A stretch of DNA of 64,000 nt from Halomonas sp. KG2. Its GTDB lineage: Bacteria; Pseudomonadota; Gammaproteobacteria; Pseudomonadales; Halomonadaceae. The notes below the pieces were generated by a model. The model did no database searches. It was not told the origin of the DNA and saw only the letters and a list, made by a program, of their open reading frames with translations. The stretch's first letter is position 1. Every line of letters begins with the position of its first letter. The DNA lies in contig CP098528.1 of the NCBI GenBank assembly GCA_030440445.1, positions 434,001-498,000 on the forward strand, written 5' to 3'. Shown piece by piece: positions 1 through 64,000 of the stretch. A program made the position numbers and the translations under genes.

Positions 1-76
1 GACGCAGAGCGCTGCCGAACCCGGCTGTGATGTCGGCGTCTTCGCTGTCAAACCGCTGCCCGATGCTGCCCACTAA
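1..76 (+). CDS. C-terminal end of an unidentified gene upstream of dgcA (partial)
   Basis: An open frame enters from the left edge and stops with TAA at 74-76, giving a 24-residue tail that ends in PLPDAAH. The stop lies 24 bp before dgcA, so the two are probably cotranscribed. In Pseudomonas a conserved protein of unknown function sits directly upstream of dgcA, and this could be its counterpart, but the tail is too short to identify. Confidence 0.55.
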   Translation, partial: TQSAAEPGCDVGVFAVKPLPDAAH

Positions 77-100
77 CCCTGGGTACGAGGAGAGATAACC

Positions 101-2173
101 ATGGCATTTGACGCAATCTTTGAGCCAATCGAGATCGGCAAGCTGACCATCCGCAACCGTGTGGTCAGTACCGCCCATGCCGAGGTGCATGCCACTGACG
201 GTGGTATGACGACTGAGCGCTACGTCAGGTATTACGAAGAAAAATCCAAGGGTGGCTGTGGCCTGTGTATCTGCGGTGGCTCATCAGTGGTGTCCATTGA
301 TAGCCCGCAGGGGTGGTGGAGTTCGGTGAACCTTTCCACCGACCGCATCATTCCACACTTTCAGAATCTGGCGGACGCCGTGCACAAGCATGGTGGCAAG
401 ATCATGATCCAGATTACCCATATGGGGCGCCGCTCACGCTGGGACGGCTTCGATTGGTCGACCCTGGTATCCCCCTCTGGTATCCGTGAACCGGTACACC
501 GCTCCACCTGCAAGACGATCGAGGTGGAAGAGATTTGGCGGATTATCGGCGACTTCGCCCAGGCCGCGCGCCGGGCCAAGGAAGGTGGCCTCGACGGCGT
601 CGAGCTGTCCGCCGTTCACCAGCATCTGATCGATCAGTTCTGGAGCCCACGGGTCAACAAACGCGAGGACGAATGGGGCGGTAGTTTCGAAAATCGCATG
701 CGCTTCGGCATGGAAGTACTCAAAGCGGTACGTGCCGAAGTGGGCGATGACTTCGTGGTGGGTATGCGCATTTGTGGTGATGAGTTCCACCCGGATGGTC
801 TCTCGCATGAAGACATGAAGCAGATCGCGGCTTATTACGATGCCACTAAAATGGTCGACTTTTTCGGCGTCATTGGCTCTGGCTGCGACACGCACAACAC
901 GCTCGCCAACGTTATCCCCAATATGTCTTATCCACCGGAGCCTTTTCTACATCTGGCGGCGGGGATCAAGGAAGTGGTGAATGTGCCGGTGATCCACGCC
1001 CAGAATATTAAAGATCCCAATCAGGCCCAGCGTATTCTTGACGGGGGCTACGTGGATCTGGTAGGCATGACCCGAGCGCATATTGCTGATCCTCACCTGA
1101 TTGCCAAGATCAAGATGGGGCAGATAGATCAGATTAAACAGTGCGTGGGGGCTAACTACTGCATCGACCGCCAATACCAGGGCCTGGATGTACTGTGTAT
1201 TCAAAACGCTGCCACCTCGCGGGAATACATGGGCCTGCCGCATATCATCGAAAAGACCGAGGGCGCTAAGCGCAAAGTCGTGGTGGTAGGCGGTGGCCCC
1301 GGCGGCATGGAGGCGGCTCGTGTTGCTGCTGAGCGCGGTCATGATGTCACTCTGTTTGAGGCGGCTGATGCCCTGGGTGGGCAGATCACTATCGCCGCTC
1401 AGGCTCCGCAGCGCGACCAAATCGCCGGTATCACTCGCTGGTATCAGTTGGAGCTGGCACGCCTAAAAGTCGATCTGCGACTAGGGGCTCGTGCCGATGA
1501 GGCGACCTTGCTTGATCTACGTCCCGATATCGTGGTGCTCGCCACCGGTGGCCAACCCTTCCTTAGCCAGCACCCGGAGTGGGGCTATTCGGAGAATGCC
1601 GAGGAGAGTCTGGTGGTCAGCACTTGGGATATTCTCTCAGGCAAGGTGGCACCCGGTAAAAACGTGCTGATTTATGACGCTATCTGCGAATTCTCTGGCG
1701 TCTCGGCGGCCGACTATCTGGCTGATAAGGGCGCCAAGGTCGAGATCGTCACCGACGATATCAAGCCCGGCGCGGCGGTGGGGGGAACCACCTTCCCCAC
1801 TTATTACCGCAGCCTGTACGAGAAAGAAGTGATCATGTCCTCTGACTTGATGCTGCATAAGGTCTACCGCGAGGGCGACGGCCTAGTGGCTGTGCTCGAA
1901 AATGAGTACACCGGTGCCTTGGAAGAGCGCGTGGTTGATCAGGTGGTCGTCGAAAACGGCGTGCGTCCTGACGAGGCGCTTTATTACGCCCTCAAAGAGC
2001 AGTCCCGCAACAAAGGGCAGGTGGATCTGGAGGCGCTCTATGCCATCCAGCCTCAGCCCAGCCTGAGCGAAGAGGGTGACGGCTTTTTACTCTTCCGCCT
2101 GGGCGACTGCACTGCACCGCGTAATACCCATGCGGCCATCTACGACGCCCTGCGAATCTGCAAGGACTTTTGA
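101..2173 (+). CDS. dgcA: Dimethylglycine demethylase flavoprotein subunit DgcA
   Basis: This 690-residue protein belongs to the trimethylamine dehydrogenase / 2,4-dienoyl-CoA reductase family. It has an FMN TIM barrel (about 1-370), an iron-sulfur loop, and an FAD/NAD-type Rossmann domain beginning near residue 392 (VVVVGGGPGG). With DgcB it is expected to oxidise dimethylglycine to sarcosine, releasing formaldehyde. The cluster loop keeps C348, C354 and C366 but has Ala at 351, where trimethylamine dehydrogenase has its second cysteine. The ATG at 101 follows a GGAGAG ribosome site. It is the first gene of dgcA-dgcB-etfA-etfB, the order found in Pseudomonas. A paralogue lies at 35424-37475. 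The function is well supported by context; the substrate is inferred. Confidence 0.9.
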   Translation: MAFDAIFEPIEIGKLTIRNRVVSTAHAEVHATDGGMTTERYVRYYEEKSKGGCGLCICGGSSVVSIDSPQGWWSSVNLSTDRIIPHFQNLADAVHKHGGKIMIQITHMGRRSRWDGFDWSTLVSPSGIREPVHRSTCKTIEVEEIWRIIGDFAQAARRAKEGGLDGVELSAVHQHLIDQFWSPRVNKREDEWGGSFENRMRFGMEVLKAVRAEVGDDFVVGMRICGDEFHPDGLSHEDMKQIAAYYDATKMVDFFGVIGSGCDTHNTLANVIPNMSYPPEPFLHLAAGIKEVVNVPVIHAQNIKDPNQAQRILDGGYVDLVGMTRAHIADPHLIAKIKMGQIDQIKQCVGANYCIDRQYQGLDVLCIQNAATSREYMGLPHIIEKTEGAKRKVVVVGGGPGGMEAARVAAERGHDVTLFEAADALGGQITIAAQAPQRDQIAGITRWYQLELARLKVDLRLGARADEATLLDLRPDIVVLATGGQPFLSQHPEWGYSENAEESLVVSTWDILSGKVAPGKNVLIYDAICEFSGVSAADYLADKGAKVEIVTDDIKPGAAVGGTTFPTYYRSLYEKEVIMSSDLMLHKVYREGDGLVAVLENEYTGALEERVVDQVVVENGVRPDEALYYALKEQSRNKGQVDLEALYAIQPQPSLSEEGDGFLLFRLGDCTAPRNTHAAIYDALRICKDF

Positions 2174-2217
2174 CCTGAGCGAGAGCCGGGGCGCCGGTGG
2201 TAGACCGTAGCGAGGGT

Positions 2218-2291
2218 CATTTGCCATGGCCGTAAAACAGTTCCATACGTTTACGGCATTTCCGCCATCCATGGCGGTCAGATGGCAAATG
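2218..2291 (+). other. Cloverleaf-like nested inverted repeat between dgcA and dgcB
   Basis: CATTTGCCAT (2218-2227) pairs perfectly with ATGGCAAATG (2282-2291). Inside it are two more perfect stems: GCCGTAAA/TTTACGGC (2229-2236 with 2250-2257) and CCGCCAT/ATGGCGG (2262-2268 with 2271-2277). As RNA this would fold into a three-way junction in the 200-bp spacer of the dgc operon. It has no T-run, so it is unlikely to be a simple terminator. It could be a processing or stabilising element, or one copy of a dispersed repeat. Confidence 0.6.
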
Positions 2292-2373
2292 TAGCGCCCA
2301 GGGATGGGTTTACAGCGCCCTCGCAGAGGTCTGCCGCCGGAGCAGCCCCGCCGCGAAAGATGAGGTGAGTACC

Positions 2374-4404
2374 ATGCTCGATACGCTCTTGCCGATACTG
2401 ATTTTTACTGCCCTGGCCCTGGCAGCAATCGGCGCTGTCCGCCGTATACGCCTGTGGCGTCAGGGGCGCCCCTCGCGGGTGAACCTGTTCAAGGGGTTGA
2501 TGGCCCTGCCGCGCCGCTATTTGGTGGATCTGCACCATGTCGTGGGGCGCGATAAAATGATCTCCAATACCCACGTAGCCACCGCAGGGGGCTTCGTGGC
2601 TGCCGCCGTGCTGATGATCCTGGTGCATGGTCTGGGTATCGCTAACCCATTGCTAGGCGGGTTGCTGTTACTGGCTAGCACCTCCATGTTCGTCGGTAGC
2701 CTCTTCGTAGCTCGTCGGCGGCTTAACCCTCCTGCACGGCTCTCCAAAGGCCCCTGGATGCGGCTGCCAAAGAGCTTGATGGCGTTTTCGATAGGCGTCT
2801 TCCTGATCACGCTGCCCACGGTAGGTCTGTTGCCTGAAGGGTTAGTAGAAGGCAGCGGCAGCTGGCTTCTGGCGCTGGTGTTGGCGGGCGTCGTGGTTTG
2901 GGGTCTGGGCGAAATGTTCTTTGGCATGACCTGGGGCGGCCCAATGAAGCACGCCTTCGCTGGCGCCTTACATCTCGCCTTTCACCGTCGTGCCGAGCGC
3001 TTTGGTGGTGGCCGGTCAACGGGGCTCAAAGCACTGAACCTTGAGGATAAAGCGGCACCTTTGGGCGTGGAAAAGCCTGCCGACTTCACCTGGAACCAGC
3101 TGCTGGGCTTCGATGCCTGCGTGCAGTGCGGTCGTTGCGAGGCAGTGTGCCCTGCGTTTGCCGCTGGCCAACCGCTCAATCCTAAAAAACTGATTCAGGA
3201 TATGGTGGTGGGTTTTGCCGGTGGTAGTGATGCTGGCTATGCCGGTTCTCCTTATCCTGGTAAGCCAGTGGGAGAGCACCAAGGCGCTCCCCATGCGCCT
3301 ATCGTAGCGCCTGTTGTCATGAAAGAGGGAAAGGCGTTAGTTGACGCTGAGACTCTCTGGTCGTGCACCACCTGCCGTGCCTGTGTCGAGGAGTGCCCAA
3401 TGATGATTGAGCACGTGGATGCGATTGTCGATATGCGCCGCCACTTGACCTTGGAGCGGGGCAAGACACCCAATAAAGGTGCCGAGGTGCTCGACAACCT
3501 GATTGCCACCGATAACCCCGGCGGTTTCGACCCAGGCTCACGGCTCAACTGGGCGGCGGATCTTAACCTGCCGCTAATGGCCGACCTAAAGCAGGTTGAT
3601 GTGTTGTTGTGGTTGGGGGATGGCGCCTTTGATATGCGTAACCAGCGAACCCTACGTGCCCTGGTTAAAGTGCTGCGTGCGGCTGAAGTGGACTTCGCCG
3701 TGTTAGGTGCTGAAGAGCGCGATAGCGGTGATGTGGCAAGACGCTTAGGTGATGAAGCGACGTTCCAGTCTCTGGCTAAGCGCAATATTGCCACTCTGGC
3801 TAAGTATCGCTTCCAGCAGATTGTCACCTGTGATCCACATAGTTTTCATGTGCTGGGCAATGAGTATGGCGACTTTCTTCAAGAAGGGCAGGGTGGCAGC
3901 GATTTCAATGCCAACTACGAAGTGCGTCACCACAGTACCTTTATTGCTGAATTGTATGACGCCGGACGGCTGACCTTTGCTCCCTGGAAAGGTGGCAGCG
4001 TTACTTATCACGACCCATGTTACTTGGGGCGCTATAACGGTGAATACGAAGCCCCTCGGCGAGTGCTGAAGGCGCTGGGTATCCAAGTTGCCGAGATGGA
4101 GCGCTCGGGGTTCCGTTCGCGCTGCTGCGGCGGCGGCGGTGGAGCGCCAATCACGGATATTCCTGGTGAGCGCCGCATCCCTGATATGCGCATGAATGAC
4201 GTCAAAGAGAGCGGCGCCGAGCTGGTGGCGGTGGGCTGCCCACAGTGCACTGCTATGCTGGAAGGCGTGGTGGATGCTAGCGCCGAAGTGCGCGATATCG
4301 CCGAACTGGTAGCTGATGCCCTGGTAGAGCGTCCCGCTGGCGATGTGTCTGGCGTATCCCGCCGAACCGGCTCAGTGACGACTGCTGAAGAGGTGAGCTT
4401 ATGA
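2374..4404 (+). CDS. dgcB: Membrane-bound iron-sulfur electron-transfer subunit DgcB
   Basis: About 676 residues. The N-terminal third carries several hydrophobic segments (near residues 1-20, 65-110, 135-155 and 165-190), so it is membrane anchored. Two [4Fe-4S] ferredoxin motifs follow (CVQCGRCEAVCP and CTTCRACVEECP). The C-terminal half has two CCG-type cysteine-rich domains (DPCYLGRYNGEYEAPR, RCCGGGGG, GCPQCTAML). It resembles heterodisulfide-reductase-like quinone-linked subunits and is expected to pass electrons from DgcA toward the respiratory chain. ATG 2374 is preferred because GAGGTG lies just upstream; an in-frame GTG at 2365 is the alternative. Its stop overlaps etfA (ATGA). Confidence 0.87.
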   Translation: MLDTLLPILIFTALALAAIGAVRRIRLWRQGRPSRVNLFKGLMALPRRYLVDLHHVVGRDKMISNTHVATAGGFVAAAVLMILVHGLGIANPLLGGLLLLASTSMFVGSLFVARRRLNPPARLSKGPWMRLPKSLMAFSIGVFLITLPTVGLLPEGLVEGSGSWLLALVLAGVVVWGLGEMFFGMTWGGPMKHAFAGALHLAFHRRAERFGGGRSTGLKALNLEDKAAPLGVEKPADFTWNQLLGFDACVQCGRCEAVCPAFAAGQPLNPKKLIQDMVVGFAGGSDAGYAGSPYPGKPVGEHQGAPHAPIVAPVVMKEGKALVDAETLWSCTTCRACVEECPMMIEHVDAIVDMRRHLTLERGKTPNKGAEVLDNLIATDNPGGFDPGSRLNWAADLNLPLMADLKQVDVLLWLGDGAFDMRNQRTLRALVKVLRAAEVDFAVLGAEERDSGDVARRLGDEATFQSLAKRNIATLAKYRFQQIVTCDPHSFHVLGNEYGDFLQEGQGGSDFNANYEVRHHSTFIAELYDAGRLTFAPWKGGSVTYHDPCYLGRYNGEYEAPRRVLKALGIQVAEMERSGFRSRCCGGGGGAPITDIPGERRIPDMRMNDVKESGAELVAVGCPQCTAMLEGVVDASAEVRDIAELVADALVERPAGDVSGVSRRTGSVTTAEEVSL

Positions 4405-5684
4405 GTGAGATTATTCGCCGCGATCCGCGTCGCGAGTGGATCGCCCGGAACCGTCTTCATCCAGACCACGCCAGTGTGCTCGCCGCTCTTGGTGTCAACA
4501 GTGAGGGTGGCGGAGCAGTTAGTGAGTGGCTGGGCCCCAATGGCGTGGTGCGTAAAAATCCTCGCGCCATTGGTTTTATCGGCCCCAATGGCGTCAAACG
4601 GATTGATCGTAGCGGCCTCCAGCAAGGTGGGCAGGCCGCCGCGACCACCACGGCGGCCCATGATAGCCGCCGCAGCGTGACCATTGATCAGCCTGCCTTT
4701 ATGGTCGCCGTGGTACCCGACCTGACCGGTGGCCGCCTTTCAAGCCATGACAAGGATCTGTTGGGACTAGCCAGACGCGTGGCGGATGCCGACGCCGAAC
4801 AGCCTGGCGCTGTGGTGGCGATCTTATTCGGCGAGCATAAGGAGGAGGCGCTTGGCGAAGCCGGAATCGATCGCGTGGTGCATCTTGATGATGAGCTTTA
4901 CGCTGGGTTTGCTCCCGAGGCACGGCTGGCAGTGTTAAGTGCCGTCGAACGTGAGATGACGCCGCGTTTCTGGCTGTTGCCGGACTCCCCCCTAGGCGGA
5001 GCTGATCTGGGGCGGCGGCTTGCCTTACGCCTGGGTGAACGCGCTGCCACGGGGGTGTGGCAGGTGGAAGCTGATAATGAGGCCTCCTTGGGTTGGCGCT
5101 GCACTGCCCGTGGCGCCGCTGGGAGCCTGGATATCCAACGCCCTCTGCCACGGGTTGCCCTGGCATTGGCCGAGTGCGCTGAGCCGGTGGATGAGACGCG
5201 GCATGCGGCCGAGCGCCAGACCTTGGCAGCGCCAATTCCCACCGCTCTATCGCGCATTGAAGACCTGGGGCAGGTGGCAGTGGACCCCGCTGGCGTGGCG
5301 CTGGCGGAGGCTGAGTTCATCCTCTCTGCTGGCAATGGTGTTAAACAGTGGGACGCTTTCCATCATGCTGCGAAAGTGCTGGGTGCTACCGAAGGGGCCT
5401 CGCGTGTCGCGGTGGATGACGGCTTTATGGCGCGTGATCGGCAGGTAGGTGCAACCGGCACCTGGGTAACCGCCCGAGTCTATATGGCGGTGGGTATTTC
5501 AGGTGCGATCCAGCACCTACAGGGCATTCAGCGCTGCGACAAGGTAGTGGCAATCAATCTCGATCCAGGGTGCGACATGATCAAACGCGCAGACCTGGCG
5601 GTGATAGGCGACAGCACGCAAATTCTTGCTGCGTTAGTGGCGATGGTGGAACAGCAGCGAGGAGGGCAGCGCGATGCGGCCTGA
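4401..5684 (+). CDS. etfA: Electron-transfer flavoprotein alpha subunit linked to dgcAB
   Basis: 427 residues, against about 310 for a housekeeping ETF alpha. The C-terminal FAD-binding domain is clear: GATGTWVTARVYMAVGISGA, then HLQGIQ and INLDPGCDMIKRADLAVIGD. The extra length is an N-terminal region of about 100 residues holding a short duplicated motif, GPNGVVRKNPRAIG and GPNGVKRID. With the beta subunit it should shuttle electrons from dimethylglycine oxidation to ETF-quinone oxidoreductase. It overlaps dgcB upstream and etfB downstream, so the partners are translationally coupled. Confidence 0.88.
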   Translation: MSEIIRRDPRREWIARNRLHPDHASVLAALGVNSEGGGAVSEWLGPNGVVRKNPRAIGFIGPNGVKRIDRSGLQQGGQAAATTTAAHDSRRSVTIDQPAFMVAVVPDLTGGRLSSHDKDLLGLARRVADADAEQPGAVVAILFGEHKEEALGEAGIDRVVHLDDELYAGFAPEARLAVLSAVEREMTPRFWLLPDSPLGGADLGRRLALRLGERAATGVWQVEADNEASLGWRCTARGAAGSLDIQRPLPRVALALAECAEPVDETRHAAERQTLAAPIPTALSRIEDLGQVAVDPAGVALAEAEFILSAGNGVKQWDAFHHAAKVLGATEGASRVAVDDGFMARDRQVGATGTWVTARVYMAVGISGAIQHLQGIQRCDKVVAINLDPGCDMIKRADLAVIGDSTQILAALVAMVEQQRGGQRDAA

Positions 5685-6516
5685 ACAACAGCAAAAACAA
5701 CAAAAACCGGGTATCGACGTAGCGGTACTGGTCTCCATAGGCCGTCACCCCACAACCGGTCGTGCGAGGCGCGCCGAACAGGATGCACGGGGTCTGGAAC
5801 TTGCCTTGGCCATGGAAGCAGAGCTGCCGGGTAGCCGGATTGACGTGCTGCATGCTGGTTCTCAAGATGTCGACAGCGAGGCAGCTCTGCGCAGTTACTT
5901 AGGAATGGCCACGGGTGTTGGCATGGGGCTTGAGTCCATGACCTTGCTGGAGCAGCCTGAAGGCAGCGATGCTATTCTGCCTCTGGTGGAGCATTTGGCC
6001 GCTACTTCACCTCAGCTAGTGATCACCGGTGCCCGGGCCGAGCGCGGAGAAGGCTCTGGGCTTTTGCCCTATGCATTGGCGGAGCATCTCGGTTGGCCGC
6101 TAGTGAATAGCTTGGCATCGATAGAGACGGTGGAAAATGGCGTGGTAACGCTGCTTCAGGCGTTGCCACGGGGCCAACGTCGTCGTCTCAAGGTGCGCCT
6201 GCCCGCCATCATCAGCGTGGATGAAGCGGCGCCGGCGGCGCGTCAGAGCGCCTTTGGCCCGGCTCGTCGAGCCACCTTCTCGGTGGCACCCACTACCTCT
6301 GAAGCTGACAGTGAATTGGCCCAGTGGCACTTGAGCCCCGCACGTAAACGGCCTAAGCGTCTGAAAATCATCAAAGCCGCCTCAGCAAGAGACCGCTTTA
6401 AAGCGGCGGCTTCCAAAGCCGAGGGCAAGGGCGGGCAAGTGCTTACCGACGTTACCCCTGAGCAGGGCGCCGAGGCGATCTACAAGTTGCTCAAGGAAGA
6501 GGACGTGCTGCGCTGA
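5674..6516 (+). CDS. etfB: Electron-transfer flavoprotein beta subunit linked to dgcAB
   Basis: 280 residues with the ETF beta fold. An N-terminal nucleotide-binding segment (IDVAVLVSIGRHPTTGRARRAEQDARGLE) is followed by a core with VITGARAERGEGSGLLPYALAEHLGWP. It is divergent from housekeeping EtfB, as expected for a pathway-specific pair. The ATG lies inside the last codons of etfA (11-bp overlap). It is the last gene of the dgc operon, followed by a strong terminator at 6551. The ETF family assignment is firm; that DgcAB is its partner is inferred from position. Confidence 0.86.
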   Translation: MRPEQQQKQQKPGIDVAVLVSIGRHPTTGRARRAEQDARGLELALAMEAELPGSRIDVLHAGSQDVDSEAALRSYLGMATGVGMGLESMTLLEQPEGSDAILPLVEHLAATSPQLVITGARAERGEGSGLLPYALAEHLGWPLVNSLASIETVENGVVTLLQALPRGQRRRLKVRLPAIISVDEAAPAARQSAFGPARRATFSVAPTTSEADSELAQWHLSPARKRPKRLKIIKAASARDRFKAAASKAEGKGGQVLTDVTPEQGAEAIYKLLKEEDVLR

Positions 6517-6550
6517 AGCTTTTTTTGATCACGGCATGTTAGCAATCTTA

Positions 6551-6580
6551 AAGCCCGCCCTTTATTGGCGGGCTTCTTGT
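6551..6580 (+). terminator. Rho-independent terminator of the dgcAB-etfAB operon
   Basis: AAGCCCGCC (6551-6559) pairs with GGCGGGCTT (6567-6575) around a 7-nt loop, followed by a T-rich tail. It lies 35 bp after etfB and could also serve the convergent gene at 6676. Confidence 0.85.
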
Positions 6581-6675
6581 TATCTCTTTTTTAATCTCTG
6601 AGTCTTTATTTTCGAAGCCTTTACGTTTTAAGTCTTTACGTTCGCTGTCGTTATCTTCTTCTATGTTGTTATGAC

Positions 6676-7563
6676 CTATTTGCCAGCAAAGCCAGGGTAA
6701 AGCCGTAGGCGCTGTCTTTCTAGATGTAACCCCATCCAGGCGTGTAGCACTAACACAGTGATGACGATGACCCCGCCCAGTAGCGTTGATGCCGTCGGCG
6801 TCTCGCCTAGTAGCCACCAAACCCATAGTGTGCCCAATGCGGTTTCCACCAGGTAAAACAGTGCCACCTCGGTAGACGGCAGGTAACGGGTGGCGCTATT
6901 GATCAGCACCGTGGCCAGGGGCATCTGCACTAGCCCCATCAGTGCCAGTACGCCATAACGCTCGGCATCAAGCGCTAGCGGCGAGGCCATGGGCAGAGCA
7001 ATTGCTGCTGAGAGCAGTCCACCACCAGCAATCACCGTCATGGGGTCAATGGCTGGATAGCGGCGTAGCAAGGTCAAGTTACCGCCGATGGTCGCCGCGG
7101 CCGTTAAGGCATACAGGTTACCCGCCAGCATTCCCATGGCGCCTTCGCCCAAGAACACCAACCCCATACCCAGCATGCAGACGGCAATGGCTACCAACGT
7201 TCTTAGCGGCACCTTTTCATGCAGGAAAACCCGTGAAAACAGTGCGGCAAACAGTGGCGCTGTGCTCAGTATTACTACCACGTTGGCCACATTGGCGTTC
7301 ATCACGGCTAGCACGAAGAGGCTCGACATTAGACCCAGCAGCAGCGCTGAGGCGAGTGAAGAAAACGGATGGCTTCTCAGTGCCCCTAATCGATTACCCA
7401 CACAGCATAGGACTCCCAGCACGCAGAACATCAAAAAACCGCGCCAGAATACGATGGTCCAGCCATCGGTATTAGCTAGGCGGATCAGCAGACCGTCGAA
7501 ACTGAGGAACACCACGCCCAGTATCACCATGGCCAGACCGCGCTGGTAAGAATTTGACTGCAT
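6676..7563 (-). CDS. EamA (DMT) family membrane transporter
   Basis: 295 residues with about ten hydrophobic segments and the duplicated EamA architecture. The first half opens LAMVILGVVFLSFDGLLIRLA; the second half has TVLINSATRYLPSTEVALFYLVET, the conserved motif before the last helices. Members export amino acids, metabolites or drugs, and nothing here fixes the substrate. It is a single gene on the minus strand between the dgc operon and the BCCT carrier. AGGAA precedes the ATG. Its link to betaine metabolism is positional only. Confidence 0.8.
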   Translation of the reverse strand: MQSNSYQRGLAMVILGVVFLSFDGLLIRLANTDGWTIVFWRGFLMFCVLGVLCCVGNRLGALRSHPFSSLASALLLGLMSSLFVLAVMNANVANVVVILSTAPLFAALFSRVFLHEKVPLRTLVAIAVCMLGMGLVFLGEGAMGMLAGNLYALTAAATIGGNLTLLRRYPAIDPMTVIAGGGLLSAAIALPMASPLALDAERYGVLALMGLVQMPLATVLINSATRYLPSTEVALFYLVETALGTLWVWWLLGETPTASTLLGGVIVITVLVLHAWMGLHLERQRLRLYPGFAGK

Positions 7564-7591
7564 TGTCTTGGTTCCTGGTCGGTAAAAGAGA

Positions 7592-7622
7592 GCAACCGCC
7601 CGCTGGTTGGGCGGGCGGTTGC
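7592..7622 (-). terminator. Terminator downstream of the BCCT carrier
   Basis: GCAACCGCCCGC (7592-7603) and GCGGGCGGTTGC (7611-7622) form a perfect 12-bp stem with a 7-nt loop. Read on the minus strand it follows the BCCT stop by 9 bp and runs into TCTCTTTT. Confidence 0.85.
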
Positions 7623-7630
7623 GGGGGAGA

Positions 7631-9211
7631 TTACTTGGCGGTTTTGGGTATCGCGTTAAGCTGTTGCCACTCCTTATTAAGGCCTACGTAAAGGCTGACG
7701 CACATCATTAGTAGTACCAGTGTGAAGGGCAGCCCTGTGGCTACCGCGCCCGCCTGAAGCGCACTGAGCGCAGTGCTACCGCCGCCATACAGCAGTACTC
7801 CAGCAATGACACCTTCAAGTGCGGCCCAGAAAACACGCTGGCCCTTAGGGGCATCGGTTTTGCCACCGGCCGTGATGTTATCGATTACCAACGAGCCGGA
7901 GTCTGATGAAGTGATGAAGAAAACCAGCACCAGGATAATGGCTAGTGTTGACGTTATGCTGGTGAGAGGCAACTGTTCCAGCATATGGAACATGGCAAGC
8001 GAGACATCGCCAATGCCGTTGGCCAGTTCGCCTACGCCGTTAGTCGCCTGAAAAAGCGCTGTTCCGCCGAAGGCGCTCATCCAAACCAAGGTGACTAGTG
8101 TTGGTACCAGCAGTACGGCAATGAGAAACTCCCGAACGGTGCGTCCACGCGATACGCGAGCGATAAACATGCCGACAAACGGAGACCAGGAAATCCACCA
8201 CGCCCAGTAAAAGATGGTCCAGCCGTGGTACCAAGTGTCGTCCTCGCGTCCAATCCAGTTCGACAGCGGCAAAAGGTGGCTTACATAGTCTAGCGTTGTG
8301 GTGCCAATCCCTGTCAATATCATCAGGGTCGGGCCTGCTATCACAACGAATAGCAACAGTATCGCCGCGATGATCATATTAATGTTTGAGAATAGCTTTA
8401 CGCCACCGTCGATACCCCGCCATACCGAGAATAGTGCAATCACCGTGACCACTAGGATAATCGCCAGCTGAGTACCAATAGTGTTGGGGATGCCGAACAG
8501 ATAGGCGAGCCCACCTGCCGCTTGGGTAGCGCCAAAGCCAAGCGAGGTGGCTAGGCCGAAAATGGTGGCGAGTACGGCAAGAATATCGATGATATGACCT
8601 GCCCAGCCGCGGGTATGCTCACCTAGAAGTGGATAAAAGGCGGAGCGAAGCGTGAGTGGCAAGCCCTTATTATAGGCAAAGAACGCCAGCGAGAGTGCGA
8701 CGACTGCGTAGATTGCCCAGGGGTGCAGCCCCCAATGAAACATGGTCGCGCCCATGGCAGCACTAGCGCCTTCCGGTGTGCCTGCGGGGGCGTTGAGGGG
8801 CGTACCATACCAGTCGGTGTAATAGGCCACGGGCTCAGCAACGCTCCAGAACATTAGGCCGATACCCATACCCGCCGCAAATAGCATGGCGAACCAGGAC
8901 GTGCGCGAGTACTCCGGCTTGGCATCGCTGCCGCCCAAACGAATTCGCCCGAGCGGCAAGCAGATCAGTACAAGGCAGAACACCACAAAGGTATTGCCTG
9001 CAATCATAAACAGCCAGTCAAAGTGTTCAATTGACCAGTTCTTGGCAAGCCCTAGGTGCGTATTAGCGGCATCTGGGTAAACCAGTGCGTAAAGAATGAA
9101 CAGCAGAATGGCGAGAGCGGAGAGAGGGAAGACGGGGTTATGAAAATCCAACCCCATTATCTGGGTATTGTCCTGTCCGGGCGACAGAACCGGGTCGTCA
9201 TTGTTCTTCAT
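7631..9211 (-). CDS. BCCT family betaine/choline/carnitine-type transporter
   Basis: 526 residues with about twelve transmembrane helices. The tryptophan-rich BCCT signature is present (WTIFYWAWWISWSPFVGMF), as is the glycine-rich AAGMGIGLMFWSVAEPV segment of helices 3-4 that binds sodium and the trimethylammonium substrate. These secondary transporters import glycine betaine, choline, carnitine or related compounds with sodium or protons. Between the dimethylglycine operon and formaldehyde dehydrogenase, a feeder role for betaine or dimethylglycine is likely but not proven. No long C-terminal osmosensing extension is visible, which suits a nutrient-uptake role. AAGGAAA precedes the ATG. Confidence 0.88.
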   Translation of the reverse strand: MKNNDDPVLSPGQDNTQIMGLDFHNPVFPLSALAILLFILYALVYPDAANTHLGLAKNWSIEHFDWLFMIAGNTFVVFCLVLICLPLGRIRLGGSDAKPEYSRTSWFAMLFAAGMGIGLMFWSVAEPVAYYTDWYGTPLNAPAGTPEGASAAMGATMFHWGLHPWAIYAVVALSLAFFAYNKGLPLTLRSAFYPLLGEHTRGWAGHIIDILAVLATIFGLATSLGFGATQAAGGLAYLFGIPNTIGTQLAIILVVTVIALFSVWRGIDGGVKLFSNINMIIAAILLLFVVIAGPTLMILTGIGTTTLDYVSHLLPLSNWIGREDDTWYHGWTIFYWAWWISWSPFVGMFIARVSRGRTVREFLIAVLLVPTLVTLVWMSAFGGTALFQATNGVGELANGIGDVSLAMFHMLEQLPLTSITSTLAIILVLVFFITSSDSGSLVIDNITAGGKTDAPKGQRVFWAALEGVIAGVLLYGGGSTALSALQAGAVATGLPFTLVLLMMCVSLYVGLNKEWQQLNAIPKTAK

Positions 9212-9455
9212 TGGGTTTCCTTGGTGGTTCTTGTTAGGTGTCGGGTATGAGTCACGATCGCCGACGCTACGAATTGTTGGGCTTGTTTTGGAGGAGGAGT
9301 GTCGTGAAAACGACCTTCATCTATTCATCCTGGCTAGGATGTCTTGAATAGATATGCGGATGCCTTTTTGGGGTAAGTCCTTAGGCACGGAGGGGATAGG
9401 GTGGGAAAGCGCAATCCACCATCAAGCGCACAACAATAAACAACAGGAGCTAGCC
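9212..9455. promoter_or_regulatory. Divergent promoter region between BCCT carrier and fdhA with a nested dyad
   Basis: This 244-bp divergent spacer must hold both promoters. The clearest structure is a nested dyad at 9321-9351. CTATTC and GAATAG flank CATCCT/AGGATG (9326-9331 and 9336-9341). It lies 105-135 bp before fdhA and is a candidate operator. I see no convincing -35/-10 pair. Confidence 0.4.
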
Positions 9456-10649
9456 ATGAATGCAGCCAACCGCGGAGTGGTCTATAAAGGGCCGGGTGAA
9501 GTCGCCGTCGAATCTATTGCCTATCCTGAGCTCGCCATCGGTAATCGAAAGTGTGAGCACGGCGTCATTCTTAAAGTCGTCACCACCAATATCTGTGGCA
9601 GCGACCAGCATATGGTACGCGGCCGCACCACTGCGCCATCCGGCTTGGTGCTAGGTCACGAAATTACGGGTTTGGTGGTCGAGTGTGGTCGCGACGTCGA
9701 GTTTATCCAGCCCGGCGATCTCGTCTCGGTGCCGTTTAATATTGCCTGCGGCCGCTGCCGTAACTGTAAAGAAGGCCGTACCGGCATCTGCCTGAACGTG
9801 AACCCCTCTCGTCCAGGGGCTGCTTATGGCTATGTCGATATGGGTGGCTGGGTGGGTGGCCAGACCGAATATGTCATGGTTCCCTACGCGGACTTCAATC
9901 TGCTGAAGTTCCCGGACACCGATCAAGCGATGGAGAAAATCAAAGATTTAACCCTGCTTTCCGATATCTTCCCCACTGGCTTCCACGGTTGCGTTACTGC
10001 CGGTGTTGGCCCCGGTAGTACTGTCTATATTGCAGGTGCTGGCCCTGTGGGCTTGGCGGCGGCAGTTTCTGCGCAGTTGCTTGGCGCGGCTTGTGTGATT
10101 GTCGGCGATATGGTCGAAGACCGTTTAGCCCAAGCGCGAAGCTTTGGCTGCGAGACCATTGACCTGACCCAGGACGGCGACATGGCCGACAAGATTGAGG
10201 TGATTCTCGGCGAGCGTGAAGTCGATGCCTTTGTCGACTGTGTTGGTTTCGAGGCCCACGCCTGCGGCTGCAACCATGGTAAAGAAGCACCTGCGACCGT
10301 GCTTAACTCGGCGATGTCGCTAACTCGCGCGGGCGGCCAAATCGGTATTCCTGGCCTGTATGTGACCGAAGACCCTGGTGCCGCTGATGATGCCGCTAAG
10401 CAGGGTGCTTTGAGCATGCGCTTTGGCCTCGGCTGGGCCAAATCCCACAGTTTTCATACCGGACAGTGCCCGGTAATGAAGTACCACCGCCCGCTGATGC
10501 AGGCTATTCTATTCGGTAAAGTTAAGATCGCCGATGCGGTCAATGTACAGATGATCACTCTGGATCAGGCGCCCCAAGGATATGCCGACTTCGATGGCGG
10601 AGCCGCCAAGAAATTTGTCATTGATCCCCACGGCAGCGTGCCTGCATAA
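9456..10649 (+). CDS. fdhA: Glutathione-independent formaldehyde dehydrogenase FdhA
   Basis: 397 residues of the zinc medium-chain alcohol dehydrogenase family, closest to Pseudomonas putida formaldehyde dehydrogenase. The catalytic zinc site is in NICGSDQHMVRG and GLVLGHEITG. The structural zinc site is CGRCRNCKEGRTGIC, and the NAD-binding Rossmann segment is VYIAGAGPVGLAAA. It oxidises formaldehyde to formate with tightly bound NAD. Here it would detoxify formaldehyde from betaine, dimethylglycine and sarcosine demethylation and feed the adjacent formate dehydrogenase. ATG 9456 has AGGAG just upstream; an in-frame upstream ATG at 9354 lacks one. Confidence 0.93.
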   Translation: MNAANRGVVYKGPGEVAVESIAYPELAIGNRKCEHGVILKVVTTNICGSDQHMVRGRTTAPSGLVLGHEITGLVVECGRDVEFIQPGDLVSVPFNIACGRCRNCKEGRTGICLNVNPSRPGAAYGYVDMGGWVGGQTEYVMVPYADFNLLKFPDTDQAMEKIKDLTLLSDIFPTGFHGCVTAGVGPGSTVYIAGAGPVGLAAAVSAQLLGAACVIVGDMVEDRLAQARSFGCETIDLTQDGDMADKIEVILGEREVDAFVDCVGFEAHACGCNHGKEAPATVLNSAMSLTRAGGQIGIPGLYVTEDPGAADDAAKQGALSMRFGLGWAKSHSFHTGQCPVMKYHRPLMQAILFGKVKIADAVNVQMITLDQAPQGYADFDGGAAKKFVIDPHGSVPA

Positions 10650-10682
10650 GCCGGAAGTACCTGCCTGTCCGCAAGGGGATAC

Positions 10683-10738
10683 GAGATAGATAGTTCGAGG
10701 TAGATAGTTCGGTATAGATAGTTCAAGATTGATAGTAA
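10683..10738 (+). repeat. Four tandem 14-bp repeats downstream of fdhA
   Basis: Four consecutive 14-bp units begin at 10683, 10697, 10711 and 10725. The unit is close to GAGATAGATAGTTC, and the last copy is degenerate. They lie between the fdhA stop and the terminator. Such a short array may vary in copy number between strains. Confidence 0.75.
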
Positions 10739-10745
10739 GACCCTA

Positions 10746-10772
10746 GACGGCACCCCGCGGGGTGCCGTCTTC
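10746..10772 (+). terminator. Terminator after fdhA
   Basis: A perfect 24-bp palindrome (10746-10769) starts GACGGCACCCC and forms a very GC-rich hairpin followed by a short T-rich stretch. It separates fdhA from the formate dehydrogenase operon. Confidence 0.75.
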
Positions 10773-10815
10773 GTTCATTCGGCATCACGCCGATCAAAAT
10801 AATAATGAGTGACCC

Positions 10816-12534
10816 ATGACCGTCCAGACCGTGACCCCCAAGCGCCGCTTTCGCGGCAAGCCCCGCGGCCGTGAACTCGATCCCATCCGTCTTGAGGGAT
10901 TGCGTGAACTGCTGGGCGATGAACGCAACGATGCTGCATTGCGCCGACGCGATTTATTGATCGAACACCTGCATGCTCTTCAGGATGCCCGAGGGCATTT
11001 ATTGTTGGCAGACCTGCGTGCCCTGGCAACTTATATGAACCTGCCTATGGCGGCGATCTATGAGACAGCGACCTTTTATGCTCACTTCGATGTCATTCAT
11101 GACGACCAGGAAGTGCCCCCGGCGTTGACCATCCGCGTTTGCGACTCTCTGGCTTGCCAGTTAGCTGGCGCTGAGGCGCTTAAAGCGCAGTTGGAAGCAA
11201 ACGTCGATATCGAGCAGGTACGGGTGTTGCGCGCGCCATGCATGGGGCGCTGCGACACAGCGCCCGTCGTGGAGGTCGGCCATCACCACTTGGGTCGAGC
11301 CGATGCGGCTCAAGTTCAGGCAGCTATTGATGGCGACGACACTCACCCCGAACCTATCGATTGGCAACGACTTGATAACTATCGCAGCGAGGATGGTTTT
11401 GCACTGCTCCAGGCCTGCCGCAACGGGGAAGTAACGGTTGAAGCATTGATGGAAGTGATGCAGCAGGCCAACCTTCGCGGCTTAGGGGGCGCGGGTTTTC
11501 CTACTTTTAAGAAATGGCACTTTGTGCGTCAGGAGGCTGGCCCCCGCTACTGTGCCATTAATGCCGACGAGGGCGAACCCGGTACCTTTAAGGATCGTTA
11601 TTATCTGGAGCGTTCGCCGCACCAGTTTCTTGAAGGCGCCTTGATCAGTGCTTGGGCGATAGACGCCGAGGCGCTGTATATCTACCTACGCGATGAGTAT
11701 CCAGCGTTACATGTCGTGCTGCGCGAGGCGATTGGTGAGCTTGAGGCCGCTGGCCTAGTGGCGCCGGGATATATCGTGCTACGCCGCGGGGCGGGTGCTT
11801 ACATCTGCGGCGAAGAGTCGGCGATGATTGAGTCCCTCGAAGGCAAGCCGGGCAAGCCCCGCCATCGTCCTCCGTTTGTGGCTCAGAAAGGGCTCTTTGA
11901 CCGCCCAACGCTGGTCAATAACGTCGAGACCGTCTACTGGATTCCGATGATCTGGCAGCGCGGCGCTGAGTCTTTCTCCAGTCAAGGACGCCATGGCCGC
12001 GTGGGGCTGCGCAGTTTCTCGGTGTCGGGGCGCGTTAAGCATCCTGGCGTTTATCTGGCGCCTGCTGGCATCACGCTAAGCGAGTTAATTGACGAGTATT
12101 GTGGCGGCATGGCGGAAGGTCACCGTTTGGCGGCTTATCTGCCTGGTGGCGCCTCTGGCGGCATTCTGCCCGCCACTAAAGCCAATATTCCTCTCGACTT
12201 CGACACCCTCCAGGAGCACGGTTGTTTTATCGGCTCGGCCGCGGTGATCGTGCTTTCTGATCAGGACAATCTGCGCGGGGTTGCTACCAACCTACTGGCT
12301 TTCTTCGCCGATGAGTCTTGTGGCCAATGCACGCCGTGTCGGGTGGGAACCGAAAAAATGCTCACCCTGCTTGAGCGTAATGAATGGGATGCTGGGCTTA
12401 TGACGCAGCTTTCCCAAGTGATGATAGATGCCTCTATTTGCGGGCTGGGACAGGCGGCACCTAACCCAGTATTGGGCTTGCTCAAGGATTTTCGCAGTGA
12501 ACTGGCTGCCCAGAACGTTATCGTCAAGGGATAA
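10816..12534 (+). CDS. fdsB: NAD-dependent formate dehydrogenase, fused gamma-beta subunit
   Basis: 572 residues. The N-terminal 160 residues are a NuoE/FdsG-like thioredoxin-fold domain with [2Fe-2S] cysteines (CDSLACQ and RAPCMGRCD). The rest is NuoF/FdsB-like: LGGAGFPTFKKWHFV for FMN, GAGAYICGEESAMIESLEG for NADH, and the [4Fe-4S] motif SCGQCTPCRVG. It transfers electrons from the FdsA molybdenum subunit to NAD+. In Rhodobacter and Ralstonia FdsG and FdsB are separate genes; here they are one polypeptide. FdsA follows after 11 bp. I found no fdsC, fdsD or fdhD nearby. Confidence 0.9.
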   Translation: MTVQTVTPKRRFRGKPRGRELDPIRLEGLRELLGDERNDAALRRRDLLIEHLHALQDARGHLLLADLRALATYMNLPMAAIYETATFYAHFDVIHDDQEVPPALTIRVCDSLACQLAGAEALKAQLEANVDIEQVRVLRAPCMGRCDTAPVVEVGHHHLGRADAAQVQAAIDGDDTHPEPIDWQRLDNYRSEDGFALLQACRNGEVTVEALMEVMQQANLRGLGGAGFPTFKKWHFVRQEAGPRYCAINADEGEPGTFKDRYYLERSPHQFLEGALISAWAIDAEALYIYLRDEYPALHVVLREAIGELEAAGLVAPGYIVLRRGAGAYICGEESAMIESLEGKPGKPRHRPPFVAQKGLFDRPTLVNNVETVYWIPMIWQRGAESFSSQGRHGRVGLRSFSVSGRVKHPGVYLAPAGITLSELIDEYCGGMAEGHRLAAYLPGGASGGILPATKANIPLDFDTLQEHGCFIGSAAVIVLSDQDNLRGVATNLLAFFADESCGQCTPCRVGTEKMLTLLERNEWDAGLMTQLSQVMIDASICGLGQAAPNPVLGLLKDFRSELAAQNVIVKG

Positions 12535-12545
12535 GGGAGATCAGC

Positions 12546-15395
12546 ATGAGTGAACAGAGCTTAAATCAAAGCTTTACCCTGACCCTGGACGGCGTTGACG
12601 TCAGCGCTTACCCCGGTGAAACCCTCTGGCAAGTCGCCAAGCGTGCCGGCGAGACCATTCCGCACCTCTGTTTCAAGGATGCCAGCGGCTATCGCGCCGA
12701 CGGCAACTGCCGTGCTTGTATGGTGGAAATCGAGGGCGAACGCACCTTGGCCGCAAGCTGTCTGCGCGAAGCGGCGCCCGGTATGGTGGTTAATAGTGCC
12801 AGCTCTGAACGCGCACACACGGCCCGCAAGATGGTCATGGAAATGCTGCTGGTCGACCAGCCTGAGCGCGAAGAGAGCCCCGACAGCTCAAGCCATTTCT
12901 GGGCCATGGCTGACCAGTTGGCCATTGATGCCACGGCAGTGCGCCGCAAGCTGCCCAAGCGCGCAGAGCGTGAGACGACTACCGTGCATCATGTGGCGCC
13001 TAGGACGGGTAGCCTGGAGCAAGACAGCAGCCACTCTGCCATGCGCGTTAATCTTGATGCCTGCATTGAGTGCAATCTGTGTGTGCGCGCCTGTCGTGAA
13101 GTGCAGGTCAACGATGTTATCGGTCTGGCGCATCGAGGTGCGGCAGCCAAGATCGTATTTGATTTCGACGACCCCATGGGAGACAGCACCTGTGTTGCTT
13201 GTGGCGAGTGTGTTCAAGCCTGCCCCACGGGTGCTTTAATGCCTGCCACCCTAGTGGATGAGCAAGGGTACGGAGACTCTGCTGTGGCTGACCGTAAGGT
13301 TGACTCAGTGTGTCCCTACTGCGGGGTTGGCTGTCAGCTTACCTACCATATCAAGGACGATAAGATCCTTTATGTGGAGGGCCGCGATGGTCCTTCAAAC
13401 GAGAACAGGCTATGTGTTAAAGGTCGCTTCGGCTATGACTATCCACGCCATCCATCTCGGCTTGTTACCCCGCTGATTCGTCGCGAGGGTGTCGCAAAGG
13501 GAATCGATCCAGATTTCGACCCCGCCAAGCCCCTAACACACTTCCGCGAGGCGAGCTGGGACGAAGCCCTTGAGGTGGCCGCCAGCGGGCTTGTGAACCT
13601 TAAAGTGAATCATGGCCCTGATGCCTTGGCGGGGTTCGGCAGTGCCAAGTGCTCCAACGAAGAGGCGTGGCTGTTCCAGAAATTGGTGCGTACCGGCTTT
13701 GGTTCCAATCATGTGGATCACTGTACCCGCTTGTGTCACGCCAGTTCGGTGGCAGCGCTCATGGAGTGTATCGGTTCAGGCTCAGTAACCGCCTCCTTTA
13801 TGCAGGCCAGCCAAGCTGACGTGGTGATTCTTACCGGCTGTAATCCGGCTGTGAATCACCCGGTGGCGGCCACCTTCTTCAAGCAGGCCGCCAAGCGTGG
13901 CACCAAGATCGTGATCCTCGACCCCCGTGGTCAGGCGTTGGATGCCTACGCCCATCGCAGCGTTCGCTTTTCACTGGGTGCTGATGTGGCGCTGTTTAAT
14001 GCCATGCTCAATGTGATCATCAGCGAAGAACTTTATGACACGGCCTATATCGCCGAGCATACCGAAGGCTTTGAGGCGCTCAAAACGCATACGGTGGATA
14101 TGACCCCCGAAGCGATGAGCGGCCTGTGCGGTGTTGAACCAGAGACCATTCGCGAAGTGGCCAGGCTCTATGCCAACGCCGAGCGGGCAATGATTTTCTG
14201 GGGCATGGGCATTTCCCAGCACACCCATGGGACCGACAACGCCCGTTGTTTGATCTCGCTGGCGCTGGCTTGCGGCCAGACCGGTCGCCCTGGGACTGGC
14301 TTGCACCCTCTGCGGGGGCAGAACAACGTTCAAGGGGCATCTGATGCCGGCCTGATTCCCATGGTAATGCCGGACTACCAGCCGGTTAGCGATGCGCAGG
14401 TACGCAGTGCTTTCGAAGAGCTGTGGAATACCAAGCTGGATCCCACGCCGGGGCTCACCGTGGTTGAAATTATGGATGCTATCGCTGCGGGCACCATTCG
14501 CGGCATGTATATCCAGGGTGAGAACCCGGCGATGTCCGATCCAGATCTGGCCCATGCTCGAGCCGCGCTGGCCAAGCTGGAACACCTGGTGGTACAGGAT
14601 CTTTTTGTCACTGAGACCGCTCAATTCGCCGATGTTATCTTGCCGGCCTCCGCCTGGCCTGAGAAGGATGGCACCGTCACCAACACCAATCGGCAAGTGC
14701 AGATGGGGCGTGCGGCCTTGCCGCTACCGGGCCAGGCCAAGCCGGACTGGTGGATCATTCAGGAAATGGCTAAACGCTTCGGCCTCGACTGGAATTACCA
14801 GCATCCGCAGGACGTGTTCGCCGAGATGAAGCAAGGTATGGCCTCTCTCGACCATATTTCCTGGGAGCGTTTGGAGCGCGAGCAATCGGTGACCTACCCT
14901 TGCCCAGCGGAGGATGTACCGGGACAAGACGTAGTCTTCAGCGAGGCCTTCCCAACCGTCAGTGGTCGGGCGAAGTTCGCGCCTACGCGCCCGCTGCCAC
15001 CGGATGAGCCAGTCGATAACGACTATCCGACGGTGCTGACCACTGGCCGCCAGTTAGAACACTGGCATACCGGATCAATGACCCGCCGTGCCAAAGTGCT
15101 CGATGACCTGGAGCCGGAAGCCGTGGCGAGCTTGGCGCCCGCTGAGCTTATCCGGCTGGGATTGGCGCCAGGCGATGACCTGACGATCACCACCCGGCGA
15201 GGGGCCATCACCCTCAAGGTCAGGACGGATCCGGGCATGCCTGAGGGGATGGTTTTCGTGCCTTTCTGCTACGAGGAAGCGGCGGCGAATCTACTCACTA
15301 ACCCGGCGCTGGACCCGTATGGAAAGATTCCAGAGTTCAAGTACGCTGCTTGCCGGTTGAGCCGCCCGGAAACCCATATAAAGCGAGTTAGCTAG
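12546..15395 (+). CDS. fdsA: NAD-dependent formate dehydrogenase molybdenum subunit FdsA
   Basis: 949 residues. In order: a [2Fe-2S] domain (CRACMVEIEGERTLAASC), two [4Fe-4S] motifs (CIECNLCVRACR and CVACGECVQACP), the catalytic-domain [4Fe-4S] motif (CPYCGVGCQLTYH), and the bis-MGD fold. The putative molybdenum ligand is C397 in RLCHASSVAAL, followed by the conserved His, so this is a cysteine rather than selenocysteine enzyme. It oxidises formate to CO2 in the cytoplasm. It sits immediately downstream of the fused gamma-beta gene and completes oxidation of C1 units from betaine and from PurU. The N-terminal cluster set matches soluble Fds enzymes rather than membrane FdnG. Confidence 0.93.
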   Translation: MSEQSLNQSFTLTLDGVDVSAYPGETLWQVAKRAGETIPHLCFKDASGYRADGNCRACMVEIEGERTLAASCLREAAPGMVVNSASSERAHTARKMVMEMLLVDQPEREESPDSSSHFWAMADQLAIDATAVRRKLPKRAERETTTVHHVAPRTGSLEQDSSHSAMRVNLDACIECNLCVRACREVQVNDVIGLAHRGAAAKIVFDFDDPMGDSTCVACGECVQACPTGALMPATLVDEQGYGDSAVADRKVDSVCPYCGVGCQLTYHIKDDKILYVEGRDGPSNENRLCVKGRFGYDYPRHPSRLVTPLIRREGVAKGIDPDFDPAKPLTHFREASWDEALEVAASGLVNLKVNHGPDALAGFGSAKCSNEEAWLFQKLVRTGFGSNHVDHCTRLCHASSVAALMECIGSGSVTASFMQASQADVVILTGCNPAVNHPVAATFFKQAAKRGTKIVILDPRGQALDAYAHRSVRFSLGADVALFNAMLNVIISEELYDTAYIAEHTEGFEALKTHTVDMTPEAMSGLCGVEPETIREVARLYANAERAMIFWGMGISQHTHGTDNARCLISLALACGQTGRPGTGLHPLRGQNNVQGASDAGLIPMVMPDYQPVSDAQVRSAFEELWNTKLDPTPGLTVVEIMDAIAAGTIRGMYIQGENPAMSDPDLAHARAALAKLEHLVVQDLFVTETAQFADVILPASAWPEKDGTVTNTNRQVQMGRAALPLPGQAKPDWWIIQEMAKRFGLDWNYQHPQDVFAEMKQGMASLDHISWERLEREQSVTYPCPAEDVPGQDVVFSEAFPTVSGRAKFAPTRPLPPDEPVDNDYPTVLTTGRQLEHWHTGSMTRRAKVLDDLEPEAVASLAPAELIRLGLAPGDDLTITTRRGAITLKVRTDPGMPEGMVFVPFCYEEAAANLLTNPALDPYGKIPEFKYAACRLSRPETHIKRVS

Positions 15396-15649
15396 TCAGC
15401 TTTTACTGAAGACAGTAGCGGTTGATCAGGCGCTCAATAAAGGGCGTCTATCAACCAGCGACTCGAAATGGTCGGTTGGGCCAGGTTGTAGCGTTGTTTG
15501 CCTCGAAATTTTAGAGCCAGTAAAGGTCTACGAGCGCTTAAATATGGTGTGAAAACCCATTGATATGACGGCTAGATCAGCTTCAATAGTGGAAAGAGAG
15601 GCCGTCTTAGTTGACGGTCTCTTTTTATAATATCGTCATAGTTAGTATG
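15396..15649. other. AT-rich spacer after fdsA with two hairpins
   Basis: The spacer holds no gene. One hairpin pairs GGTTGAT (15420-15426) with ATCAACC (15450-15456). The second is the fdsA terminator, annotated separately. Base composition drops here and stays low through the following mocA-like gene. Confidence 0.5.
15597..15626 (+). terminator. Terminator of the fdsBA operon
   Basis: AGAGGCCGTC (15597-15606) pairs with GACGGTCTCT (15613-15622), with one G-T pair and a 6-nt loop, followed by a T-run. Confidence 0.85.
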
Positions 15650-16243
15650 TCAGAAGGGTGGAGATAAACTGTCTGGAGTATCAATGTCATAGCATACGCC
15701 AGGATCATTTAGTGAGATTTTTACAATATGATCACTATACCGCTGGAGAATAGCGGATGCGCCGCTGGGATTGCTTAAATCAGCGATATGTTCCCAAAAT
15801 TTTCTACCAAAAATAACCGGGTGGCCTGGGATCTGTAGGTGTGTTGGTTGAACGATATTTTCTGCGCTAGAAATGTCTGCTAATAACTTACACGTTTTTT
15901 GAGTCACCCAAGGGAGATCGGCAAGCCAAATCGCTGCGGATCGGTAATGATTAAATTTTTCGTCTGAGCATAGATATTTGAAAGCATCGCTAATGCTGTA
16001 TCCAAGTCCTAAATGACTGCGCTGGCTAACCAGCGTTGGGGTGATTGGAGAAAGACCGAGTGATTGAGCCTTATCATCTTCTTTAAGCACAACGGTAATA
16101 TTTGGAAAGTGTTGCTGAATGGTTAACAACGTGGAGGTAAGTAGTGTCTTTCCATTGCTTAATTTAGCAATTCTTTTATCGCTACCAAAACGACGAGACT
16201 GGCCAGCCGCCATGACAATCACGATGATATCACTACAGCTCAT
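15650..16243 (-). CDS. mocA: MocA-like molybdenum cofactor cytidylyltransferase
   Basis: About 197 residues of the MobA/MocA nucleotidyltransferase family. The N-terminal signature is VMAAGQSRRFGSDKR, with the metal-binding Asp in WLADLPWVTQ and the GHPVIFGRKFW segment near the C-terminus. Such enzymes cytidylate molybdopterin to make the MCD cofactor used by xanthine-oxidase-family hydroxylases. It overlaps xdhC and follows the molybdenum hydroxylase subunit, so it probably loads the nicotinate hydroxylase. The start is the ATG inside the xdhC stop region; an in-frame GTG at 16258 is possible. The gene is clearly richer in A and T than its neighbours, which suggests a different origin. Confidence 0.8.
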   Translation of the reverse strand: MSCSDIIVIVMAAGQSRRFGSDKRIAKLSNGKTLLTSTLLTIQQHFPNITVVLKEDDKAQSLGLSPITPTLVSQRSHLGLGYSISDAFKYLCSDEKFNHYRSAAIWLADLPWVTQKTCKLLADISSAENIVQPTHLQIPGHPVIFGRKFWEHIADLSNPSGASAILQRYSDHIVKISLNDPGVCYDIDTPDSLSPPF

Positions 16244-17201
16244 GACGTGTTTTTCCACGATAAATGCGATGAATGTCGGCCATGACGGCTAACGCAATTT
16301 GAGCCGGTGTTTTGCTGCCTAAATTAAGCCCAATGGGCATGTTTATTCGTGCTACTTGGGCACTTGTTAGGCCGCCAGAACGCAGCAGCCGCTCTGCGCG
16401 CTGTTGTGAGGTCTGATGAGAGCCCATGACCCCAATGTAAAATGCATTGGTACGGACGGCTTCGATCATGGCCAAATCATCAATACGTGGGTCATGGGTC
16501 AAGGCAACAATGGCGGTATTGGCATGGCAGCCACCTGATGAAATAAACACCGAAGGTAGAACTGCCTGTACTTCCACTCCCGCGACCGCAAAATTTTGCC
16601 TAGCCTCGTCTCTGGGGTCACAGACAATCACTTCAAACCCCAGCGATTGGGCAAACAGCGCACAGGGTGAAGAGATTGAAGAGATCCCCGCGATAATCAG
16701 CCGTAGCGCTGGGCCTATGCGAATATTGGCGCTAGCGGTGTCAAAAGTAACGGTGGGCTCGGTGTTTTTCGAGGGGTTAAAGCGCTTGCCGCTGCCATCC
16801 AATTTGATACAGCGGGTTAGCGGTTGGCGACCCAGTAGCGTGGCATGCACCACTTCTAAGTGAGTGAGGTTTTCGGTGTTGGGCGCTAGCCGTTCAACCA
16901 GTATTTCTAGGCTACCACCGCAGGGTAAACGAATATTCGCTGAACCAGCGTCACCGCCATAGCGCACCCGCTGAACCGGTTCGTTGAACTCTCCCTTTTG
17001 CAGCCTGGCGATAAAGTCTTCTTCGACACAGCCGCCCGACAGTGACCCCAGATAGTCGCCTGTCGAACATGCTACCAGCATGGCACCCGGCTCTCGGGGG
17101 GCTGAGCCAAAGGTTTTTAGCACCGTACACAACCAAATAGTCAGCCCCTGGTTGGCCCATTTCAATGCGCGTTCGATAACCTGTAGATCAAGGTGTTGCA
17201 T
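16233..17201 (-). CDS. xdhC: XdhC-family molybdenum cofactor insertion chaperone
   Basis: 322 residues. The N-terminal XdhC/CoxI domain contains GSAPREPGAMLV and GSLSGGCVEEDFI. The C-terminal Rossmann domain contains VALTHDPRIDDLAMIEA and YIGVMGSHQTSQQRAERL. The family binds the molybdenum cofactor, supports its sulfuration and inserts it into xanthine-oxidase-type enzymes. The ATG shares a base with the TAA stop of the hydroxylase gene (TAATG), a tight coupling that argues for a dedicated chaperone. P. putida nic clusters as I recall them do not include xdhC. Confidence 0.88.
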   Translation of the reverse strand: MQHLDLQVIERALKWANQGLTIWLCTVLKTFGSAPREPGAMLVACSTGDYLGSLSGGCVEEDFIARLQKGEFNEPVQRVRYGGDAGSANIRLPCGGSLEILVERLAPNTENLTHLEVVHATLLGRQPLTRCIKLDGSGKRFNPSKNTEPTVTFDTASANIRIGPALRLIIAGISSISSPCALFAQSLGFEVIVCDPRDEARQNFAVAGVEVQAVLPSVFISSGGCHANTAIVALTHDPRIDDLAMIEAVRTNAFYIGVMGSHQTSQQRAERLLRSGGLTSAQVARINMPIGLNLGSKTPAQIALAVMADIHRIYRGKTRHEL

Positions 17202-19471
17202 TAACTAGCCGCCTCCATGGGGAGTTGAAGAGAGGCTTTCAGCGCGTCGCGAATGGTGTCAGGGGTAAAAGGGGGATGGGTAAAGCGTACCCCCGTGGCA
17301 TCAAAAAGCGCGTTGGCAATTGCAGGAGCGCCGGGCAGTGAGGCGGACTCTCCAACGCCGAGTGGCGGCAATTCAGGGCGATCAAGCAGCATGACGTTGA
17401 TGGGAGGGAGCTCCGAGAAACGCAGAATAGGGTAGCCGCCCCACTCTTTGCTGGTCGGTAAACCATCCTCAAAGGACACCCGCTCCTTTAACGTGCGGCT
17501 GAGCATTTGGATCACATTGCCATGCACCTGATGGCGAACGCCAGCGGGGTTCACCATTAAGCCCGCATCCTGACCTACAAATAAATTCTCGACGACAATC
17601 CGTCCACTCTTCACATTGACTTTAAGCTCAATTACCCAGGCGGCGAGCGCGGCGCCAAAGCCGGGAAATTTGCTATGCACGTACTGGGCGTAAGCGAAGC
17701 CTCGGCCGTAGCGCCACTCACCCTCGCTTCTTGGGTTGGTGTTAGCGGTGCAGGGTTGCCAGTTCGCACGTTCGGCTAACGCTTCGACAAGCTCGCTGGC
17801 GCGGTTATCGGTTAAGTAGCGCAACCGATAGGTGACCGGATCTTCATCCGCCAAATAGGCAAGCTCATCAATATAGCTTTCATGGGCGAAGGTGCTGGGC
17901 AGCGCCGAGACACCACGCAGCCAGGAGGCGCGAACCAGAGTCGGGACGTCGTCGCAGACTATTTGGCGATGAGGGTAGCGGTAGGGTGGCACCGACGTTC
18001 GATCTCCCATCTCAAAGGGGATATCAATTGGTGAGGCAGTACCGGTCAGCAGTAGTGCCAGGGTGGGGGCACTGTTAGAGGGGTAGCGCGTATTAAAGCG
18101 ATAGCCTGCTGGGCTGCCATCGGCATTTAAACCACCTTGGATCGCCATATACTGAGCAGCTCCTTTAGGCTCCCAGGTGTGTTCCTGTTCACGGGTGAGT
18201 TGCACACGGACAGGGCGGCCAACTGCCTGAGACAGCAGCACAGCATCCGCGCCAACGTCGTCAGCACAATTGCGGCCATAGCAGCCCGAGGTTTCCATGC
18301 GGGTAATGATGATAACGCCTTCATCCAAACCGGTAAGGCGGGCGAGGTCGGCGCGCAGGCTGTGAGGGTTTTGGGTGCCCGACCATACGTGAAGACCACT
18401 TTCATTGGCATCGGCGACGGAGCACGAAGGGCCAATGGAGCCATGCAGCTGGAAAGGCCACACATAGTGACGATTGAACGAGTGCTGTGCGGCGGCCAGC
18501 GCGTTGTCGAGATCACCCTCATCGAGAAGTATGCGCTGCTTGCTGGGTAAGTCGAGCAGTGCTTGCTCTATATTGTCCAACTGAGGCAAGCCTTCGATGG
18601 GGCGCCACTGGATCTTTAGCTGTTTGGCTGCGGCAGCAGCCTGCTCTTCACGCTCGGCCACCACGCCAACAAAGTCACCGACCACCACGACGCTTACCAC
18701 GCCTGGCAAATGCGCCACAGAGCGTTCATCAACTGCGATTAAACTGTTGCCAATAAAGTCGCCGTTATCATGGCCTACATAAGGCGGGCGAATCACTCGC
18801 CCATGCAGCATGTCGGGCAGGCGTAGGTCGTGGATAAAGGTCAATTGCCCAGTGGCCTTGGCGGGTATATCCACGCGAGAGGTCGATTGGCCGACCAGGG
18901 TATAGTGGCTGACCGGCTTAAGCGGCACCTCATCGGCAAGCTTTAATGCATGACGGGTGCCCCGCAGCAACTCTCCAAAGCTCACGGATGAGTGGTTATT
19001 ATCACTGGGCGTAATAGCGCCGTTTTGGCAGCTAAGTAGTGAGCGCTCAGTGTCAAAGTGCTTTGCTGCCAGTGTTAATAGGTACTCCCGCGCTTGAGCC
19101 GCCGCGCGGCGTAAAGGCTCGGCAGTGATTTGAATCGACGCACTGGCAATGGTGGGGCCTTGGTTGGGAGCTTCAACGGAGTTTCCCAGCACCATGGTAA
19201 CGCTGTCGAACGCGACGCTAAGTTCTTCTGCAACAATTTGAGCGAGCGCCGTGCGTATACCTGTGCCCAAGTCTACGTGGCCGTTGAAAGCCACGATGTG
19301 ACTATCGTTCAGTACGGCAATAAATATTTCTGGCTCATGGGGGGTGAAGTTTGAGTGTGTACCTGGCTGTCCGGGCGCGGGCTTAGGAGGCGTAACCGGA
19401 TCGCGATAGATCACCAAAACATCAGATCCATACAGCAGTGACTCTCTTGTATAGTCTGATTTATCGACCAT
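17201..19471 (-). CDS. nicB: Molybdenum hydroxylase large subunit, NicB-like but without cytochrome c domains
   Basis: 756 residues of the IorB/NicB branch of the xanthine oxidase family. The N-terminal cofactor-binding segment is present (GHVDLGTGIRT, residues 64-74), then the hammerhead region near 205-275, the cofactor region with SGTQNPHSLR and ETSGCYGRNCADD, and the active-site glutamate E708 in PPLGVGESASLPG. It ends directly after the molybdenum domain. P. putida NicB (about 1,190 residues) continues into three haem domains that are missing here. Together with NicA it should hydroxylate nicotinate to 6-hydroxynicotinate. It is the first gene of an mpt-xdhC-mocA operon and has GGGAGG before the ATG. 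See the companion at 24595. Confidence 0.82.
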   Translation of the reverse strand: MVDKSDYTRESLLYGSDVLVIYRDPVTPPKPAPGQPGTHSNFTPHEPEIFIAVLNDSHIVAFNGHVDLGTGIRTALAQIVAEELSVAFDSVTMVLGNSVEAPNQGPTIASASIQITAEPLRRAAAQAREYLLTLAAKHFDTERSLLSCQNGAITPSDNNHSSVSFGELLRGTRHALKLADEVPLKPVSHYTLVGQSTSRVDIPAKATGQLTFIHDLRLPDMLHGRVIRPPYVGHDNGDFIGNSLIAVDERSVAHLPGVVSVVVVGDFVGVVAEREEQAAAAAKQLKIQWRPIEGLPQLDNIEQALLDLPSKQRILLDEGDLDNALAAAQHSFNRHYVWPFQLHGSIGPSCSVADANESGLHVWSGTQNPHSLRADLARLTGLDEGVIIITRMETSGCYGRNCADDVGADAVLLSQAVGRPVRVQLTREQEHTWEPKGAAQYMAIQGGLNADGSPAGYRFNTRYPSNSAPTLALLLTGTASPIDIPFEMGDRTSVPPYRYPHRQIVCDDVPTLVRASWLRGVSALPSTFAHESYIDELAYLADEDPVTYRLRYLTDNRASELVEALAERANWQPCTANTNPRSEGEWRYGRGFAYAQYVHSKFPGFGAALAAWVIELKVNVKSGRIVVENLFVGQDAGLMVNPAGVRHQVHGNVIQMLSRTLKERVSFEDGLPTSKEWGGYPILRFSELPPINVMLLDRPELPPLGVGESASLPGAPAIANALFDATGVRFTHPPFTPDTIRDALKASLQLPMEAAS

Positions 19472-19680
19472 GCTTGCCTCCCGCGCTAGCGTTTTAGGTA
19501 ATCAGTGCAGATGAATTTGAGGTGATCAATGAGCGAAAATTACGGTAAAATTATAGTGTGTACGCCATAAAATCATGGTGAATTGATCCAGCGCAAGCAG
19601 TATTTAACACGTTGATGCATCATTTTGTTAACCAGTGCCATACTCGATACACGTCGTCGCTAATAGATTAAGGAGATGGA
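19472..19680. promoter_or_regulatory. Divergent promoter region of the molybdenum subunit operon and nicR
   Basis: A 209-bp divergent spacer. It contains GTGTGTACGC (19556-19565). That resembles GTGTACGCACC at 23905 and the complement of AACGTATACACC at 23722, which lie in the nicC/nicA spacer. This shared element is a candidate binding site for NicR. The spacer ends with an AGGAG ribosome site before nicR. Confidence 0.5.
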
Positions 19681-20163
19681 ATGACAACGGATAGTGCGCT
19701 CAAACACTCGTCTTCCGGCGAGCACCCCACGCCTTCAGAGCAGGGGTATGATTTTTCTGAGCAAGTAGGCCATCTACTGCGCAAAGCCTACCAGCGGCAT
19801 ACGGCTATTTTTCAGCGCTACAGCAGTGATAAGCAGCTTACGGCCATTCAGTTTGTCACGCTGTGCACGGTGATGGAGCGAGGTCCCAGCTCGTTAACCG
19901 ATATCGTCAACGCCACGGCGATTGATCCAGCCACCATCCGTGGCGTCATTAAACGCCTTAAAGCACGTGAGTGGATCTCGCTCACCACCGACCCCAATGA
20001 TCAACGCAAAGTCATGGTCGTGATCACCGAGCCTGGGGAGACATTAGTCGAGGGCATGGTGCCCAGCGCCAAGCAAATTAGCGATCAGACCATGAAAAAT
20101 CTCAACCCGGCAGAGCGGGTTGCCTTAATGCATCTGCTGGAAAAAATGAACGCGGACGGATGA
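19681..20163 (+). CDS. nicR: MarR-family repressor NicR of nicotinate degradation
   Basis: 160 residues with the MarR winged-helix core: QFVTLCTVMERGPSSLTDIVNAT, the recognition helix ATIRGVIKRLKAREWISLT, and the wing DPNDQRKVMVVITEPG. In P. putida NicR represses the lower nicotinate genes and is released by pathway intermediates. It is transcribed away from the molybdenum subunit and converges on nicF. An AAGGAGATGG ribosome site precedes the ATG. The MarR family is certain; the target assignment is from context. Confidence 0.87.
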   Translation: MTTDSALKHSSSGEHPTPSEQGYDFSEQVGHLLRKAYQRHTAIFQRYSSDKQLTAIQFVTLCTVMERGPSSLTDIVNATAIDPATIRGVIKRLKAREWISLTTDPNDQRKVMVVITEPGETLVEGMVPSAKQISDQTMKNLNPAERVALMHLLEKMNADG

Positions 20164-20173
20164 CACAACAGAG

Positions 20174-20202
20174 GTGCCCGCTTCACCTGTGTTTTCGGGC
20201 AC
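20174..20202. terminator. Shared terminator between nicR and nicF
   Basis: GTGCCCG (20174-20180) pairs with CGGGCAC (20196-20202) in the 41-bp convergent gap. It could act in both directions. Confidence 0.6.
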
Positions 20203-20204
20203 TC

Positions 20205-20849
20205 CTAACGCTTCATTAAGTAACCCAGTGTTTCATCCAGTCTAATCACATCGCCATATTTGCTATCGATATCAAACAGGTTGGCTTCATGGGGCGCGGG
20301 GTGGCGGTCGCCCACGCAATCACGTACCACCATCACCCGAAAGCCGTGCTGTAGGCCATCCACGGCGGTGGCGCGAATGCAGCCGCTGGTGGAGCAGCCG
20401 GTAATGATCAGCGTGTCGACGCCCATGGCGACCAGCGTGGAAGCAAGCGAAGTACCAAAGAAGGCGCTGGCATACTGCTTGGTCATCACCAGTTCATCGT
20501 CGTTAGGCGTCACTTCAGGACAGAAGTCAGCGTAGGGATTACCTGCCACCATGGCTCGCATTACCGGCGCTTTCTTAACCCAAATGCCACCATCGATTTG
20601 ATCCGGGGCGTGATAAAGGATGTTGGTGTGGATGACTGGCGTGCCAGTGCGCCGCGCGGTATTGAGTAGCGGTGGCATATTGGCCACCGCATCCACCACG
20701 CCCTGGGCAAATAGCGGCGAGCCTGGCGTGGTGTAGCCTTGCATAAAATCAACCACCAGCAGTGCGGGCCTTTTGCCAAAGCCAATGCGTCCATCCCACA
20801 CGCCCTTGTAGTTGTCCGAGGCCGTATTATCAGTATTGTGCTGCGACAT
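20205..20849 (-). CDS. nicF: Maleamate amidohydrolase NicF
   Basis: 214 residues of the isochorismatase-like cysteine hydrolase family. The catalytic triad is readable: Asp in ALLVVDFMQGY, Lys in VMTKQYASAFFGT, Cys in ITGCSTSGCIRATAVDG. It hydrolyses maleamate to maleate and ammonia, the penultimate step before fumarate. ATG 20849 has AAGGAGACG upstream; the longer in-frame TTG start is unlikely. It is the last gene of the minus-strand operon nicC-nicD-nicE-nicF. Confidence 0.9.
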   Translation of the reverse strand: MSQHNTDNTASDNYKGVWDGRIGFGKRPALLVVDFMQGYTTPGSPLFAQGVVDAVANMPPLLNTARRTGTPVIHTNILYHAPDQIDGGIWVKKAPVMRAMVAGNPYADFCPEVTPNDDELVMTKQYASAFFGTSLASTLVAMGVDTLIITGCSTSGCIRATAVDGLQHGFRVMVVRDCVGDRHPAPHEANLFDIDSKYGDVIRLDETLGYLMKR

Positions 20850-20899
20850 GGTCGTCTCCTTAATCAGCACTCTAGATCGTTAATAAGCACCTGATCTCG

Positions 20900-21661
20900 T
20901 TAGTAAGCCCCTGACAAGAGAGCACCCGCGCCCGGTACGATGGGTTCCAGGTCGAGTGCCTTGAGCATGGCGTAGGTGGTCGCGATAGCTGCGGTCACCA
21001 CCGGCTTACCGGTCAGGGCTTCAACCTTGGCGACGGCCGGTAGCGAGGGCATTTGCACACAGGCCGACAAGACGATCGCGTCCACGTTACTTAAATCGAG
21101 GCTGGCGACGATTTCGGGGAGATTGGCGGGATCGTGGCGAGCGACATCCAGGTTGTTGGGGATCTCAAGCGCCCGGTAGTCGAGCACCTCAATGCCTTCC
21201 TGGCGGATGTAGTCGACCACCATTTCGGTTAGCGGCTTCATGTAAGGCGCCACTACCACCACTCGTTTGGCTTTCATCACACCCAGGGCATCGACCAGTG
21301 CACCGGCGCTGGTGACCACCGGTGTGTCGCAGCCATTCTCTTCGGTGCGGCTGCGCAAACGCTTTTGCGACGCTCGGTGGTAGCCGGGCCCCATCGCCAT
21401 AATGGCTACCAGGCAGGCATACCCCATCACATCTACCGCTGCATCAGAGAGTTCCAAGGCACAGCGGTCAGACTCCCCATCCATCGCGGCCAGCTCGTCC
21501 TTGCTGACGGTTTTCATGCGCATGCGGCTGGAGTGAAAGGTAAAGCGTTCCGGACGAATCAACTGCCGTGCAGTGAGCATGGCAGGTATCTCGGTCTCCA
21601 TAGTGATATTGGAACTGGGGACGATCTGGCCGATACGGTATGTTTTGGTGCTCTGGGTCAT
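20900..21661 (-). CDS. nicE: Maleate isomerase NicE
   Basis: 253 residues of the Asp/Glu racemase superfamily. The two catalytic cysteines are C83 (VMGYACLVAIMAMGPGYH) and C201 (IVLSACVQMPSLPAV), at almost the same positions as in characterised NicE enzymes. It converts maleate to fumarate, delivering nicotinate carbon to the TCA cycle. It lies between nicD and nicF with short gaps. Confidence 0.91.
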   Translation of the reverse strand: MTQSTKTYRIGQIVPSSNITMETEIPAMLTARQLIRPERFTFHSSRMRMKTVSKDELAAMDGESDRCALELSDAAVDVMGYACLVAIMAMGPGYHRASQKRLRSRTEENGCDTPVVTSAGALVDALGVMKAKRVVVVAPYMKPLTEMVVDYIRQEGIEVLDYRALEIPNNLDVARHDPANLPEIVASLDLSNVDAIVLSACVQMPSLPAVAKVEALTGKPVVTAAIATTYAMLKALDLEPIVPGAGALLSGAY

Positions 21662-21676
21662 GATTATTGGCCTTGG

Positions 21677-24113
<2,437 letters not shown>

Positions 24114-24602
24114 ATGACGCTAAAGCTAACTATCAATGGGCACGAACACGAGTTGGCCGTGCCGCCACAGACACCATTGCTCAATGTGTTGCGTAACGAC
24201 TTGGCGCTCAATGGACCTAAGTATGGCTGTGGTTTGGGTGAGTGTGGGGCATGCAGTGTATTGATTGATGGCATGGCCGCACGCACCTGCGTGCTGCCCG
24301 TGTCTGCTGCTGTTGGTCATGAGGTAACCACCCTTGATGGTCTTTCCGGTGGCGATGAGCTTGATCCTGTTCAGCAAGCCTTTATCGATGCTCAGGCAGC
24401 CCAGTGTGGCTACTGTTTGAACGGCATGATCATCACTATTCGTGCGTTGCTAAACCATAATGCTCAACCCTCTGCGCAGCAGATTCGCACCGCTTTAGAG
24501 CATAACCTCTGCCGATGTGGCACCCATGTTGAAATTCTCCAGGCAGCGGAGCGTGCCGTGGGCATTAACGCGGCCGCGTTGCAGGAGGCTTCTCATGAGT
24601 GA
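24114..24602 (+). CDS. nicA: Nicotinate dehydrogenase iron-sulfur subunit NicA
   Basis: 162 residues with two [2Fe-2S] sites. The plant-type N-terminal site is GCGLGECGACSVLIDG followed by RTCVLP; the helical C-terminal site is QCGYCLNGMI and NLCRCGTH. It carries electrons from the molybdenum subunit to the cytochrome subunit. Its last codons overlap the downstream gene by 8 bp, which puts nicA in the same transcript as the cytochrome fusion protein and far from the intact molybdenum subunit. Confidence 0.92.
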   Translation: MTLKLTINGHEHELAVPPQTPLLNVLRNDLALNGPKYGCGLGECGACSVLIDGMAARTCVLPVSAAVGHEVTTLDGLSGGDELDPVQQAFIDAQAAQCGYCLNGMIITIRALLNHNAQPSAQQIRTALEHNLCRCGTHVEILQAAERAVGINAAALQEASHE

Positions 24603-27600
24603 AGGGTCGATGCTCCATGGCCAGCAAAAACAGGCCGACATCCCTGCGCTGCTAGCGAAGGCACGTTTTGGTGTCGTGGTGCGTCCACCTTACTATCGGT
24701 GGAATGGCGAGCGTTTTGAGAGTGACTGCTTAGTTGGCGTCGTTCGCAGTAGCATTGCCTCACTCTCTGGCTCTATTGAAGTCGTGGTGGAAGGAAATTT
24801 TGTGGCGGTGGTTGCCGATAGTTTGGCCTTGGCGACCGATGCCGCTAAACAGTTGAAGGTTGAGTGGCAGGCCGTTCACCAGGCGTCCGAAAAAGTTCCT
24901 GAAGGCGATCAATGGCCCTCTGAGTTGCCTCTTGTAAAGCCTAGCCAGTCGGACATGCATTCGAACCATACGTATGGCTGGCCGAGTCGCATGCGCTGGG
25001 GCAATCACCCCAGTTGGGTAATTGCCGATTGTCGCGACCAACAATTGAGCGTGTGGGGGCAAACCGTCACTCCAGCGGCACTTAAACAGGACCTAAGCCA
25101 GTTAACCGCGCTGGATATTAGCCAGATTGAACTTTACAGCGCCGATGGTAAGCACGCATCAAATCAGGCCTCAGGGCTGGGTCGCCATTGCGGTGACGAT
25201 GCCGCCGTGGATGCGGCGTTGATGTCGCGGACGGTGGGTGGCCCGGTAGCCGTTTGGCTCGATGCCCGCTACGCCAAGGATGCTCAGGCATTAGGCCAAG
25301 CGCAGCGAATTAGCCTAAACGCAGACATTGCCAGTAGTGGTGAGATAGCCCGTTATCACTATCAGCAGGCCAATCTCACGGGGGAGGTGGCTGCCATAGG
25401 GTTGTTGTTAAGTGGCAAGGCCATGATAGCAACGCCTAGCGCTGAGGCCCGCGTTGGCGAGCAAGACACCACGCCGTTCTCTCCCTATGTATTTCGCGAT
25501 CAATACCTTGCTGCACGCTCCCAGCCAGCTTCGCTCTCCACCAATTCCACCTTGATGGGGATACAGCAGACGTTTGCGCGGGAATCCTTTTTAGATGAGG
25601 TTGCCCGCGAGAGCGACCAAGACCCTATCGTGCTGCGACTTCGCCATCTTGACGATGCACGTGGCATAGAGCTGATTGAGTCCGTGGCTAAACAGGCCGA
25701 TTGGCAAAGGGCAGCCAATCCATCAGCGGACGCTTTACCCCAGGATCTACTGCGCGGGCGGGGCTTTGCCTACTCTCAGCTGCCCGATCGGAATCAGCGC
25801 ATGGAGTCGGGAGTACGCTCTGCCTGGATTGCCGATGTGGAGGTCAATCTTGTTACCGGCGATGTTCAGCTTACCCGTTTGGTGGTGGGGCAGGACGCTG
25901 GCCCTGATGTGGACACTGATCGCCTGCAGCAAACGCTACAGGCCCGGGTATTGGGCGAAGCGCGCCCCCTCTTGGGGCAAGCGCCCAGTTTCGACGAGTG
26001 GGGTGACGGCAGTCGTACGCTAAGTGAACGTGAATATTCCGCCGTATTGCCAGCCAGCGCTTCTGCGCCATGCTCTACCGATAAAGACATTAATAAAACC
26101 GCCGGTGAAGACGTATTAAGCGGTGCGGAGCTATCGCCAGGTGTTGCGGTAATAGCCAATGCGCTTTTTGATGCCACCGGGCTGCGTTTTCGCCAGCCAC
26201 CGTTTACCGCCAAGCGCGTGCGCCAGGCACTCGAAGCTTCGTCCATCGAGGAGGCAAGGCGCCCAACTACATTGAAACCGCCGCGGTCAGTGAAACGGCG
26301 CTGGTTAGCCGCTGCAGCGTTTACCACCATTGCAGGCACTGCGGCCGTGGCGTGGCCGTGGAAAGGGGCTATTGCGCCTGTCTCACGGCCAGCCGCCAAC
26401 CTTTATTCCGCCGAGACCATTGAGCGCGGGCGACTCGTGGCGGCTGCAGGCGACTGCGCGGCATGTCATACCACAGAAGGTGGCGTGACCAATGCCGGTG
26501 GGCGTGGATTTGAGACACCTTTCGGGACGCTCTACAGCACGAACATTACCCCGGATGAAGCGACGGGGATTGGTCAGTGGTCCTACGCAGCCTTTGAACG
26601 CGCCATGCGCCACGGCATTAGCCGTGATGGCAGCCACCTTTATCCCGCGTTCCCCTATACGGCATTTGCCAAGACCAGTGATGCCGATTTACAGGCGCTT
26701 TACGCCTACTTAATGGCTCAGCCTCCTGTCGCGACTGAAAAAAACGTCAATGCGCTCACTTTCCCCTTCAGCGTGCGTAGCTTAATGGCAGGCTGGAATA
26801 CGCTTTATCACGATGCAACTCCTTTCCAGCCTGACCCCATGCAAAGCGAACTGTATAACCGGGGAGCCTACCTTGCCGAAGGGTTGGGCCACTGCAGCGC
26901 CTGTCATAGCCCCCGCAATGCCATGGGCGCTGAGAAAAATGGCGAGGCGTATTTTGCCGGTGCCTTTGTAGATGGTTGGGAAGCACCGCCGCTTAATACG
27001 CTGTCGCGTTCGCCCATTCCGTGGAGTGAAACATCGCTTTACGACTATCTGCGCCACGGTGAGTCAGAGCTTCACGGCGTTGCCTCTGGCCCTATGGCCC
27101 CGGTGGTAGCGGGGCTGGCGGAGCTACCTGAATACGATGTGCGGGCGATTGCTCACTATGTGGCCGCCCAGATGCAGGCGCCAGCAGGTAATAGCGATGC
27201 GACTGTGGTGGACGCTACGCAGCGCGTGACCAGTGCAGCCGTTAGCTCAACAGGGCTTGAGGCAGGGGAGCGGCTTTTCGAGGGCGCCTGTGCGGCGTGC
27301 CATGTCGATTCTGGCGTTCCTACCTTTTCGAGGGCGAGCACTAATCTGGCGCTGAATACCAATTTGCACAGCGACCATCCCGATAACGTTATTCAGTCAA
27401 TTTTGGGCGGTGTTCATGCCGAACACGTTCCCGGTATCGGTAGCATGCCAGGCTTTGCCGACAGCTTTAGTAATACCCAGGTCGCTGATTTGACGACCTA
27501 TCTCCGAGCGCGCTTTGCCCCAGAGAAAGCGCCTTGGCAACAAGTAAAACAACGTATCACAGAGTTACGCCAGCCTCACTACAACAACACTCACTCTACT

Positions 27601-27606
27601 CCCTGA
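24595..27606 (+). CDS. NicB-like protein with degenerate molybdenum domain fused to three cytochrome c domains
   Basis: 1,003 residues. Residues 1-545 align with the second part of the molybdenum subunit at 17201: GVVVRPPYYRW matches GRVIRPPYVGH, and IANALFDATGLRF matches IANALFDATGVRF. However, the first 200 residues, including the GHVDLGTGIRT segment, are absent. The PLGVGESAS active-site motif has become VLSGAELSP. One hydrophobic segment follows (about 568-590), then three haem motifs: CAACH at 621, CSACH at 767, CAACH at 899. The haem part should accept electrons from NicA and pass them to the respiratory chain. The molybdenum part is probably structural. ATG 24595 has GGAGG upstream and overlaps nicA; reading continues intact for 3 kb with no frameshift. 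Confidence 0.85.
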   Translation: MSEGSMLHGQQKQADIPALLAKARFGVVVRPPYYRWNGERFESDCLVGVVRSSIASLSGSIEVVVEGNFVAVVADSLALATDAAKQLKVEWQAVHQASEKVPEGDQWPSELPLVKPSQSDMHSNHTYGWPSRMRWGNHPSWVIADCRDQQLSVWGQTVTPAALKQDLSQLTALDISQIELYSADGKHASNQASGLGRHCGDDAAVDAALMSRTVGGPVAVWLDARYAKDAQALGQAQRISLNADIASSGEIARYHYQQANLTGEVAAIGLLLSGKAMIATPSAEARVGEQDTTPFSPYVFRDQYLAARSQPASLSTNSTLMGIQQTFARESFLDEVARESDQDPIVLRLRHLDDARGIELIESVAKQADWQRAANPSADALPQDLLRGRGFAYSQLPDRNQRMESGVRSAWIADVEVNLVTGDVQLTRLVVGQDAGPDVDTDRLQQTLQARVLGEARPLLGQAPSFDEWGDGSRTLSEREYSAVLPASASAPCSTDKDINKTAGEDVLSGAELSPGVAVIANALFDATGLRFRQPPFTAKRVRQALEASSIEEARRPTTLKPPRSVKRRWLAAAAFTTIAGTAAVAWPWKGAIAPVSRPAANLYSAETIERGRLVAAAGDCAACHTTEGGVTNAGGRGFETPFGTLYSTNITPDEATGIGQWSYAAFERAMRHGISRDGSHLYPAFPYTAFAKTSDADLQALYAYLMAQPPVATEKNVNALTFPFSVRSLMAGWNTLYHDATPFQPDPMQSELYNRGAYLAEGLGHCSACHSPRNAMGAEKNGEAYFAGAFVDGWEAPPLNTLSRSPIPWSETSLYDYLRHGESELHGVASGPMAPVVAGLAELPEYDVRAIAHYVAAQMQAPAGNSDATVVDATQRVTSAAVSSTGLEAGERLFEGACAACHVDSGVPTFSRASTNLALNTNLHSDHPDNVIQSILGGVHAEHVPGIGSMPGFADSFSNTQVADLTTYLRARFAPEKAPWQQVKQRITELRQPHYNNTHSTP

Positions 27607-27627
27607 CGTAATAAAACGAGGTGGATT

Positions 27628-27816
27628 ATGAAACGCAGTAAATGGATATGGCTAGTATGGGCAGTTGTCCTGCTGAGCTACCTAGTGCCTTACACCCTCT
27701 TGAGCGGGGTCGCGTTCTGGTACGGCAGCTTCCTGTTTTGGATGTTGGCAGGGCTGATCATCATTGCGCTGAATGTGTTTATCACTAAAGATTTTGAGGA
27801 GCACAGCAATGACTGA
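27628..27816 (+). CDS. Small membrane protein paired with the sodium-solute symporter
   Basis: 62 residues with two hydrophobic helices (about 7-25 and 30-53) and a charged, acidic C-terminus. It resembles the short DUF3311/DUF997-type proteins encoded directly before sodium-solute symporters, such as YhdT before PanF. An acceptable ribosome site (ACGAGGTGG) precedes the ATG. Its stop overlaps the symporter start, implying an obligate partner or assembly factor. Confidence 0.7.
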   Translation: MKRSKWIWLVWAVVLLSYLVPYTLLSGVAFWYGSFLFWMLAGLIIIALNVFITKDFEEHSND

Positions 27817-29317
27817 GTCACTCATCTGGTGGTCCATTGCCATCTATTTATTGATCGCTATTGGCATTGCGATTATGTCTCGCCAGGGCCCTTCCGAAAG
27901 TATGTCGGGATACTTCCTGGGTAACCGACAAATGAACGGCTTTGTCTCGGCGCTGAGTTACAGTGCCACTACCTACAGTGCTTTTATGATGGTGGGCTTG
28001 GCAGGCCTTACCTATGCCGGCGGCGTGGGAGCGCTCGGTTTTGAAATCATCTATTTCGCCGGTGTGTCGCTTGTGGCTATCTTCGGGCCAAAATTCTGGG
28101 CGGTGGGCAAGAAGTTTGGCTTTGTAACCCCCAGCGAGATGTTGGGCCACCGCTACAACAGCAAACATGTGGCCATGGCTGTCTCGATTGCCAGTTGTAT
28201 CTTCCTGATTCCCTACTCGGCCGTTCAGCTCGCGGGTGTCGGTTACCTGTTGCAGGGGATTACGGATGGCGCGATTACCTTTACTACCGGGGTGGTGCTG
28301 GCCACTGTCATCGCTATCTTCTTCTCCTATATTGCGGGCATTCGTTCGGTGATGTGGACCGACTCGCTCCAGGCCATCATGATGATTGTTGCCTCAACCC
28401 TAGTGGCCTTCTTGGTGATCCAAGGCTTGGGTGGTTTCGGCGCACTATTCGATACGCTGGCAACGGAACATCCACAGTCGCTGACGGTGCCTGGCCCTGG
28501 CTTGTTCAGCTTTGTCACTTTCCTGGGGCTTACTATTCCCTGGTTCTTCTTTAGTATTTCCAACCCGCAGGTCAGTCAACGCCTGTTTATGCCTTCCTCG
28601 CTGCGCTCCATGCGCCACATGCTGATTGGCTTCCTGGTGTTTGGTTTTATCTACACCATGGTCTCTGTGCTTTGGGGCTTCTCTGCCTTAGCCGCTTTCC
28701 CAAGTCTTGCAAGTGCAGATTTAGCCACGCCTACGCTGCTGGCCTCGGAGTTTGTACCGCCCGTATTAGGGGTGATTGTGATGATCGGCATCATGGCCGC
28801 CGCCGTCTCCACCATTGATTCGATCATGCTGACGCTGGCGTCCATGGTCTCCCGCGACGTCTATGCAAACGTTAAACCGAACGTCAGTGAAAAGCGCCAA
28901 CTGCTGGTGGGCAAGTTTGTGGTGCCGGTGATCGCACTGATGGCGCTGGCCTTTGCCGAGCTGCAGCTTGACCTGATTGCAGTGCTGTCGGTGGCCGCTT
29001 CCTCGGGTCTGGTAGCGATGGTGCCTGCGCTTATAGGTGCCTTCTATTGGAAACGCGGTACTGGCGTCGGTGCGCTGGTAAGCGTAGTGGGCACCAGCGC
29101 CTTTGTGCTGTTGATGTATGCCACTGGCAATTCGCTGCTGGGCCTACCCGCTGGCGTATGGGGAATTGTGGTCGCTAGTGTGCTGTTTGTTGGCGTTAGC
29201 CTTATGACTAAGCCTCATCAAGCCTCTTCGGACGCTTTCTTTACCGCCATCGCGGAAGAGCTGGGTAAAAAGCGCCGTACTACCACCGATCAAGCGACGA
29301 AAGAGGCGGCTGCCTAA
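27809..29317 (+). CDS. Sodium:solute symporter family transporter, likely for nicotinate or a pathway compound
   Basis: About 502 residues and roughly thirteen helices. SSS hallmarks include YSATTYSAFMMVGLAGLTYAGG near helix 1-2, MLGHRYNSK, and the sodium-site segment AAAVSTIDSIMLTLASMVSRDVY. It is related to the PanF/SSS carboxylate carriers. It follows the cytochrome fusion gene and precedes nicX, inside the nicotinate island, where P. putida instead has an MFS carrier (NicT). Nicotinate or 6-hydroxynicotinate is therefore the best guess for its substrate. ATG 27809 has GAGGAG upstream. Confidence 0.83.
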   Translation: MTESLIWWSIAIYLLIAIGIAIMSRQGPSESMSGYFLGNRQMNGFVSALSYSATTYSAFMMVGLAGLTYAGGVGALGFEIIYFAGVSLVAIFGPKFWAVGKKFGFVTPSEMLGHRYNSKHVAMAVSIASCIFLIPYSAVQLAGVGYLLQGITDGAITFTTGVVLATVIAIFFSYIAGIRSVMWTDSLQAIMMIVASTLVAFLVIQGLGGFGALFDTLATEHPQSLTVPGPGLFSFVTFLGLTIPWFFFSISNPQVSQRLFMPSSLRSMRHMLIGFLVFGFIYTMVSVLWGFSALAAFPSLASADLATPTLLASEFVPPVLGVIVMIGIMAAAVSTIDSIMLTLASMVSRDVYANVKPNVSEKRQLLVGKFVVPVIALMALAFAELQLDLIAVLSVAASSGLVAMVPALIGAFYWKRGTGVGALVSVVGTSAFVLLMYATGNSLLGLPAGVWGIVVASVLFVGVSLMTKPHQASSDAFFTAIAEELGKKRRTTTDQATKEAAA

Positions 29318-29348
29318 TTGACGTTCAGCTTTGAACCGATAACACCAT

Positions 29349-29387
29349 AGAGCGCTTGGTGTGCCCAAAGGTGAGCACGAGCGCTCT
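29349..29387 (+). other. Inverted repeat between symporter and nicX
   Basis: AGAGCGCT (29349-29356) and AGCGCTCT (29380-29387) are perfect 8-bp arms around a 23-nt loop. There is no T-run, so it may attenuate or stabilise transcript rather than terminate it. Confidence 0.4.
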
Positions 29388-29446
29388 CAGTTAACACTCC
29401 CCGGTATGCTATAGCTGTGCTTTCGCCTGGGGAATTAGGAGTATGT

Positions 29447-30478
29447 ATGGATCACGCAAGCTTTGCCGAAATTTGCCTCCATCAGCTAAAAATGTCCGGC
29501 GTACATGAAGGCGAAAAACTCGTCGTACTGACCCAGGGTAGCGAACGCCTTGATTATGCGGATGCCTTTATGGCGGCGGGACAGCGTTTAGGCGCCAATA
29601 TGTACCACATGCGGTTACCCGCGCCGTTGCCTACCGGTGGCTGGGCCGTGGGAACAACGGGGCTTGCTAGCATGCCCGATGCGGTGGAAGCGCTTAAAAA
29701 CTGCGACATGTTGATCGATTGTATTTTCCTGCTGTTCTCTCCCGAGCAAATGGCGATCCAAGCCGCGGGTACACGTATATTGACGGCGGTTGAACCGCCA
29801 GAATTACTGGCCAGAATGTTGCCCACCAAGGAACTAAGGGAAAAGGTTGAACTGGCCGCCGCGCTGCTGGAAAAAGCCAAAGTGATGCGCATTACCTCGC
29901 GCCATGGCACTGATGTCACCTACCAACTGAATACTTATGAGACGGTTGCTGAATATGCCTGTACCGACGAACCGGGGCGTTGGGATCACTGGCCCTCTGG
30001 CTTTGTGTTTACCGGAGGGGATGACGATGGCGTTGATGGCACCATTGTGGTGGCACCGGGCGATATCCTGCTACCTCAGAACATGTATGTCAGAGAGCCG
30101 ATTACCTACACGATTGAGAAGGGCTGGATTACCGACATACGTGGTGGGCTCGATGCGGAGCTAGTGAAATCCTATATGGATAGCTTTAACGACCCACGCG
30201 GCATGGGCATGAGCCATGTGGGCTGGGGCATGAACCCGAACGCCAAATGGCACCGCATGGTGCCGGGGGAGTTCCCGGGTGGCATGGGGATGGAGCCGCG
30301 CAGCTTTTATGGCAACGTGATGTTCTCCACCGGCCCGAACAGCGAGCTAGGTGGCACAAATGATACCGCCTGCCACTTGGATATCCCGATGCGTAATTGC
30401 TCATTGTTTCTTGATGATGAACCCATCGTGATTGATGGTGATATTGTCGTCAAAGAGCTGCAGATGGACAGAAACTGA
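29447..30478 (+). CDS. nicX: 2,5-Dihydroxypyridine 5,6-dioxygenase NicX
   Basis: 343 residues, matching the family length. The mononuclear iron ligands are readable as H257 (MSHVGWGMNP), H310 and D312 (ACHLDIPMRN), offset by eight from the P. putida enzyme. It cleaves 2,5-dihydroxypyridine to N-formylmaleamate, the substrate of NicD. ATG 29447 has TTAGGAG upstream; a longer in-frame start exists. It lies 129 bp after the symporter, so it may have its own promoter. Confidence 0.92.
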   Translation: MDHASFAEICLHQLKMSGVHEGEKLVVLTQGSERLDYADAFMAAGQRLGANMYHMRLPAPLPTGGWAVGTTGLASMPDAVEALKNCDMLIDCIFLLFSPEQMAIQAAGTRILTAVEPPELLARMLPTKELREKVELAAALLEKAKVMRITSRHGTDVTYQLNTYETVAEYACTDEPGRWDHWPSGFVFTGGDDDGVDGTIVVAPGDILLPQNMYVREPITYTIEKGWITDIRGGLDAELVKSYMDSFNDPRGMGMSHVGWGMNPNAKWHRMVPGEFPGGMGMEPRSFYGNVMFSTGPNSELGGTNDTACHLDIPMRNCSLFLDDEPIVIDGDIVVKELQMDRN

Positions 30479-30859
30479 CAGGCAAGCAATACATAGTGCA
30501 AAGAATGGTGCGAAGATGAACGCAACGATGCCATTGTGTGTATAAGTATGCCGCTTGCCGCTCGAATGTGACCTAACCGATAGCGCCGCTCCTGTCCATG
30601 GGGGAATCCTCCATGGACATTGCTGTGTCTCGATGCCAAAAGCTATCTCCCATAGTTGACTTTGCTATGCCTATGATAGGTTGATATTCAACGCTAATTG
30701 TCCTCCCCGGAAATTGTAATGCGCTACAAACTCGCCTTATGGTCATTACTAAGTATTAGGAAAAAAATATAAATCAATAGGGGGCCCGGGGATGTGTGGA
30801 GGTATGTGTTGAATCGTGCACTTACCTTGGCGCAACGGGACTTTTACCGGGGAATGTGC
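30479..30859. promoter_or_regulatory. Spacer between nicX and the ABC importer operon
   Basis: A 381-bp gene-free stretch. TGTCCATGG (30593-30601) and CCATGGACA (30611-30619) form a perfect 9-bp hairpin with a GC-paired inner loop, possibly ending the nicX transcript. The right half is AT-rich and should hold the importer promoter. I see no confident -35/-10 pair. Confidence 0.4.
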
Positions 30860-32002
30860 ATGAATGAGACCCTTGCAGACGCTGGGGGGACGACGGCGGC
30901 AACGACAGAAGTGCCGTCGAGCTTTGCCCGCTTCGTCAATGTCCAAAAGAGCTATGACGGTGTTGAACTGGTCGTCAAGGACTTCAATCTTGATATCCGC
31001 AAGGGCGAATTCGTCACCCTGCTGGGCCCTTCGGGCTCTGGAAAGACCACCTGTCTGATGATGATGGCAGGATTCGAAACCCCCACCCATGGTGAGATTC
31101 TACTCAACGACGAGCCAATTAGCGGCTTGCCGCCGCACAAGCGTGGCATTGGCATGGTCTTCCAGAACTATGCGTTATTCCCGCACATGACGGTGGCCGA
31201 GAATCTTGCTTTTCCGCTTGAGGTTCGTCATCTCAGCAAAGCGGAGATCAAGGAGAAAGTGGCTAAAGCACTGGCCATGGTACGCCTGGAAGAGTTTGGT
31301 GATCGCCGCCCAGCGCAGCTCTCTGGCGGCCAGCAGCAACGGGTGGCATTGGCTCGCGCGCTGGTCTTTGAGCCTGATCTGGTGCTGATGGACGAACCGC
31401 TGGGCGCGCTGGACAAGAATCTTCGTGAAGAGATGCAGTACGAGATCAAGCGCATTCACGCCCGTCTTGGGGTAACCATGATCTACGTCACCCACGACCA
31501 GACCGAAGCACTGACCATGTCTGACCGGATTGCGGTCTTCAACGATGGCATTGTGCAGCAGTTAGCCTCTCCGGATGAACTCTACGAACGGCCGGAAAAT
31601 GCCTTTGTGGCGTATTTCATCGGCGAGAACAACCGCTTGGTGGGTGACGTTATCGAGCACCTCGGTAGTGACTGCAAGGTGCGCTTGGATAGCGGCGACA
31701 TGGTGATTGCCAAAGCGGTGGCGGCGGGCGACGTAGGCTCGCGTACGACGCTATCACTGAGACCCGAGCGGGTCAGCATCCTGCCGGATGATGCCGACGG
31801 CGCGCAGTTCGACAACCAGTTCACTGCCACAGTGCAGGAAGTTATCTACCTTGGCGACCATCTACGCACGCGGGTGTCGGTGTGCGGTAACGAGGACTTT
31901 ATTTTGAAAACGCCCAATGCCCAAGGGTGTGGGGTGATGCGCCCCGGCCAGCAAATTCAGGTTGGTTGGTCGAGTGCCGATTGCCGCGCGTTGGATGCAT
32001 GA
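30860..32002 (+). CDS. ABC transporter ATPase, polyamine/opine type
   Basis: About 380 residues. Walker A is GPSGSGKTT, the Q-loop follows, the signature is LSGGQQQRVALARAL, Walker B is LVLMDEPLGALD, and the H-loop is YVTHDQTEALTMSDR. A TOBE-type regulatory domain fills the last 130 residues. It energises import by the permeases at 33276 and 34533. ATG 30860 has GGGGA upstream; ATG 30854 is an alternative. It is the first gene of a four-gene importer whose substrate is unknown. Confidence 0.88.
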   Translation: MNETLADAGGTTAATTEVPSSFARFVNVQKSYDGVELVVKDFNLDIRKGEFVTLLGPSGSGKTTCLMMMAGFETPTHGEILLNDEPISGLPPHKRGIGMVFQNYALFPHMTVAENLAFPLEVRHLSKAEIKEKVAKALAMVRLEEFGDRRPAQLSGGQQQRVALARALVFEPDLVLMDEPLGALDKNLREEMQYEIKRIHARLGVTMIYVTHDQTEALTMSDRIAVFNDGIVQQLASPDELYERPENAFVAYFIGENNRLVGDVIEHLGSDCKVRLDSGDMVIAKAVAAGDVGSRTTLSLRPERVSILPDDADGAQFDNQFTATVQEVIYLGDHLRTRVSVCGNEDFILKTPNAQGCGVMRPGQQIQVGWSSADCRALDA

Positions 32003-32081
32003 GCCGGACGGCAGTCAAGTGCGCCGTTTCTCGGTATCCGATGGTGCCGGCGGCGATGACAACAGCAAACGGAGAATTTTT

Positions 32082-33185
32082 ATGAAACTCAGCAATCGCG
32101 TTGTTAAGACAAGTATCGCTGCCGTGGGGATGTCGGCACTTGCCGTGGCGGTTAGTGCCCATGCTCAGCAGACGCTGAATATTGTTTCTTGGGGCGGTGC
32201 TTACAGTATGAGCCAGCACGAGGCTTACGATAAGCCGTGGATAGAGAAGACGGGTGACGAGATTGTCAATATCGACCGCAGTGGTAACGCTTTGGCCGGT
32301 CTGCGCGCTCAATCCCAGGCTGGCAACGTGACCTGGGATTTAGTCGACATGCTCCCCGCCGATGCCATGATCGCTTGTGACGAAGGGCTTATCGAGCCTC
32401 TCGACCACGATGAGCTGCTGGCCGACGCCCCGGATGGCACGCCGCCAAGTGAGGACTTCGTCGATGGGGGCTTGGGGGACTGCTTTGTGGCGTCCATCGT
32501 CTATTCCAATATTGTCGCCTTCAATAGCGAGATGTTCCCTGAGGATGCTCAGCCCAGCACCATCGAGGATGTCTTCGACCTGGAAAACTACCCCGGCAAG
32601 CGGGCTCTGCTGCGCAAGCCGATTAACAATATGGAATGGGCCTTGATCGCCGATGGTGTCGAGCGTGATGAAGTCTACGCCATGCTTGAGACCGAAGAAG
32701 GCGTGCAGCGTGCCTTCGACAAGCTGGATACCATCAAGGATGAAGTCATCTGGTGGGAAGAGGGTGCCCAGCCGCCTCAACTGTTGGCCGATCAGGAAGT
32801 CGCCTTTGCCTCCGCCTACAATGGTCGGATCTTCAATGCCATGGTCACTGAAGACCAACCCTTCGAGATCATTTGGGATGCGCAGGTGTTCGAACTGGAT
32901 GGCTGGGTGGTACCCACCGGCAAGCTCGACAAGGTGAAGGATTATCTCCATTTCGCCACTGATACCCAGCGACTCGCCGATCAGGCTCAGTACATTTCCT
33001 ATGGGCCGGCACGTCTTTCTTCCTCTGAGTTGGTGTCCACCCATGCTGAAACCGGTATCGACATGACGCCGCACATGCCAACCCACGAACCGAATTTCGC
33101 AACGGCACTGCAAAAAGATGACCTGTTTTGGGCTGACTACAACGATGAGCTGACCCAGCGCTTCAACGCCTGGCTATCCCAGTAA
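32082..33185 (+). CDS. ABC transporter periplasmic substrate-binding protein, PotD type
   Basis: 367 residues. A signal peptide (residues 1-26, ending SAHAQ) is followed by LNIVSWGGAYSMSQHEAYDKPW, the usual opening of the spermidine/putrescine-binding family. The fold continues with VTWDLVDMLPADAMIACDEGL and ends with the W-rich DDLFWADYNDELTQRFNAWL. ATG 32082 has GGAGA upstream. The binding-pocket residues are not conserved enough with PotD to assign spermidine. The neighbouring demethylase suggests an N-methylated or amino compound. Confidence 0.87.
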   Translation: MKLSNRVVKTSIAAVGMSALAVAVSAHAQQTLNIVSWGGAYSMSQHEAYDKPWIEKTGDEIVNIDRSGNALAGLRAQSQAGNVTWDLVDMLPADAMIACDEGLIEPLDHDELLADAPDGTPPSEDFVDGGLGDCFVASIVYSNIVAFNSEMFPEDAQPSTIEDVFDLENYPGKRALLRKPINNMEWALIADGVERDEVYAMLETEEGVQRAFDKLDTIKDEVIWWEEGAQPPQLLADQEVAFASAYNGRIFNAMVTEDQPFEIIWDAQVFELDGWVVPTGKLDKVKDYLHFATDTQRLADQAQYISYGPARLSSSELVSTHAETGIDMTPHMPTHEPNFATALQKDDLFWADYNDELTQRFNAWLSQ

Positions 33186-33275
33186 GGCGCTGCCGCCGTC
33201 CGTCGACAATCGGACGGCGGCGTACCGATAGCCGATCGTTGCTGATCGCTTTTCTTGCCTGACGGAGAGATCTAC

Positions 33276-34529
33276 GTGTCCCAACCGCCTGCAGCTCCTC
33301 TGACAACGGCCGATGGTGTGCCGCTCAAGGTTAGCCTGCGTCGCACCGTGCGACGCTCTAAAATCAAGGCGCTGTTGCTGGTTGCGCCGCTACTGGCATT
33401 TCTTTTTATCGCCTTTCTGATGCCCTTGTTCGAAATGCTGTGGCGTAGTGTCGATAATCCTGAAGTGTCTACCCATCTATCACGAACCGTTGCGGCGTTG
33501 GAAGGCTGGAATGGGGAGTCATTACCCGATGAAGCCGCCTTTGCCGCCTTGGCTGAGGACCTCCGCGTTGGTCAGCAGGAACGCAACCTGGGGTTGTTGT
33601 CCAGCCGGCTGAACTATGAAAAGTCGGGCATGCGTTCGACCATTAGCCGCACGGCGCGACGCGTTGGTGGGTTGGAGCCGCCCTATCGCGAGTCGCTGAT
33701 CGAGGTCAACGATACCTGGGGAGAACTCGATACCTGGAAGCTGATTCAGCGTGAGGCGTCGCCCTACACCATTTCGTATTATCTGGCAGCGGTCGACCGT
33801 CAGTTGAATCCGGACGGCGACATCGTCAAAGTGCCGGAACATATGCAGATCCACGCCACCCTGTTTTGGCGAACGCTATGGATGAGCGCTGTCATCACAG
33901 GCCTGACGCTAGCGCTCGGTTTTCCGGTGGCCTTTTTGCTGGCGAATCTGCCGACGCGTCACTCTAACCTGCTAATGATTTTGGTATTGCTACCGTTCTG
34001 GACCTCGTTGCTGGTACGCACCACCACCTGGATCGCCATCCTGCAGTCACAGGGGGTGCTCAATGACGTCATGGTGGCCCTCGGCGTGATCGCCGATGAG
34101 GCGCGGTGGCAGATGATCCACAACAAGATGGGCACGATCATCGCCATGACGCATATTCTGCTGCCTTTTATGATTCTACCGCTTTACTCGGTGATGAAGA
34201 CCATTCCACCCAGCTATATGCGCGCCGCCCGCTCGTTGGGGGGCAAGCCGTTTCTCAGTTTCCGTCGAGTCTATTTTCCGCTGACAATCCCAGGCATTGC
34301 CGCTGGTGGCATCTTGGTCTTCATACTATCGATTGGCTACTACATCACACCGGCGTTGGTGGGTGGGCAGTCGGGTCGCTTCATCACTAATTACATCGCC
34401 TACCACATGCAAACATCGCTCAACTGGGGGCTGGCGGCTGCGATTGCCTCCATCCTGCTGTTCGTGGTGATTATCTGTTATCTGGTATTCAATCGCCTGA
34501 TTGGCGTCGACAAGGTCAAGCTGGGGTAA
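33276..34529 (+). CDS. ABC transporter permease, PotB type
   Basis: About 417 residues. One N-terminal helix is followed by a large extracytoplasmic insert (about residues 65-185), then five helices. The EAA loop is YMRAARSLGGKPFLSFRRVYFPLTIPG. The insert between helices 1 and 2 is longer than in spermidine PotB, as in opine/polyamine carriers of this branch. A GTG at 33276 with GGAGAG upstream fits better than TTG 33255. It works with the second permease. Confidence 0.86.
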   Translation: MSQPPAAPLTTADGVPLKVSLRRTVRRSKIKALLLVAPLLAFLFIAFLMPLFEMLWRSVDNPEVSTHLSRTVAALEGWNGESLPDEAAFAALAEDLRVGQQERNLGLLSSRLNYEKSGMRSTISRTARRVGGLEPPYRESLIEVNDTWGELDTWKLIQREASPYTISYYLAAVDRQLNPDGDIVKVPEHMQIHATLFWRTLWMSAVITGLTLALGFPVAFLLANLPTRHSNLLMILVLLPFWTSLLVRTTTWIAILQSQGVLNDVMVALGVIADEARWQMIHNKMGTIIAMTHILLPFMILPLYSVMKTIPPSYMRAARSLGGKPFLSFRRVYFPLTIPGIAAGGILVFILSIGYYITPALVGGQSGRFITNYIAYHMQTSLNWGLAAAIASILLFVVIICYLVFNRLIGVDKVKLG

Positions 34530-34532
34530 ACG

Positions 34533-35384
34533 ATGGCTATTCCTTCCTACGCCACCCGTGGCGAGCGCATCTGGCATTACATCTTTCTGGCTATCTGCGG
34601 TCTGGTGTTCCTGTTTCTGATCGGACCGCTATTGGTGGTCATACCGTTGTCATTCAATGCGCAGCCCTACTTCACCTTCAGCAAGGAAATGCTGACTTTC
34701 GACCCGGCCGGTTATTCGTTGCGCTGGTATCAGGACTTCTTTACATCGAGCGAGTGGCTCAATGCCATCAAGAACAGCTTCATCATCGGTATTGCGTCCA
34801 CGCTGCTAGCCACGGTGCTAGGGACGGTGGCCGCGCTGGGGTTGTCTAGTCGGCATATGCCAGCGCGTGGCGCGATCATGGCGCTGTTAATTTCGCCGAT
34901 GATCGTACCGTTAATCATCTCGGCGGCGGCGATGTTCTTCTTCTTTTCCAAGGTCAATCTCGCTCAGACCTACGTGGGCGTCATCCTCGCGCATACGGCG
35001 CTCGGCATTCCCTTTGTGGTCATCACCGTGACCGCTACGCTATCGAGCTTCGATACCACGCTGATTCGCGCGGCACATAGCCTTGGGGCTAACCCGACAC
35101 GAACCTTCTTTAAGGTGGTGTTGCCACTGGTGACACCGGGAGTGGTATCAGGAGCGCTGTTTGCTTTCATTACGTCCTTCGACGAGGTGGTGGTGGTGCT
35201 ATTCATTGCTGGGCCCGAGCAACGTACCATGCCGATCCAGATGTGGTCGGGCATTCGCGAGCAGATCAGCCCAACGATCCTCGCGGTTGCGACCCTGCTG
35301 GTGCTGCTCTCGATGCTGCTGCTGACCACGCTTGAGCTGCTACGTCGGCGCAGTGAGCGTCTACGGGGGCTCTCTCCCGACTAA
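34533..35384 (+). CDS. ABC transporter permease, PotC type
   Basis: 283 residues and six helices. The EAA loop is LIRAAHSLGANPTRTFFKVVLPLVTPG, with the FITSFDEVVVVLFIAGPEQRTMP segment typical of PotC. It starts 3 bp after the first permease and ends the operon. It converges with the DgcA-type gene at 35424. Confidence 0.88.
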   Translation: MAIPSYATRGERIWHYIFLAICGLVFLFLIGPLLVVIPLSFNAQPYFTFSKEMLTFDPAGYSLRWYQDFFTSSEWLNAIKNSFIIGIASTLLATVLGTVAALGLSSRHMPARGAIMALLISPMIVPLIISAAAMFFFFSKVNLAQTYVGVILAHTALGIPFVVITVTATLSSFDTTLIRAAHSLGANPTRTFFKVVLPLVTPGVVSGALFAFITSFDEVVVVLFIAGPEQRTMPIQMWSGIREQISPTILAVATLLVLLSMLLLTTLELLRRRSERLRGLSPD

Positions 35385-35423
35385 GCCCAAACAGCGTTTT
35401 TACCGCCCGATTTGATGCGAAAA

Positions 35424-37475
35424 CTAAAGGTCTTTGACCAACCTAAGCGCATCGTAGATGGCCGCGTGGGTGTTCCGGGACTCGACGGCATCACCAATCC
35501 GGAACAACTGGAAGCGACCATCTGGGTTGTTCGTTATGCTCTGAGGGGCGCCCACGATCAGGTCATCGTAATTCACCTCGCCGCGGTTGCTGGCGTGCGG
35601 CTTTAGCTCAAAATAGAGTTCGGCCATCGGTGTAATGCCGTAGTTGACCACCACTTGGTCGATGCGCCGTGCATGATCCATGTCCTGTTGGCCGTGAACA
35701 ATATAATCACTGGTGATTTCGGCGAGCAGTTGGTTGCCGTCGCGCTGCACGGACTTCAACCGGTAAGTCGGCGTGAATATGACGTTGGCGCGCTGTAGGG
35801 AGCGCATGTAGGGCACCAGGTTCATGGCCATGACCTCTGCGGAGAAGGTGCGGTCCGGCGTCATAATCTCAAGCGCTGCTCCCGTGGCGGCAATGATCTC
35901 TGCCGCCTGCAGGGCGGCATGGTCGCCGGCATCGTCGAACAGCAATACCCGCTTGCCTGGCGGCACGTGTCCGGAAAGAATGTCCCAGGTGTTGATCACT
36001 AAGTCGTGGCCGACGGTGGGTTGGTCTTCCATGGGGTAGCCGCCGGTGGCCACGATCACCACATCCGGTTTTTCGGTGAGCACGTCCTCGGCCTCGGCCC
36101 AGACGTTATAGCGGATCTCGACGTCAAGCGCCTCGCAGCGTGCCAAGCGCCAATCGATGATACCTAGCATCTCGCGACGTCGCTCACTCTGTGCCGTGAG
36201 CCGTATCTGCCCCCCAGCATCGCTGGCGGCTTCTAATACCACCACCGAATGGCCACGTTCGCCGGCAACACGAGCGGCTTCTAATCCCGCTGGCCCTGCG
36301 CCGATAATGACGACTCGCCGTTGCTGTGCCGCCTTGGAAATGGTGTGGGGCATGCTGGTTTCACGCCCAGTGGCAGCGTTATGGATGCAATAGGCGGCAC
36401 CGCCTTGATAGATGCGGTCAAGGCAGTAGTTGGCGCCAACGCAGGGGCGGATCTCTTCCTCTCGCCCCTCTACGATCTTGCACACGATGTGCGGGTCGGC
36501 CATGTGGGCACGGGTCATGCCGATGATATCGACCTTGCCGGAAGCGATGGCATAACGGGCAGTGGCGACATCCTGGATCTTGGCGCCATGAAAAGTGGGG
36601 AAATCGGTCTCACGACGTATTTCTCCGGCAAAATCCAGGTGCGGGGCGCTGGGCATGCCTTGTATGGGAATCACATCGGTGAGCCCTGCGTCGGTGTCGA
36701 TGTGGCCGCGAATCACGTTGAGAAAGTCTATCAGTCCGCTATTTTTTAAGCGTCGTGAGATCTCCAGCCCATCATTGGAGGTCAGTCCACCCGATAGCAT
36801 TTCGTCGCCGGTATAGCGAACGCCGACGATGAACGCCTCACCAACTCGCTGGCGAATGGCGCGCAGCACGTCAAAGGTGAAACGCAGTCGGTTATCGAGA
36901 TCCCCACCATAAGGTTCCTCTAAGGTATTGGTCAGTGGAGACCAAAACTGATCCATCAAGTGGCCGTAGGCCTGCAGCTCGATGCCATCGAGACCAGCAG
37001 CGTGCATGCGTTCGGCAGCATCGGCGTAGTCACGAATCAAACGTTCGATATCCCAGTCCTCGACCTGTTTGGGAAAGGCGCGGTGGGAAGCCTCGCGGCG
37101 ATGCGAAGGCGACACTGCTGGCAACCAGTCACCTTTGTCCCAACGGGTACGTCGACCCAAGTGAGTCAGTTGGATCATCACCGCGGTACCGTGCTCGTGA
37201 CAGGCATCGGTCAGCTCACGCATCCAAGGTACGACTTCATCCTTATAGGCGAGAATATTGTTGAACACCGGCGGGCTGTCTTTTGCTACCGCCGCGGATC
37301 CTGCCGTCATGGTCAGGCCAAGACCTGCCTTGGCCCGTTCGACGTGGTAGGCACGGTAGAGTGCTTTGGGCATCCCATCCTCAGGATAAGCGGGCTCATG
37401 AGCTGTCATCATAAGCCTGTTTTTTAAGGTCAGGTGTTTGAGTTGGAAGGGTTGCAACAGCGGATCGTTAGCCAT
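35424..37475 (-). CDS. DgcA-family flavin/iron-sulfur N-demethylase paralogue, substrate unknown
   Basis: 683 residues, colinear with DgcA at 101. It has an FMN barrel (LIRDYADAAERMHAAGLDGIELQAYGHLMDQFWSP), a cluster loop C345-x2-Ala348-x2-C351-x11-C363, a Rossmann domain with VVIIGAGPAGLEAARVAGERG, and the shared C-terminus RNTHAAIYDALRLVKDL. Relatives demethylate dimethylglycine, N-methylproline or other N-methyl amino acids. No DgcB or ETF lies beside it, so it may borrow DgcB-EtfAB from region 1. The ATG at 37475 is preferred over TTG 37508. The convergent ABC importer and adjacent TetR gene suggest a small uptake-and-demethylation module. Confidence 0.8.
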   Translation of the reverse strand: MANDPLLQPFQLKHLTLKNRLMMTAHEPAYPEDGMPKALYRAYHVERAKAGLGLTMTAGSAAVAKDSPPVFNNILAYKDEVVPWMRELTDACHEHGTAVMIQLTHLGRRTRWDKGDWLPAVSPSHRREASHRAFPKQVEDWDIERLIRDYADAAERMHAAGLDGIELQAYGHLMDQFWSPLTNTLEEPYGGDLDNRLRFTFDVLRAIRQRVGEAFIVGVRYTGDEMLSGGLTSNDGLEISRRLKNSGLIDFLNVIRGHIDTDAGLTDVIPIQGMPSAPHLDFAGEIRRETDFPTFHGAKIQDVATARYAIASGKVDIIGMTRAHMADPHIVCKIVEGREEEIRPCVGANYCLDRIYQGGAAYCIHNAATGRETSMPHTISKAAQQRRVVIIGAGPAGLEAARVAGERGHSVVVLEAASDAGGQIRLTAQSERRREMLGIIDWRLARCEALDVEIRYNVWAEAEDVLTEKPDVVIVATGGYPMEDQPTVGHDLVINTWDILSGHVPPGKRVLLFDDAGDHAALQAAEIIAATGAALEIMTPDRTFSAEVMAMNLVPYMRSLQRANVIFTPTYRLKSVQRDGNQLLAEITSDYIVHGQQDMDHARRIDQVVVNYGITPMAELYFELKPHASNRGEVNYDDLIVGAPQSITNNPDGRFQLFRIGDAVESRNTHAAIYDALRLVKDL

Positions 37476-37521
37476 GGATAGCACTCTATTTTGTTGTGTA
37501 TTTAACAAAGTTAGGTGCCAG

Positions 37522-37549
37522 TGTTCATATCTGTCAATTTAATGTTCAT
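37522..37549 (-). promoter_or_regulatory. Candidate promoter with flanking direct repeats before the DgcA paralogue
   Basis: On the minus strand, TTGACA (37537-37532) could be a -35 box. A TAACTT-like -10 would lie about 18 bp downstream. TGTTCAT occurs on the plus strand at 37522-37528 and 37543-37549, 21 bp apart, on each side of the -35. That is two helical turns and suits an operator. Confidence 0.4.
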
Positions 37550-37607
37550 TGGTGTACGTTGATGGGGCGGTAACTGACATCAATCCGTCGCTTATCGTAT
37601 CGGCCTA

Positions 37608-38234
37608 CTACTCTTCTATGTACCCATGGCGGGCATGGAAGCGTTGCAGCTCCCTTGCGTCAGGAGACTGGCCGGTGAATATTGCGACATAGGCGGGGAT
37701 GCGCTGCATACGCACTTTGATCGGCTCCTGCGTCTTCATCGAGATATAGCCGATCTGGGTTAGGTAGATCGTGCGGGCACGAACGTTAGCTGCCAATGAA
37801 TCATAACCGTAGCGCTGGAACATGCGTGTCAGGGCTTCAATGCGTGTGGCATCGGCAGTCTCGATTTCACTCACCACCGGCGCCGACTGCAGCGCCCAGC
37901 TGCGCATGGCGAACTCTAGCGGAGAGTCGAATAAGTCAGGGTTCAACCAGCAGTCGAAGACATTAAGCATCGCCTCGACGATATTCTCGGCATAAGCTTC
38001 CGTCTGATGCACTAGTCCCTGGGTATTCTTTTCACGCCAGCGTGCGATCAGTGCTTCGAGCAGTGACTCACGGTCCTTAAAGAACCAGTAGAAACTGGTC
38101 CGAGAAAGCTTTAGGCGCTTGGCCAGGGGCAGAATGCGGACGCTATCGATGCCTGATTCCAGTAGCGTTTCAAACGCCGCATCAAGCCAGACGTCTTGGG
38201 AGCCCTTGGTGGCGGACGTATTGGGGGAGGGCAT
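37608..38234 (-). CDS. TetR-family transcriptional regulator
   Basis: 208 residues. The N-terminal helix-turn-helix domain reads VWLDAAFETLLESGIDSVRILPLAKRLKLSRTSFYWFFKDRESLLEALI, a standard TetR DNA-binding region. The C-terminal domain resembles regulators found beside Rieske and betaine-type demethylases. It lies between gbcA and the DgcA paralogue, on the same strand as both, and 132 bp before the latter. A perfect 10-bp inverted repeat 31 bp before its start suggests autoregulation. The ligand is unknown. Confidence 0.87.
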   Translation of the reverse strand: MPSPNTSATKGSQDVWLDAAFETLLESGIDSVRILPLAKRLKLSRTSFYWFFKDRESLLEALIARWREKNTQGLVHQTEAYAENIVEAMLNVFDCWLNPDLFDSPLEFAMRSWALQSAPVVSEIETADATRIEALTRMFQRYGYDSLAANVRARTIYLTQIGYISMKTQEPIKVRMQRIPAYVAIFTGQSPDARELQRFHARHGYIEE

Positions 38235-38264
38235 TGGGCTAACCTTTAGAAATGTTGCGATGTA

Positions 38265-38293
38265 GTGTACACATGTGTCTTTTATGTGTACAC
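38265..38293. promoter_or_regulatory. Perfect inverted repeat, likely TetR operator
   Basis: GTGTACACAT (38265-38274) and ATGTGTACAC (38284-38293) are perfect 10-bp arms with a 9-bp spacer. The site starts 31 bp upstream of the TetR start codon, which fits autorepression. Confidence 0.7.
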
Positions 38294-38363
38294 GTAGTTA
38301 GCGCTCTCGGCTGAGTCCTGGTGAAGGTGACGATCAATGGCTCTATGTGCGCCGCTCAACAAG

Positions 38364-38387
38364 TCTGGCCCGCATAAGCGGGCCAGA
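38364..38387 (-). terminator. Terminator of gbcA
   Basis: TCTGGCCCGC (38364-38373) and GCGGGCCAGA (38378-38387) form a 10-bp GC-rich stem with a 4-nt loop, 27 bp past the gbcA stop on the minus strand. The T-tail is weak. Confidence 0.7.
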
Positions 38388-38414
38388 TAGATGGGGAAAT
38401 CACTCAGCAAAACG

Positions 38415-39701
38415 TCAGCCTTGCGCTAACTGTAACGCGGGAGCCTCGTGGCCTAGATTCTCAAGCATGCGCGCGGCGTACCAATTGACAAAGTCGATAA
38501 CACCGAACTCATAGGTTTCAGAATAAGGCCCAGGCTGATAAGCCTTTGAGTTGATGCCGCGTTGGTTCTCTTCGGCGAGCTGGCGATCCTGGTCGTTGGT
38601 CGCATCCCATACTCGGCGAAGCTGCTCGGGGTCGTAGTCGACGCCTTCCACGGCATCCTTGTGAACCAGCCATTTAGTGGTCACCACGGTTTGCTGCGGA
38701 CCAATTGGCAATACGCGAAATACCACTGCGTGATCGCCCATGAAATGGTTCCATGAGTTGGGCAGATGAAGGATACGCAGTGAGCCCATATCGGGGCTTG
38801 ATAAACGTCCCATCAGTTTCTTGCTGCCGGGCTTACCATCCATTGTCATGGAAACAATGCCATCCAGCAGTGGCGTACGCGTCAGGCGGTTGCGTTTACC
38901 AAACCGCTTCAACTCGTAGGGCACTTGCTCGGCATCCCAGTCTGCTTGTTTACGTGCCACCAGCGCTTTATAAGCGGGTGTTGCACGGGGGTCGTCGGTA
39001 TCATCAAACTCCTGCAACGAATTAAGCAGTTCAGGGTGCGCGCCGTTACAGTGGTAGCACTCGCGATTATTTTCGATCACGAGTTTCCAGTTGGCTTGCT
39101 CGACGATGCTGGATTCAGTGGCAACCTTGACGTTATCCATCTGGTATGGCTCAAGATAATGCTCAAGCGTTGCCAGGAAGTCGTCAATGGCAGGTGGTTC
39201 ATCGCTCAGGTTGATAAAGATGAAGCCGCCAGCTGTTTGGACGTTGACCGGCTTGAGGCCAAACTGGTTGAGGTCGAAGTCAGTGCCCATGTCGCTACCG
39301 GCAAACAGCAATCGGCCATCAAGCTCGTAAGTCCACTGATGATACGGGCAGACAAGTTTTGCTACCTTACCCTTATCTTTTACGCACAGGCGCGAACCGC
39401 GATGGCGGCACACATTGTGAAACGCATGAATAACGCCTTCACTACCGCGCACAATAACGATGGGGTTGTCGCCAATATCCAAGGTGATGAAGTTACCCTT
39501 GGCGGGGATCTCACATGTCATGCCTGCGAACAACCACTCTTTTTCGAAAATCTCTTGCATATCAAGAGCAAACAGTCGGGCATCGTTATAAAACGGTTGC
39601 GGGAGAGAAAAGGTACGCGCCCTTTCCTGCAGCATATGGGCCGTTGATTCACGAGCCGCAGCGAGTGGGTCGTCCATCATATTAGAAACACTTTTTTCCA
39701 T
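38415..39701 (-). CDS. gbcA: Glycine betaine demethylase Rieske oxygenase subunit GbcA
   Basis: 428 residues, matching the family length of about 429. The Rieske [2Fe-2S] ligands are C98, H100, C118 and H121 (CRHRGSRLC and CPYHQW). The catalytic iron ligands are H217 and H222 in NNRECYHCNGAHPEL, with a downstream Asp. It oxidatively demethylates glycine betaine to dimethylglycine and formaldehyde, with electrons from GbcB. ATG 39701 has GAGG upstream; the annotated frame opens further at 39761 without a good site. It diverges from gbcB, as in Pseudomonas. A stachydrine demethylase is the main alternative, but glyA-sox-purU context favours betaine. Confidence 0.88.
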   Translation of the reverse strand: MEKSVSNMMDDPLAAARESTAHMLQERARTFSLPQPFYNDARLFALDMQEIFEKEWLFAGMTCEIPAKGNFITLDIGDNPIVIVRGSEGVIHAFHNVCRHRGSRLCVKDKGKVAKLVCPYHQWTYELDGRLLFAGSDMGTDFDLNQFGLKPVNVQTAGGFIFINLSDEPPAIDDFLATLEHYLEPYQMDNVKVATESSIVEQANWKLVIENNRECYHCNGAHPELLNSLQEFDDTDDPRATPAYKALVARKQADWDAEQVPYELKRFGKRNRLTRTPLLDGIVSMTMDGKPGSKKLMGRLSSPDMGSLRILHLPNSWNHFMGDHAVVFRVLPIGPQQTVVTTKWLVHKDAVEGVDYDPEQLRRVWDATNDQDRQLAEENQRGINSKAYQPGPYSETYEFGVIDFVNWYAARMLENLGHEAPALQLAQG

Positions 39702-40062
39702 ACCAGTATCCTCGTAAACCTCCGCTTTCCCCTCAAGGGCTGCGTGGCGGCCGTTAGTCAAGATTGTTTATCTTGTTGTTCTGTTGCGTAACCTGGCGTT
39801 TTATTCGAATGGGGCCTGATGTCAGTGTCTGATTGTGTTGCAGGCTAACCCCTACCAGTTATCTGCCCGCGACATCAGGTGGCGTAACGGCGACTAAAGA
39901 AGAGCTTTCTAAGCAATAAAAAGTGGCACGAGGTAAGTGCGCGTCGTTGTCAGGTAAGTCGGCTAAGAGGAGCGTCCCCAAAATGCACATCAACGGTGCT
40001 GGGCTATAGCGAATATGGTTCGGTAATGCATAGCGATGAAGGCTGGTCAGGCAGAGGCGATA
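39702..40062. promoter_or_regulatory. Divergent gbcA-gbcB control region with a long-range inverted repeat
   Basis: A 361-bp spacer between divergent genes. CCTGATGTC (39815-39823) and GACATCAGG (39871-39879) are perfect 9-bp arms 47 bp apart. In Pseudomonas the AraC-type regulator GbdR acts on this promoter pair, but I could not recognise its site with confidence. No gene is seen inside. Confidence 0.5.
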
Positions 40063-41169
40063 ATGACAACTAATTTCTTTAACCCGGTCACGACCCAAAC
40101 CTGGACTAACGGCCGCCACCAGGTACGTTGCGTTAAGGTGATCCAAGAAACCCAAGATGTACGCACGTTCTGTTTTATGGCGGAGCAACCCGTACTGTTC
40201 TTCTTCAAGCCTGGCCAGTTTGTGACCCTTGAGCTTGAGATCGATAATCAGCCGATCATGCGCTCCTATACAATCTCAAGCTCACCCTCTATTCCTTACA
40301 GCTTTTCGATCACTGTTAAGCAGGTGCCGGGAGGCAAGGTTTCCAATTGGCTGCATGCCAATTTAAAAATAGGCGACGAGCTGGTGGTGCATGGGCCAGT
40401 CGGTAACTTTAACTCGATCGATTTTCCCGCCGAGAAAGTGTTGTTCCTTTCTGGCGGTGTTGGCATTACCCCTTTAATGTCCATGACACGTTGGCTTTTT
40501 GATACTAATGCCGCTGTTGATGTTGAATTTATACATAGTGCTCGAGCTCCCCGCGATGTCATTTATCATCGTGAATTGGTGCATATGTTTTCGCGTATCC
40601 CCGAATTCAAACTGCATATTATCTGTGAGAGTAAAGAGGATATTGGAGAGGCGTGGGCTGGCTACCGGGGTTATCTTACCGAGCCGCTGTTTGAATTAAT
40701 GGTGCCGGACTTTATGGAGAGGGAGATCTTTTGTTGCGGCCCGACTCCCTATATGAACGCCATCAAGCGTATTTTGCAGCACCATAACTTTGATATGAGC
40801 CATTATCACGAAGAGTCGTTTGGCGCCACGCCTGTCGATGTTCGTGATGATGTGCGTGAGCTGGCCGAGCAAGCAGAAGTTGATGCTGAAAATGTTGATA
40901 GCAATGACTTGCATAGTATTGAGTTCGCATCGACCGGCAAAAGTGTGCGCATTCAGCCTGGCGAAACGGTGCATGCAGCCGCGGCGAAATTGGGTCTGCA
41001 TATCCCCAAAGCATGTGGTATGGGGATATGCGGTACTTGCCGCGTAGAGCTCAAGTCGGGGGAGGTAGATATGGAGCACAACGGTGGCATTACGGATGAG
41101 GATGTCGCAGAAGGATACATTCTATCTTGCTGCAGTCGCCCTAAAGGGGATCTCGTCGTCGATTTTTAA
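40063..41169 (+). CDS. gbcB: Glycine betaine demethylase reductase subunit GbcB
   Basis: 368 residues. An FAD-binding ferredoxin-reductase domain (PIMRSYTISSSPS) and NAD domain (FLSGGVGITPLMSM, IFCCGPTPYM) precede a C-terminal plant-type [2Fe-2S] ferredoxin (CGMGICGTCRVEL with a later Cys in ILSCC). It passes electrons from NADH to GbcA. ATG 40063 has GAGGCG upstream; an in-frame ATG at 40036 is possible. A strong terminator follows. Confidence 0.9.
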   Translation: MTTNFFNPVTTQTWTNGRHQVRCVKVIQETQDVRTFCFMAEQPVLFFFKPGQFVTLELEIDNQPIMRSYTISSSPSIPYSFSITVKQVPGGKVSNWLHANLKIGDELVVHGPVGNFNSIDFPAEKVLFLSGGVGITPLMSMTRWLFDTNAAVDVEFIHSARAPRDVIYHRELVHMFSRIPEFKLHIICESKEDIGEAWAGYRGYLTEPLFELMVPDFMEREIFCCGPTPYMNAIKRILQHHNFDMSHYHEESFGATPVDVRDDVRELAEQAEVDAENVDSNDLHSIEFASTGKSVRIQPGETVHAAAAKLGLHIPKACGMGICGTCRVELKSGEVDMEHNGGITDEDVAEGYILSCCSRPKGDLVVDF

Positions 41170-41194
41170 CGCAGTCCTTTTTTAATGCTTCAGT

Positions 41195-41235
41195 AAAGCG
41201 CCCTTTATGGTTTTTGCCGTTTAGGGCGCTTTTTT
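41195..41235 (+). terminator. Terminator of gbcB
   Basis: AAAGCGCCCT (41195-41204) pairs with AGGGCGCTTT (41223-41232), and the T-run continues to 41235. Confidence 0.85.
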
Positions 41236-41458
41236 ATGGGTAATCAATGACGGTCTATCTGCGCAGCTTGGCTAATTGATGTCGATGTCGCAAATGCATC
41301 GAGTGGTGACGTCAACAAGTATCTTGGGCCAGGAAACCAACGATAGTATCGCGGTAAGAAAACGTTGATAGAAACTCTGGTTGATAGAAACCTTGGTTTG
41401 TCAGCGTTAAATAGAACGTCCAGCACTTAATAAAAAAGTCACTCATCAGGAGGCGATA
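41236..41458 (+). promoter_or_regulatory. Leader of the glyA-sox operon with a direct repeat
   Basis: GTTGATAGAAAC occurs at 41364-41375 and again at 41380-41391, a 16-bp period. A strong ribosome site (AGGAGG, 41448-41453) precedes glyA. No glycine riboswitch core is recognisable. Confidence 0.45.
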
Positions 41459-42760
41459 ATGCTTCAAAGTAATTTTTCCCCCAAAGCACGTTTGGCCAGT
41501 TACGACAGTTTGCTTGCAGAAGCAATTGCTGAAGAAACGGTACGCCAAGAAGCGCATATTGAGCTGATCGCCTCCGAAAATTACACCAGTCAACTTGTCA
41601 TGGAAGCGCAGGGTACCCAACTGACTAACAAGTATGCGGAAGGCTATCCAGGCCGTCGCTACTACGGCGGTTGTGAATTCGTTGACAAGGTTGAGGCCTT
41701 AGCCATTGAACGTGCCTGCAACTTATTTAGTGCCAATTATGCCAATGTGCAGCCGCATTCCGGCGCCCAGGCAAATGCCGCTGTGTTTATGGCGCTGGTC
41801 AAACCTGGTGATACGATTCTAGGTATGAGCCTTGCCCACGGCGGCCATTTAACCCACGGCGCCGCCCCTAACTTCTCGGGCAAACACTACAACGCTGTTC
41901 AGTACGGCCTCAAGCCGGAAACCGGTGAGATCGATTACGAAGAAGTTGAGCGTTTGGCTCGCGAGCATCAGCCGAAAATGATCATTGCCGGTTTCTCTGC
42001 TTACTCTCGCGTGGTGGATTGGCGCCGTTTCCGCACTATCGCTGATGAAGTGGGTGCTTACTTAATGGTCGACATGGCCCACGTTGCAGGTTTGGTGGCA
42101 GCTAACCTTTATCCGAGCCCGCTGCCTCATGCCCACGTCGTCACTACGACTACCCACAAAACACTGCGTGGCCCCCGCGGCGGCCTGATTCTGTCTGCGG
42201 ATGGCGATGAGGCGCTCTACAAAAAGCTTAATGGTGCGGTCTTCCCAGGCCAGCAAGGTGGCCCATTGATGCATGTTATCGCGGCGAAAGCGGTGGCGTT
42301 CAAGGAAGCCATGAGCCAGGAGTTTGTGCGTTACCAGCAGCAGGTGATTGACAACGCCCAAGCCATGGCCAACGTATTCATGGAGCGCGGCTATGATGTT
42401 GTGTCGGGTGGTACCGAAGATCATCTTTTCTTAGTCTCGCTTATCCAGCAGGGCGTCACGGGTAAGGATGCGGATGCTGCCTTGGGCCGCGCGCATATCA
42501 CCGTTAATAAGAACACGGTGCCCAACGATCCGCAGAGCCCCTTCGTGACATCGGGTCTACGTATTGGTACCCCCGCGGTCACCACGCGTGGCTTCAATGC
42601 TCAAGAGTGTGGCGAACTCGCTGGCTGGATTTGCGACATCCTCGACGTATTAGCTGCTGGGAGTGATACCGCTGCCATCGAGGCCGAAGTGCTGGCTAAA
42701 GTGAGTGACGTGTGTGCCCGGCACCCTGTCTATGCTGAAGCTGTCGAATCTATTGCTTGA
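41459..42760 (+). CDS. glyA: Serine hydroxymethyltransferase GlyA (betaine-operon copy)
   Basis: 433 residues. The N-terminal [19 protein letters not shown] motif is present, and the PLP-binding lysine lies in [16 protein letters not shown]. It converts glycine plus methylene-THF to serine, so it consumes both products of sarcosine oxidation. It is the first gene of the glyA-soxB-soxD-soxA-soxG-purU operon, as in Pseudomonas glyA1. A second housekeeping glyA is expected elsewhere. Confidence 0.94.
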
Positions 42761-42765
42761 ATCGG

Positions 42766-42777
42766 CTTGCCGGCAAG
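42766..42777 (+). other. Palindrome between glyA and soxB
   Basis: CTTGCCGGCAAG is a perfect 12-bp palindrome in the 47-bp glyA-soxB gap. It may protect or process the polycistronic message. Confidence 0.4.
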
Positions 42778-42807
42778 GCCCGGCGCGGCTGAACTAAGGA
42801 GACCACT

Positions 42808-44058
42808 ATGCAACGCTATTCCGGCTTCGGCCTGGTCAAGCACGCGCTGAGCCACCATGAGAACTGGGAGCGCCAATGGCGCAATCCCACGCCTAAAAAG
42901 CAGTACGATGTAATCATCGTCGGTGGTGGTGGCCACGGTTTGGCCACGGCTTACTACTTGGCCAAAGAGTTCGGTGTCAAGAATGTCGCGGTGATCGAGA
43001 AGGGCTGGTTGGGCGGTGGTAATACCGCCCGTAATACGACCATCGTGCGTTCGAACTACTTATGGGACGAATCGGCTGCTCTTTACGAACATGCCATGAA
43101 GCTGTGGGAAGGGCTTTCTCAAGACCTTAACTACAACGTCATGTTCTCCCAGCGTGGGGTGCTCAACTTGGGGCATACCCTGCAAGATATGCGCGATATC
43201 CAGCGTCGGGTTAACGCGAATCGCCTAAACGGCATTGATGGCGAAGTGCTGGACACCAAGGGTGTGCAGGCACTGGTGCCGATCATGGATTGCTCCAAGA
43301 ACGCTCGCTACCCGGTGATGGGCGCTTCCTGGCAGCCGCGTGCTGGGGTAGCGCGGCACGATGCTGTGGCCTGGGGCTATGCGCGCGGTGCTGATGCTCA
43401 CGGGGTGGACATTCTCCAGCAGACCGAGGTGACCGGCTTCAAAATCCGTGACGGTAGGATCTACGGTGTGCACACCAACCGTGGCGATATCGAGGCCAAG
43501 ACAGTGGGCTGTGTGACCGCCGGTAATTCTGGCGTGTTGGCCAACATGGGCGGCTTTAAGTTGCCTTTGGAATCCCACCCGCTACAGGCCCTGGTCTCCG
43601 AGCCGATCAAACCGATTCTCGATACCGTGGTGATGTCTAATCACGTGCATGGCTATATCAGTCAATCTGATAAAGGCGACCTCGTCATTGGCGCTGGCAT
43701 TGACGGCTATAACGGCTATGGTCAGCGCGGTAGCTATCCTACCGTGGAACACACCCTTCAGGCGATCGTCGAGATGTTCCCGATCTTCTCTCGGGTGCGT
43801 ATGAATCGTCAGTGGGGCGGGATTGTCGATACCTGTCCGGATGCTTGTCCGATTATCTCTAAAACACCGGTGAAGGGATTGTTCTTCAACTGTGGTTGGG
43901 GCACAGGTGGCTTCAAAGCTACTCCAGGATCGGGGCACGTGTTCGCTGCCAGTTTGGCTAAGGGTGAGATGCACCCCATTGCTGAGCCGTTCTCCATGTT
44001 CCGCTTCCATAGCGGTGCGCTGATTGATGAGCACGGCGCCGCCGGCGTGGCCCACTAG
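42808..44058 (+). CDS. soxB: Sarcosine oxidase beta subunit SoxB
   Basis: 416 residues. The FAD-binding motif is [37 protein letters not shown] holds the histidine region that in this family attaches FMN covalently. The C-terminal segment is [19 protein letters not shown] followed by [16 protein letters not shown]. It oxidises sarcosine to glycine within the heterotetramer, in the cytoplasm. AAGGAGA precedes the ATG. Confidence 0.94.
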
Positions 44059-44083
44059 GGTTCATACGAGAGGAGTATTCGTC

Positions 44084-44425
44084 ATGTTTTATATTTATTG
44101 CCCCTACTGCGGCGAGCACCGTGAGGAAGAGGAGTTTCACCCCAAGGGCCAGGCGCATATTGAGCGACCCAAAGAGCCTGAGGCGTGTAGCGATGAAGAG
44201 TGGGGAGACTACCTTTTCTTTCGCAACAACCCCAGAGGAGTGCATCACGAAATGTGGGTGCATGCGGTAGGTTGCCGCAAGTTCTTCAACGTGACGCGCC
44301 ACACGGTGAGCTACGAGATTCTCGAAACCTACAAAATGGGCGAGCAGCCGACGATAACTGCCGACAGCCAAAAGCAGCCTCGCGAGGCGGCAGCGGTAAG
44401 CCATCAGGAAGGAGTGCGGGCATGA
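44084..44425 (+). CDS. soxD: Sarcosine oxidase delta subunit SoxD
   Basis: 113 residues. The zinc-binding N-terminus is FYIYCPYCGEHREEEEF, with further ligands near HEMWVHAVGCRKFFNV. It is a small structural subunit of the complex. ATG 44084 follows AGAGGAG; the longer in-frame start lies inside soxB. Its end overlaps soxA by 4 bp. Confidence 0.93.
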   Translation: MFYIYCPYCGEHREEEEFHPKGQAHIERPKEPEACSDEEWGDYLFFRNNPRGVHHEMWVHAVGCRKFFNVTRHTVSYEILETYKMGEQPTITADSQKQPREAAAVSHQEGVRA

Positions 44426-47400
44426 GTCAGTCTAAGCAACAAGTGTTCCGCCTAAAGGCAGGCGGACGAATCGATCGCTCTCGCACGTTGAGCTTTACCT
44501 TTAACGGTCAGCATTATCAAGGGCATCCTGGAGATACCCTGGCCTCGGCGCTGCTGGCTAACGGTGTGGATATCGTTAACCGCAGCTTTAAGTACTCGCG
44601 CCCCAGAGGCATCGTCGCCGCAGGCGCCGAAGAGCCCAATGGCATTGTTCAATTAGGCAGTACTGAAGCGGCACAGGTGCCTAATGTCCGCGCTACCCAG
44701 CAAGCGTTGTTTGATGGATTAGCCGCCTGTAGCACCAACGGTTGGCCTAATGTACAGCGCGACTTGATGGGCTTGATAGGTAAGTTAGGTGGGCAATTTA
44801 TGCCGCCGGGCTTCTACTACAAGACGTTTATGGCACCGGCGTCGATGTGGCTGACCTACGAAAAGTATATTCGTAAGGCGGCAGGTCTGGGCCGCAGCCC
44901 GATGGAAGCCGATCCAGACAGCTATGACCACCTTCATCAACACTGCGATGTGCTGGTCGTTGGCGCGGGTGCGGCTGGCTTGTCTGCAGCATTGGCTGCT
45001 GCCCGTGGCGGTGCGCGGGTGATCGTTGCCGATGAGCAAGAAGAGATGGGCGGCTCACTGTTGGGTAGCCGCGAAACGCTGGATGCCAAGTCGGCAGACC
45101 AGTGGGTTGCTCGAGTGCTTGAAGAGCTAGCCGGATGTGAGAACGTCACACTGCTGCCACGCACCACGGCTAACGGTTATCACGATCACAATTTTGTGAC
45201 ACTGCACGAGCGGCGTACTGAGCATCTGGGCGAAACGGCGCCTGTCGTCAATGGCCGCCGCCCGGTACGTTCCCGTATGCATCGAGTTCGCGCTGGTCAG
45301 GTGATCCTAGCCACAGGCGCTCACGAGCGGCCATTGGTGTATGCGGGAAATGACGTTCCAGGCAACCTATTGGCAAGCGCTGTTTCTACCTACATTCGAC
45401 GCTATGGTGTTGTGCCAGGTCGCCAACTGGTGCTCTCCACTAGCAACGACGATGGCTATCGCGCCGCCTTAGACTGGAAGGAAGCAGGCTGCGAAGTGGT
45501 GGCGGTTGTTGATGCCCGCGAAGCGCCTGCAGGGGATTGGGTCGATGCCGCCCGTGTCCAAGGTATCAAGATCATCACCGGCAGTGCCGTTATCGAGGCG
45601 AAAGGCAGCAACCGAGTCACTGCCGCACGGGTGGCCAAGATCGATATTGGCGCTTATCGAGTCAGTGGCCCAGTCCAGGAATTGGCCTGCGACACTATTG
45701 CTAGCTCAGGTGGCTATAGCCCGGTCATCCACTTGGCTTCCCATACCGGTGCGCGGCCTACTTGGCGTGACGATATCCTCGGCTTTGTGCCAGGGCTAGT
45801 GAAGGGCGTTCATGCCTGTGGTGGCGCTAATGGCACCTATGCGTTGGGAGATGTACTTGCCGAGGGTGTTGAAGCGGGTATTAAAGCAGCGGCAGCCACA
45901 GGCCACGCAGCTCAGCCGGTTAACCTGCCTAGCGTTGAACGTCTTCAGCAGGGGCCTGCGGTGGCACTTTTCCAGGTTCCTCATGAGAAACCCACGCTGC
46001 GCGGGCCGAAGCAATTCGTCGACCTGCAGAACGACGTCACCGCAGCGGGCATCGAACTGGCTACCCGGGAAGGCTTTGAGTCTATCGAGCATATTAAGCG
46101 CTATACCGCGATGGGTTTCGGTACCGACCAAGGCAAGTTGGGCAATATTAACGGTATGGCCATTGCTGCTCGCTGCCTGAATCGCTCCATCCCCGAGGTG
46201 GGCACCACGGTATTTCGGCCTAATTATACGCCGGTGACCTTTGGCGCCATCGTGGGGCGCCACTGCCGTGATCTGTTCGATCCCGAGCGCTATACCGCTC
46301 TTCATCAGTGGCACGTTGAGCGCGGCGCCGAGTTTGAGGATGTCGGCCAGTGGAAGCGTCCCTGGTACTACCCACAGAAAGTGAATGGCAAGACCGAGAC
46401 CATGCACGAAGCGGTTGCCCGCGAATGTTTAGCGGTGCGCGAGAAGGTGGGTATTCTCGATGCTTCGACGCTTGGCAAAATCGACATTCAAGGGCCGGAT
46501 GCGCGTGAATTCCTGGCGCGTGTCTATACCAACAAGTGGGAGAAGCTGGCGGTTGGTAAATGCCGCTACGGCCTGATGTGCAAAGATGATGGCATGGTCA
46601 CCGATGACGGTGTGACCAGCTGTCTTGCTGAAAATCACTTTTTGATGACCACCACCACCGGTGGTGCAGCAGCGATATTGGAATGGTTGGAGTTATGGCA
46701 TCAGACCGAGTGGCCAGAACTGGATGTCTACTTCTCATCAGTGACTGACCACTGGGCCACCATGACGATCACTGGACCCGAAGCGCGCAAGCTGCTGGCT
46801 GAGATGACGGATATCGATCTCGACCGCGATAGCTTTAAGTTTATGGAGTGGCGTGCTGGAAAAGTGGCCGGGGTGCCTGCACGTGTCTATCGGATCTCCT
46901 TTACCGGTGAGTTGACCTTTGAGATTAACGTCCAAGCCAACTACGCCATGCACGTGTGGCAGACCCTGTTCAAGCATGGTGAGAAGTATGGCTTGACGCC
47001 CTATGGCACAGAGACCATGCACGTCCTGCGCGCTGAAAAAGGCTTTATTATCGTTGGCCAGGAAACCGACGGTTCCGTGACGCCGGAAGACCTGGGCATG
47101 CAGTGGTGCGTAGGTTACGACAAGCCTTTCTCATGGATTGGCAAGCGAGCCCTGACGCGAACGGATACCAAGCGTGAAAACCGCAAACAGCTAGTGGGGC
47201 TCAAACCGAAGGACCCTACGGTGGTGCTGGAAGAGGGCGCCCAGATTGTGTTTGATCCCAAGCATGCGATCCCAATGCCCATGGTGGGGCATGTGACCTC
47301 AAGCTACTACAGCCCAATTCTGGACTCTGGATTTGCCTTAGCGGTGGTTAAGGGCGGCCTCAAGAAAATGGGCGAAACCGTCTATCTGCCCATGGCAGAC

Positions 47401-47472
47401 GGCCAAGTTCACGAAGCCGAAATCGTCAGCACCATTTTTTATGATCCCAAGGGAGAGCGCCAAAATGTCTAA
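44422..47472 (+). CDS. soxA: Sarcosine oxidase alpha subunit SoxA
   Basis: 1,016 residues, the normal length. An N-terminal BFD/2Fe-2S-like cap (GDTLASALLANGVDIVNRSFKYSRPRG) precedes an NAD-binding flavoprotein domain (VLVVGAGAAGLSAALAAARGGARV). The last 400 residues are a glycine cleavage T-protein domain (CRYGLMCKDDGMVTDDGV) that binds folate. The iminium product becomes 5,10-methylene-THF when folate is present. It overlaps soxD and soxG. Confidence 0.95.
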   Translation: MSQSKQQVFRLKAGGRIDRSRTLSFTFNGQHYQGHPGDTLASALLANGVDIVNRSFKYSRPRGIVAAGAEEPNGIVQLGSTEAAQVPNVRATQQALFDGLAACSTNGWPNVQRDLMGLIGKLGGQFMPPGFYYKTFMAPASMWLTYEKYIRKAAGLGRSPMEADPDSYDHLHQHCDVLVVGAGAAGLSAALAAARGGARVIVADEQEEMGGSLLGSRETLDAKSADQWVARVLEELAGCENVTLLPRTTANGYHDHNFVTLHERRTEHLGETAPVVNGRRPVRSRMHRVRAGQVILATGAHERPLVYAGNDVPGNLLASAVSTYIRRYGVVPGRQLVLSTSNDDGYRAALDWKEAGCEVVAVVDAREAPAGDWVDAARVQGIKIITGSAVIEAKGSNRVTAARVAKIDIGAYRVSGPVQELACDTIASSGGYSPVIHLASHTGARPTWRDDILGFVPGLVKGVHACGGANGTYALGDVLAEGVEAGIKAAAATGHAAQPVNLPSVERLQQGPAVALFQVPHEKPTLRGPKQFVDLQNDVTAAGIELATREGFESIEHIKRYTAMGFGTDQGKLGNINGMAIAARCLNRSIPEVGTTVFRPNYTPVTFGAIVGRHCRDLFDPERYTALHQWHVERGAEFEDVGQWKRPWYYPQKVNGKTETMHEAVARECLAVREKVGILDASTLGKIDIQGPDAREFLARVYTNKWEKLAVGKCRYGLMCKDDGMVTDDGVTSCLAENHFLMTTTTGGAAAILEWLELWHQTEWPELDVYFSSVTDHWATMTITGPEARKLLAEMTDIDLDRDSFKFMEWRAGKVAGVPARVYRISFTGELTFEINVQANYAMHVWQTLFKHGEKYGLTPYGTETMHVLRAEKGFIIVGQETDGSVTPEDLGMQWCVGYDKPFSWIGKRALTRTDTKRENRKQLVGLKPKDPTVVLEEGAQIVFDPKHAIPMPMVGHVTSSYYSPILDSGFALAVVKGGLKKMGETVYLPMADGQVHEAEIVSTIFYDPKGERQNV

Positions 47473-48100
47473 TGCGGCCACTTTCGATACCCGTACTGAT
47501 ACCGCTATCCCGGTAGAGTCTCCGTTAGCCTTTAGCTACCGTCATAGCGGCGCTCCTCGTGCTGGTAGTTCAAGTCGGGTTCAGCTACGCGAGCGGTCAA
47601 TGCTTGGGCATTTGATCCTACGAGGCGGTGCCATCGTTCTCGACGAGGCGGTGCGCGACGTGCTGGGGATCAGTCTGCCTGGCAAACCCCAGGCGCTGGT
47701 GCAGGATGCCAGCGGCGAACGCTCTATTCAGTGGCTTTCCCCTGACGAGTGGCTGGTGATTGTGCCTGGCGGTGAGGAGTTCCCGCTAGAGACGCAGTTG
47801 CGGGAGCGCTTGGGGGATTCCCATTACGCCATCAGCGATGTCAGCGGTGGGCAGACGGTGTTAGAGATTACCGGAGAGGCGGCCCGCGAGCTGTTGATGA
47901 AAGCGGTGATCTACGACGTTCATCCTCGCCATTTTCCAGTGGGCAAGGGCGTTACTACCGTTTTCGCCAAGGCCACGACCATCCTTCGTCGGCCCAGTGA
48001 GGAGCGTTGGGAGTTAGTCGTGCGGCGCAGTTTTGCCGACTACTGCTACCGCTGGCTACTGGATGCAGCAGCAGAGTATGGCGTGAACGTAGAACAATAA
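47465..48100 (+). CDS. soxG: Sarcosine oxidase gamma subunit SoxG
   Basis: 211 residues with the SoxG/T-protein-like fold (QWLSPDEWLVIVPGGEE; YAISDVSGGQTVLEITGEAARELL; FADYCYRWLLDAAAEYG). It is a structural partner of SoxA and SoxB. ATG 47465 overlaps the soxA stop by 8 bp and has GGAG upstream. Confidence 0.92.
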   Translation: MSNAATFDTRTDTAIPVESPLAFSYRHSGAPRAGSSSRVQLRERSMLGHLILRGGAIVLDEAVRDVLGISLPGKPQALVQDASGERSIQWLSPDEWLVIVPGGEEFPLETQLRERLGDSHYAISDVSGGQTVLEITGEAARELLMKAVIYDVHPRHFPVGKGVTTVFAKATTILRRPSEERWELVVRRSFADYCYRWLLDAAAEYGVNVEQ

Positions 48101-48107
48101 GCAGGCA

Positions 48108-48128
48108 GGCCGAAACACTGTTTCGGCC
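48108..48128 (+). other. Strong hairpin between soxG and purU
   Basis: GGCCGAAAC (48108-48116) and GTTTCGGCC (48120-48128) form a 9-bp stem with a 3-nt loop. There is no T-run, so partial attenuation or mRNA protection is more likely than termination. Confidence 0.55.
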
Positions 48129-48162
48129 GCTATCTTCTGCCGCTAACAGAGATACATGCACT

Positions 48163-49029
48163 ATGAGCCGAATGAGTGATACCTGGATACTTGCCGCCCA
48201 ATGTCCAAGCCGTTTGGGAACGGTAGACGTCGTCACGCGCTTTTTAAAAGAGCAGCAGTGCTATATCACTGAGCTCAACTCTTTCGATGACCGGCTTGGC
48301 GGACGCTTTTTTATTCGTGCCGAGTTTCGTCCAGAGCGAGACGACTTCCATGAAGAGCGCTTCCACGCCGATTTTGCAGCGCGGGCAGGCGAATTCGATA
48401 TGCAGTTTGAGCTGACGGCGCCGGGCAAACGCACAGGCGCCGTGATTATGGTCTCCAAGGCCGATCACTGCTTGAATGATCTGCTCTACCGTTATCGGAC
48501 GGGCCAGCTTCCGCTGGATATCAAAGCGGTGATTTCCAACCATCCTGATCTGGAGCCGTTGGCAGCATGGCACGATTTGCCCTATCACTACCTGCCGATC
48601 ACGCCCGAGACGAAATTGCAGCAGGAAGCGCAGATACGCGAAATCATCGCGGATACTGACGCTGAGCTGGTGGTGCTGGCAAGGTATATGCAGGTACTCT
48701 CCCCCTCAATGTGTGAACTATTAGCCGGACGGGCTATCAATATTCATCACTCACTACTGCCCGGTTTTAAAGGCGCTAAGCCTTATCACCAGGCGTACGA
48801 AAAAGGCGTCAAGCTAGTGGGGGCAACGGCGCATTATATTAATAATGACCTTGATGAAGGGCCCATTATTGCTCAAGGGGTCGAGCCAGTGGATCACACC
48901 CACTACCCAGAGGATCTGGTTGCCAAGGGAAGGGATATCGAGTGCCTGACGCTGGCTAGAGCGATTAGCTATCACTTGGAACGTCGTGTGTTCTTTTATT
49001 CTGGGCGTACAGTGGTGTTTGGTAACTAA
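48163..49029 (+). CDS. purU: Formyltetrahydrofolate deformylase PurU
   Basis: 288 residues. An N-terminal ACT domain (WILAAQCPSRLGTVDVVTRFL) precedes a formyltransferase-like catalytic domain with INIHHSLLPGFKGAKPYHQA and GATAHYINNDLDEGPIIAQ, holding the catalytic Asn-His-Asp set. It hydrolyses 10-formyl-THF to THF and formate, regenerating folate for sarcosine oxidase and giving formate for FdsAB. It closes the sox operon, as in Pseudomonas purU1. Confidence 0.92.
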   Translation: MSRMSDTWILAAQCPSRLGTVDVVTRFLKEQQCYITELNSFDDRLGGRFFIRAEFRPERDDFHEERFHADFAARAGEFDMQFELTAPGKRTGAVIMVSKADHCLNDLLYRYRTGQLPLDIKAVISNHPDLEPLAAWHDLPYHYLPITPETKLQQEAQIREIIADTDAELVVLARYMQVLSPSMCELLAGRAINIHHSLLPGFKGAKPYHQAYEKGVKLVGATAHYINNDLDEGPIIAQGVEPVDHTHYPEDLVAKGRDIECLTLARAISYHLERRVFFYSGRTVVFGN

Positions 49030-49301
49030 GGTTTTTGGCTTATAGCTGTTAACGATAAACATACACAGTTCGAGCGCGCTTTTATAACTGGGCTACTGTC
49101 AGCACTAAGCGTTTTTCAGTTCGCTAGGTAGCCCTTAGTTATGTATAAGCATGCTAATGCGTGCTTAAGAATTTCGGTTTATAAAAATAAAAACTTATCC
49201 ATAAAAGATAGTTTCGTTTTATTTTTCATTACATCAATAACTTATTAAAACTTTCAGGCACCGCCTGAGTTTCCCCTGTTTATACGTCAAGAGGTGCTCC
49301 A
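49030..49301. promoter_or_regulatory. AT-rich spacer between purU and the serine dehydratase
   Basis: A long imperfect stem pairs ATAACTGGGCTAC (49084-49096) with GTAGCCCTTAGTTAT (49128-49142), two bases bulged, and probably ends the purU transcript. The next 120 bp are very AT-rich, consistent with a promoter for the serine dehydratase, with AAGAGGTG before its ATG. Confidence 0.45.
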
Positions 49302-50684
49302 ATGCCTATCAGTGTTTTCGACCTTTTTAAAATTGGAGTAGGCCCCTCCAGTTCCCATACCGTCGGGCCCATGCAGGCCGCTTTTAAGTATGTTACATCA
49401 CTACGCGAAGCCGACCTTCTTGATCAAGTGGCCCACCTGGACGTTCATCTTTATGGCTCACTGTCCGCGACGGGTGTAGGGCACGCAACGGATCACGCGA
49501 TTATTATGGGGCTGATGGGTGAGCGCCCCGACACGATTGATCCTTTGATTATTGGGCCATCCATTGCGTCGCTTAAAGAGAGTCAGTTATTAGAACTTGG
49601 ACGCCAAAAAACAATCGCTTTTGATTGGAATCGCGATATTTATTTCCATGAAGAGAGTTTGCCTCATCATCCTAATGCCATGCGGCTTGCTGCCTTTACA
49701 CATCAAGGTGAATTGCTGCATGAAAATATCTACTACTCGGTGGGGGGCGGTTTTGTTGTTGAACAAGCCCAGGTGGATATGCCGTTAGAGGACTTTGATG
49801 GGGCAACTATTCCCTACAACTTCGATACGGCTGAAGAGCTGCTAGCATTATGTAAAAAAGAGCAGCTGAGTATTAGCCGCTTAATGCTAGAGAATGAGAA
49901 AGTATGGCGGACGGAAGACGAGGTCAGAAATGAGTTGTGGCGAATCTGGCAAGTCATGTGTGAATGCATTGACAACGGGTTAGCCCATGAAGGGATATTG
50001 CCGGGTGGGTTAAACGTAAAACGCAGAGCTAAGCTGCTGCATCAGCGGCTTTTAGCGGCTGAACAGAATGATTGCCTAATCGCAACGACGTTTTCAGCGA
50101 TGGAGTGGGTCAATATTTTTGCGCTCGCGGTTAATGAGGAGAATGCCGCAGGAGGGCGCATGGTAACGGCGCCCACTAACGGCGCTGCAGGCATTATTCC
50201 CGCCGTGCTGCACTACTATATGAAATTTCAGCCCAACGCCTGCGAGAAAAACGTCGTGGATTTCCTGCTAGCGGCAGGTGCCATTGGCATTCTCTGTAAG
50301 AAGAACGCGTCGATATCGGGGGCGGAAGTGGGCTGCCAAGGTGAAGTCGGCTCGGCGTGTGCCATGGCGGCAGCTGGCTTAGCGGATGTGATGGGAGGAA
50401 CGCCCGAGCAAGTAGAGCATGCGGCCGAAATCGGCCTGGAACACAATTTAGGATTAACCTGCGACCCGGTGGGAGGGCTGGTTCAGGTGCCGTGTATCGA
50501 GCGCAACGCTATTGCCACCGTAAAAGCCATTAATGCAGCGCAAATGGCGTTGCATGGTGATGGCACTCACTTTATATCGTTGGATAAGGTCATTCGCACT
50601 ATGCGCGATACGGGTAGAGACATGCTTGATAAATATAAGGAAACTTCCAAAGGTGGACTGGCCGTCAATGCTATTGAATGTTAA
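49302..50684 (+). CDS. sdaA: L-serine ammonia-lyase (iron-sulfur type)
   Basis: 460 residues, single-chain SdaA type. The beta domain starts [24 protein letters not shown]. The catalytic domain holds the cluster cysteines in [14 protein letters not shown] and [18 protein letters not shown]. It converts serine to pyruvate and ammonia, the exit step for betaine carbon after GlyA. It follows the sox operon but has its own AT-rich promoter region. Confidence 0.94.
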
Positions 50685-50934
50685 TCGCTAATGTATCCGG
50701 CAGGGTAGTTAAATTATCAGTCGTTTGGGTGCGTTGTTTTAACGCCACTGAATGATTAAAAGCGATCTGCTTCGTTTAGGCACAACGAAGGCTGTTAGCG
50801 ATGGTGTCTGGCATTGTTACGTCAAGGCTAGCTAACAGCCTCCTACTTCTGGCTAGTGACAAAGCGCCGCAGGTAGTTCTGCATCTTTTCAGCTATCTTA
50901 AGTCCATTAGGTTATTTATTTAGAGGCTTTTGTT
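50685..50934. other. Spacer with two stacked inverted repeats after the serine dehydratase
   Basis: CTTCGTT/AACGAAG (50770-50776 and 50784-50790) abuts AGGCTGTTAGC/GCTAACAGCCT (50789-50799 and 50831-50841). The second is an 11-bp perfect repeat with a 31-nt loop. They may end the upstream transcript. A ribosome site precedes the rhodanese gene only weakly. Confidence 0.5.
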
Positions 50935-51543
50935 ATGGCTAGAGTTGCAAACTATTTTGCTGAGCTTCCGTACCGTAATTCTGCCCTTGCCACCTTGATT
51001 GCACTGAACATGAGTGTAATTACCGTCGCTCAGGCTGAAGATACGCCCTCTTATCGAGAAACGCAGTTGGGCTTGTATGTGAAAGCCTATGACCTGCTGC
51101 AGCAAGAAGACGATGCATTGTTGATTGATGTGCGTGATCCCGTCGAAATTAAATTCACTGGTTTTGCAGAACCCACTGATATTCATGTGCCATGGGTACT
51201 AACGGACACGACTCAGTTCGATGCTGATAGCAAAACATGGCCAACGGTACGTAATGTCAATTTTGCCGAACAAATCCGTGCCGCGCTCGAGGCGCATCAA
51301 ACAAAAGACGATACTCCAATCATCGTAATGTGCCGCTCTGGAGCAACCCGTAGCGCACCCGCTGCAGACTTGATCACAGAGATGGGATTTTCGCAGGTGT
51401 ATTCGGTTAGCGATGGTTTTGAAGGGGGGACGCTTGCTGAAGGTGACTCAAAAGGTGTGAGGGCGCGTGATGGGTGGCGTAATTCGGGATTGCCCTGGAG
51501 TTATGACGTTGATCCTGACATTGCTTGGTATGAGTCGAAATAG
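50935..51543 (+). CDS. Exported rhodanese-domain sulfurtransferase
   Basis: 202 residues. A hydrophobic N-terminus (about residues 15-35, ending VAQAED) looks like a signal peptide. The rhodanese domain includes ALLIDVRDPVEIKFTG and the active-site loop IVMCRSGATRSAPAAD with C133. The extended loop suits sulfur or thiol transfer in the periplasm. Its partner 52 bp downstream encodes an exported DsrE-like protein, so the pair may relay sulfane sulfur outside the cytoplasm. No sulfur-oxidation genes are visible nearby. Confidence 0.8.
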   Translation: MARVANYFAELPYRNSALATLIALNMSVITVAQAEDTPSYRETQLGLYVKAYDLLQQEDDALLIDVRDPVEIKFTGFAEPTDIHVPWVLTDTTQFDADSKTWPTVRNVNFAEQIRAALEAHQTKDDTPIIVMCRSGATRSAPAADLITEMGFSQVYSVSDGFEGGTLAEGDSKGVRARDGWRNSGLPWSYDVDPDIAWYESK

Positions 51544-51595
51544 CGCAGAAAAGCATTTAAAGCAGCGAATCGCACCTATTGATAAGGAGATAACG

Positions 51596-52051
51596 ATGCA
51601 TAAAACATTAGTAATGGCCGGTGTGTTAGCTTTAGTACCGATGGTGGCTACCGCAGATAACCACGATGCCGAGAGCGATAAAGCGTTAATGATTCTGACC
51701 AGCGGCGCAGTACAAACGCAATCAATGGCAATGATCTTAGGTAATGCGATGCGTCAGCAGGGCACGGATCTACATATCTTGCTGTGTGACGCCGCGGGCG
51801 ATCTCGCGGTAGATGGCTATGAAAGTGAATCAGCGGTCAATACCCCGCCCAGTAACCCAGCAGGGCAGGTTAAACCTGAAGGTATGTTGAAAATGTTGAT
51901 GGGTGAAGGCGTCAGTGTCGATGTATGTGCCATCTACTTACCCAACACCGATTACACCCAAGAAGATCTACTTGAAGGCGTTGGTGTTGCGGCTCCAGGA
52001 CCAATGGCAGAGATGATGCGCGACCCGGCCATTCCGGTATTCAGTTTCTGA
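51596..52051 (+). CDS. Exported DsrE/DsrF-like protein
   Basis: 151 residues. A signal peptide (LVMAGVLALVPMVATADN) is followed by a DsrE-fold core, DKALMILTSGAVQTQSMAMILGNAMRQQG, with candidate sulfur-carrying cysteines in LHILLCDAAGDLA and VDVCAIYLPN. ATG 51596 has AAGGAGATAACG upstream, so the longer reading back into the rhodanese gene is wrong. A strong terminator follows. The function is inferred as a persulfide acceptor for the rhodanese. Confidence 0.78.
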   Translation: MHKTLVMAGVLALVPMVATADNHDAESDKALMILTSGAVQTQSMAMILGNAMRQQGTDLHILLCDAAGDLAVDGYESESAVNTPPSNPAGQVKPEGMLKMLMGEGVSVDVCAIYLPNTDYTQEDLLEGVGVAAPGPMAEMMRDPAIPVFSF

Positions 52052-52077
52052 AACGTTAGTGCCATGTTGGCAGTATG

Positions 52078-52105
52078 AAGCCGCTACTTTTTAGTAGCGG
52101 CTTTT
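52078..52105 (+). terminator. Terminator of the rhodanese-DsrE pair
   Basis: AAGCCGCTAC (52078-52087) pairs with GTAGCGGCTT (52094-52103), followed by TT. Confidence 0.88.
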
Positions 52106-52331
52106 CTATGTGTTGGAGTGTTGCACCATGAGCTTTTCCAACAATACTTGAGAAATGATTGATACTCATACCATTAGTAGGGTGTACTTACGGTTACCCA
52201 CTTTTTGAGTGGTTGCTCCATGGAAGCGTTACTGGCTCTAACGCTGGCAGCGTTGTTTTGCACGGCATGACCATGTTCCATGGCGGTTTGCTTGTCTCAA
52301 GATTACCAACCACTCGGTATGCCATAAAGCT

Positions 52332-53264
52332 ATGAAATACACAGATTCCTCTATTACGCGTAAGTTAAAATTTCATCAGCTAATGGTTTTTGAGCAAGTG
52401 GTGTTAAGCGGCTCAATGCTACGCGCTTCCCAGATGCTCAATCTGACACAGCCAGCCGTTAGCAAAGTGATACATGATTTAGAAGTGTATTTTGACAGCC
52501 CGCTTCTCGTCAGGGGAAACCGAGGGGTAGTTCCCACTGAGCTAGGTGAGCTTGTTTTGAAACGTGCAAAGCTGCTGATGGCAGAGCTGCGTAGTCTGAC
52601 AGACGAAGTGAATGCTTTTCAGGAGGGAACCAGTGGTCATGTCGTCGTCGGCACGTTGATTTCGGCTTCAGTTTCCTTACTTCCAAAAGCAATTCGATTG
52701 CTTAAGCAAAGAGCACCCAACGTCATGGTGTCTTTGCGTGTCGGTCAGATGGATCAACTGTTTCCTGCAGTGGAAGTGGGCGACGTTGACTTGGTGGTCG
52801 GACGTGTTCCTGATGATTGGCGTTGGAGAGATGAGGCTAATAGCCTTACGGTGGAAACCCTCTACAGCGAAGAGCTATGCATTGTCGCTGGTGCGAAACA
52901 CCCCCTACACGCAAGCCAATCGTTGACCCTTGAGAAGTTACATCCCTTTCCATGGGTCCTGCCTACCCGAGAGTCATTACTAAGACGTACTGCCGACAAG
53001 CTTTTTGCTGAAGAGGGTTTGTCTGTTCCCAGCAATGTAGTGGAGTCTTTATCCATTCTGACCAATTTAACCCTGATGCAAGACCAGGAGACCGTTGCTT
53101 TGATGCCTTACGAGGCGGCTTTTCCTTTCGCTGAGGCTGGGCTTCTCAAGGTTTTTAAGCTTGGAAAGTCGCTGGCTTTTGGCGATATTGGTTGCTTCTC
53201 CGCTTCTGGTCGTGAGCTAGGCCCTGCTGCAAAACTGTTTCGTGAATGCCTCAAGGAGGCGTGA
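52332..53264 (+). CDS. LysR-family regulator, probably of the 3-hydroxyanthranilate operon
   Basis: 310 residues. The N-terminal helix-turn-helix is LKFHQLMVFEQVVLSGSMLRASQMLNLTQPAVSKVIHDLE, followed by a substrate-binding domain (VVVGTLISASVSLLPKAIRLL). It lies 220 bp before the operon on the same strand, not divergent as is usual for LysR. A pathway intermediate such as 3-hydroxyanthranilate is the likely inducer, but this is inference. Confidence 0.88.
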   Translation: MKYTDSSITRKLKFHQLMVFEQVVLSGSMLRASQMLNLTQPAVSKVIHDLEVYFDSPLLVRGNRGVVPTELGELVLKRAKLLMAELRSLTDEVNAFQEGTSGHVVVGTLISASVSLLPKAIRLLKQRAPNVMVSLRVGQMDQLFPAVEVGDVDLVVGRVPDDWRWRDEANSLTVETLYSEELCIVAGAKHPLHASQSLTLEKLHPFPWVLPTRESLLRRTADKLFAEEGLSVPSNVVESLSILTNLTLMQDQETVALMPYEAAFPFAEAGLLKVFKLGKSLAFGDIGCFSASGRELGPAAKLFRECLKEA

Positions 53265-53484
53265 CAACAGTGAATTTTTGCGAACAGCATTCTACTGCTA
53301 TGAATTTACAACGTTTATATAACCAGGTGCCCTTTTTGGATTAGCGGTTTGATGGGAGCCGGGAGCTGACAATGCCAGGTATTCCTTTTTTAGATATCTA
53401 ATGGGTTTTTATTGATTATGAAATGATATCTGCCCTGCCTACACTCTTTCCGAAATGAATTAAAACAACGTTTCGGAGACAACC
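53265..53484 (+). promoter_or_regulatory. Promoter region of the 3-hydroxyanthranilate operon with a LysR-type dyad
   Basis: AGATATC (53392-53398) and GATATCT (53425-53431) form a dyad about 55-95 bp before the first gene, in an AT-rich stretch. The operon opens with a GTG preceded by CGGAGA. Confidence 0.45.
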
Positions 53485-54951
53485 GTGTCGACCACAGCGC
53501 CCCAGCTTCTCAATTATGTCGGCGGTGAATTTCTTGCCACCGAACAGACTTTCCCCAATATCTCACCCATTGATGGCCGTTTGCTGAGTCAGGTCTGTGA
53601 AGCCGACGAAGCCTTAGTGGGGCGCGCCGTTAGTGCCGCCAAAGCCGCCCAAACTGGCCCTTGGGGCCGCACCAGTGCCAGTGAACGAGCCGATGTGCTG
53701 ATGCGCATCGCCGTGGGTATCGAGAGCCGTTTTGAAGAGTTTGTGGCCGCCGAAGTGGCCGACACCGGTCGCCCGGTGGAGCAGGCCCGCCGTCTGGATA
53801 TCGCACGTGGCGTGCACAACTTCCGTACCTTTGCCGAGCTTATCCGCCAGTCTGGCGGCGACTACTTCGAGATGCGTGCTCCCGACGGCAGCGATGTTTT
53901 CAGCTACTCGGTGCGTAAACCCCACGGTGTGGTTGCAATTATCTCCCCCTGGAACCTACCGATGCTGTTGCTCACCTGGAAGGTGGCCCCCGCCCTGGCT
54001 TGCGGCAACTCGGTAGTGGTTAAGCCCTCTGAAGAGTCTCCCTCCACAGCTACGCTGTTGGCCGAAGTGATTCATGACGTGGGGCTGCCTGAAGGCGTAT
54101 TCAACCTGATCCACGGCTTCGGTCCAGGTTCTGCCGGTGAGTTTTTGACCAAACATCCCGACGTAGACGCTATCACCTTTACCGGTGAATCTCGCACCGG
54201 CAGTGAAATCATGAAGGTGGCCGCTGAGGGTGTTCGTGACGTTTCCTTCGAATTGGGCGGCAAGAATGCCGCCGTGGTCTTCGCTGACTGCGACTTTGAG
54301 GCGGCGGTGGCTGGCGTGGCCCGCTCCAGTTTCACCAATGCCGGTCAGGTGTGCCTCTGCTCCGAGCGAGTCTATGTAGAGCGTCCTATTTTTGAGCGTT
54401 TCGTGGCCGCTCTCAAAGAGAAAGCCGAAGGGCTCAAAATCGGCTATCCGGACGAGCCCGGTGTTGATATGGGGTCAATGATCTCTCGTCAGCATCGCGA
54501 GAAGGTACTCAGCTACTTTGAATTAGCTCGGGAAGAGGGCGCCACTGTAGTGACTGGCGGCGAAGTGCCAACGTTTGGCGATGCTCGCGATCAGGGGGCT
54601 TATGTGCGACCAACTATCTGGACCGGCCTGTCCGACGATGCTCGTTGTGTTCAGGAGGAGGTCTTTGGCCCTGTCTGCCATATCGCCCCCTTCGACCGTG
54701 AGGATGAGGTGATCGAGCGGGTCAACAATACCATTTATGGCCTGGCAACCGCCCTCTGGACCCAGGATCTGGGCCGTGCCCACCGAGTTTCTCGCCAGTT
54801 CCATGTAGGCATGGTGTGGATCAACACTTGGTTCCTACGCGACTTGCGCACGCCCTTCGGAGGAGCGCGGCTTTCTGGCCTTGGCCGCGAGGGCGGCCGC
54901 CATTCCCTCGATTTTTATTCCGAACTGACCACCATCTGCGTTAACCCGTGA
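53485..54951 (+). CDS. nbaE: 2-Aminomuconate 6-semialdehyde dehydrogenase
   Basis: 488-residue NAD-dependent aldehyde dehydrogenase. The catalytic Glu is in SFELGGKNAAVVF and the catalytic Cys in NAGQVCLCSERVYVE, close to 2-hydroxymuconic semialdehyde dehydrogenases. In this operon it oxidises 2-aminomuconate semialdehyde, made by the decarboxylase at 59553. The order E-H-J-I-G-F-C-D matches the nba cluster of Pseudomonas fluorescens KU-7 as I recall it, minus nbaX. Confidence 0.87.
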   Translation: MSTTAPQLLNYVGGEFLATEQTFPNISPIDGRLLSQVCEADEALVGRAVSAAKAAQTGPWGRTSASERADVLMRIAVGIESRFEEFVAAEVADTGRPVEQARRLDIARGVHNFRTFAELIRQSGGDYFEMRAPDGSDVFSYSVRKPHGVVAIISPWNLPMLLLTWKVAPALACGNSVVVKPSEESPSTATLLAEVIHDVGLPEGVFNLIHGFGPGSAGEFLTKHPDVDAITFTGESRTGSEIMKVAAEGVRDVSFELGGKNAAVVFADCDFEAAVAGVARSSFTNAGQVCLCSERVYVERPIFERFVAALKEKAEGLKIGYPDEPGVDMGSMISRQHREKVLSYFELAREEGATVVTGGEVPTFGDARDQGAYVRPTIWTGLSDDARCVQEEVFGPVCHIAPFDREDEVIERVNNTIYGLATALWTQDLGRAHRVSRQFHVGMVWINTWFLRDLRTPFGGARLSGLGREGGRHSLDFYSELTTICVNP

Positions 54952-54965
54952 GCGAGGAGATTGCT

Positions 54966-55778
54966 ATGCATACTGCCCTGATCGAGGCCGCAGAGTGCCT
55001 CAGCCAAGCCCAGGCGACGGGACAACCTTGTAAGCCGGTGCGTGAGCTGATTGCCCGTGCCCAGGTGGAGGAGAACGCCGCTGACCCGGTGGCCTTAGCC
55101 TATGCCGTCCAGCAGTACAACACTCGCCTAGCCCGGAACCAGGGGCGTCGCCAAGTGGGCTTTAAGGTAGGGCTTACTTCCCGCTCCGTGCAGCAGCAGT
55201 TAGGGGTGAATCAGCCTGATTTCGGAGTGCTTTTCGCCGACATGGCGGTGGGTGACGGTCAGCCTATCGCAGTAGGTGCCGTGCTTCAGCCCAAAGTGGA
55301 AGCGGAGATCGCTCTGGTGCTGGCACATGACTTGGATCACGAGCGCCATACCTTAGCGGATCTGATTCGGGCTACCGCCTTCGCTTTACCTGCCATTGAG
55401 GTGGTGGGGAGTCGCATCGCTAACTGGGATATCCGCCTTGAGGACACTATCGCCGACAACGCCTCATCGGGCTGCTTTGTCCTCGGCAGTCGTCCAGTGA
55501 CGCTGGAAGCCCTCGACTTAGTGCGTTGCGGTATGAAGATGACCTTGCGCGGTGAGCCAGTGTCAGTGGGCGCGGGTGCTGCCTGTCTCGACAATCCCTT
55601 GAATGCCGCCGTATGGCTGGCCGATACCATGGCCCGCTTCGGGGAGCCGTTGCGCGCCGGTGACATTCTGCTCACCGGTGCTCTTGGCCCCATGGTGTCC
55701 GCAGCAGCAGGCGATATCTTTCACGCCGAAATACAAGGCCTGGGTGGTGTGACCGCTGCTTTCGCCAAGCCACAATGA
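54966..55778 (+). CDS. nbaH: 2-Oxopent-4-enoate hydratase
   Basis: About 270 residues of the fumarylacetoacetate hydrolase-like MhpD family. Metal-binding acids lie in [16 protein letters not shown] and the motif [20 protein letters not shown]. It hydrates 2-oxopent-4-enoate to 4-hydroxy-2-oxovalerate. ATG 54966 has GAGGAG upstream; the GTG 54948 overlapping the previous stop is less likely. It differs from the related decarboxylase at 57762. Confidence 0.87.
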
Positions 55779-55789
55779 GAGAAAAAATC

Positions 55790-56731
55790 ATGAGCAAAAA
55801 AGTCAAAGTGGCCATCATTGGCTCCGGCAATATTGGCACCGATCTGATGATTAAGATTCTGCGGCACGGCCAGTACCTTGAAATGGGAGCTATGGTGGGA
55901 ATTGATCCGGCCTCGGACGGTTTGGCGCGCGCCCAGCGCTTCGGCGTCCCTACGACTGCCGAGGGAATTGATGGTCTGCTGGCTATGGAGAATGTTGACG
56001 ACATCAAAATCGTCTTTGACGCCACTTCTGCTGGCGCCCATAAGCGTCACAACGAGATGCTACAAGATCGCGGCATCAACGTCATCGACCTGACCCCGGC
56101 AGCCATTGGTCCCTATGTGATTCCGTCGATCAATATGGATGAGCATCTGGACGCCCCGAATATCAATATGGTGACGTGTGGCGGTCAGGCCACCATCCCC
56201 ATGGTAGCAGCAGTTGCCCAGGTTGCTAGGGTGCACTATGGCGAGATTGTCGCCTCTATTTCCAGCAAGTCTGCTGGCCCGGGTACCCGCGCCAATATTG
56301 ATGAATTTACCGAAACCACTTCCCAGGCAATTGAATCCTGTGGCGGTGCTGCCAAGGGTAAGGCAATCATTGTACTCAATCCTGCCGAGCCTCCATTGAT
56401 CATGCGCGATAGCGTTTTTGTACTCTCTGAGGAGGCAGACCGAAACGCCATTGAAGCCTCTATCAATGCAATGGTGGCTGCGGTGCAGGAATATGTGCCG
56501 GGCTATCGCCTTAAACAGCAGGTGCAGTTCGAGTCAGTGCCCGCAGAGCGTCCGGTTAACTTACCCGGCCTTGGCCTAACTCACGGTCTCAAGACCTCGA
56601 TTTTTCTAGAGGTCGAAGGGGCTGCCCACTACTTACCGGCCTATGCCGGCAACCTGGACATTATGACCTCCGCTGCGAAGAGCTGTGCTGAGCGCCTCGC
56701 TGAAACCCGCTTGCTGGACGCCATTGTCTGA
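55790..56731 (+). CDS. nbaJ: Acylating acetaldehyde dehydrogenase
   Basis: 313 residues. The NAD-binding N-terminus is [20 protein letters not shown]. The catalytic Cys is in [14 protein letters not shown], and the C-terminal dimerisation segment includes [25 protein letters not shown]. It converts acetaldehyde to acetyl-CoA, channelled from the adjacent aldolase. ATG 55790 matches the family start; ATG 55775 overlaps the upstream stop. Confidence 0.93.
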
Positions 56732-56739
56732 GGAACTTC

Positions 56740-57765
56740 ATGATGAACAAGAAACTTTATATCTCTGATGTGACCTTACGTGATGGCTGTCATGCAGTGC
56801 GTCATCAGTACAGCATTGAGGATGTCCAGCGAATTGCCCGCGCGCTCGACGCAGCTAAAGTGGACTCTATTGAAGTCGCCCATGGTGACGGTTTGCAGGG
56901 GTCCAGCTTCAACTACGGCTTTGGAGCCCACAGTGATCTGGAGTGGATTGCCGCAGTGGCCGAGGTGGTCGAGCATGCCATGATCACCACCCTGTTGTTG
57001 CCTGGAATTGGCACCGTACATGACCTAGACGCCGCCTATGCTGCGGGTGCCCGAGGTGCACGGATTGCTACCCACTGCACTGAAGCGGATGTCTCTCGCC
57101 AGCATATCGAGCATGCCCGCAAGCTGGGTATGGATACTGTAGGATTTTTAATGATGAGCCACATGCAGACACCCGAGGGGCTGGCCGAGCAGGGTAGGCT
57201 GATGGAGTCCTTCGGTGCCCAGACCATTTACGTGGTGGATTCTGGCGGTGCCCTGACTATGGATGGCGTGCGTGATCGCGTAAGCGCCATGAAAGCAGTG
57301 CTCAATCCAGCGACTCAACTAGGCATCCATGCCCATCATAACCTGAGCCTCGGCGTGGCTAACTCTATGGCTGCGGTGGCAGCAGGCTGTGACCGAGTTG
57401 ACGCCAGCCTTGCAGGGATGGGAGCCGGCGCTGGCAATGCTCCCCTGGAGGTATTCATTGCCGCTGCTGAGCGTATGGGATGGAATCATGGCACTGACCT
57501 CTACACCTTGATAGACGCCGCCGACGATATAGTGCGCCCGCTGCAGGACCGTCCAGTGCGGGTAGATCGCGAGACCCTAGCGCTAGGCTATGCGGGCGTT
57601 TATTCCAGTTTTCTGCGCCACGCAGAGGCTGCCGCCGAGCGTTATGATTTGAAAACGATTGATATTTTAGTGGAGCTGGGCCGCCGCAAGATGGTGGGTG
57701 GCCAGGAAGATATGATCGTCGACGTGGCGTTGGATCTTCTGGCCAAACAGGGAGAGCCCGCATGA
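56740..57765 (+). CDS. nbaI: 4-Hydroxy-2-oxovalerate aldolase
   Basis: 341 residues of the DRE-TIM metallolyase family. The opening is [17 protein letters not shown], with metal ligands including the Asp of TLRDG and the two His of [14 protein letters not shown]. It splits 4-hydroxy-2-oxovalerate to pyruvate and acetaldehyde and forms a channelling complex with the dehydrogenase just upstream. GAGGAA precedes the ATG pair. Confidence 0.94.
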
Positions 57766-58529
57766 ACATCAATATTTCCACTATCGCCACGGCACTGGAT
57801 CAGGCTGCTCGACACGCCGAGCCGCTGGCTCAGTTCAGCACCCATACGCCTTTTTCTTTGGCACAGGCCTACGAGATCCAACGCGTTTCCATGCAGCGCC
57901 GCTACGCAGACGGCGAGCGCAGCATTGGTATCAAGTTGGGCTTCACTAGCCGCGCCAAAATGCAGCAAATGGGTGTGGACAGTCTAATCTGGGGCTGGCT
58001 TACCGACGCCATGCTGGAAGAGGACGGTGGCGACGTGGCGCTGTCACGCTATATCCACCCTCGTGCCGAGCCGGAAGTGTGCTTCCTGGTTGGTCGCGCT
58101 ATCGACCGCCCACTGACCCTATTGGAAGCTGCCGAGCATATCGAGGCAGTCGCGCCGGCCATCGAAATTATCGACTCTCGCTATGAAGCGTTCAAATTTA
58201 GCCTTGAAGACGTGGTAGCAGACAACTGCTCTTCCTCCGGCGTGGTGGTGGGGGCCTGGTCCCGGAACCTCTCTGGCCTGGACAACGCCGGAGTGCTAAT
58301 GCGCTTGGATGGTCAACTGGCGCAGGTCGGCTCCACCGCCGCAATTCTCGGCAACCCGCTGCGCAGCGTGGCTGAGGCCTCCAAATTAGTTAGTGAGGCC
58401 GGCCTCAGCCTGCCCGCAGGCAGCCTGATCATGGCGGGAGCCGCCACTGCCGCTGAAGCATTGCACCCAGGCGTCCACGTCAGTGTAGAAGTCGCCGGTT
58501 TCGGTGAGTCCGCTTTCACCTGTCGCTAA
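57762..58529 (+). CDS. nbaG: 4-Oxalocrotonate decarboxylase
   Basis: 255 residues of the same hydratase/decarboxylase family. The signature lysine region is [19 protein letters not shown], and the metal-binding acids lie in [15 protein letters not shown] and [22 protein letters not shown]. It decarboxylates 4-oxalocrotonate to 2-oxopent-4-enoate. It overlaps the aldolase gene by 4 bp. Confidence 0.87.
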
Positions 58530-58550
58530 TCCAATAATAAGGAGCATGTC

Positions 58551-60539
<1,989 letters not shown>

Positions 60540-60711
60540 CGCCAGTACAGAAAGCGCATACGCCTCAGGTATTCCATAAAGCAATATCTGAGGCGGAATG
60601 GTTGATTTATAAATAATAGCCGTCCCAGCTAGACTTCTTAAGCATCCACCTGCCGCGTTTGGGATAGATCCAGGCGTGATTCTAACAACATAAAAAAGCT
60701 GAGATATCCTC

Positions 60712-61698
60712 ATGAATAACGTCAACAAACTGGTATTGGCGACCTTTGCCATTGGCCTGACTATGGTTTCTTGGAGCGCTCAGGCGCGGGATTTTCGCTT
60801 GGGCATGATTACGCCGCCTTCCCATCTTTGGACGCAAGCAGCCGAAGCCTTTGGCGATGATCTGGCCACTGCTAGTGGCGGTGAGCATAGCGTCAGCGTC
60901 TTTCCTTCTCAGCAACTTGGCAACGAGGCACAAATGGTACAGCAGTTGCAAGCAGGTTCGCTGGATATGGCCTTTCTGACCATTGCTGAAATGTCTAACC
61001 GAGTGCCTGATTTCGGAGCGCTCTATGCACCCTATCTGGTAGAAGATGTGGCACATGCTGCGCGCCTGCTACGCTCCGATACCGCAACCGACCTGCTTGA
61101 ACTGCTGCCAGCCCAAACGGGATTAGTCGGCATTGGCTATGGTATGTCTGGAATGCGTCAAATCCTCAGCCGCAATAGTGTTAAGTCACCTGAGAATCTC
61201 GAGGGACTGCGGCTGCGCATCACTCCCTTCGAGCCGATCCGCGACTTTTACTTAGCGGCCGGAACAGCGCCTACACCGCTGCCCTTACCGGATGTTTATG
61301 ACGCTTTGGCAAACGGTCAAGTGGATGCCATTGACATGGATTTCGAGGCTATCGAGGCACTTAAATTCTATGATCAGGCAGAGCATCTGCTGATCTCCAA
61401 CCACATGATGTTCCCGATGGTAGGGGTAGTATCTGGGCGCGTCTGGCGTGAGCTTGAAGAAACCGATCGGGAACTGATCAGAACCACTATGCAAGAGCAC
61501 CTGAACGGCGTCATTGACAGCGTGTTAGAGCGTGAGCCAGCACAGGAAGCCTCGCTACGCGAGCAAGATATCAGTGTGGTCGAGGTTAACGGAAGCTTCT
61601 TCCAGGAAGCTGTTGAGCGTTGGGAGGGCATCTGGGCTGATAAGGCACCGGTCCTGTCAGAACTGCGTGAAACGGCTGCTCAGCTGAAGGCTGAGTAA
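60712..61698 (+). CDS. TRAP transporter substrate-binding protein (DctP family)
   Basis: 328 residues. The signal peptide is residues 1-25 (ending SWSAQA), followed by a DctP fold: GEHSVSVFPSQQLGNEAQMVQQLQAGSLDMAF and LRLRITPFEPIRDFYLAAGTAPTPLPLPDVYDALANGQVDAIDMD. The arginine in the LRLRITP strand is the usual carboxylate anchor. It lies 172 bp after the catabolic operon, so a carboxylated aromatic such as 3-hydroxyanthranilate is a plausible ligand. Confidence 0.88.
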   Translation: MNNVNKLVLATFAIGLTMVSWSAQARDFRLGMITPPSHLWTQAAEAFGDDLATASGGEHSVSVFPSQQLGNEAQMVQQLQAGSLDMAFLTIAEMSNRVPDFGALYAPYLVEDVAHAARLLRSDTATDLLELLPAQTGLVGIGYGMSGMRQILSRNSVKSPENLEGLRLRITPFEPIRDFYLAAGTAPTPLPLPDVYDALANGQVDAIDMDFEAIEALKFYDQAEHLLISNHMMFPMVGVVSGRVWRELEETDRELIRTTMQEHLNGVIDSVLEREPAQEASLREQDISVVEVNGSFFQEAVERWEGIWADKAPVLSELRETAAQLKAE

Positions 61699-61752
61699 TT
61701 CTTCTTGACGTGTTAATAAGTGCCCCGGGGTAGCTCGGGGTTGGAGCCATCT

Positions 61753-62301
61753 ATGCTCAAGCAAATTTCCCATGGACTGGCTCGGCTCGAGGTCGCTGTT
61801 GCGGCGCTGCTGGCGGCAGCTGTCACCGGACTGATTCTGCTCAATATCGTGACCCGGACGCTAGGCAGCCCGCTCTATTGGGTCGAAGAACTGGCCATTC
61901 ATGCCATGGTATGGATGACTTTTTTGACTACCTCGGTAGTGCTCAAGCGCCGCGAAGGCATCGCGGTGACACTACTCACTGATTCGCTTCCACCCCGGTT
62001 TAAGGTGCTTTCCCGGCTCACAGTAGATGCCATTGTGCTGTTGTTTGCCGCACTGATGCTGTGGTTGTGCTGGCGCTGGTATGACCCACTAACGTTATGG
62101 AGGGTGGGCTTCGATACCAGTGCCTTCCAGGCGGAAAGTTTTAATTTCATCTACTCCGAGCGAACTAGAACCCTAGGGCTGCCCAAATACTTGTCTTGGC
62201 TCTGTATACCGGTCTTCTCGATCTCGCTGGGACTGCACGGGCTGGTTAACTTGATCGACAGCCTGAAGAGGCTGTTGTCTGGAAATAGGAGTCTGGTATG
62301 A
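61753..62301 (+). CDS. TRAP transporter small permease (DctQ family)
   Basis: 182 residues with four helices and the DctQ signature NIVTRTLGSPLYWVEELAIHAMVWMTFL. ATG 61753 has TTGGAG upstream; the longer start lacks one. Its stop overlaps the large permease. Confidence 0.87.
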   Translation: MLKQISHGLARLEVAVAALLAAAVTGLILLNIVTRTLGSPLYWVEELAIHAMVWMTFLTTSVVLKRREGIAVTLLTDSLPPRFKVLSRLTVDAIVLLFAALMLWLCWRWYDPLTLWRVGFDTSAFQAESFNFIYSERTRTLGLPKYLSWLCIPVFSISLGLHGLVNLIDSLKRLLSGNRSLV

Positions 62302-63557
62302 CGCTCGCCGTATTTACCTTATTGCTACTGGGAGCGGTACCGATTGCTCTTGTACTGGCGTTAACCGCTGCTTGGTATATCGTCGCTTCCGGCAACACCC
62401 TGCTGTTCGTTTCTTATCCCCAACAGTTATTCGGTGCCATCGAGCACTATGGTTTGCTAGCGATTCCACTCTTTATGCTAGCAGGCGAGCTGATGAACGA
62501 AGGAGGTTTGACTCGGCGGCTAATAGATCTAGCGCGAATCCTGGTCGGTGGCTTCCGCGGGGGGCTGGTGTATATCAACCTAGTGGCCAATATGATGATG
62601 GCGGCCATTGTTGGCTCGGCGGCTTCGCAGATCGCTATCATGTCGCGGGCCATGGTGCCTGCCATGGAGCAAGAGGGTTACGACAAACCCTTTAGTGCCG
62701 CGATTACCGCTGCGGGTGGGCTGATGTCACCGATTATCCCCCCATCAATGCTCTTCGTGCTATATGGAGTGATCGCCCAGGTGCCCATCGCCGATATGTT
62801 CGTCGCTGGCATTTTGCCTGGTTTGTTGATGGGGCTGCTGTTCTTTATTGCCATCACTGTCATCGGCTTAGTGGAGCAGTATCCCAAAGGTGACTGGCCA
62901 AGTCGTGCACAGGCGCGCGCCTACCTGCTGATGGGAGTGCCGGCGATGTCGATCCCGCTGATCATCATCGGTGGCATCCTCAGCGGTCTGGCCACACCTA
63001 CCGAGTCGGCAGCCCTCGCTTCCCTGGCGGCCCTACTGATCGGCCGCTATGTCTACCGCGACCTAACTTTCGCGCGCTTACCTGATATTCTGCGGCGTAC
63101 GGCCTTTAATGCTGGCCTGGTGATTATGTTGATCGCTGCTGCCGGTGTCTTCGGCTGGGTGATCATCTATGAACAACTGCCGCAGATGGCTGCCGCTTGG
63201 ATCGCCTCGCTGACCACGGATCCCTTTATTTTTCTGCTGTTGGTAATCGGTGTGCTATTGCTTGTGGGAATGATCATCGACGGCATCGCTGCGCTCATCC
63301 TGGTGGTGCCGATTCTGTTACCTATCGCCACCCAGCAGTTTGATATCACCCCCTATCAATTCGGCGTGGTGGTTTCTTTGGCCCTGGTGCTGGGGCTGTT
63401 GACGCCGCCGGTAGGCGCTGGGCTGTTTATCAGTTCCTCTATGACCGGCGTGCCGCCGCTGCGCATCTTCCGAGCTCTATTACCCTTTCTGCTGATGAGT
63501 CTGGTGGCCCTGGTGCTGCTGGCTTGGCAGCCCTGGTTGACCCTGGCGCTGCTCTAG
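62298..63557 (+). CDS. TRAP transporter large permease (DctM family)
   Basis: 419 residues with about twelve helices. DctM hallmarks are GLLAIPLFMLAGELMNEGGLTRRL, GSAASQIAIMSRAMVPAMEQEGYD and GGLMSPIIPPSMLFVLYGV. It uses the sodium gradient to drive uptake with the DctP and DctQ partners. It ends the cluster; a hairpin lies 26 bp downstream. Confidence 0.92.
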   Translation: MTLAVFTLLLLGAVPIALVLALTAAWYIVASGNTLLFVSYPQQLFGAIEHYGLLAIPLFMLAGELMNEGGLTRRLIDLARILVGGFRGGLVYINLVANMMMAAIVGSAASQIAIMSRAMVPAMEQEGYDKPFSAAITAAGGLMSPIIPPSMLFVLYGVIAQVPIADMFVAGILPGLLMGLLFFIAITVIGLVEQYPKGDWPSRAQARAYLLMGVPAMSIPLIIIGGILSGLATPTESAALASLAALLIGRYVYRDLTFARLPDILRRTAFNAGLVIMLIAAAGVFGWVIIYEQLPQMAAAWIASLTTDPFIFLLLVIGVLLLVGMIIDGIAALILVVPILLPIATQQFDITPYQFGVVVSLALVLGLLTPPVGAGLFISSSMTGVPPLRIFRALLPFLLMSLVALVLLAWQPWLTLALL

Positions 63558-63582
63558 TCTTTCCCGCCTTGTTCCCGAAACG

Positions 63583-63611
63583 ACAACGCGCTTTGCTCTA
63601 TTGCGCGTTGT
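63583..63611 (+). terminator. Candidate terminator after the TRAP operon
   Basis: ACAACGCGC (63583-63591) pairs with GCGCGTTGT (63603-63611) around an 11-nt loop. The T-run is weak. Confidence 0.55.
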
Positions 63612-63867
63612 TCGCCAACGTTTCTCCTGTCTACACGCGTTAGCGCCGTATTGGCTTTACCTAATGATGGCGGCTATCGGTGCGCTACTGGGACTGGATT
63701 GTATCTTACTCTTGGCCAATACCTCCCACGGAGTGAGTGTACCCCGGCAATATTGTGCTCGATTCACTTCTAGACATGACTGCAAAGATGCAAAGTCGGC
63801 ATGAGCATTACCTCATGCCGCTTATTATTGGAATTTAATAAGATGTTTTATACCCGGGGCTGGAGAC
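63612..63867. other. Gene-free spacer at the right end
   Basis: A 256-bp stretch. It contains a perfect hairpin, CGGCATGAG (63797-63805) with CTCATGCCG (63812-63820). That hairpin lies 48 bp past the stop of the minus-strand gene and probably terminates it. An open frame of 67 codons starting at 63601 lacks a ribosome site and is not convincing. Confidence 0.5.
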
Positions 63868-64000
63868 TTAGAACTTCAGGCGAAATCCAAGTTGAACTCC
63901 TTGTGGATTCTCGTCCGTTAGAGGAGAGTCAAGGTTCCAGCTGATCGGGTATCTGATATCTGTATTGCTCTGGTGATGGATGTAGCCATATACACCATAT
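63868..64000 (-). CDS. C-terminal end of a beta-barrel outer-membrane protein (partial)
   Basis: Reading in from the right edge on the minus strand, an open frame of 43 codons ends at TAA (63870-63868). The tail alternates polar and hydrophobic residues and finishes GVQLGFRLKF. The terminal Phe after alternating residues is the classic outer-membrane assembly signal. A porin beside the TRAP operon would fit uptake of the same substrate, but the family cannot be set from this fragment. Confidence 0.65.
   Translation of the reverse strand, partial: YGVYGYIHHQSNTDIRYPISWNLDSPLTDENPQGVQLGFRLKF

What the first reader, a model, noticed from the sequence alone, without database searches (positions are those of the whole stretch)
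17201..27606. Nicotinate hydroxylase split into an intact molybdenum subunit and a cytochrome subunit carrying a gutted molybdenum domain
P. putida NicB is one protein: molybdenum domain plus three c-type haem domains. Here the gene at 17201-19471 has the complete molybdenum domain (GHVDLGTGIRT, E708 in GVGES) and no haems. The gene at 24595-27606 has three CxxCH haem motifs and a NicB-like domain that starts about 200 residues late, lacks GHVDLGTGIRT, and has VLSGAELSP where GVGESAS should be. Both align through IANALFDATG. The reading frame is open for 3 kb, so the second is a maintained protein, not a pseudogene. I infer duplication followed by division of labour: one copy does catalysis, the other became a docking scaffold that links NicA to the haem chain.
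Basis: partly seen in the sequence, partly recalled or inferred. Interest (0 to 1): 0.85.

Follow-up and report, generated by a model that had tools for sequence, protein, structure and literature searches.

The report
Dead molybdenum domain in nicotinate hydroxylase
In this bacterium the enzyme that starts breakdown of vitamin B3 is built from a working molybdenum protein plus a haem protein that still carries an old, worn-out copy of the molybdenum domain, probably kept as a structural docking piece.

Summary
P0001 (17201-19471) is an intact molybdenum subunit; P0002 (24595-27606) is a three-haem protein whose first ~550 residues are a NicB-type molybdenum domain lacking its first ~200 residues and its cofactor motifs, apart from a partly kept glycine loop. 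This is old and regular, not a local oddity. All 33 fetched loci with such a haem protein also hold the intact copy, and 46 of 48 loci with an unfused intact copy from a capped scan have the haem protein in the genome. Sampled intact copies form one clade (100/99) and sampled dead copies another (100/100), outside the fused NicB of Pseudomonas, Paraburkholderia and Bradyrhizobium: one old duplication with division of labour. The dead domain keeps its length and predicted fold and is under purifying selection (dN/dS about 0.2, against 0.07-0.08 for the live copy). The three-gene make-up is already in print as NicA/NicB1/NicB2; I found no description of the dead domain. Most likely NicB2 is a pseudoenzyme subunit that anchors NicA-NicB1 to its own membrane-bound triheme cytochrome. 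Which partner it grips, and how electrons reach the haems, is inference.

The parts
17201..19471 (-). NicB1 (P0001, 756 aa): intact molybdenum (MPT) subunit, no haems
16233..17201 (-). XdhC-like Moco maturation factor, abutting NicB1 (1-base overlap)
   Evidence: NCBIfam XdhC-type hits below the curated cut-off; sequence at the junction
15650..16258 (-). MocA-like molybdenum cofactor cytidylyltransferase, overlapping XdhC
   Evidence: NCBIfam TIGR03310 88.9 bits, below its cut-off of 186.45
24114..24602 (+). NicA: [2Fe-2S] subunit
   Evidence: Pfam Fer2_2 and Fer2
24595..27606 (+). NicB2 (P0002, 1003 aa): dead molybdenum domain, hydrophobic segment, triheme cytochrome c; overlaps NicA by 8 bases
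24667..26241 (+). degenerate NicB-type molybdenum domain (residues 25-549)
26305..26361 (+). hydrophobic segment (residues 571-589) after a basic stretch, possible membrane anchor
   Evidence: Kyte-Doolittle 1.25, weak, and below three windows inside the folded domain; a segment at the same distance before the first haem in the 21 other proteins that gave a value
26455..26469 (+). CxxCH haem site 1 (residue 621)
26893..26907 (+). CxxCH haem site 2 (residue 767)
27289..27303 (+). CxxCH haem site 3 (residue 899)
24583..24588 (+). AGGAGG ribosome-binding-site-like hexamer, 6 nt before ATG 24595
   Evidence: sequence
19681..20163 (+). MarR-type regulator
   Evidence: name recalled from nic clusters; homologue in 32 of 37 related loci
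20205..20870 (-). NicF-like amidohydrolase
   Evidence: gene order and homologues in other nic loci; NCBIfam hits below cut-off
20900..21661 (-). NicE-like isomerase
   Evidence: gene order and homologues; NCBIfam hits below cut-off
21677..22495 (-). NicD-like alpha/beta hydrolase
   Evidence: gene order and homologues; NCBIfam hits below cut-off
22492..23652 (-). NicC-like FAD monooxygenase
   Evidence: gene order and homologues; NCBIfam hits below cut-off
27773..29317 (+). SSS-type transporter in the cluster
   Evidence: family name recalled; homologue in 33 of 37 related loci
29417..30478 (+). NicX-like dioxygenase
   Evidence: no NCBIfam hit; 42-48% to a gene between nicD/E and nicF in most beta-proteobacterial nic loci, the place called nicX in Delftia

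Best explanation
The window encodes a three-subunit nicotinate hydroxylase, NicA-NicB1-NicB2, in a complete-looking nic cluster. An ancestral fused NicB (molybdenum domain plus three c-haems) was duplicated once, long ago. One copy lost the haems and became NicB1, the only subunit with the residues to bind the molybdenum cofactor. The other kept the hydrophobic segment and haems but lost the first half of the cofactor-binding domain and the cofactor residues; it became NicB2, a pseudoenzyme fused to a cytochrome. Inferred working: NicB1 oxidises nicotinate in the cytoplasm and passes electrons to the two iron-sulphur clusters of NicA. The folded but dead domain of NicB2, next to the membrane segment, holds NicA-NicB1 at the membrane, and electrons end up in NicB2's periplasmic haems. 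Shown by sequence: intact versus dead domains, pairing, shared origin, purifying selection, retained fold (predicted). Inferred: docking role, topology, electron path.
Against: No complex was modelled, so docking is not shown. The nearest solved relative (8gy3) has a cytochrome subunit without any such domain, and G240 shows molybdenum and cytochrome parts in two frames with no dead domain, so the domain is not a general need. The kept residues look like general fold-core positions and point to no particular interface. 11 of 45 gamma NicB2 rows have a glutamate in the column of the catalytic one, though without the flanking glycine motif, and loose GxGES or TIAS strings occur somewhere in 2 and 1 of 45 gamma rows; I did not trace their places. 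The cytochrome tree does not put beta and gamma NicB2 together, though it does not reject it (AU p 0.31). The P0002 hydrophobic segment is weak (1.25). A NicB1-type gene in one metagenome bin (L115) has no NicB2 there, and L113's genome shows only a fragment. NicB2 is broken by a frame change in one Cobetia assembly (L136) and in G046. A 369-genome sample of the class added no NicB2 beyond the window's genus.
Confidence: 0.7

Rival explanations
1. The dead domain is a decaying relic with no function, carried along by the useful cytochrome part.
For: It evolves about three times faster than NicB1, differs strongly between beta and gamma lineages, some stretches are predicted with very low confidence, and one Cobetia assembly has it broken (L136).
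Against: dN/dS about 0.2, not 1; 433-600 residues in 79 of 79 NicB2 rows, so no deletion of the domain in that set; most of it predicted folded with high confidence.
Confidence: 0.08
2. The dead domain pairs with NicB1 in a molybdenum-domain heterodimer (a pseudoenzyme-enzyme dimer), replacing a homodimer of the fused ancestor, and does not contact NicA.
For: Both copies derive from one fused protein; many xanthine-oxidase-family enzymes are dimers through this subunit (recalled). NicB1 and dead-domain distances correlate.
Against: 8gy3_C and 8gy3_A, the nearest solved relatives, are listed with one chain each in one entry, which speaks against a dimer there. No interface evidence here.
Confidence: 0.3
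3. The dead domain gained a new ligand or substrate site, for example a quinone or another electron carrier.
For: 23 columns are conserved in NicB2 but not strictly so in fused/NicB1; the electron route to the periplasm is unexplained.
Against: No other-cofactor domain was reported for residues 1-560 by Pfam or NCBIfam; many of the 23 residues are also common in the live proteins.
Confidence: 0.1
4. NicB1 and NicB2 jointly form one molybdenum site, as the split NdhL/NdhM of Eubacterium barkeri does.
For: Two polypeptides with molybdenum-type domains and one FeS subunit; E. barkeri has two molybdenum-binding subunits (3hrd).
Against: NicB1 alone has the motifs and a complete predicted fold; NicB2 lacks the first half of the cofactor domain and the motifs of the second.
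Confidence: 0.03

Closest known systems
NicAB of Pseudomonas putida (a fused NicB, P0183 here, 1187 aa)
   Same: NicA, molybdenum domain, three c-haems, hydrophobic segment before the haems; NicB1 is 60% identical to it over 98% of NicB1
   Different: One polypeptide with a live domain; here live domain and haems sit in two proteins and the haem protein keeps a dead copy
Tripartite NicA/NicB1/NicB2 of Delftia, Bordetella and Burkholderia gladioli (named in passages of PMC4572682 and PMC10269826)
   Same: Same gene make-up; Delftia and Bordetella loci examined here carry the same kind of dead domain
   Different: No difference in kind; beta proteins have lost the GxGR loop that gamma ones keep, and gene order differs. 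B. gladioli itself was not examined
Membrane-bound aldehyde dehydrogenase of Gluconobacter oxydans (8gy3)
   Same: Its large subunit and triheme cytochrome are the nearest solved relatives; NicB1 aligns to the large subunit from end to end
   Different: Its cytochrome subunit (444 residues) carries no molybdenum-type domain
Nicotinate dehydrogenase of Comamonas testosteroni JA1 type (21/82/46 kDa per the review PMC10331938)
   Same: Three subunits in separate genes
   Different: A 46 kDa third subunit is too small for a dead domain plus three haems; it was not examined here, and the review calls it a flavoprotein

Membership tests
NicAB-type nicotinate dehydrogenase | gene lies in a nic cluster with nicC, D, E, F and X homologues | tested here: met
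   (names by homology and order)
NicAB-type nicotinate dehydrogenase | small subunit with two [2Fe-2S] domains | tested here: met
   P0003 Fer2 and Fer2_2
NicAB-type nicotinate dehydrogenase | molybdenum domain and three c-haems in one polypeptide (classical NicB) | tested here: not met
   live domain in P0001, haems in P0002
NicAB-type nicotinate dehydrogenase | hydroxylates nicotinate at C6 with electrons to the respiratory chain | not testable with these tools
   needs an assay
xanthine oxidase family molybdenum subunit: NicB1 | cofactor motifs and complete fold | tested here: met
xanthine oxidase family molybdenum subunit: NicB2 | cofactor motifs (GHVDLG, WxRGVSA, RHQxHGN, GxGES and others) | tested here: not met
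   motif strings in 0 of 79 NicB2 rows, except loose GxGES in 2 and TIAS in 1 of 45 gamma rows at untraced places; P0002 has no MoCoBD hit, though some NicB2 relatives carry a precomputed PF02738 or PF20256 hit
xanthine oxidase family molybdenum subunit: NicB2 | fold of the part that remains | tested here: met
triheme cytochrome c subunits of membrane dehydrogenases | three CxxCH and overall fold | tested here: met
pseudoenzyme | catalytic residues lost, fold and selection retained | tested here: met
   absence of bound cofactor not measured

The most novel reading that the evidence does not exclude
NicB2 is a pseudoenzyme of the xanthine oxidase family: a molybdenum domain that lost its cofactor once, before the beta- and gamma-proteobacterial versions parted, and was kept as the membrane docking part that holds the live NicB1-NicA pair against its own triheme cytochrome.
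Probability: 0.6. Interest if true: 0.62.

Novelty: new variant of a known kind. Interest (0 to 1): 0.52.

Why it matters
Membrane-linked nicotinate hydroxylation has been studied since the 1950s, and a 2023 review still calls its structure work preliminary. A natural system in which catalysis and haem tether sit in separate genes, with the tether keeping a dead copy of the catalytic domain, makes the meeting point of the molybdenum/iron-sulphur part and the haems testable by simple deletions. It also bears on annotation: in public records NicB2 is mostly labelled 'c-type cytochrome' and NicB1 'xanthine dehydrogenase family' or 'aldehyde dehydrogenase', so pathway calls that expect one fused NicB can misread beta- and gamma-proteobacteria.

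Tried and rejected
Pseudogene: rejected for P0002 (one open frame of at least 900 aa in 32 of the 33 loci with NicB2; dN/dS about 0.2). The exception, G046, also has breaks in NicC, NicD, NicE, the transporter and XdhC and comes from an assembly listed as 86% complete with 6% contamination. It was dropped from dN/dS and the trees but stays in the motif table and the distance correlation.

Recent, genus-level duplication: rejected, because beta- and gamma-proteobacterial copies fall into the same two clades. A single origin from the cytochrome part alone is not resolved. Long branches in NicB2 make its exact sister uncertain.

Finding the original papers: PMC5971473 and PMC2516282 are not held; Brickman and Armstrong 2018 was seen only as a citation. 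So the statement that the dead domain was not found in print rests on listings of searches and passages of seven papers in an open-licence library, and is weak.

A promoter and terminator scan of 23500-24200 found no site. PDB matching of the whole P0002 model mixes two domains, so its rmsd for the dead domain (about 6) is poor. A plasmid search gave one Halomonas record at 91% and otherwise matches under 60%, mostly rows named as one molybdopterin protein, that is probably fused NicB; not followed.

Counts that depend on choices: the 45 gamma rows hold near-identical pairs (for example P0051 and L058, P0065 and L055), the 102 NicB1 rows include P0198, which groups with fused Pseudomonas proteins, and only 13 fused rows were used of the 30 fused loci plus others at hand. 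Beta NicB2 frames run on upstream of the true start, which fills some N-terminal columns with chance letters, and many are cut by the end of the fetched stretch. Searches used strict E-value limits (1e-120 and 1e-150), so more distant forms are not counted. One search kept the best 80 of at least 589 relatives, so its shares say nothing about frequency.
Full report
What was checked. P0001 matches MoCoBD_2 in two pieces around MoCoBD_1; P0002 passes the Pfam cut-off only for two cytochrome c families. The start of P0002 at 24595 is backed by an AGGAGG six bases upstream and an 8-base overlap with nicA. The surroundings are a nic cluster: NicA, NicC, D, E, F and X homologues, a MarR regulator and a transporter; NicB1 abuts XdhC- and MocA-like genes. 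Gene names in the cluster rest on homology and order and in part on recall; NCBIfam hits were below curated cut-offs, and NicX had none.

What was lost and kept. In an alignment of 13 fused NicB, 102 NicB1-type and 79 NicB2 rows, counted again as strings: GHVDLG is in 13, 102 and 0 rows; EHxWEPK 13, 101, 0; MGDRT 13, 100, 0; WxRGVSA 12, 102, 0; IGPSC 13, 99, 0; GCYGRN 13, 102, 0; RHQxHGN 9, 90, 0; SGTQNP 13, 84, 0; TIAS 13, 101, 1; GxGES 13, 101, 2. I did not trace where the 1 and 2 stray strings lie. In 11 of 45 gamma NicB2 rows the column of the catalytic glutamate holds E, but without the flanking glycine motif. Assignment of these motifs to the pterin and molybdenum site is by recalled comparison with xanthine oxidase. 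NicB2 keeps RPP, an ADAALLS helix, FAxESxxDE, GRGFAY, SAWxAxVxVxxxTG and IANAxxDATGxRxRxPPF to a large degree. Gamma NicB2 also keep GxGR of the glycine loop; beta NicB2 have mostly lost it. Of 179 strictly conserved columns, 30 are kept, 69 lost and 80 partly kept; the lost ones are mostly polar or charged (40 of 69 against 5 of 30). This is the pattern of a dead active site in a maintained fold.

How regular it is. Among 117 genomes, 29 hold a protein matching both parts of P0002 and all 29 hold a P0001-type one on the same contig. In 37 fetched loci, 33 have the pair, 3 have a fused NicB and no separate NicB1, and 1 (G240) has molybdenum and cytochrome parts in two frames without a dead domain. 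In a 390-genome sample of the order, the same 14 genomes are found with either query: 10 pairs, 3 fused, and G240. A 369-genome sample of the class gave only the window's genus and one cytochrome-only match, so nicotinate hydroxylase of any kind close enough to be caught is rare there. A scan of named genomes kept the best 80 of at least 589 relatives: 30 fused (Paraburkholderia, Bradyrhizobium, Afipia and others), 2 that look like fused genes cut by a contig end (L138, L152), and 48 with an unfused NicB1-type gene. Of the 48, 39 show NicB2 in the same locus, one of them (L136, Cobetia) broken into two frames. A genome search found NicB2 for 7 of the other 9, some cut by contig ends, a fragment in one (L113) and nothing in one (L115, a metagenome bin). 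In this set the pair occurs in Bordetella, Achromobacter, Cupriavidus, Delftia, Acidovorax, Pusillimonas, Azoarcus and Herbaspirillum relatives, besides Halomonadaceae, Alcanivorax-type, Marinobacter and Endozoicomonas-type genomes.

Origin. The careful tree of the shared domain (68 rows) gives one clade of NicB1 (26 rows, 100/99) and one of NicB2 (24 rows, 100/100), with beta and gamma members split in both. Fused proteins lie outside. The cytochrome tree (45 rows) supports gamma NicB2 (100/100) and more weakly beta NicB2 (86/79); their union is not in the best tree but is not rejected (AU p 0.31). The simplest reading is one duplication of a fused NicB, then loss of haems in one copy and of the cofactor in the other.

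Working model. NicB1 and NicA show no leader peptide by eye. The best hydrophobic window in the 80 residues before the first haem lies 45-54 residues before it in NicB2, fused NicB, the G240 cytochrome and stand-alone cytochromes alike (22 of 23 proteins gave a value), and in 21 of the 22 net positive charge precedes it. In P0002 itself it is weak (1.25) and three windows inside the folded domain score higher. So the dead domain is probably cytoplasmic and the haems periplasmic. The dead domain would then be the part that holds NicA-NicB1 at the membrane. How electrons pass from the iron-sulphur clusters to periplasmic haems is not explained, for fused NicB either.

What is known. Passages of PMC4572682 list nicB1 and nicB2 in Delftia; passages of PMC10269826 call the enzyme tripartite (NicA, NicB1, NicB2) in Burkholderia gladioli and Bordetella. 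One section of the review PMC10331938 describes a 21/82/46 kDa enzyme and calls structure work preliminary. The searches of the open-licence library showed no description of a dead molybdenum domain; key papers are not held, so this absence is weak.

Verdict. The gene split is known; the regularly kept dead domain makes it a new variant of a known kind.

Noticed in passing
L062 (G240), 9859-13858: NicA - molybdenum part (745 aa frame) - triheme cytochrome (500 aa frame), no dead domain; the molybdenum part falls outside the NicB1 clade. Either an independent clean split or a fused gene with a frame break in the linker; not settled.
   Followed up: partly
L115, 7953-10301: NicB1-type gene in a Paracidovorax wautersii metagenome bin with no NicA or NicB2 found in the locus and no NicB2 in the bin.
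   Followed up: partly
L136, 1-1334: NicB2 dead domain lies in two overlapping frames in a Cobetia crustatorum JO1 contig, while another Cobetia protein (P0048) is intact; sequencing error or decay.
   Followed up: no
L048, L049, L051, L065, L068, L073, L078, L079, L080, L081, L082: About 3 kb of extra sequence between nicF and the MarR gene in some clusters, absent from the window's cluster.
   Followed up: no
L080 (G046): Many nic genes are broken by frame changes in one assembly (86% complete, 6% contamination), probably sequence quality.
   Followed up: no
window 24595-27606: Electron path puzzle: no leader seen on NicA/NicB1, haems presumably periplasmic; applies to fused NicB too.
   Followed up: partly
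window 10816-15395: Two formate-dehydrogenase-like genes (name by recall) next to the nic cluster; formate is released by the NicD step (recalled), so the neighbourhood may be functional.
   Followed up: no
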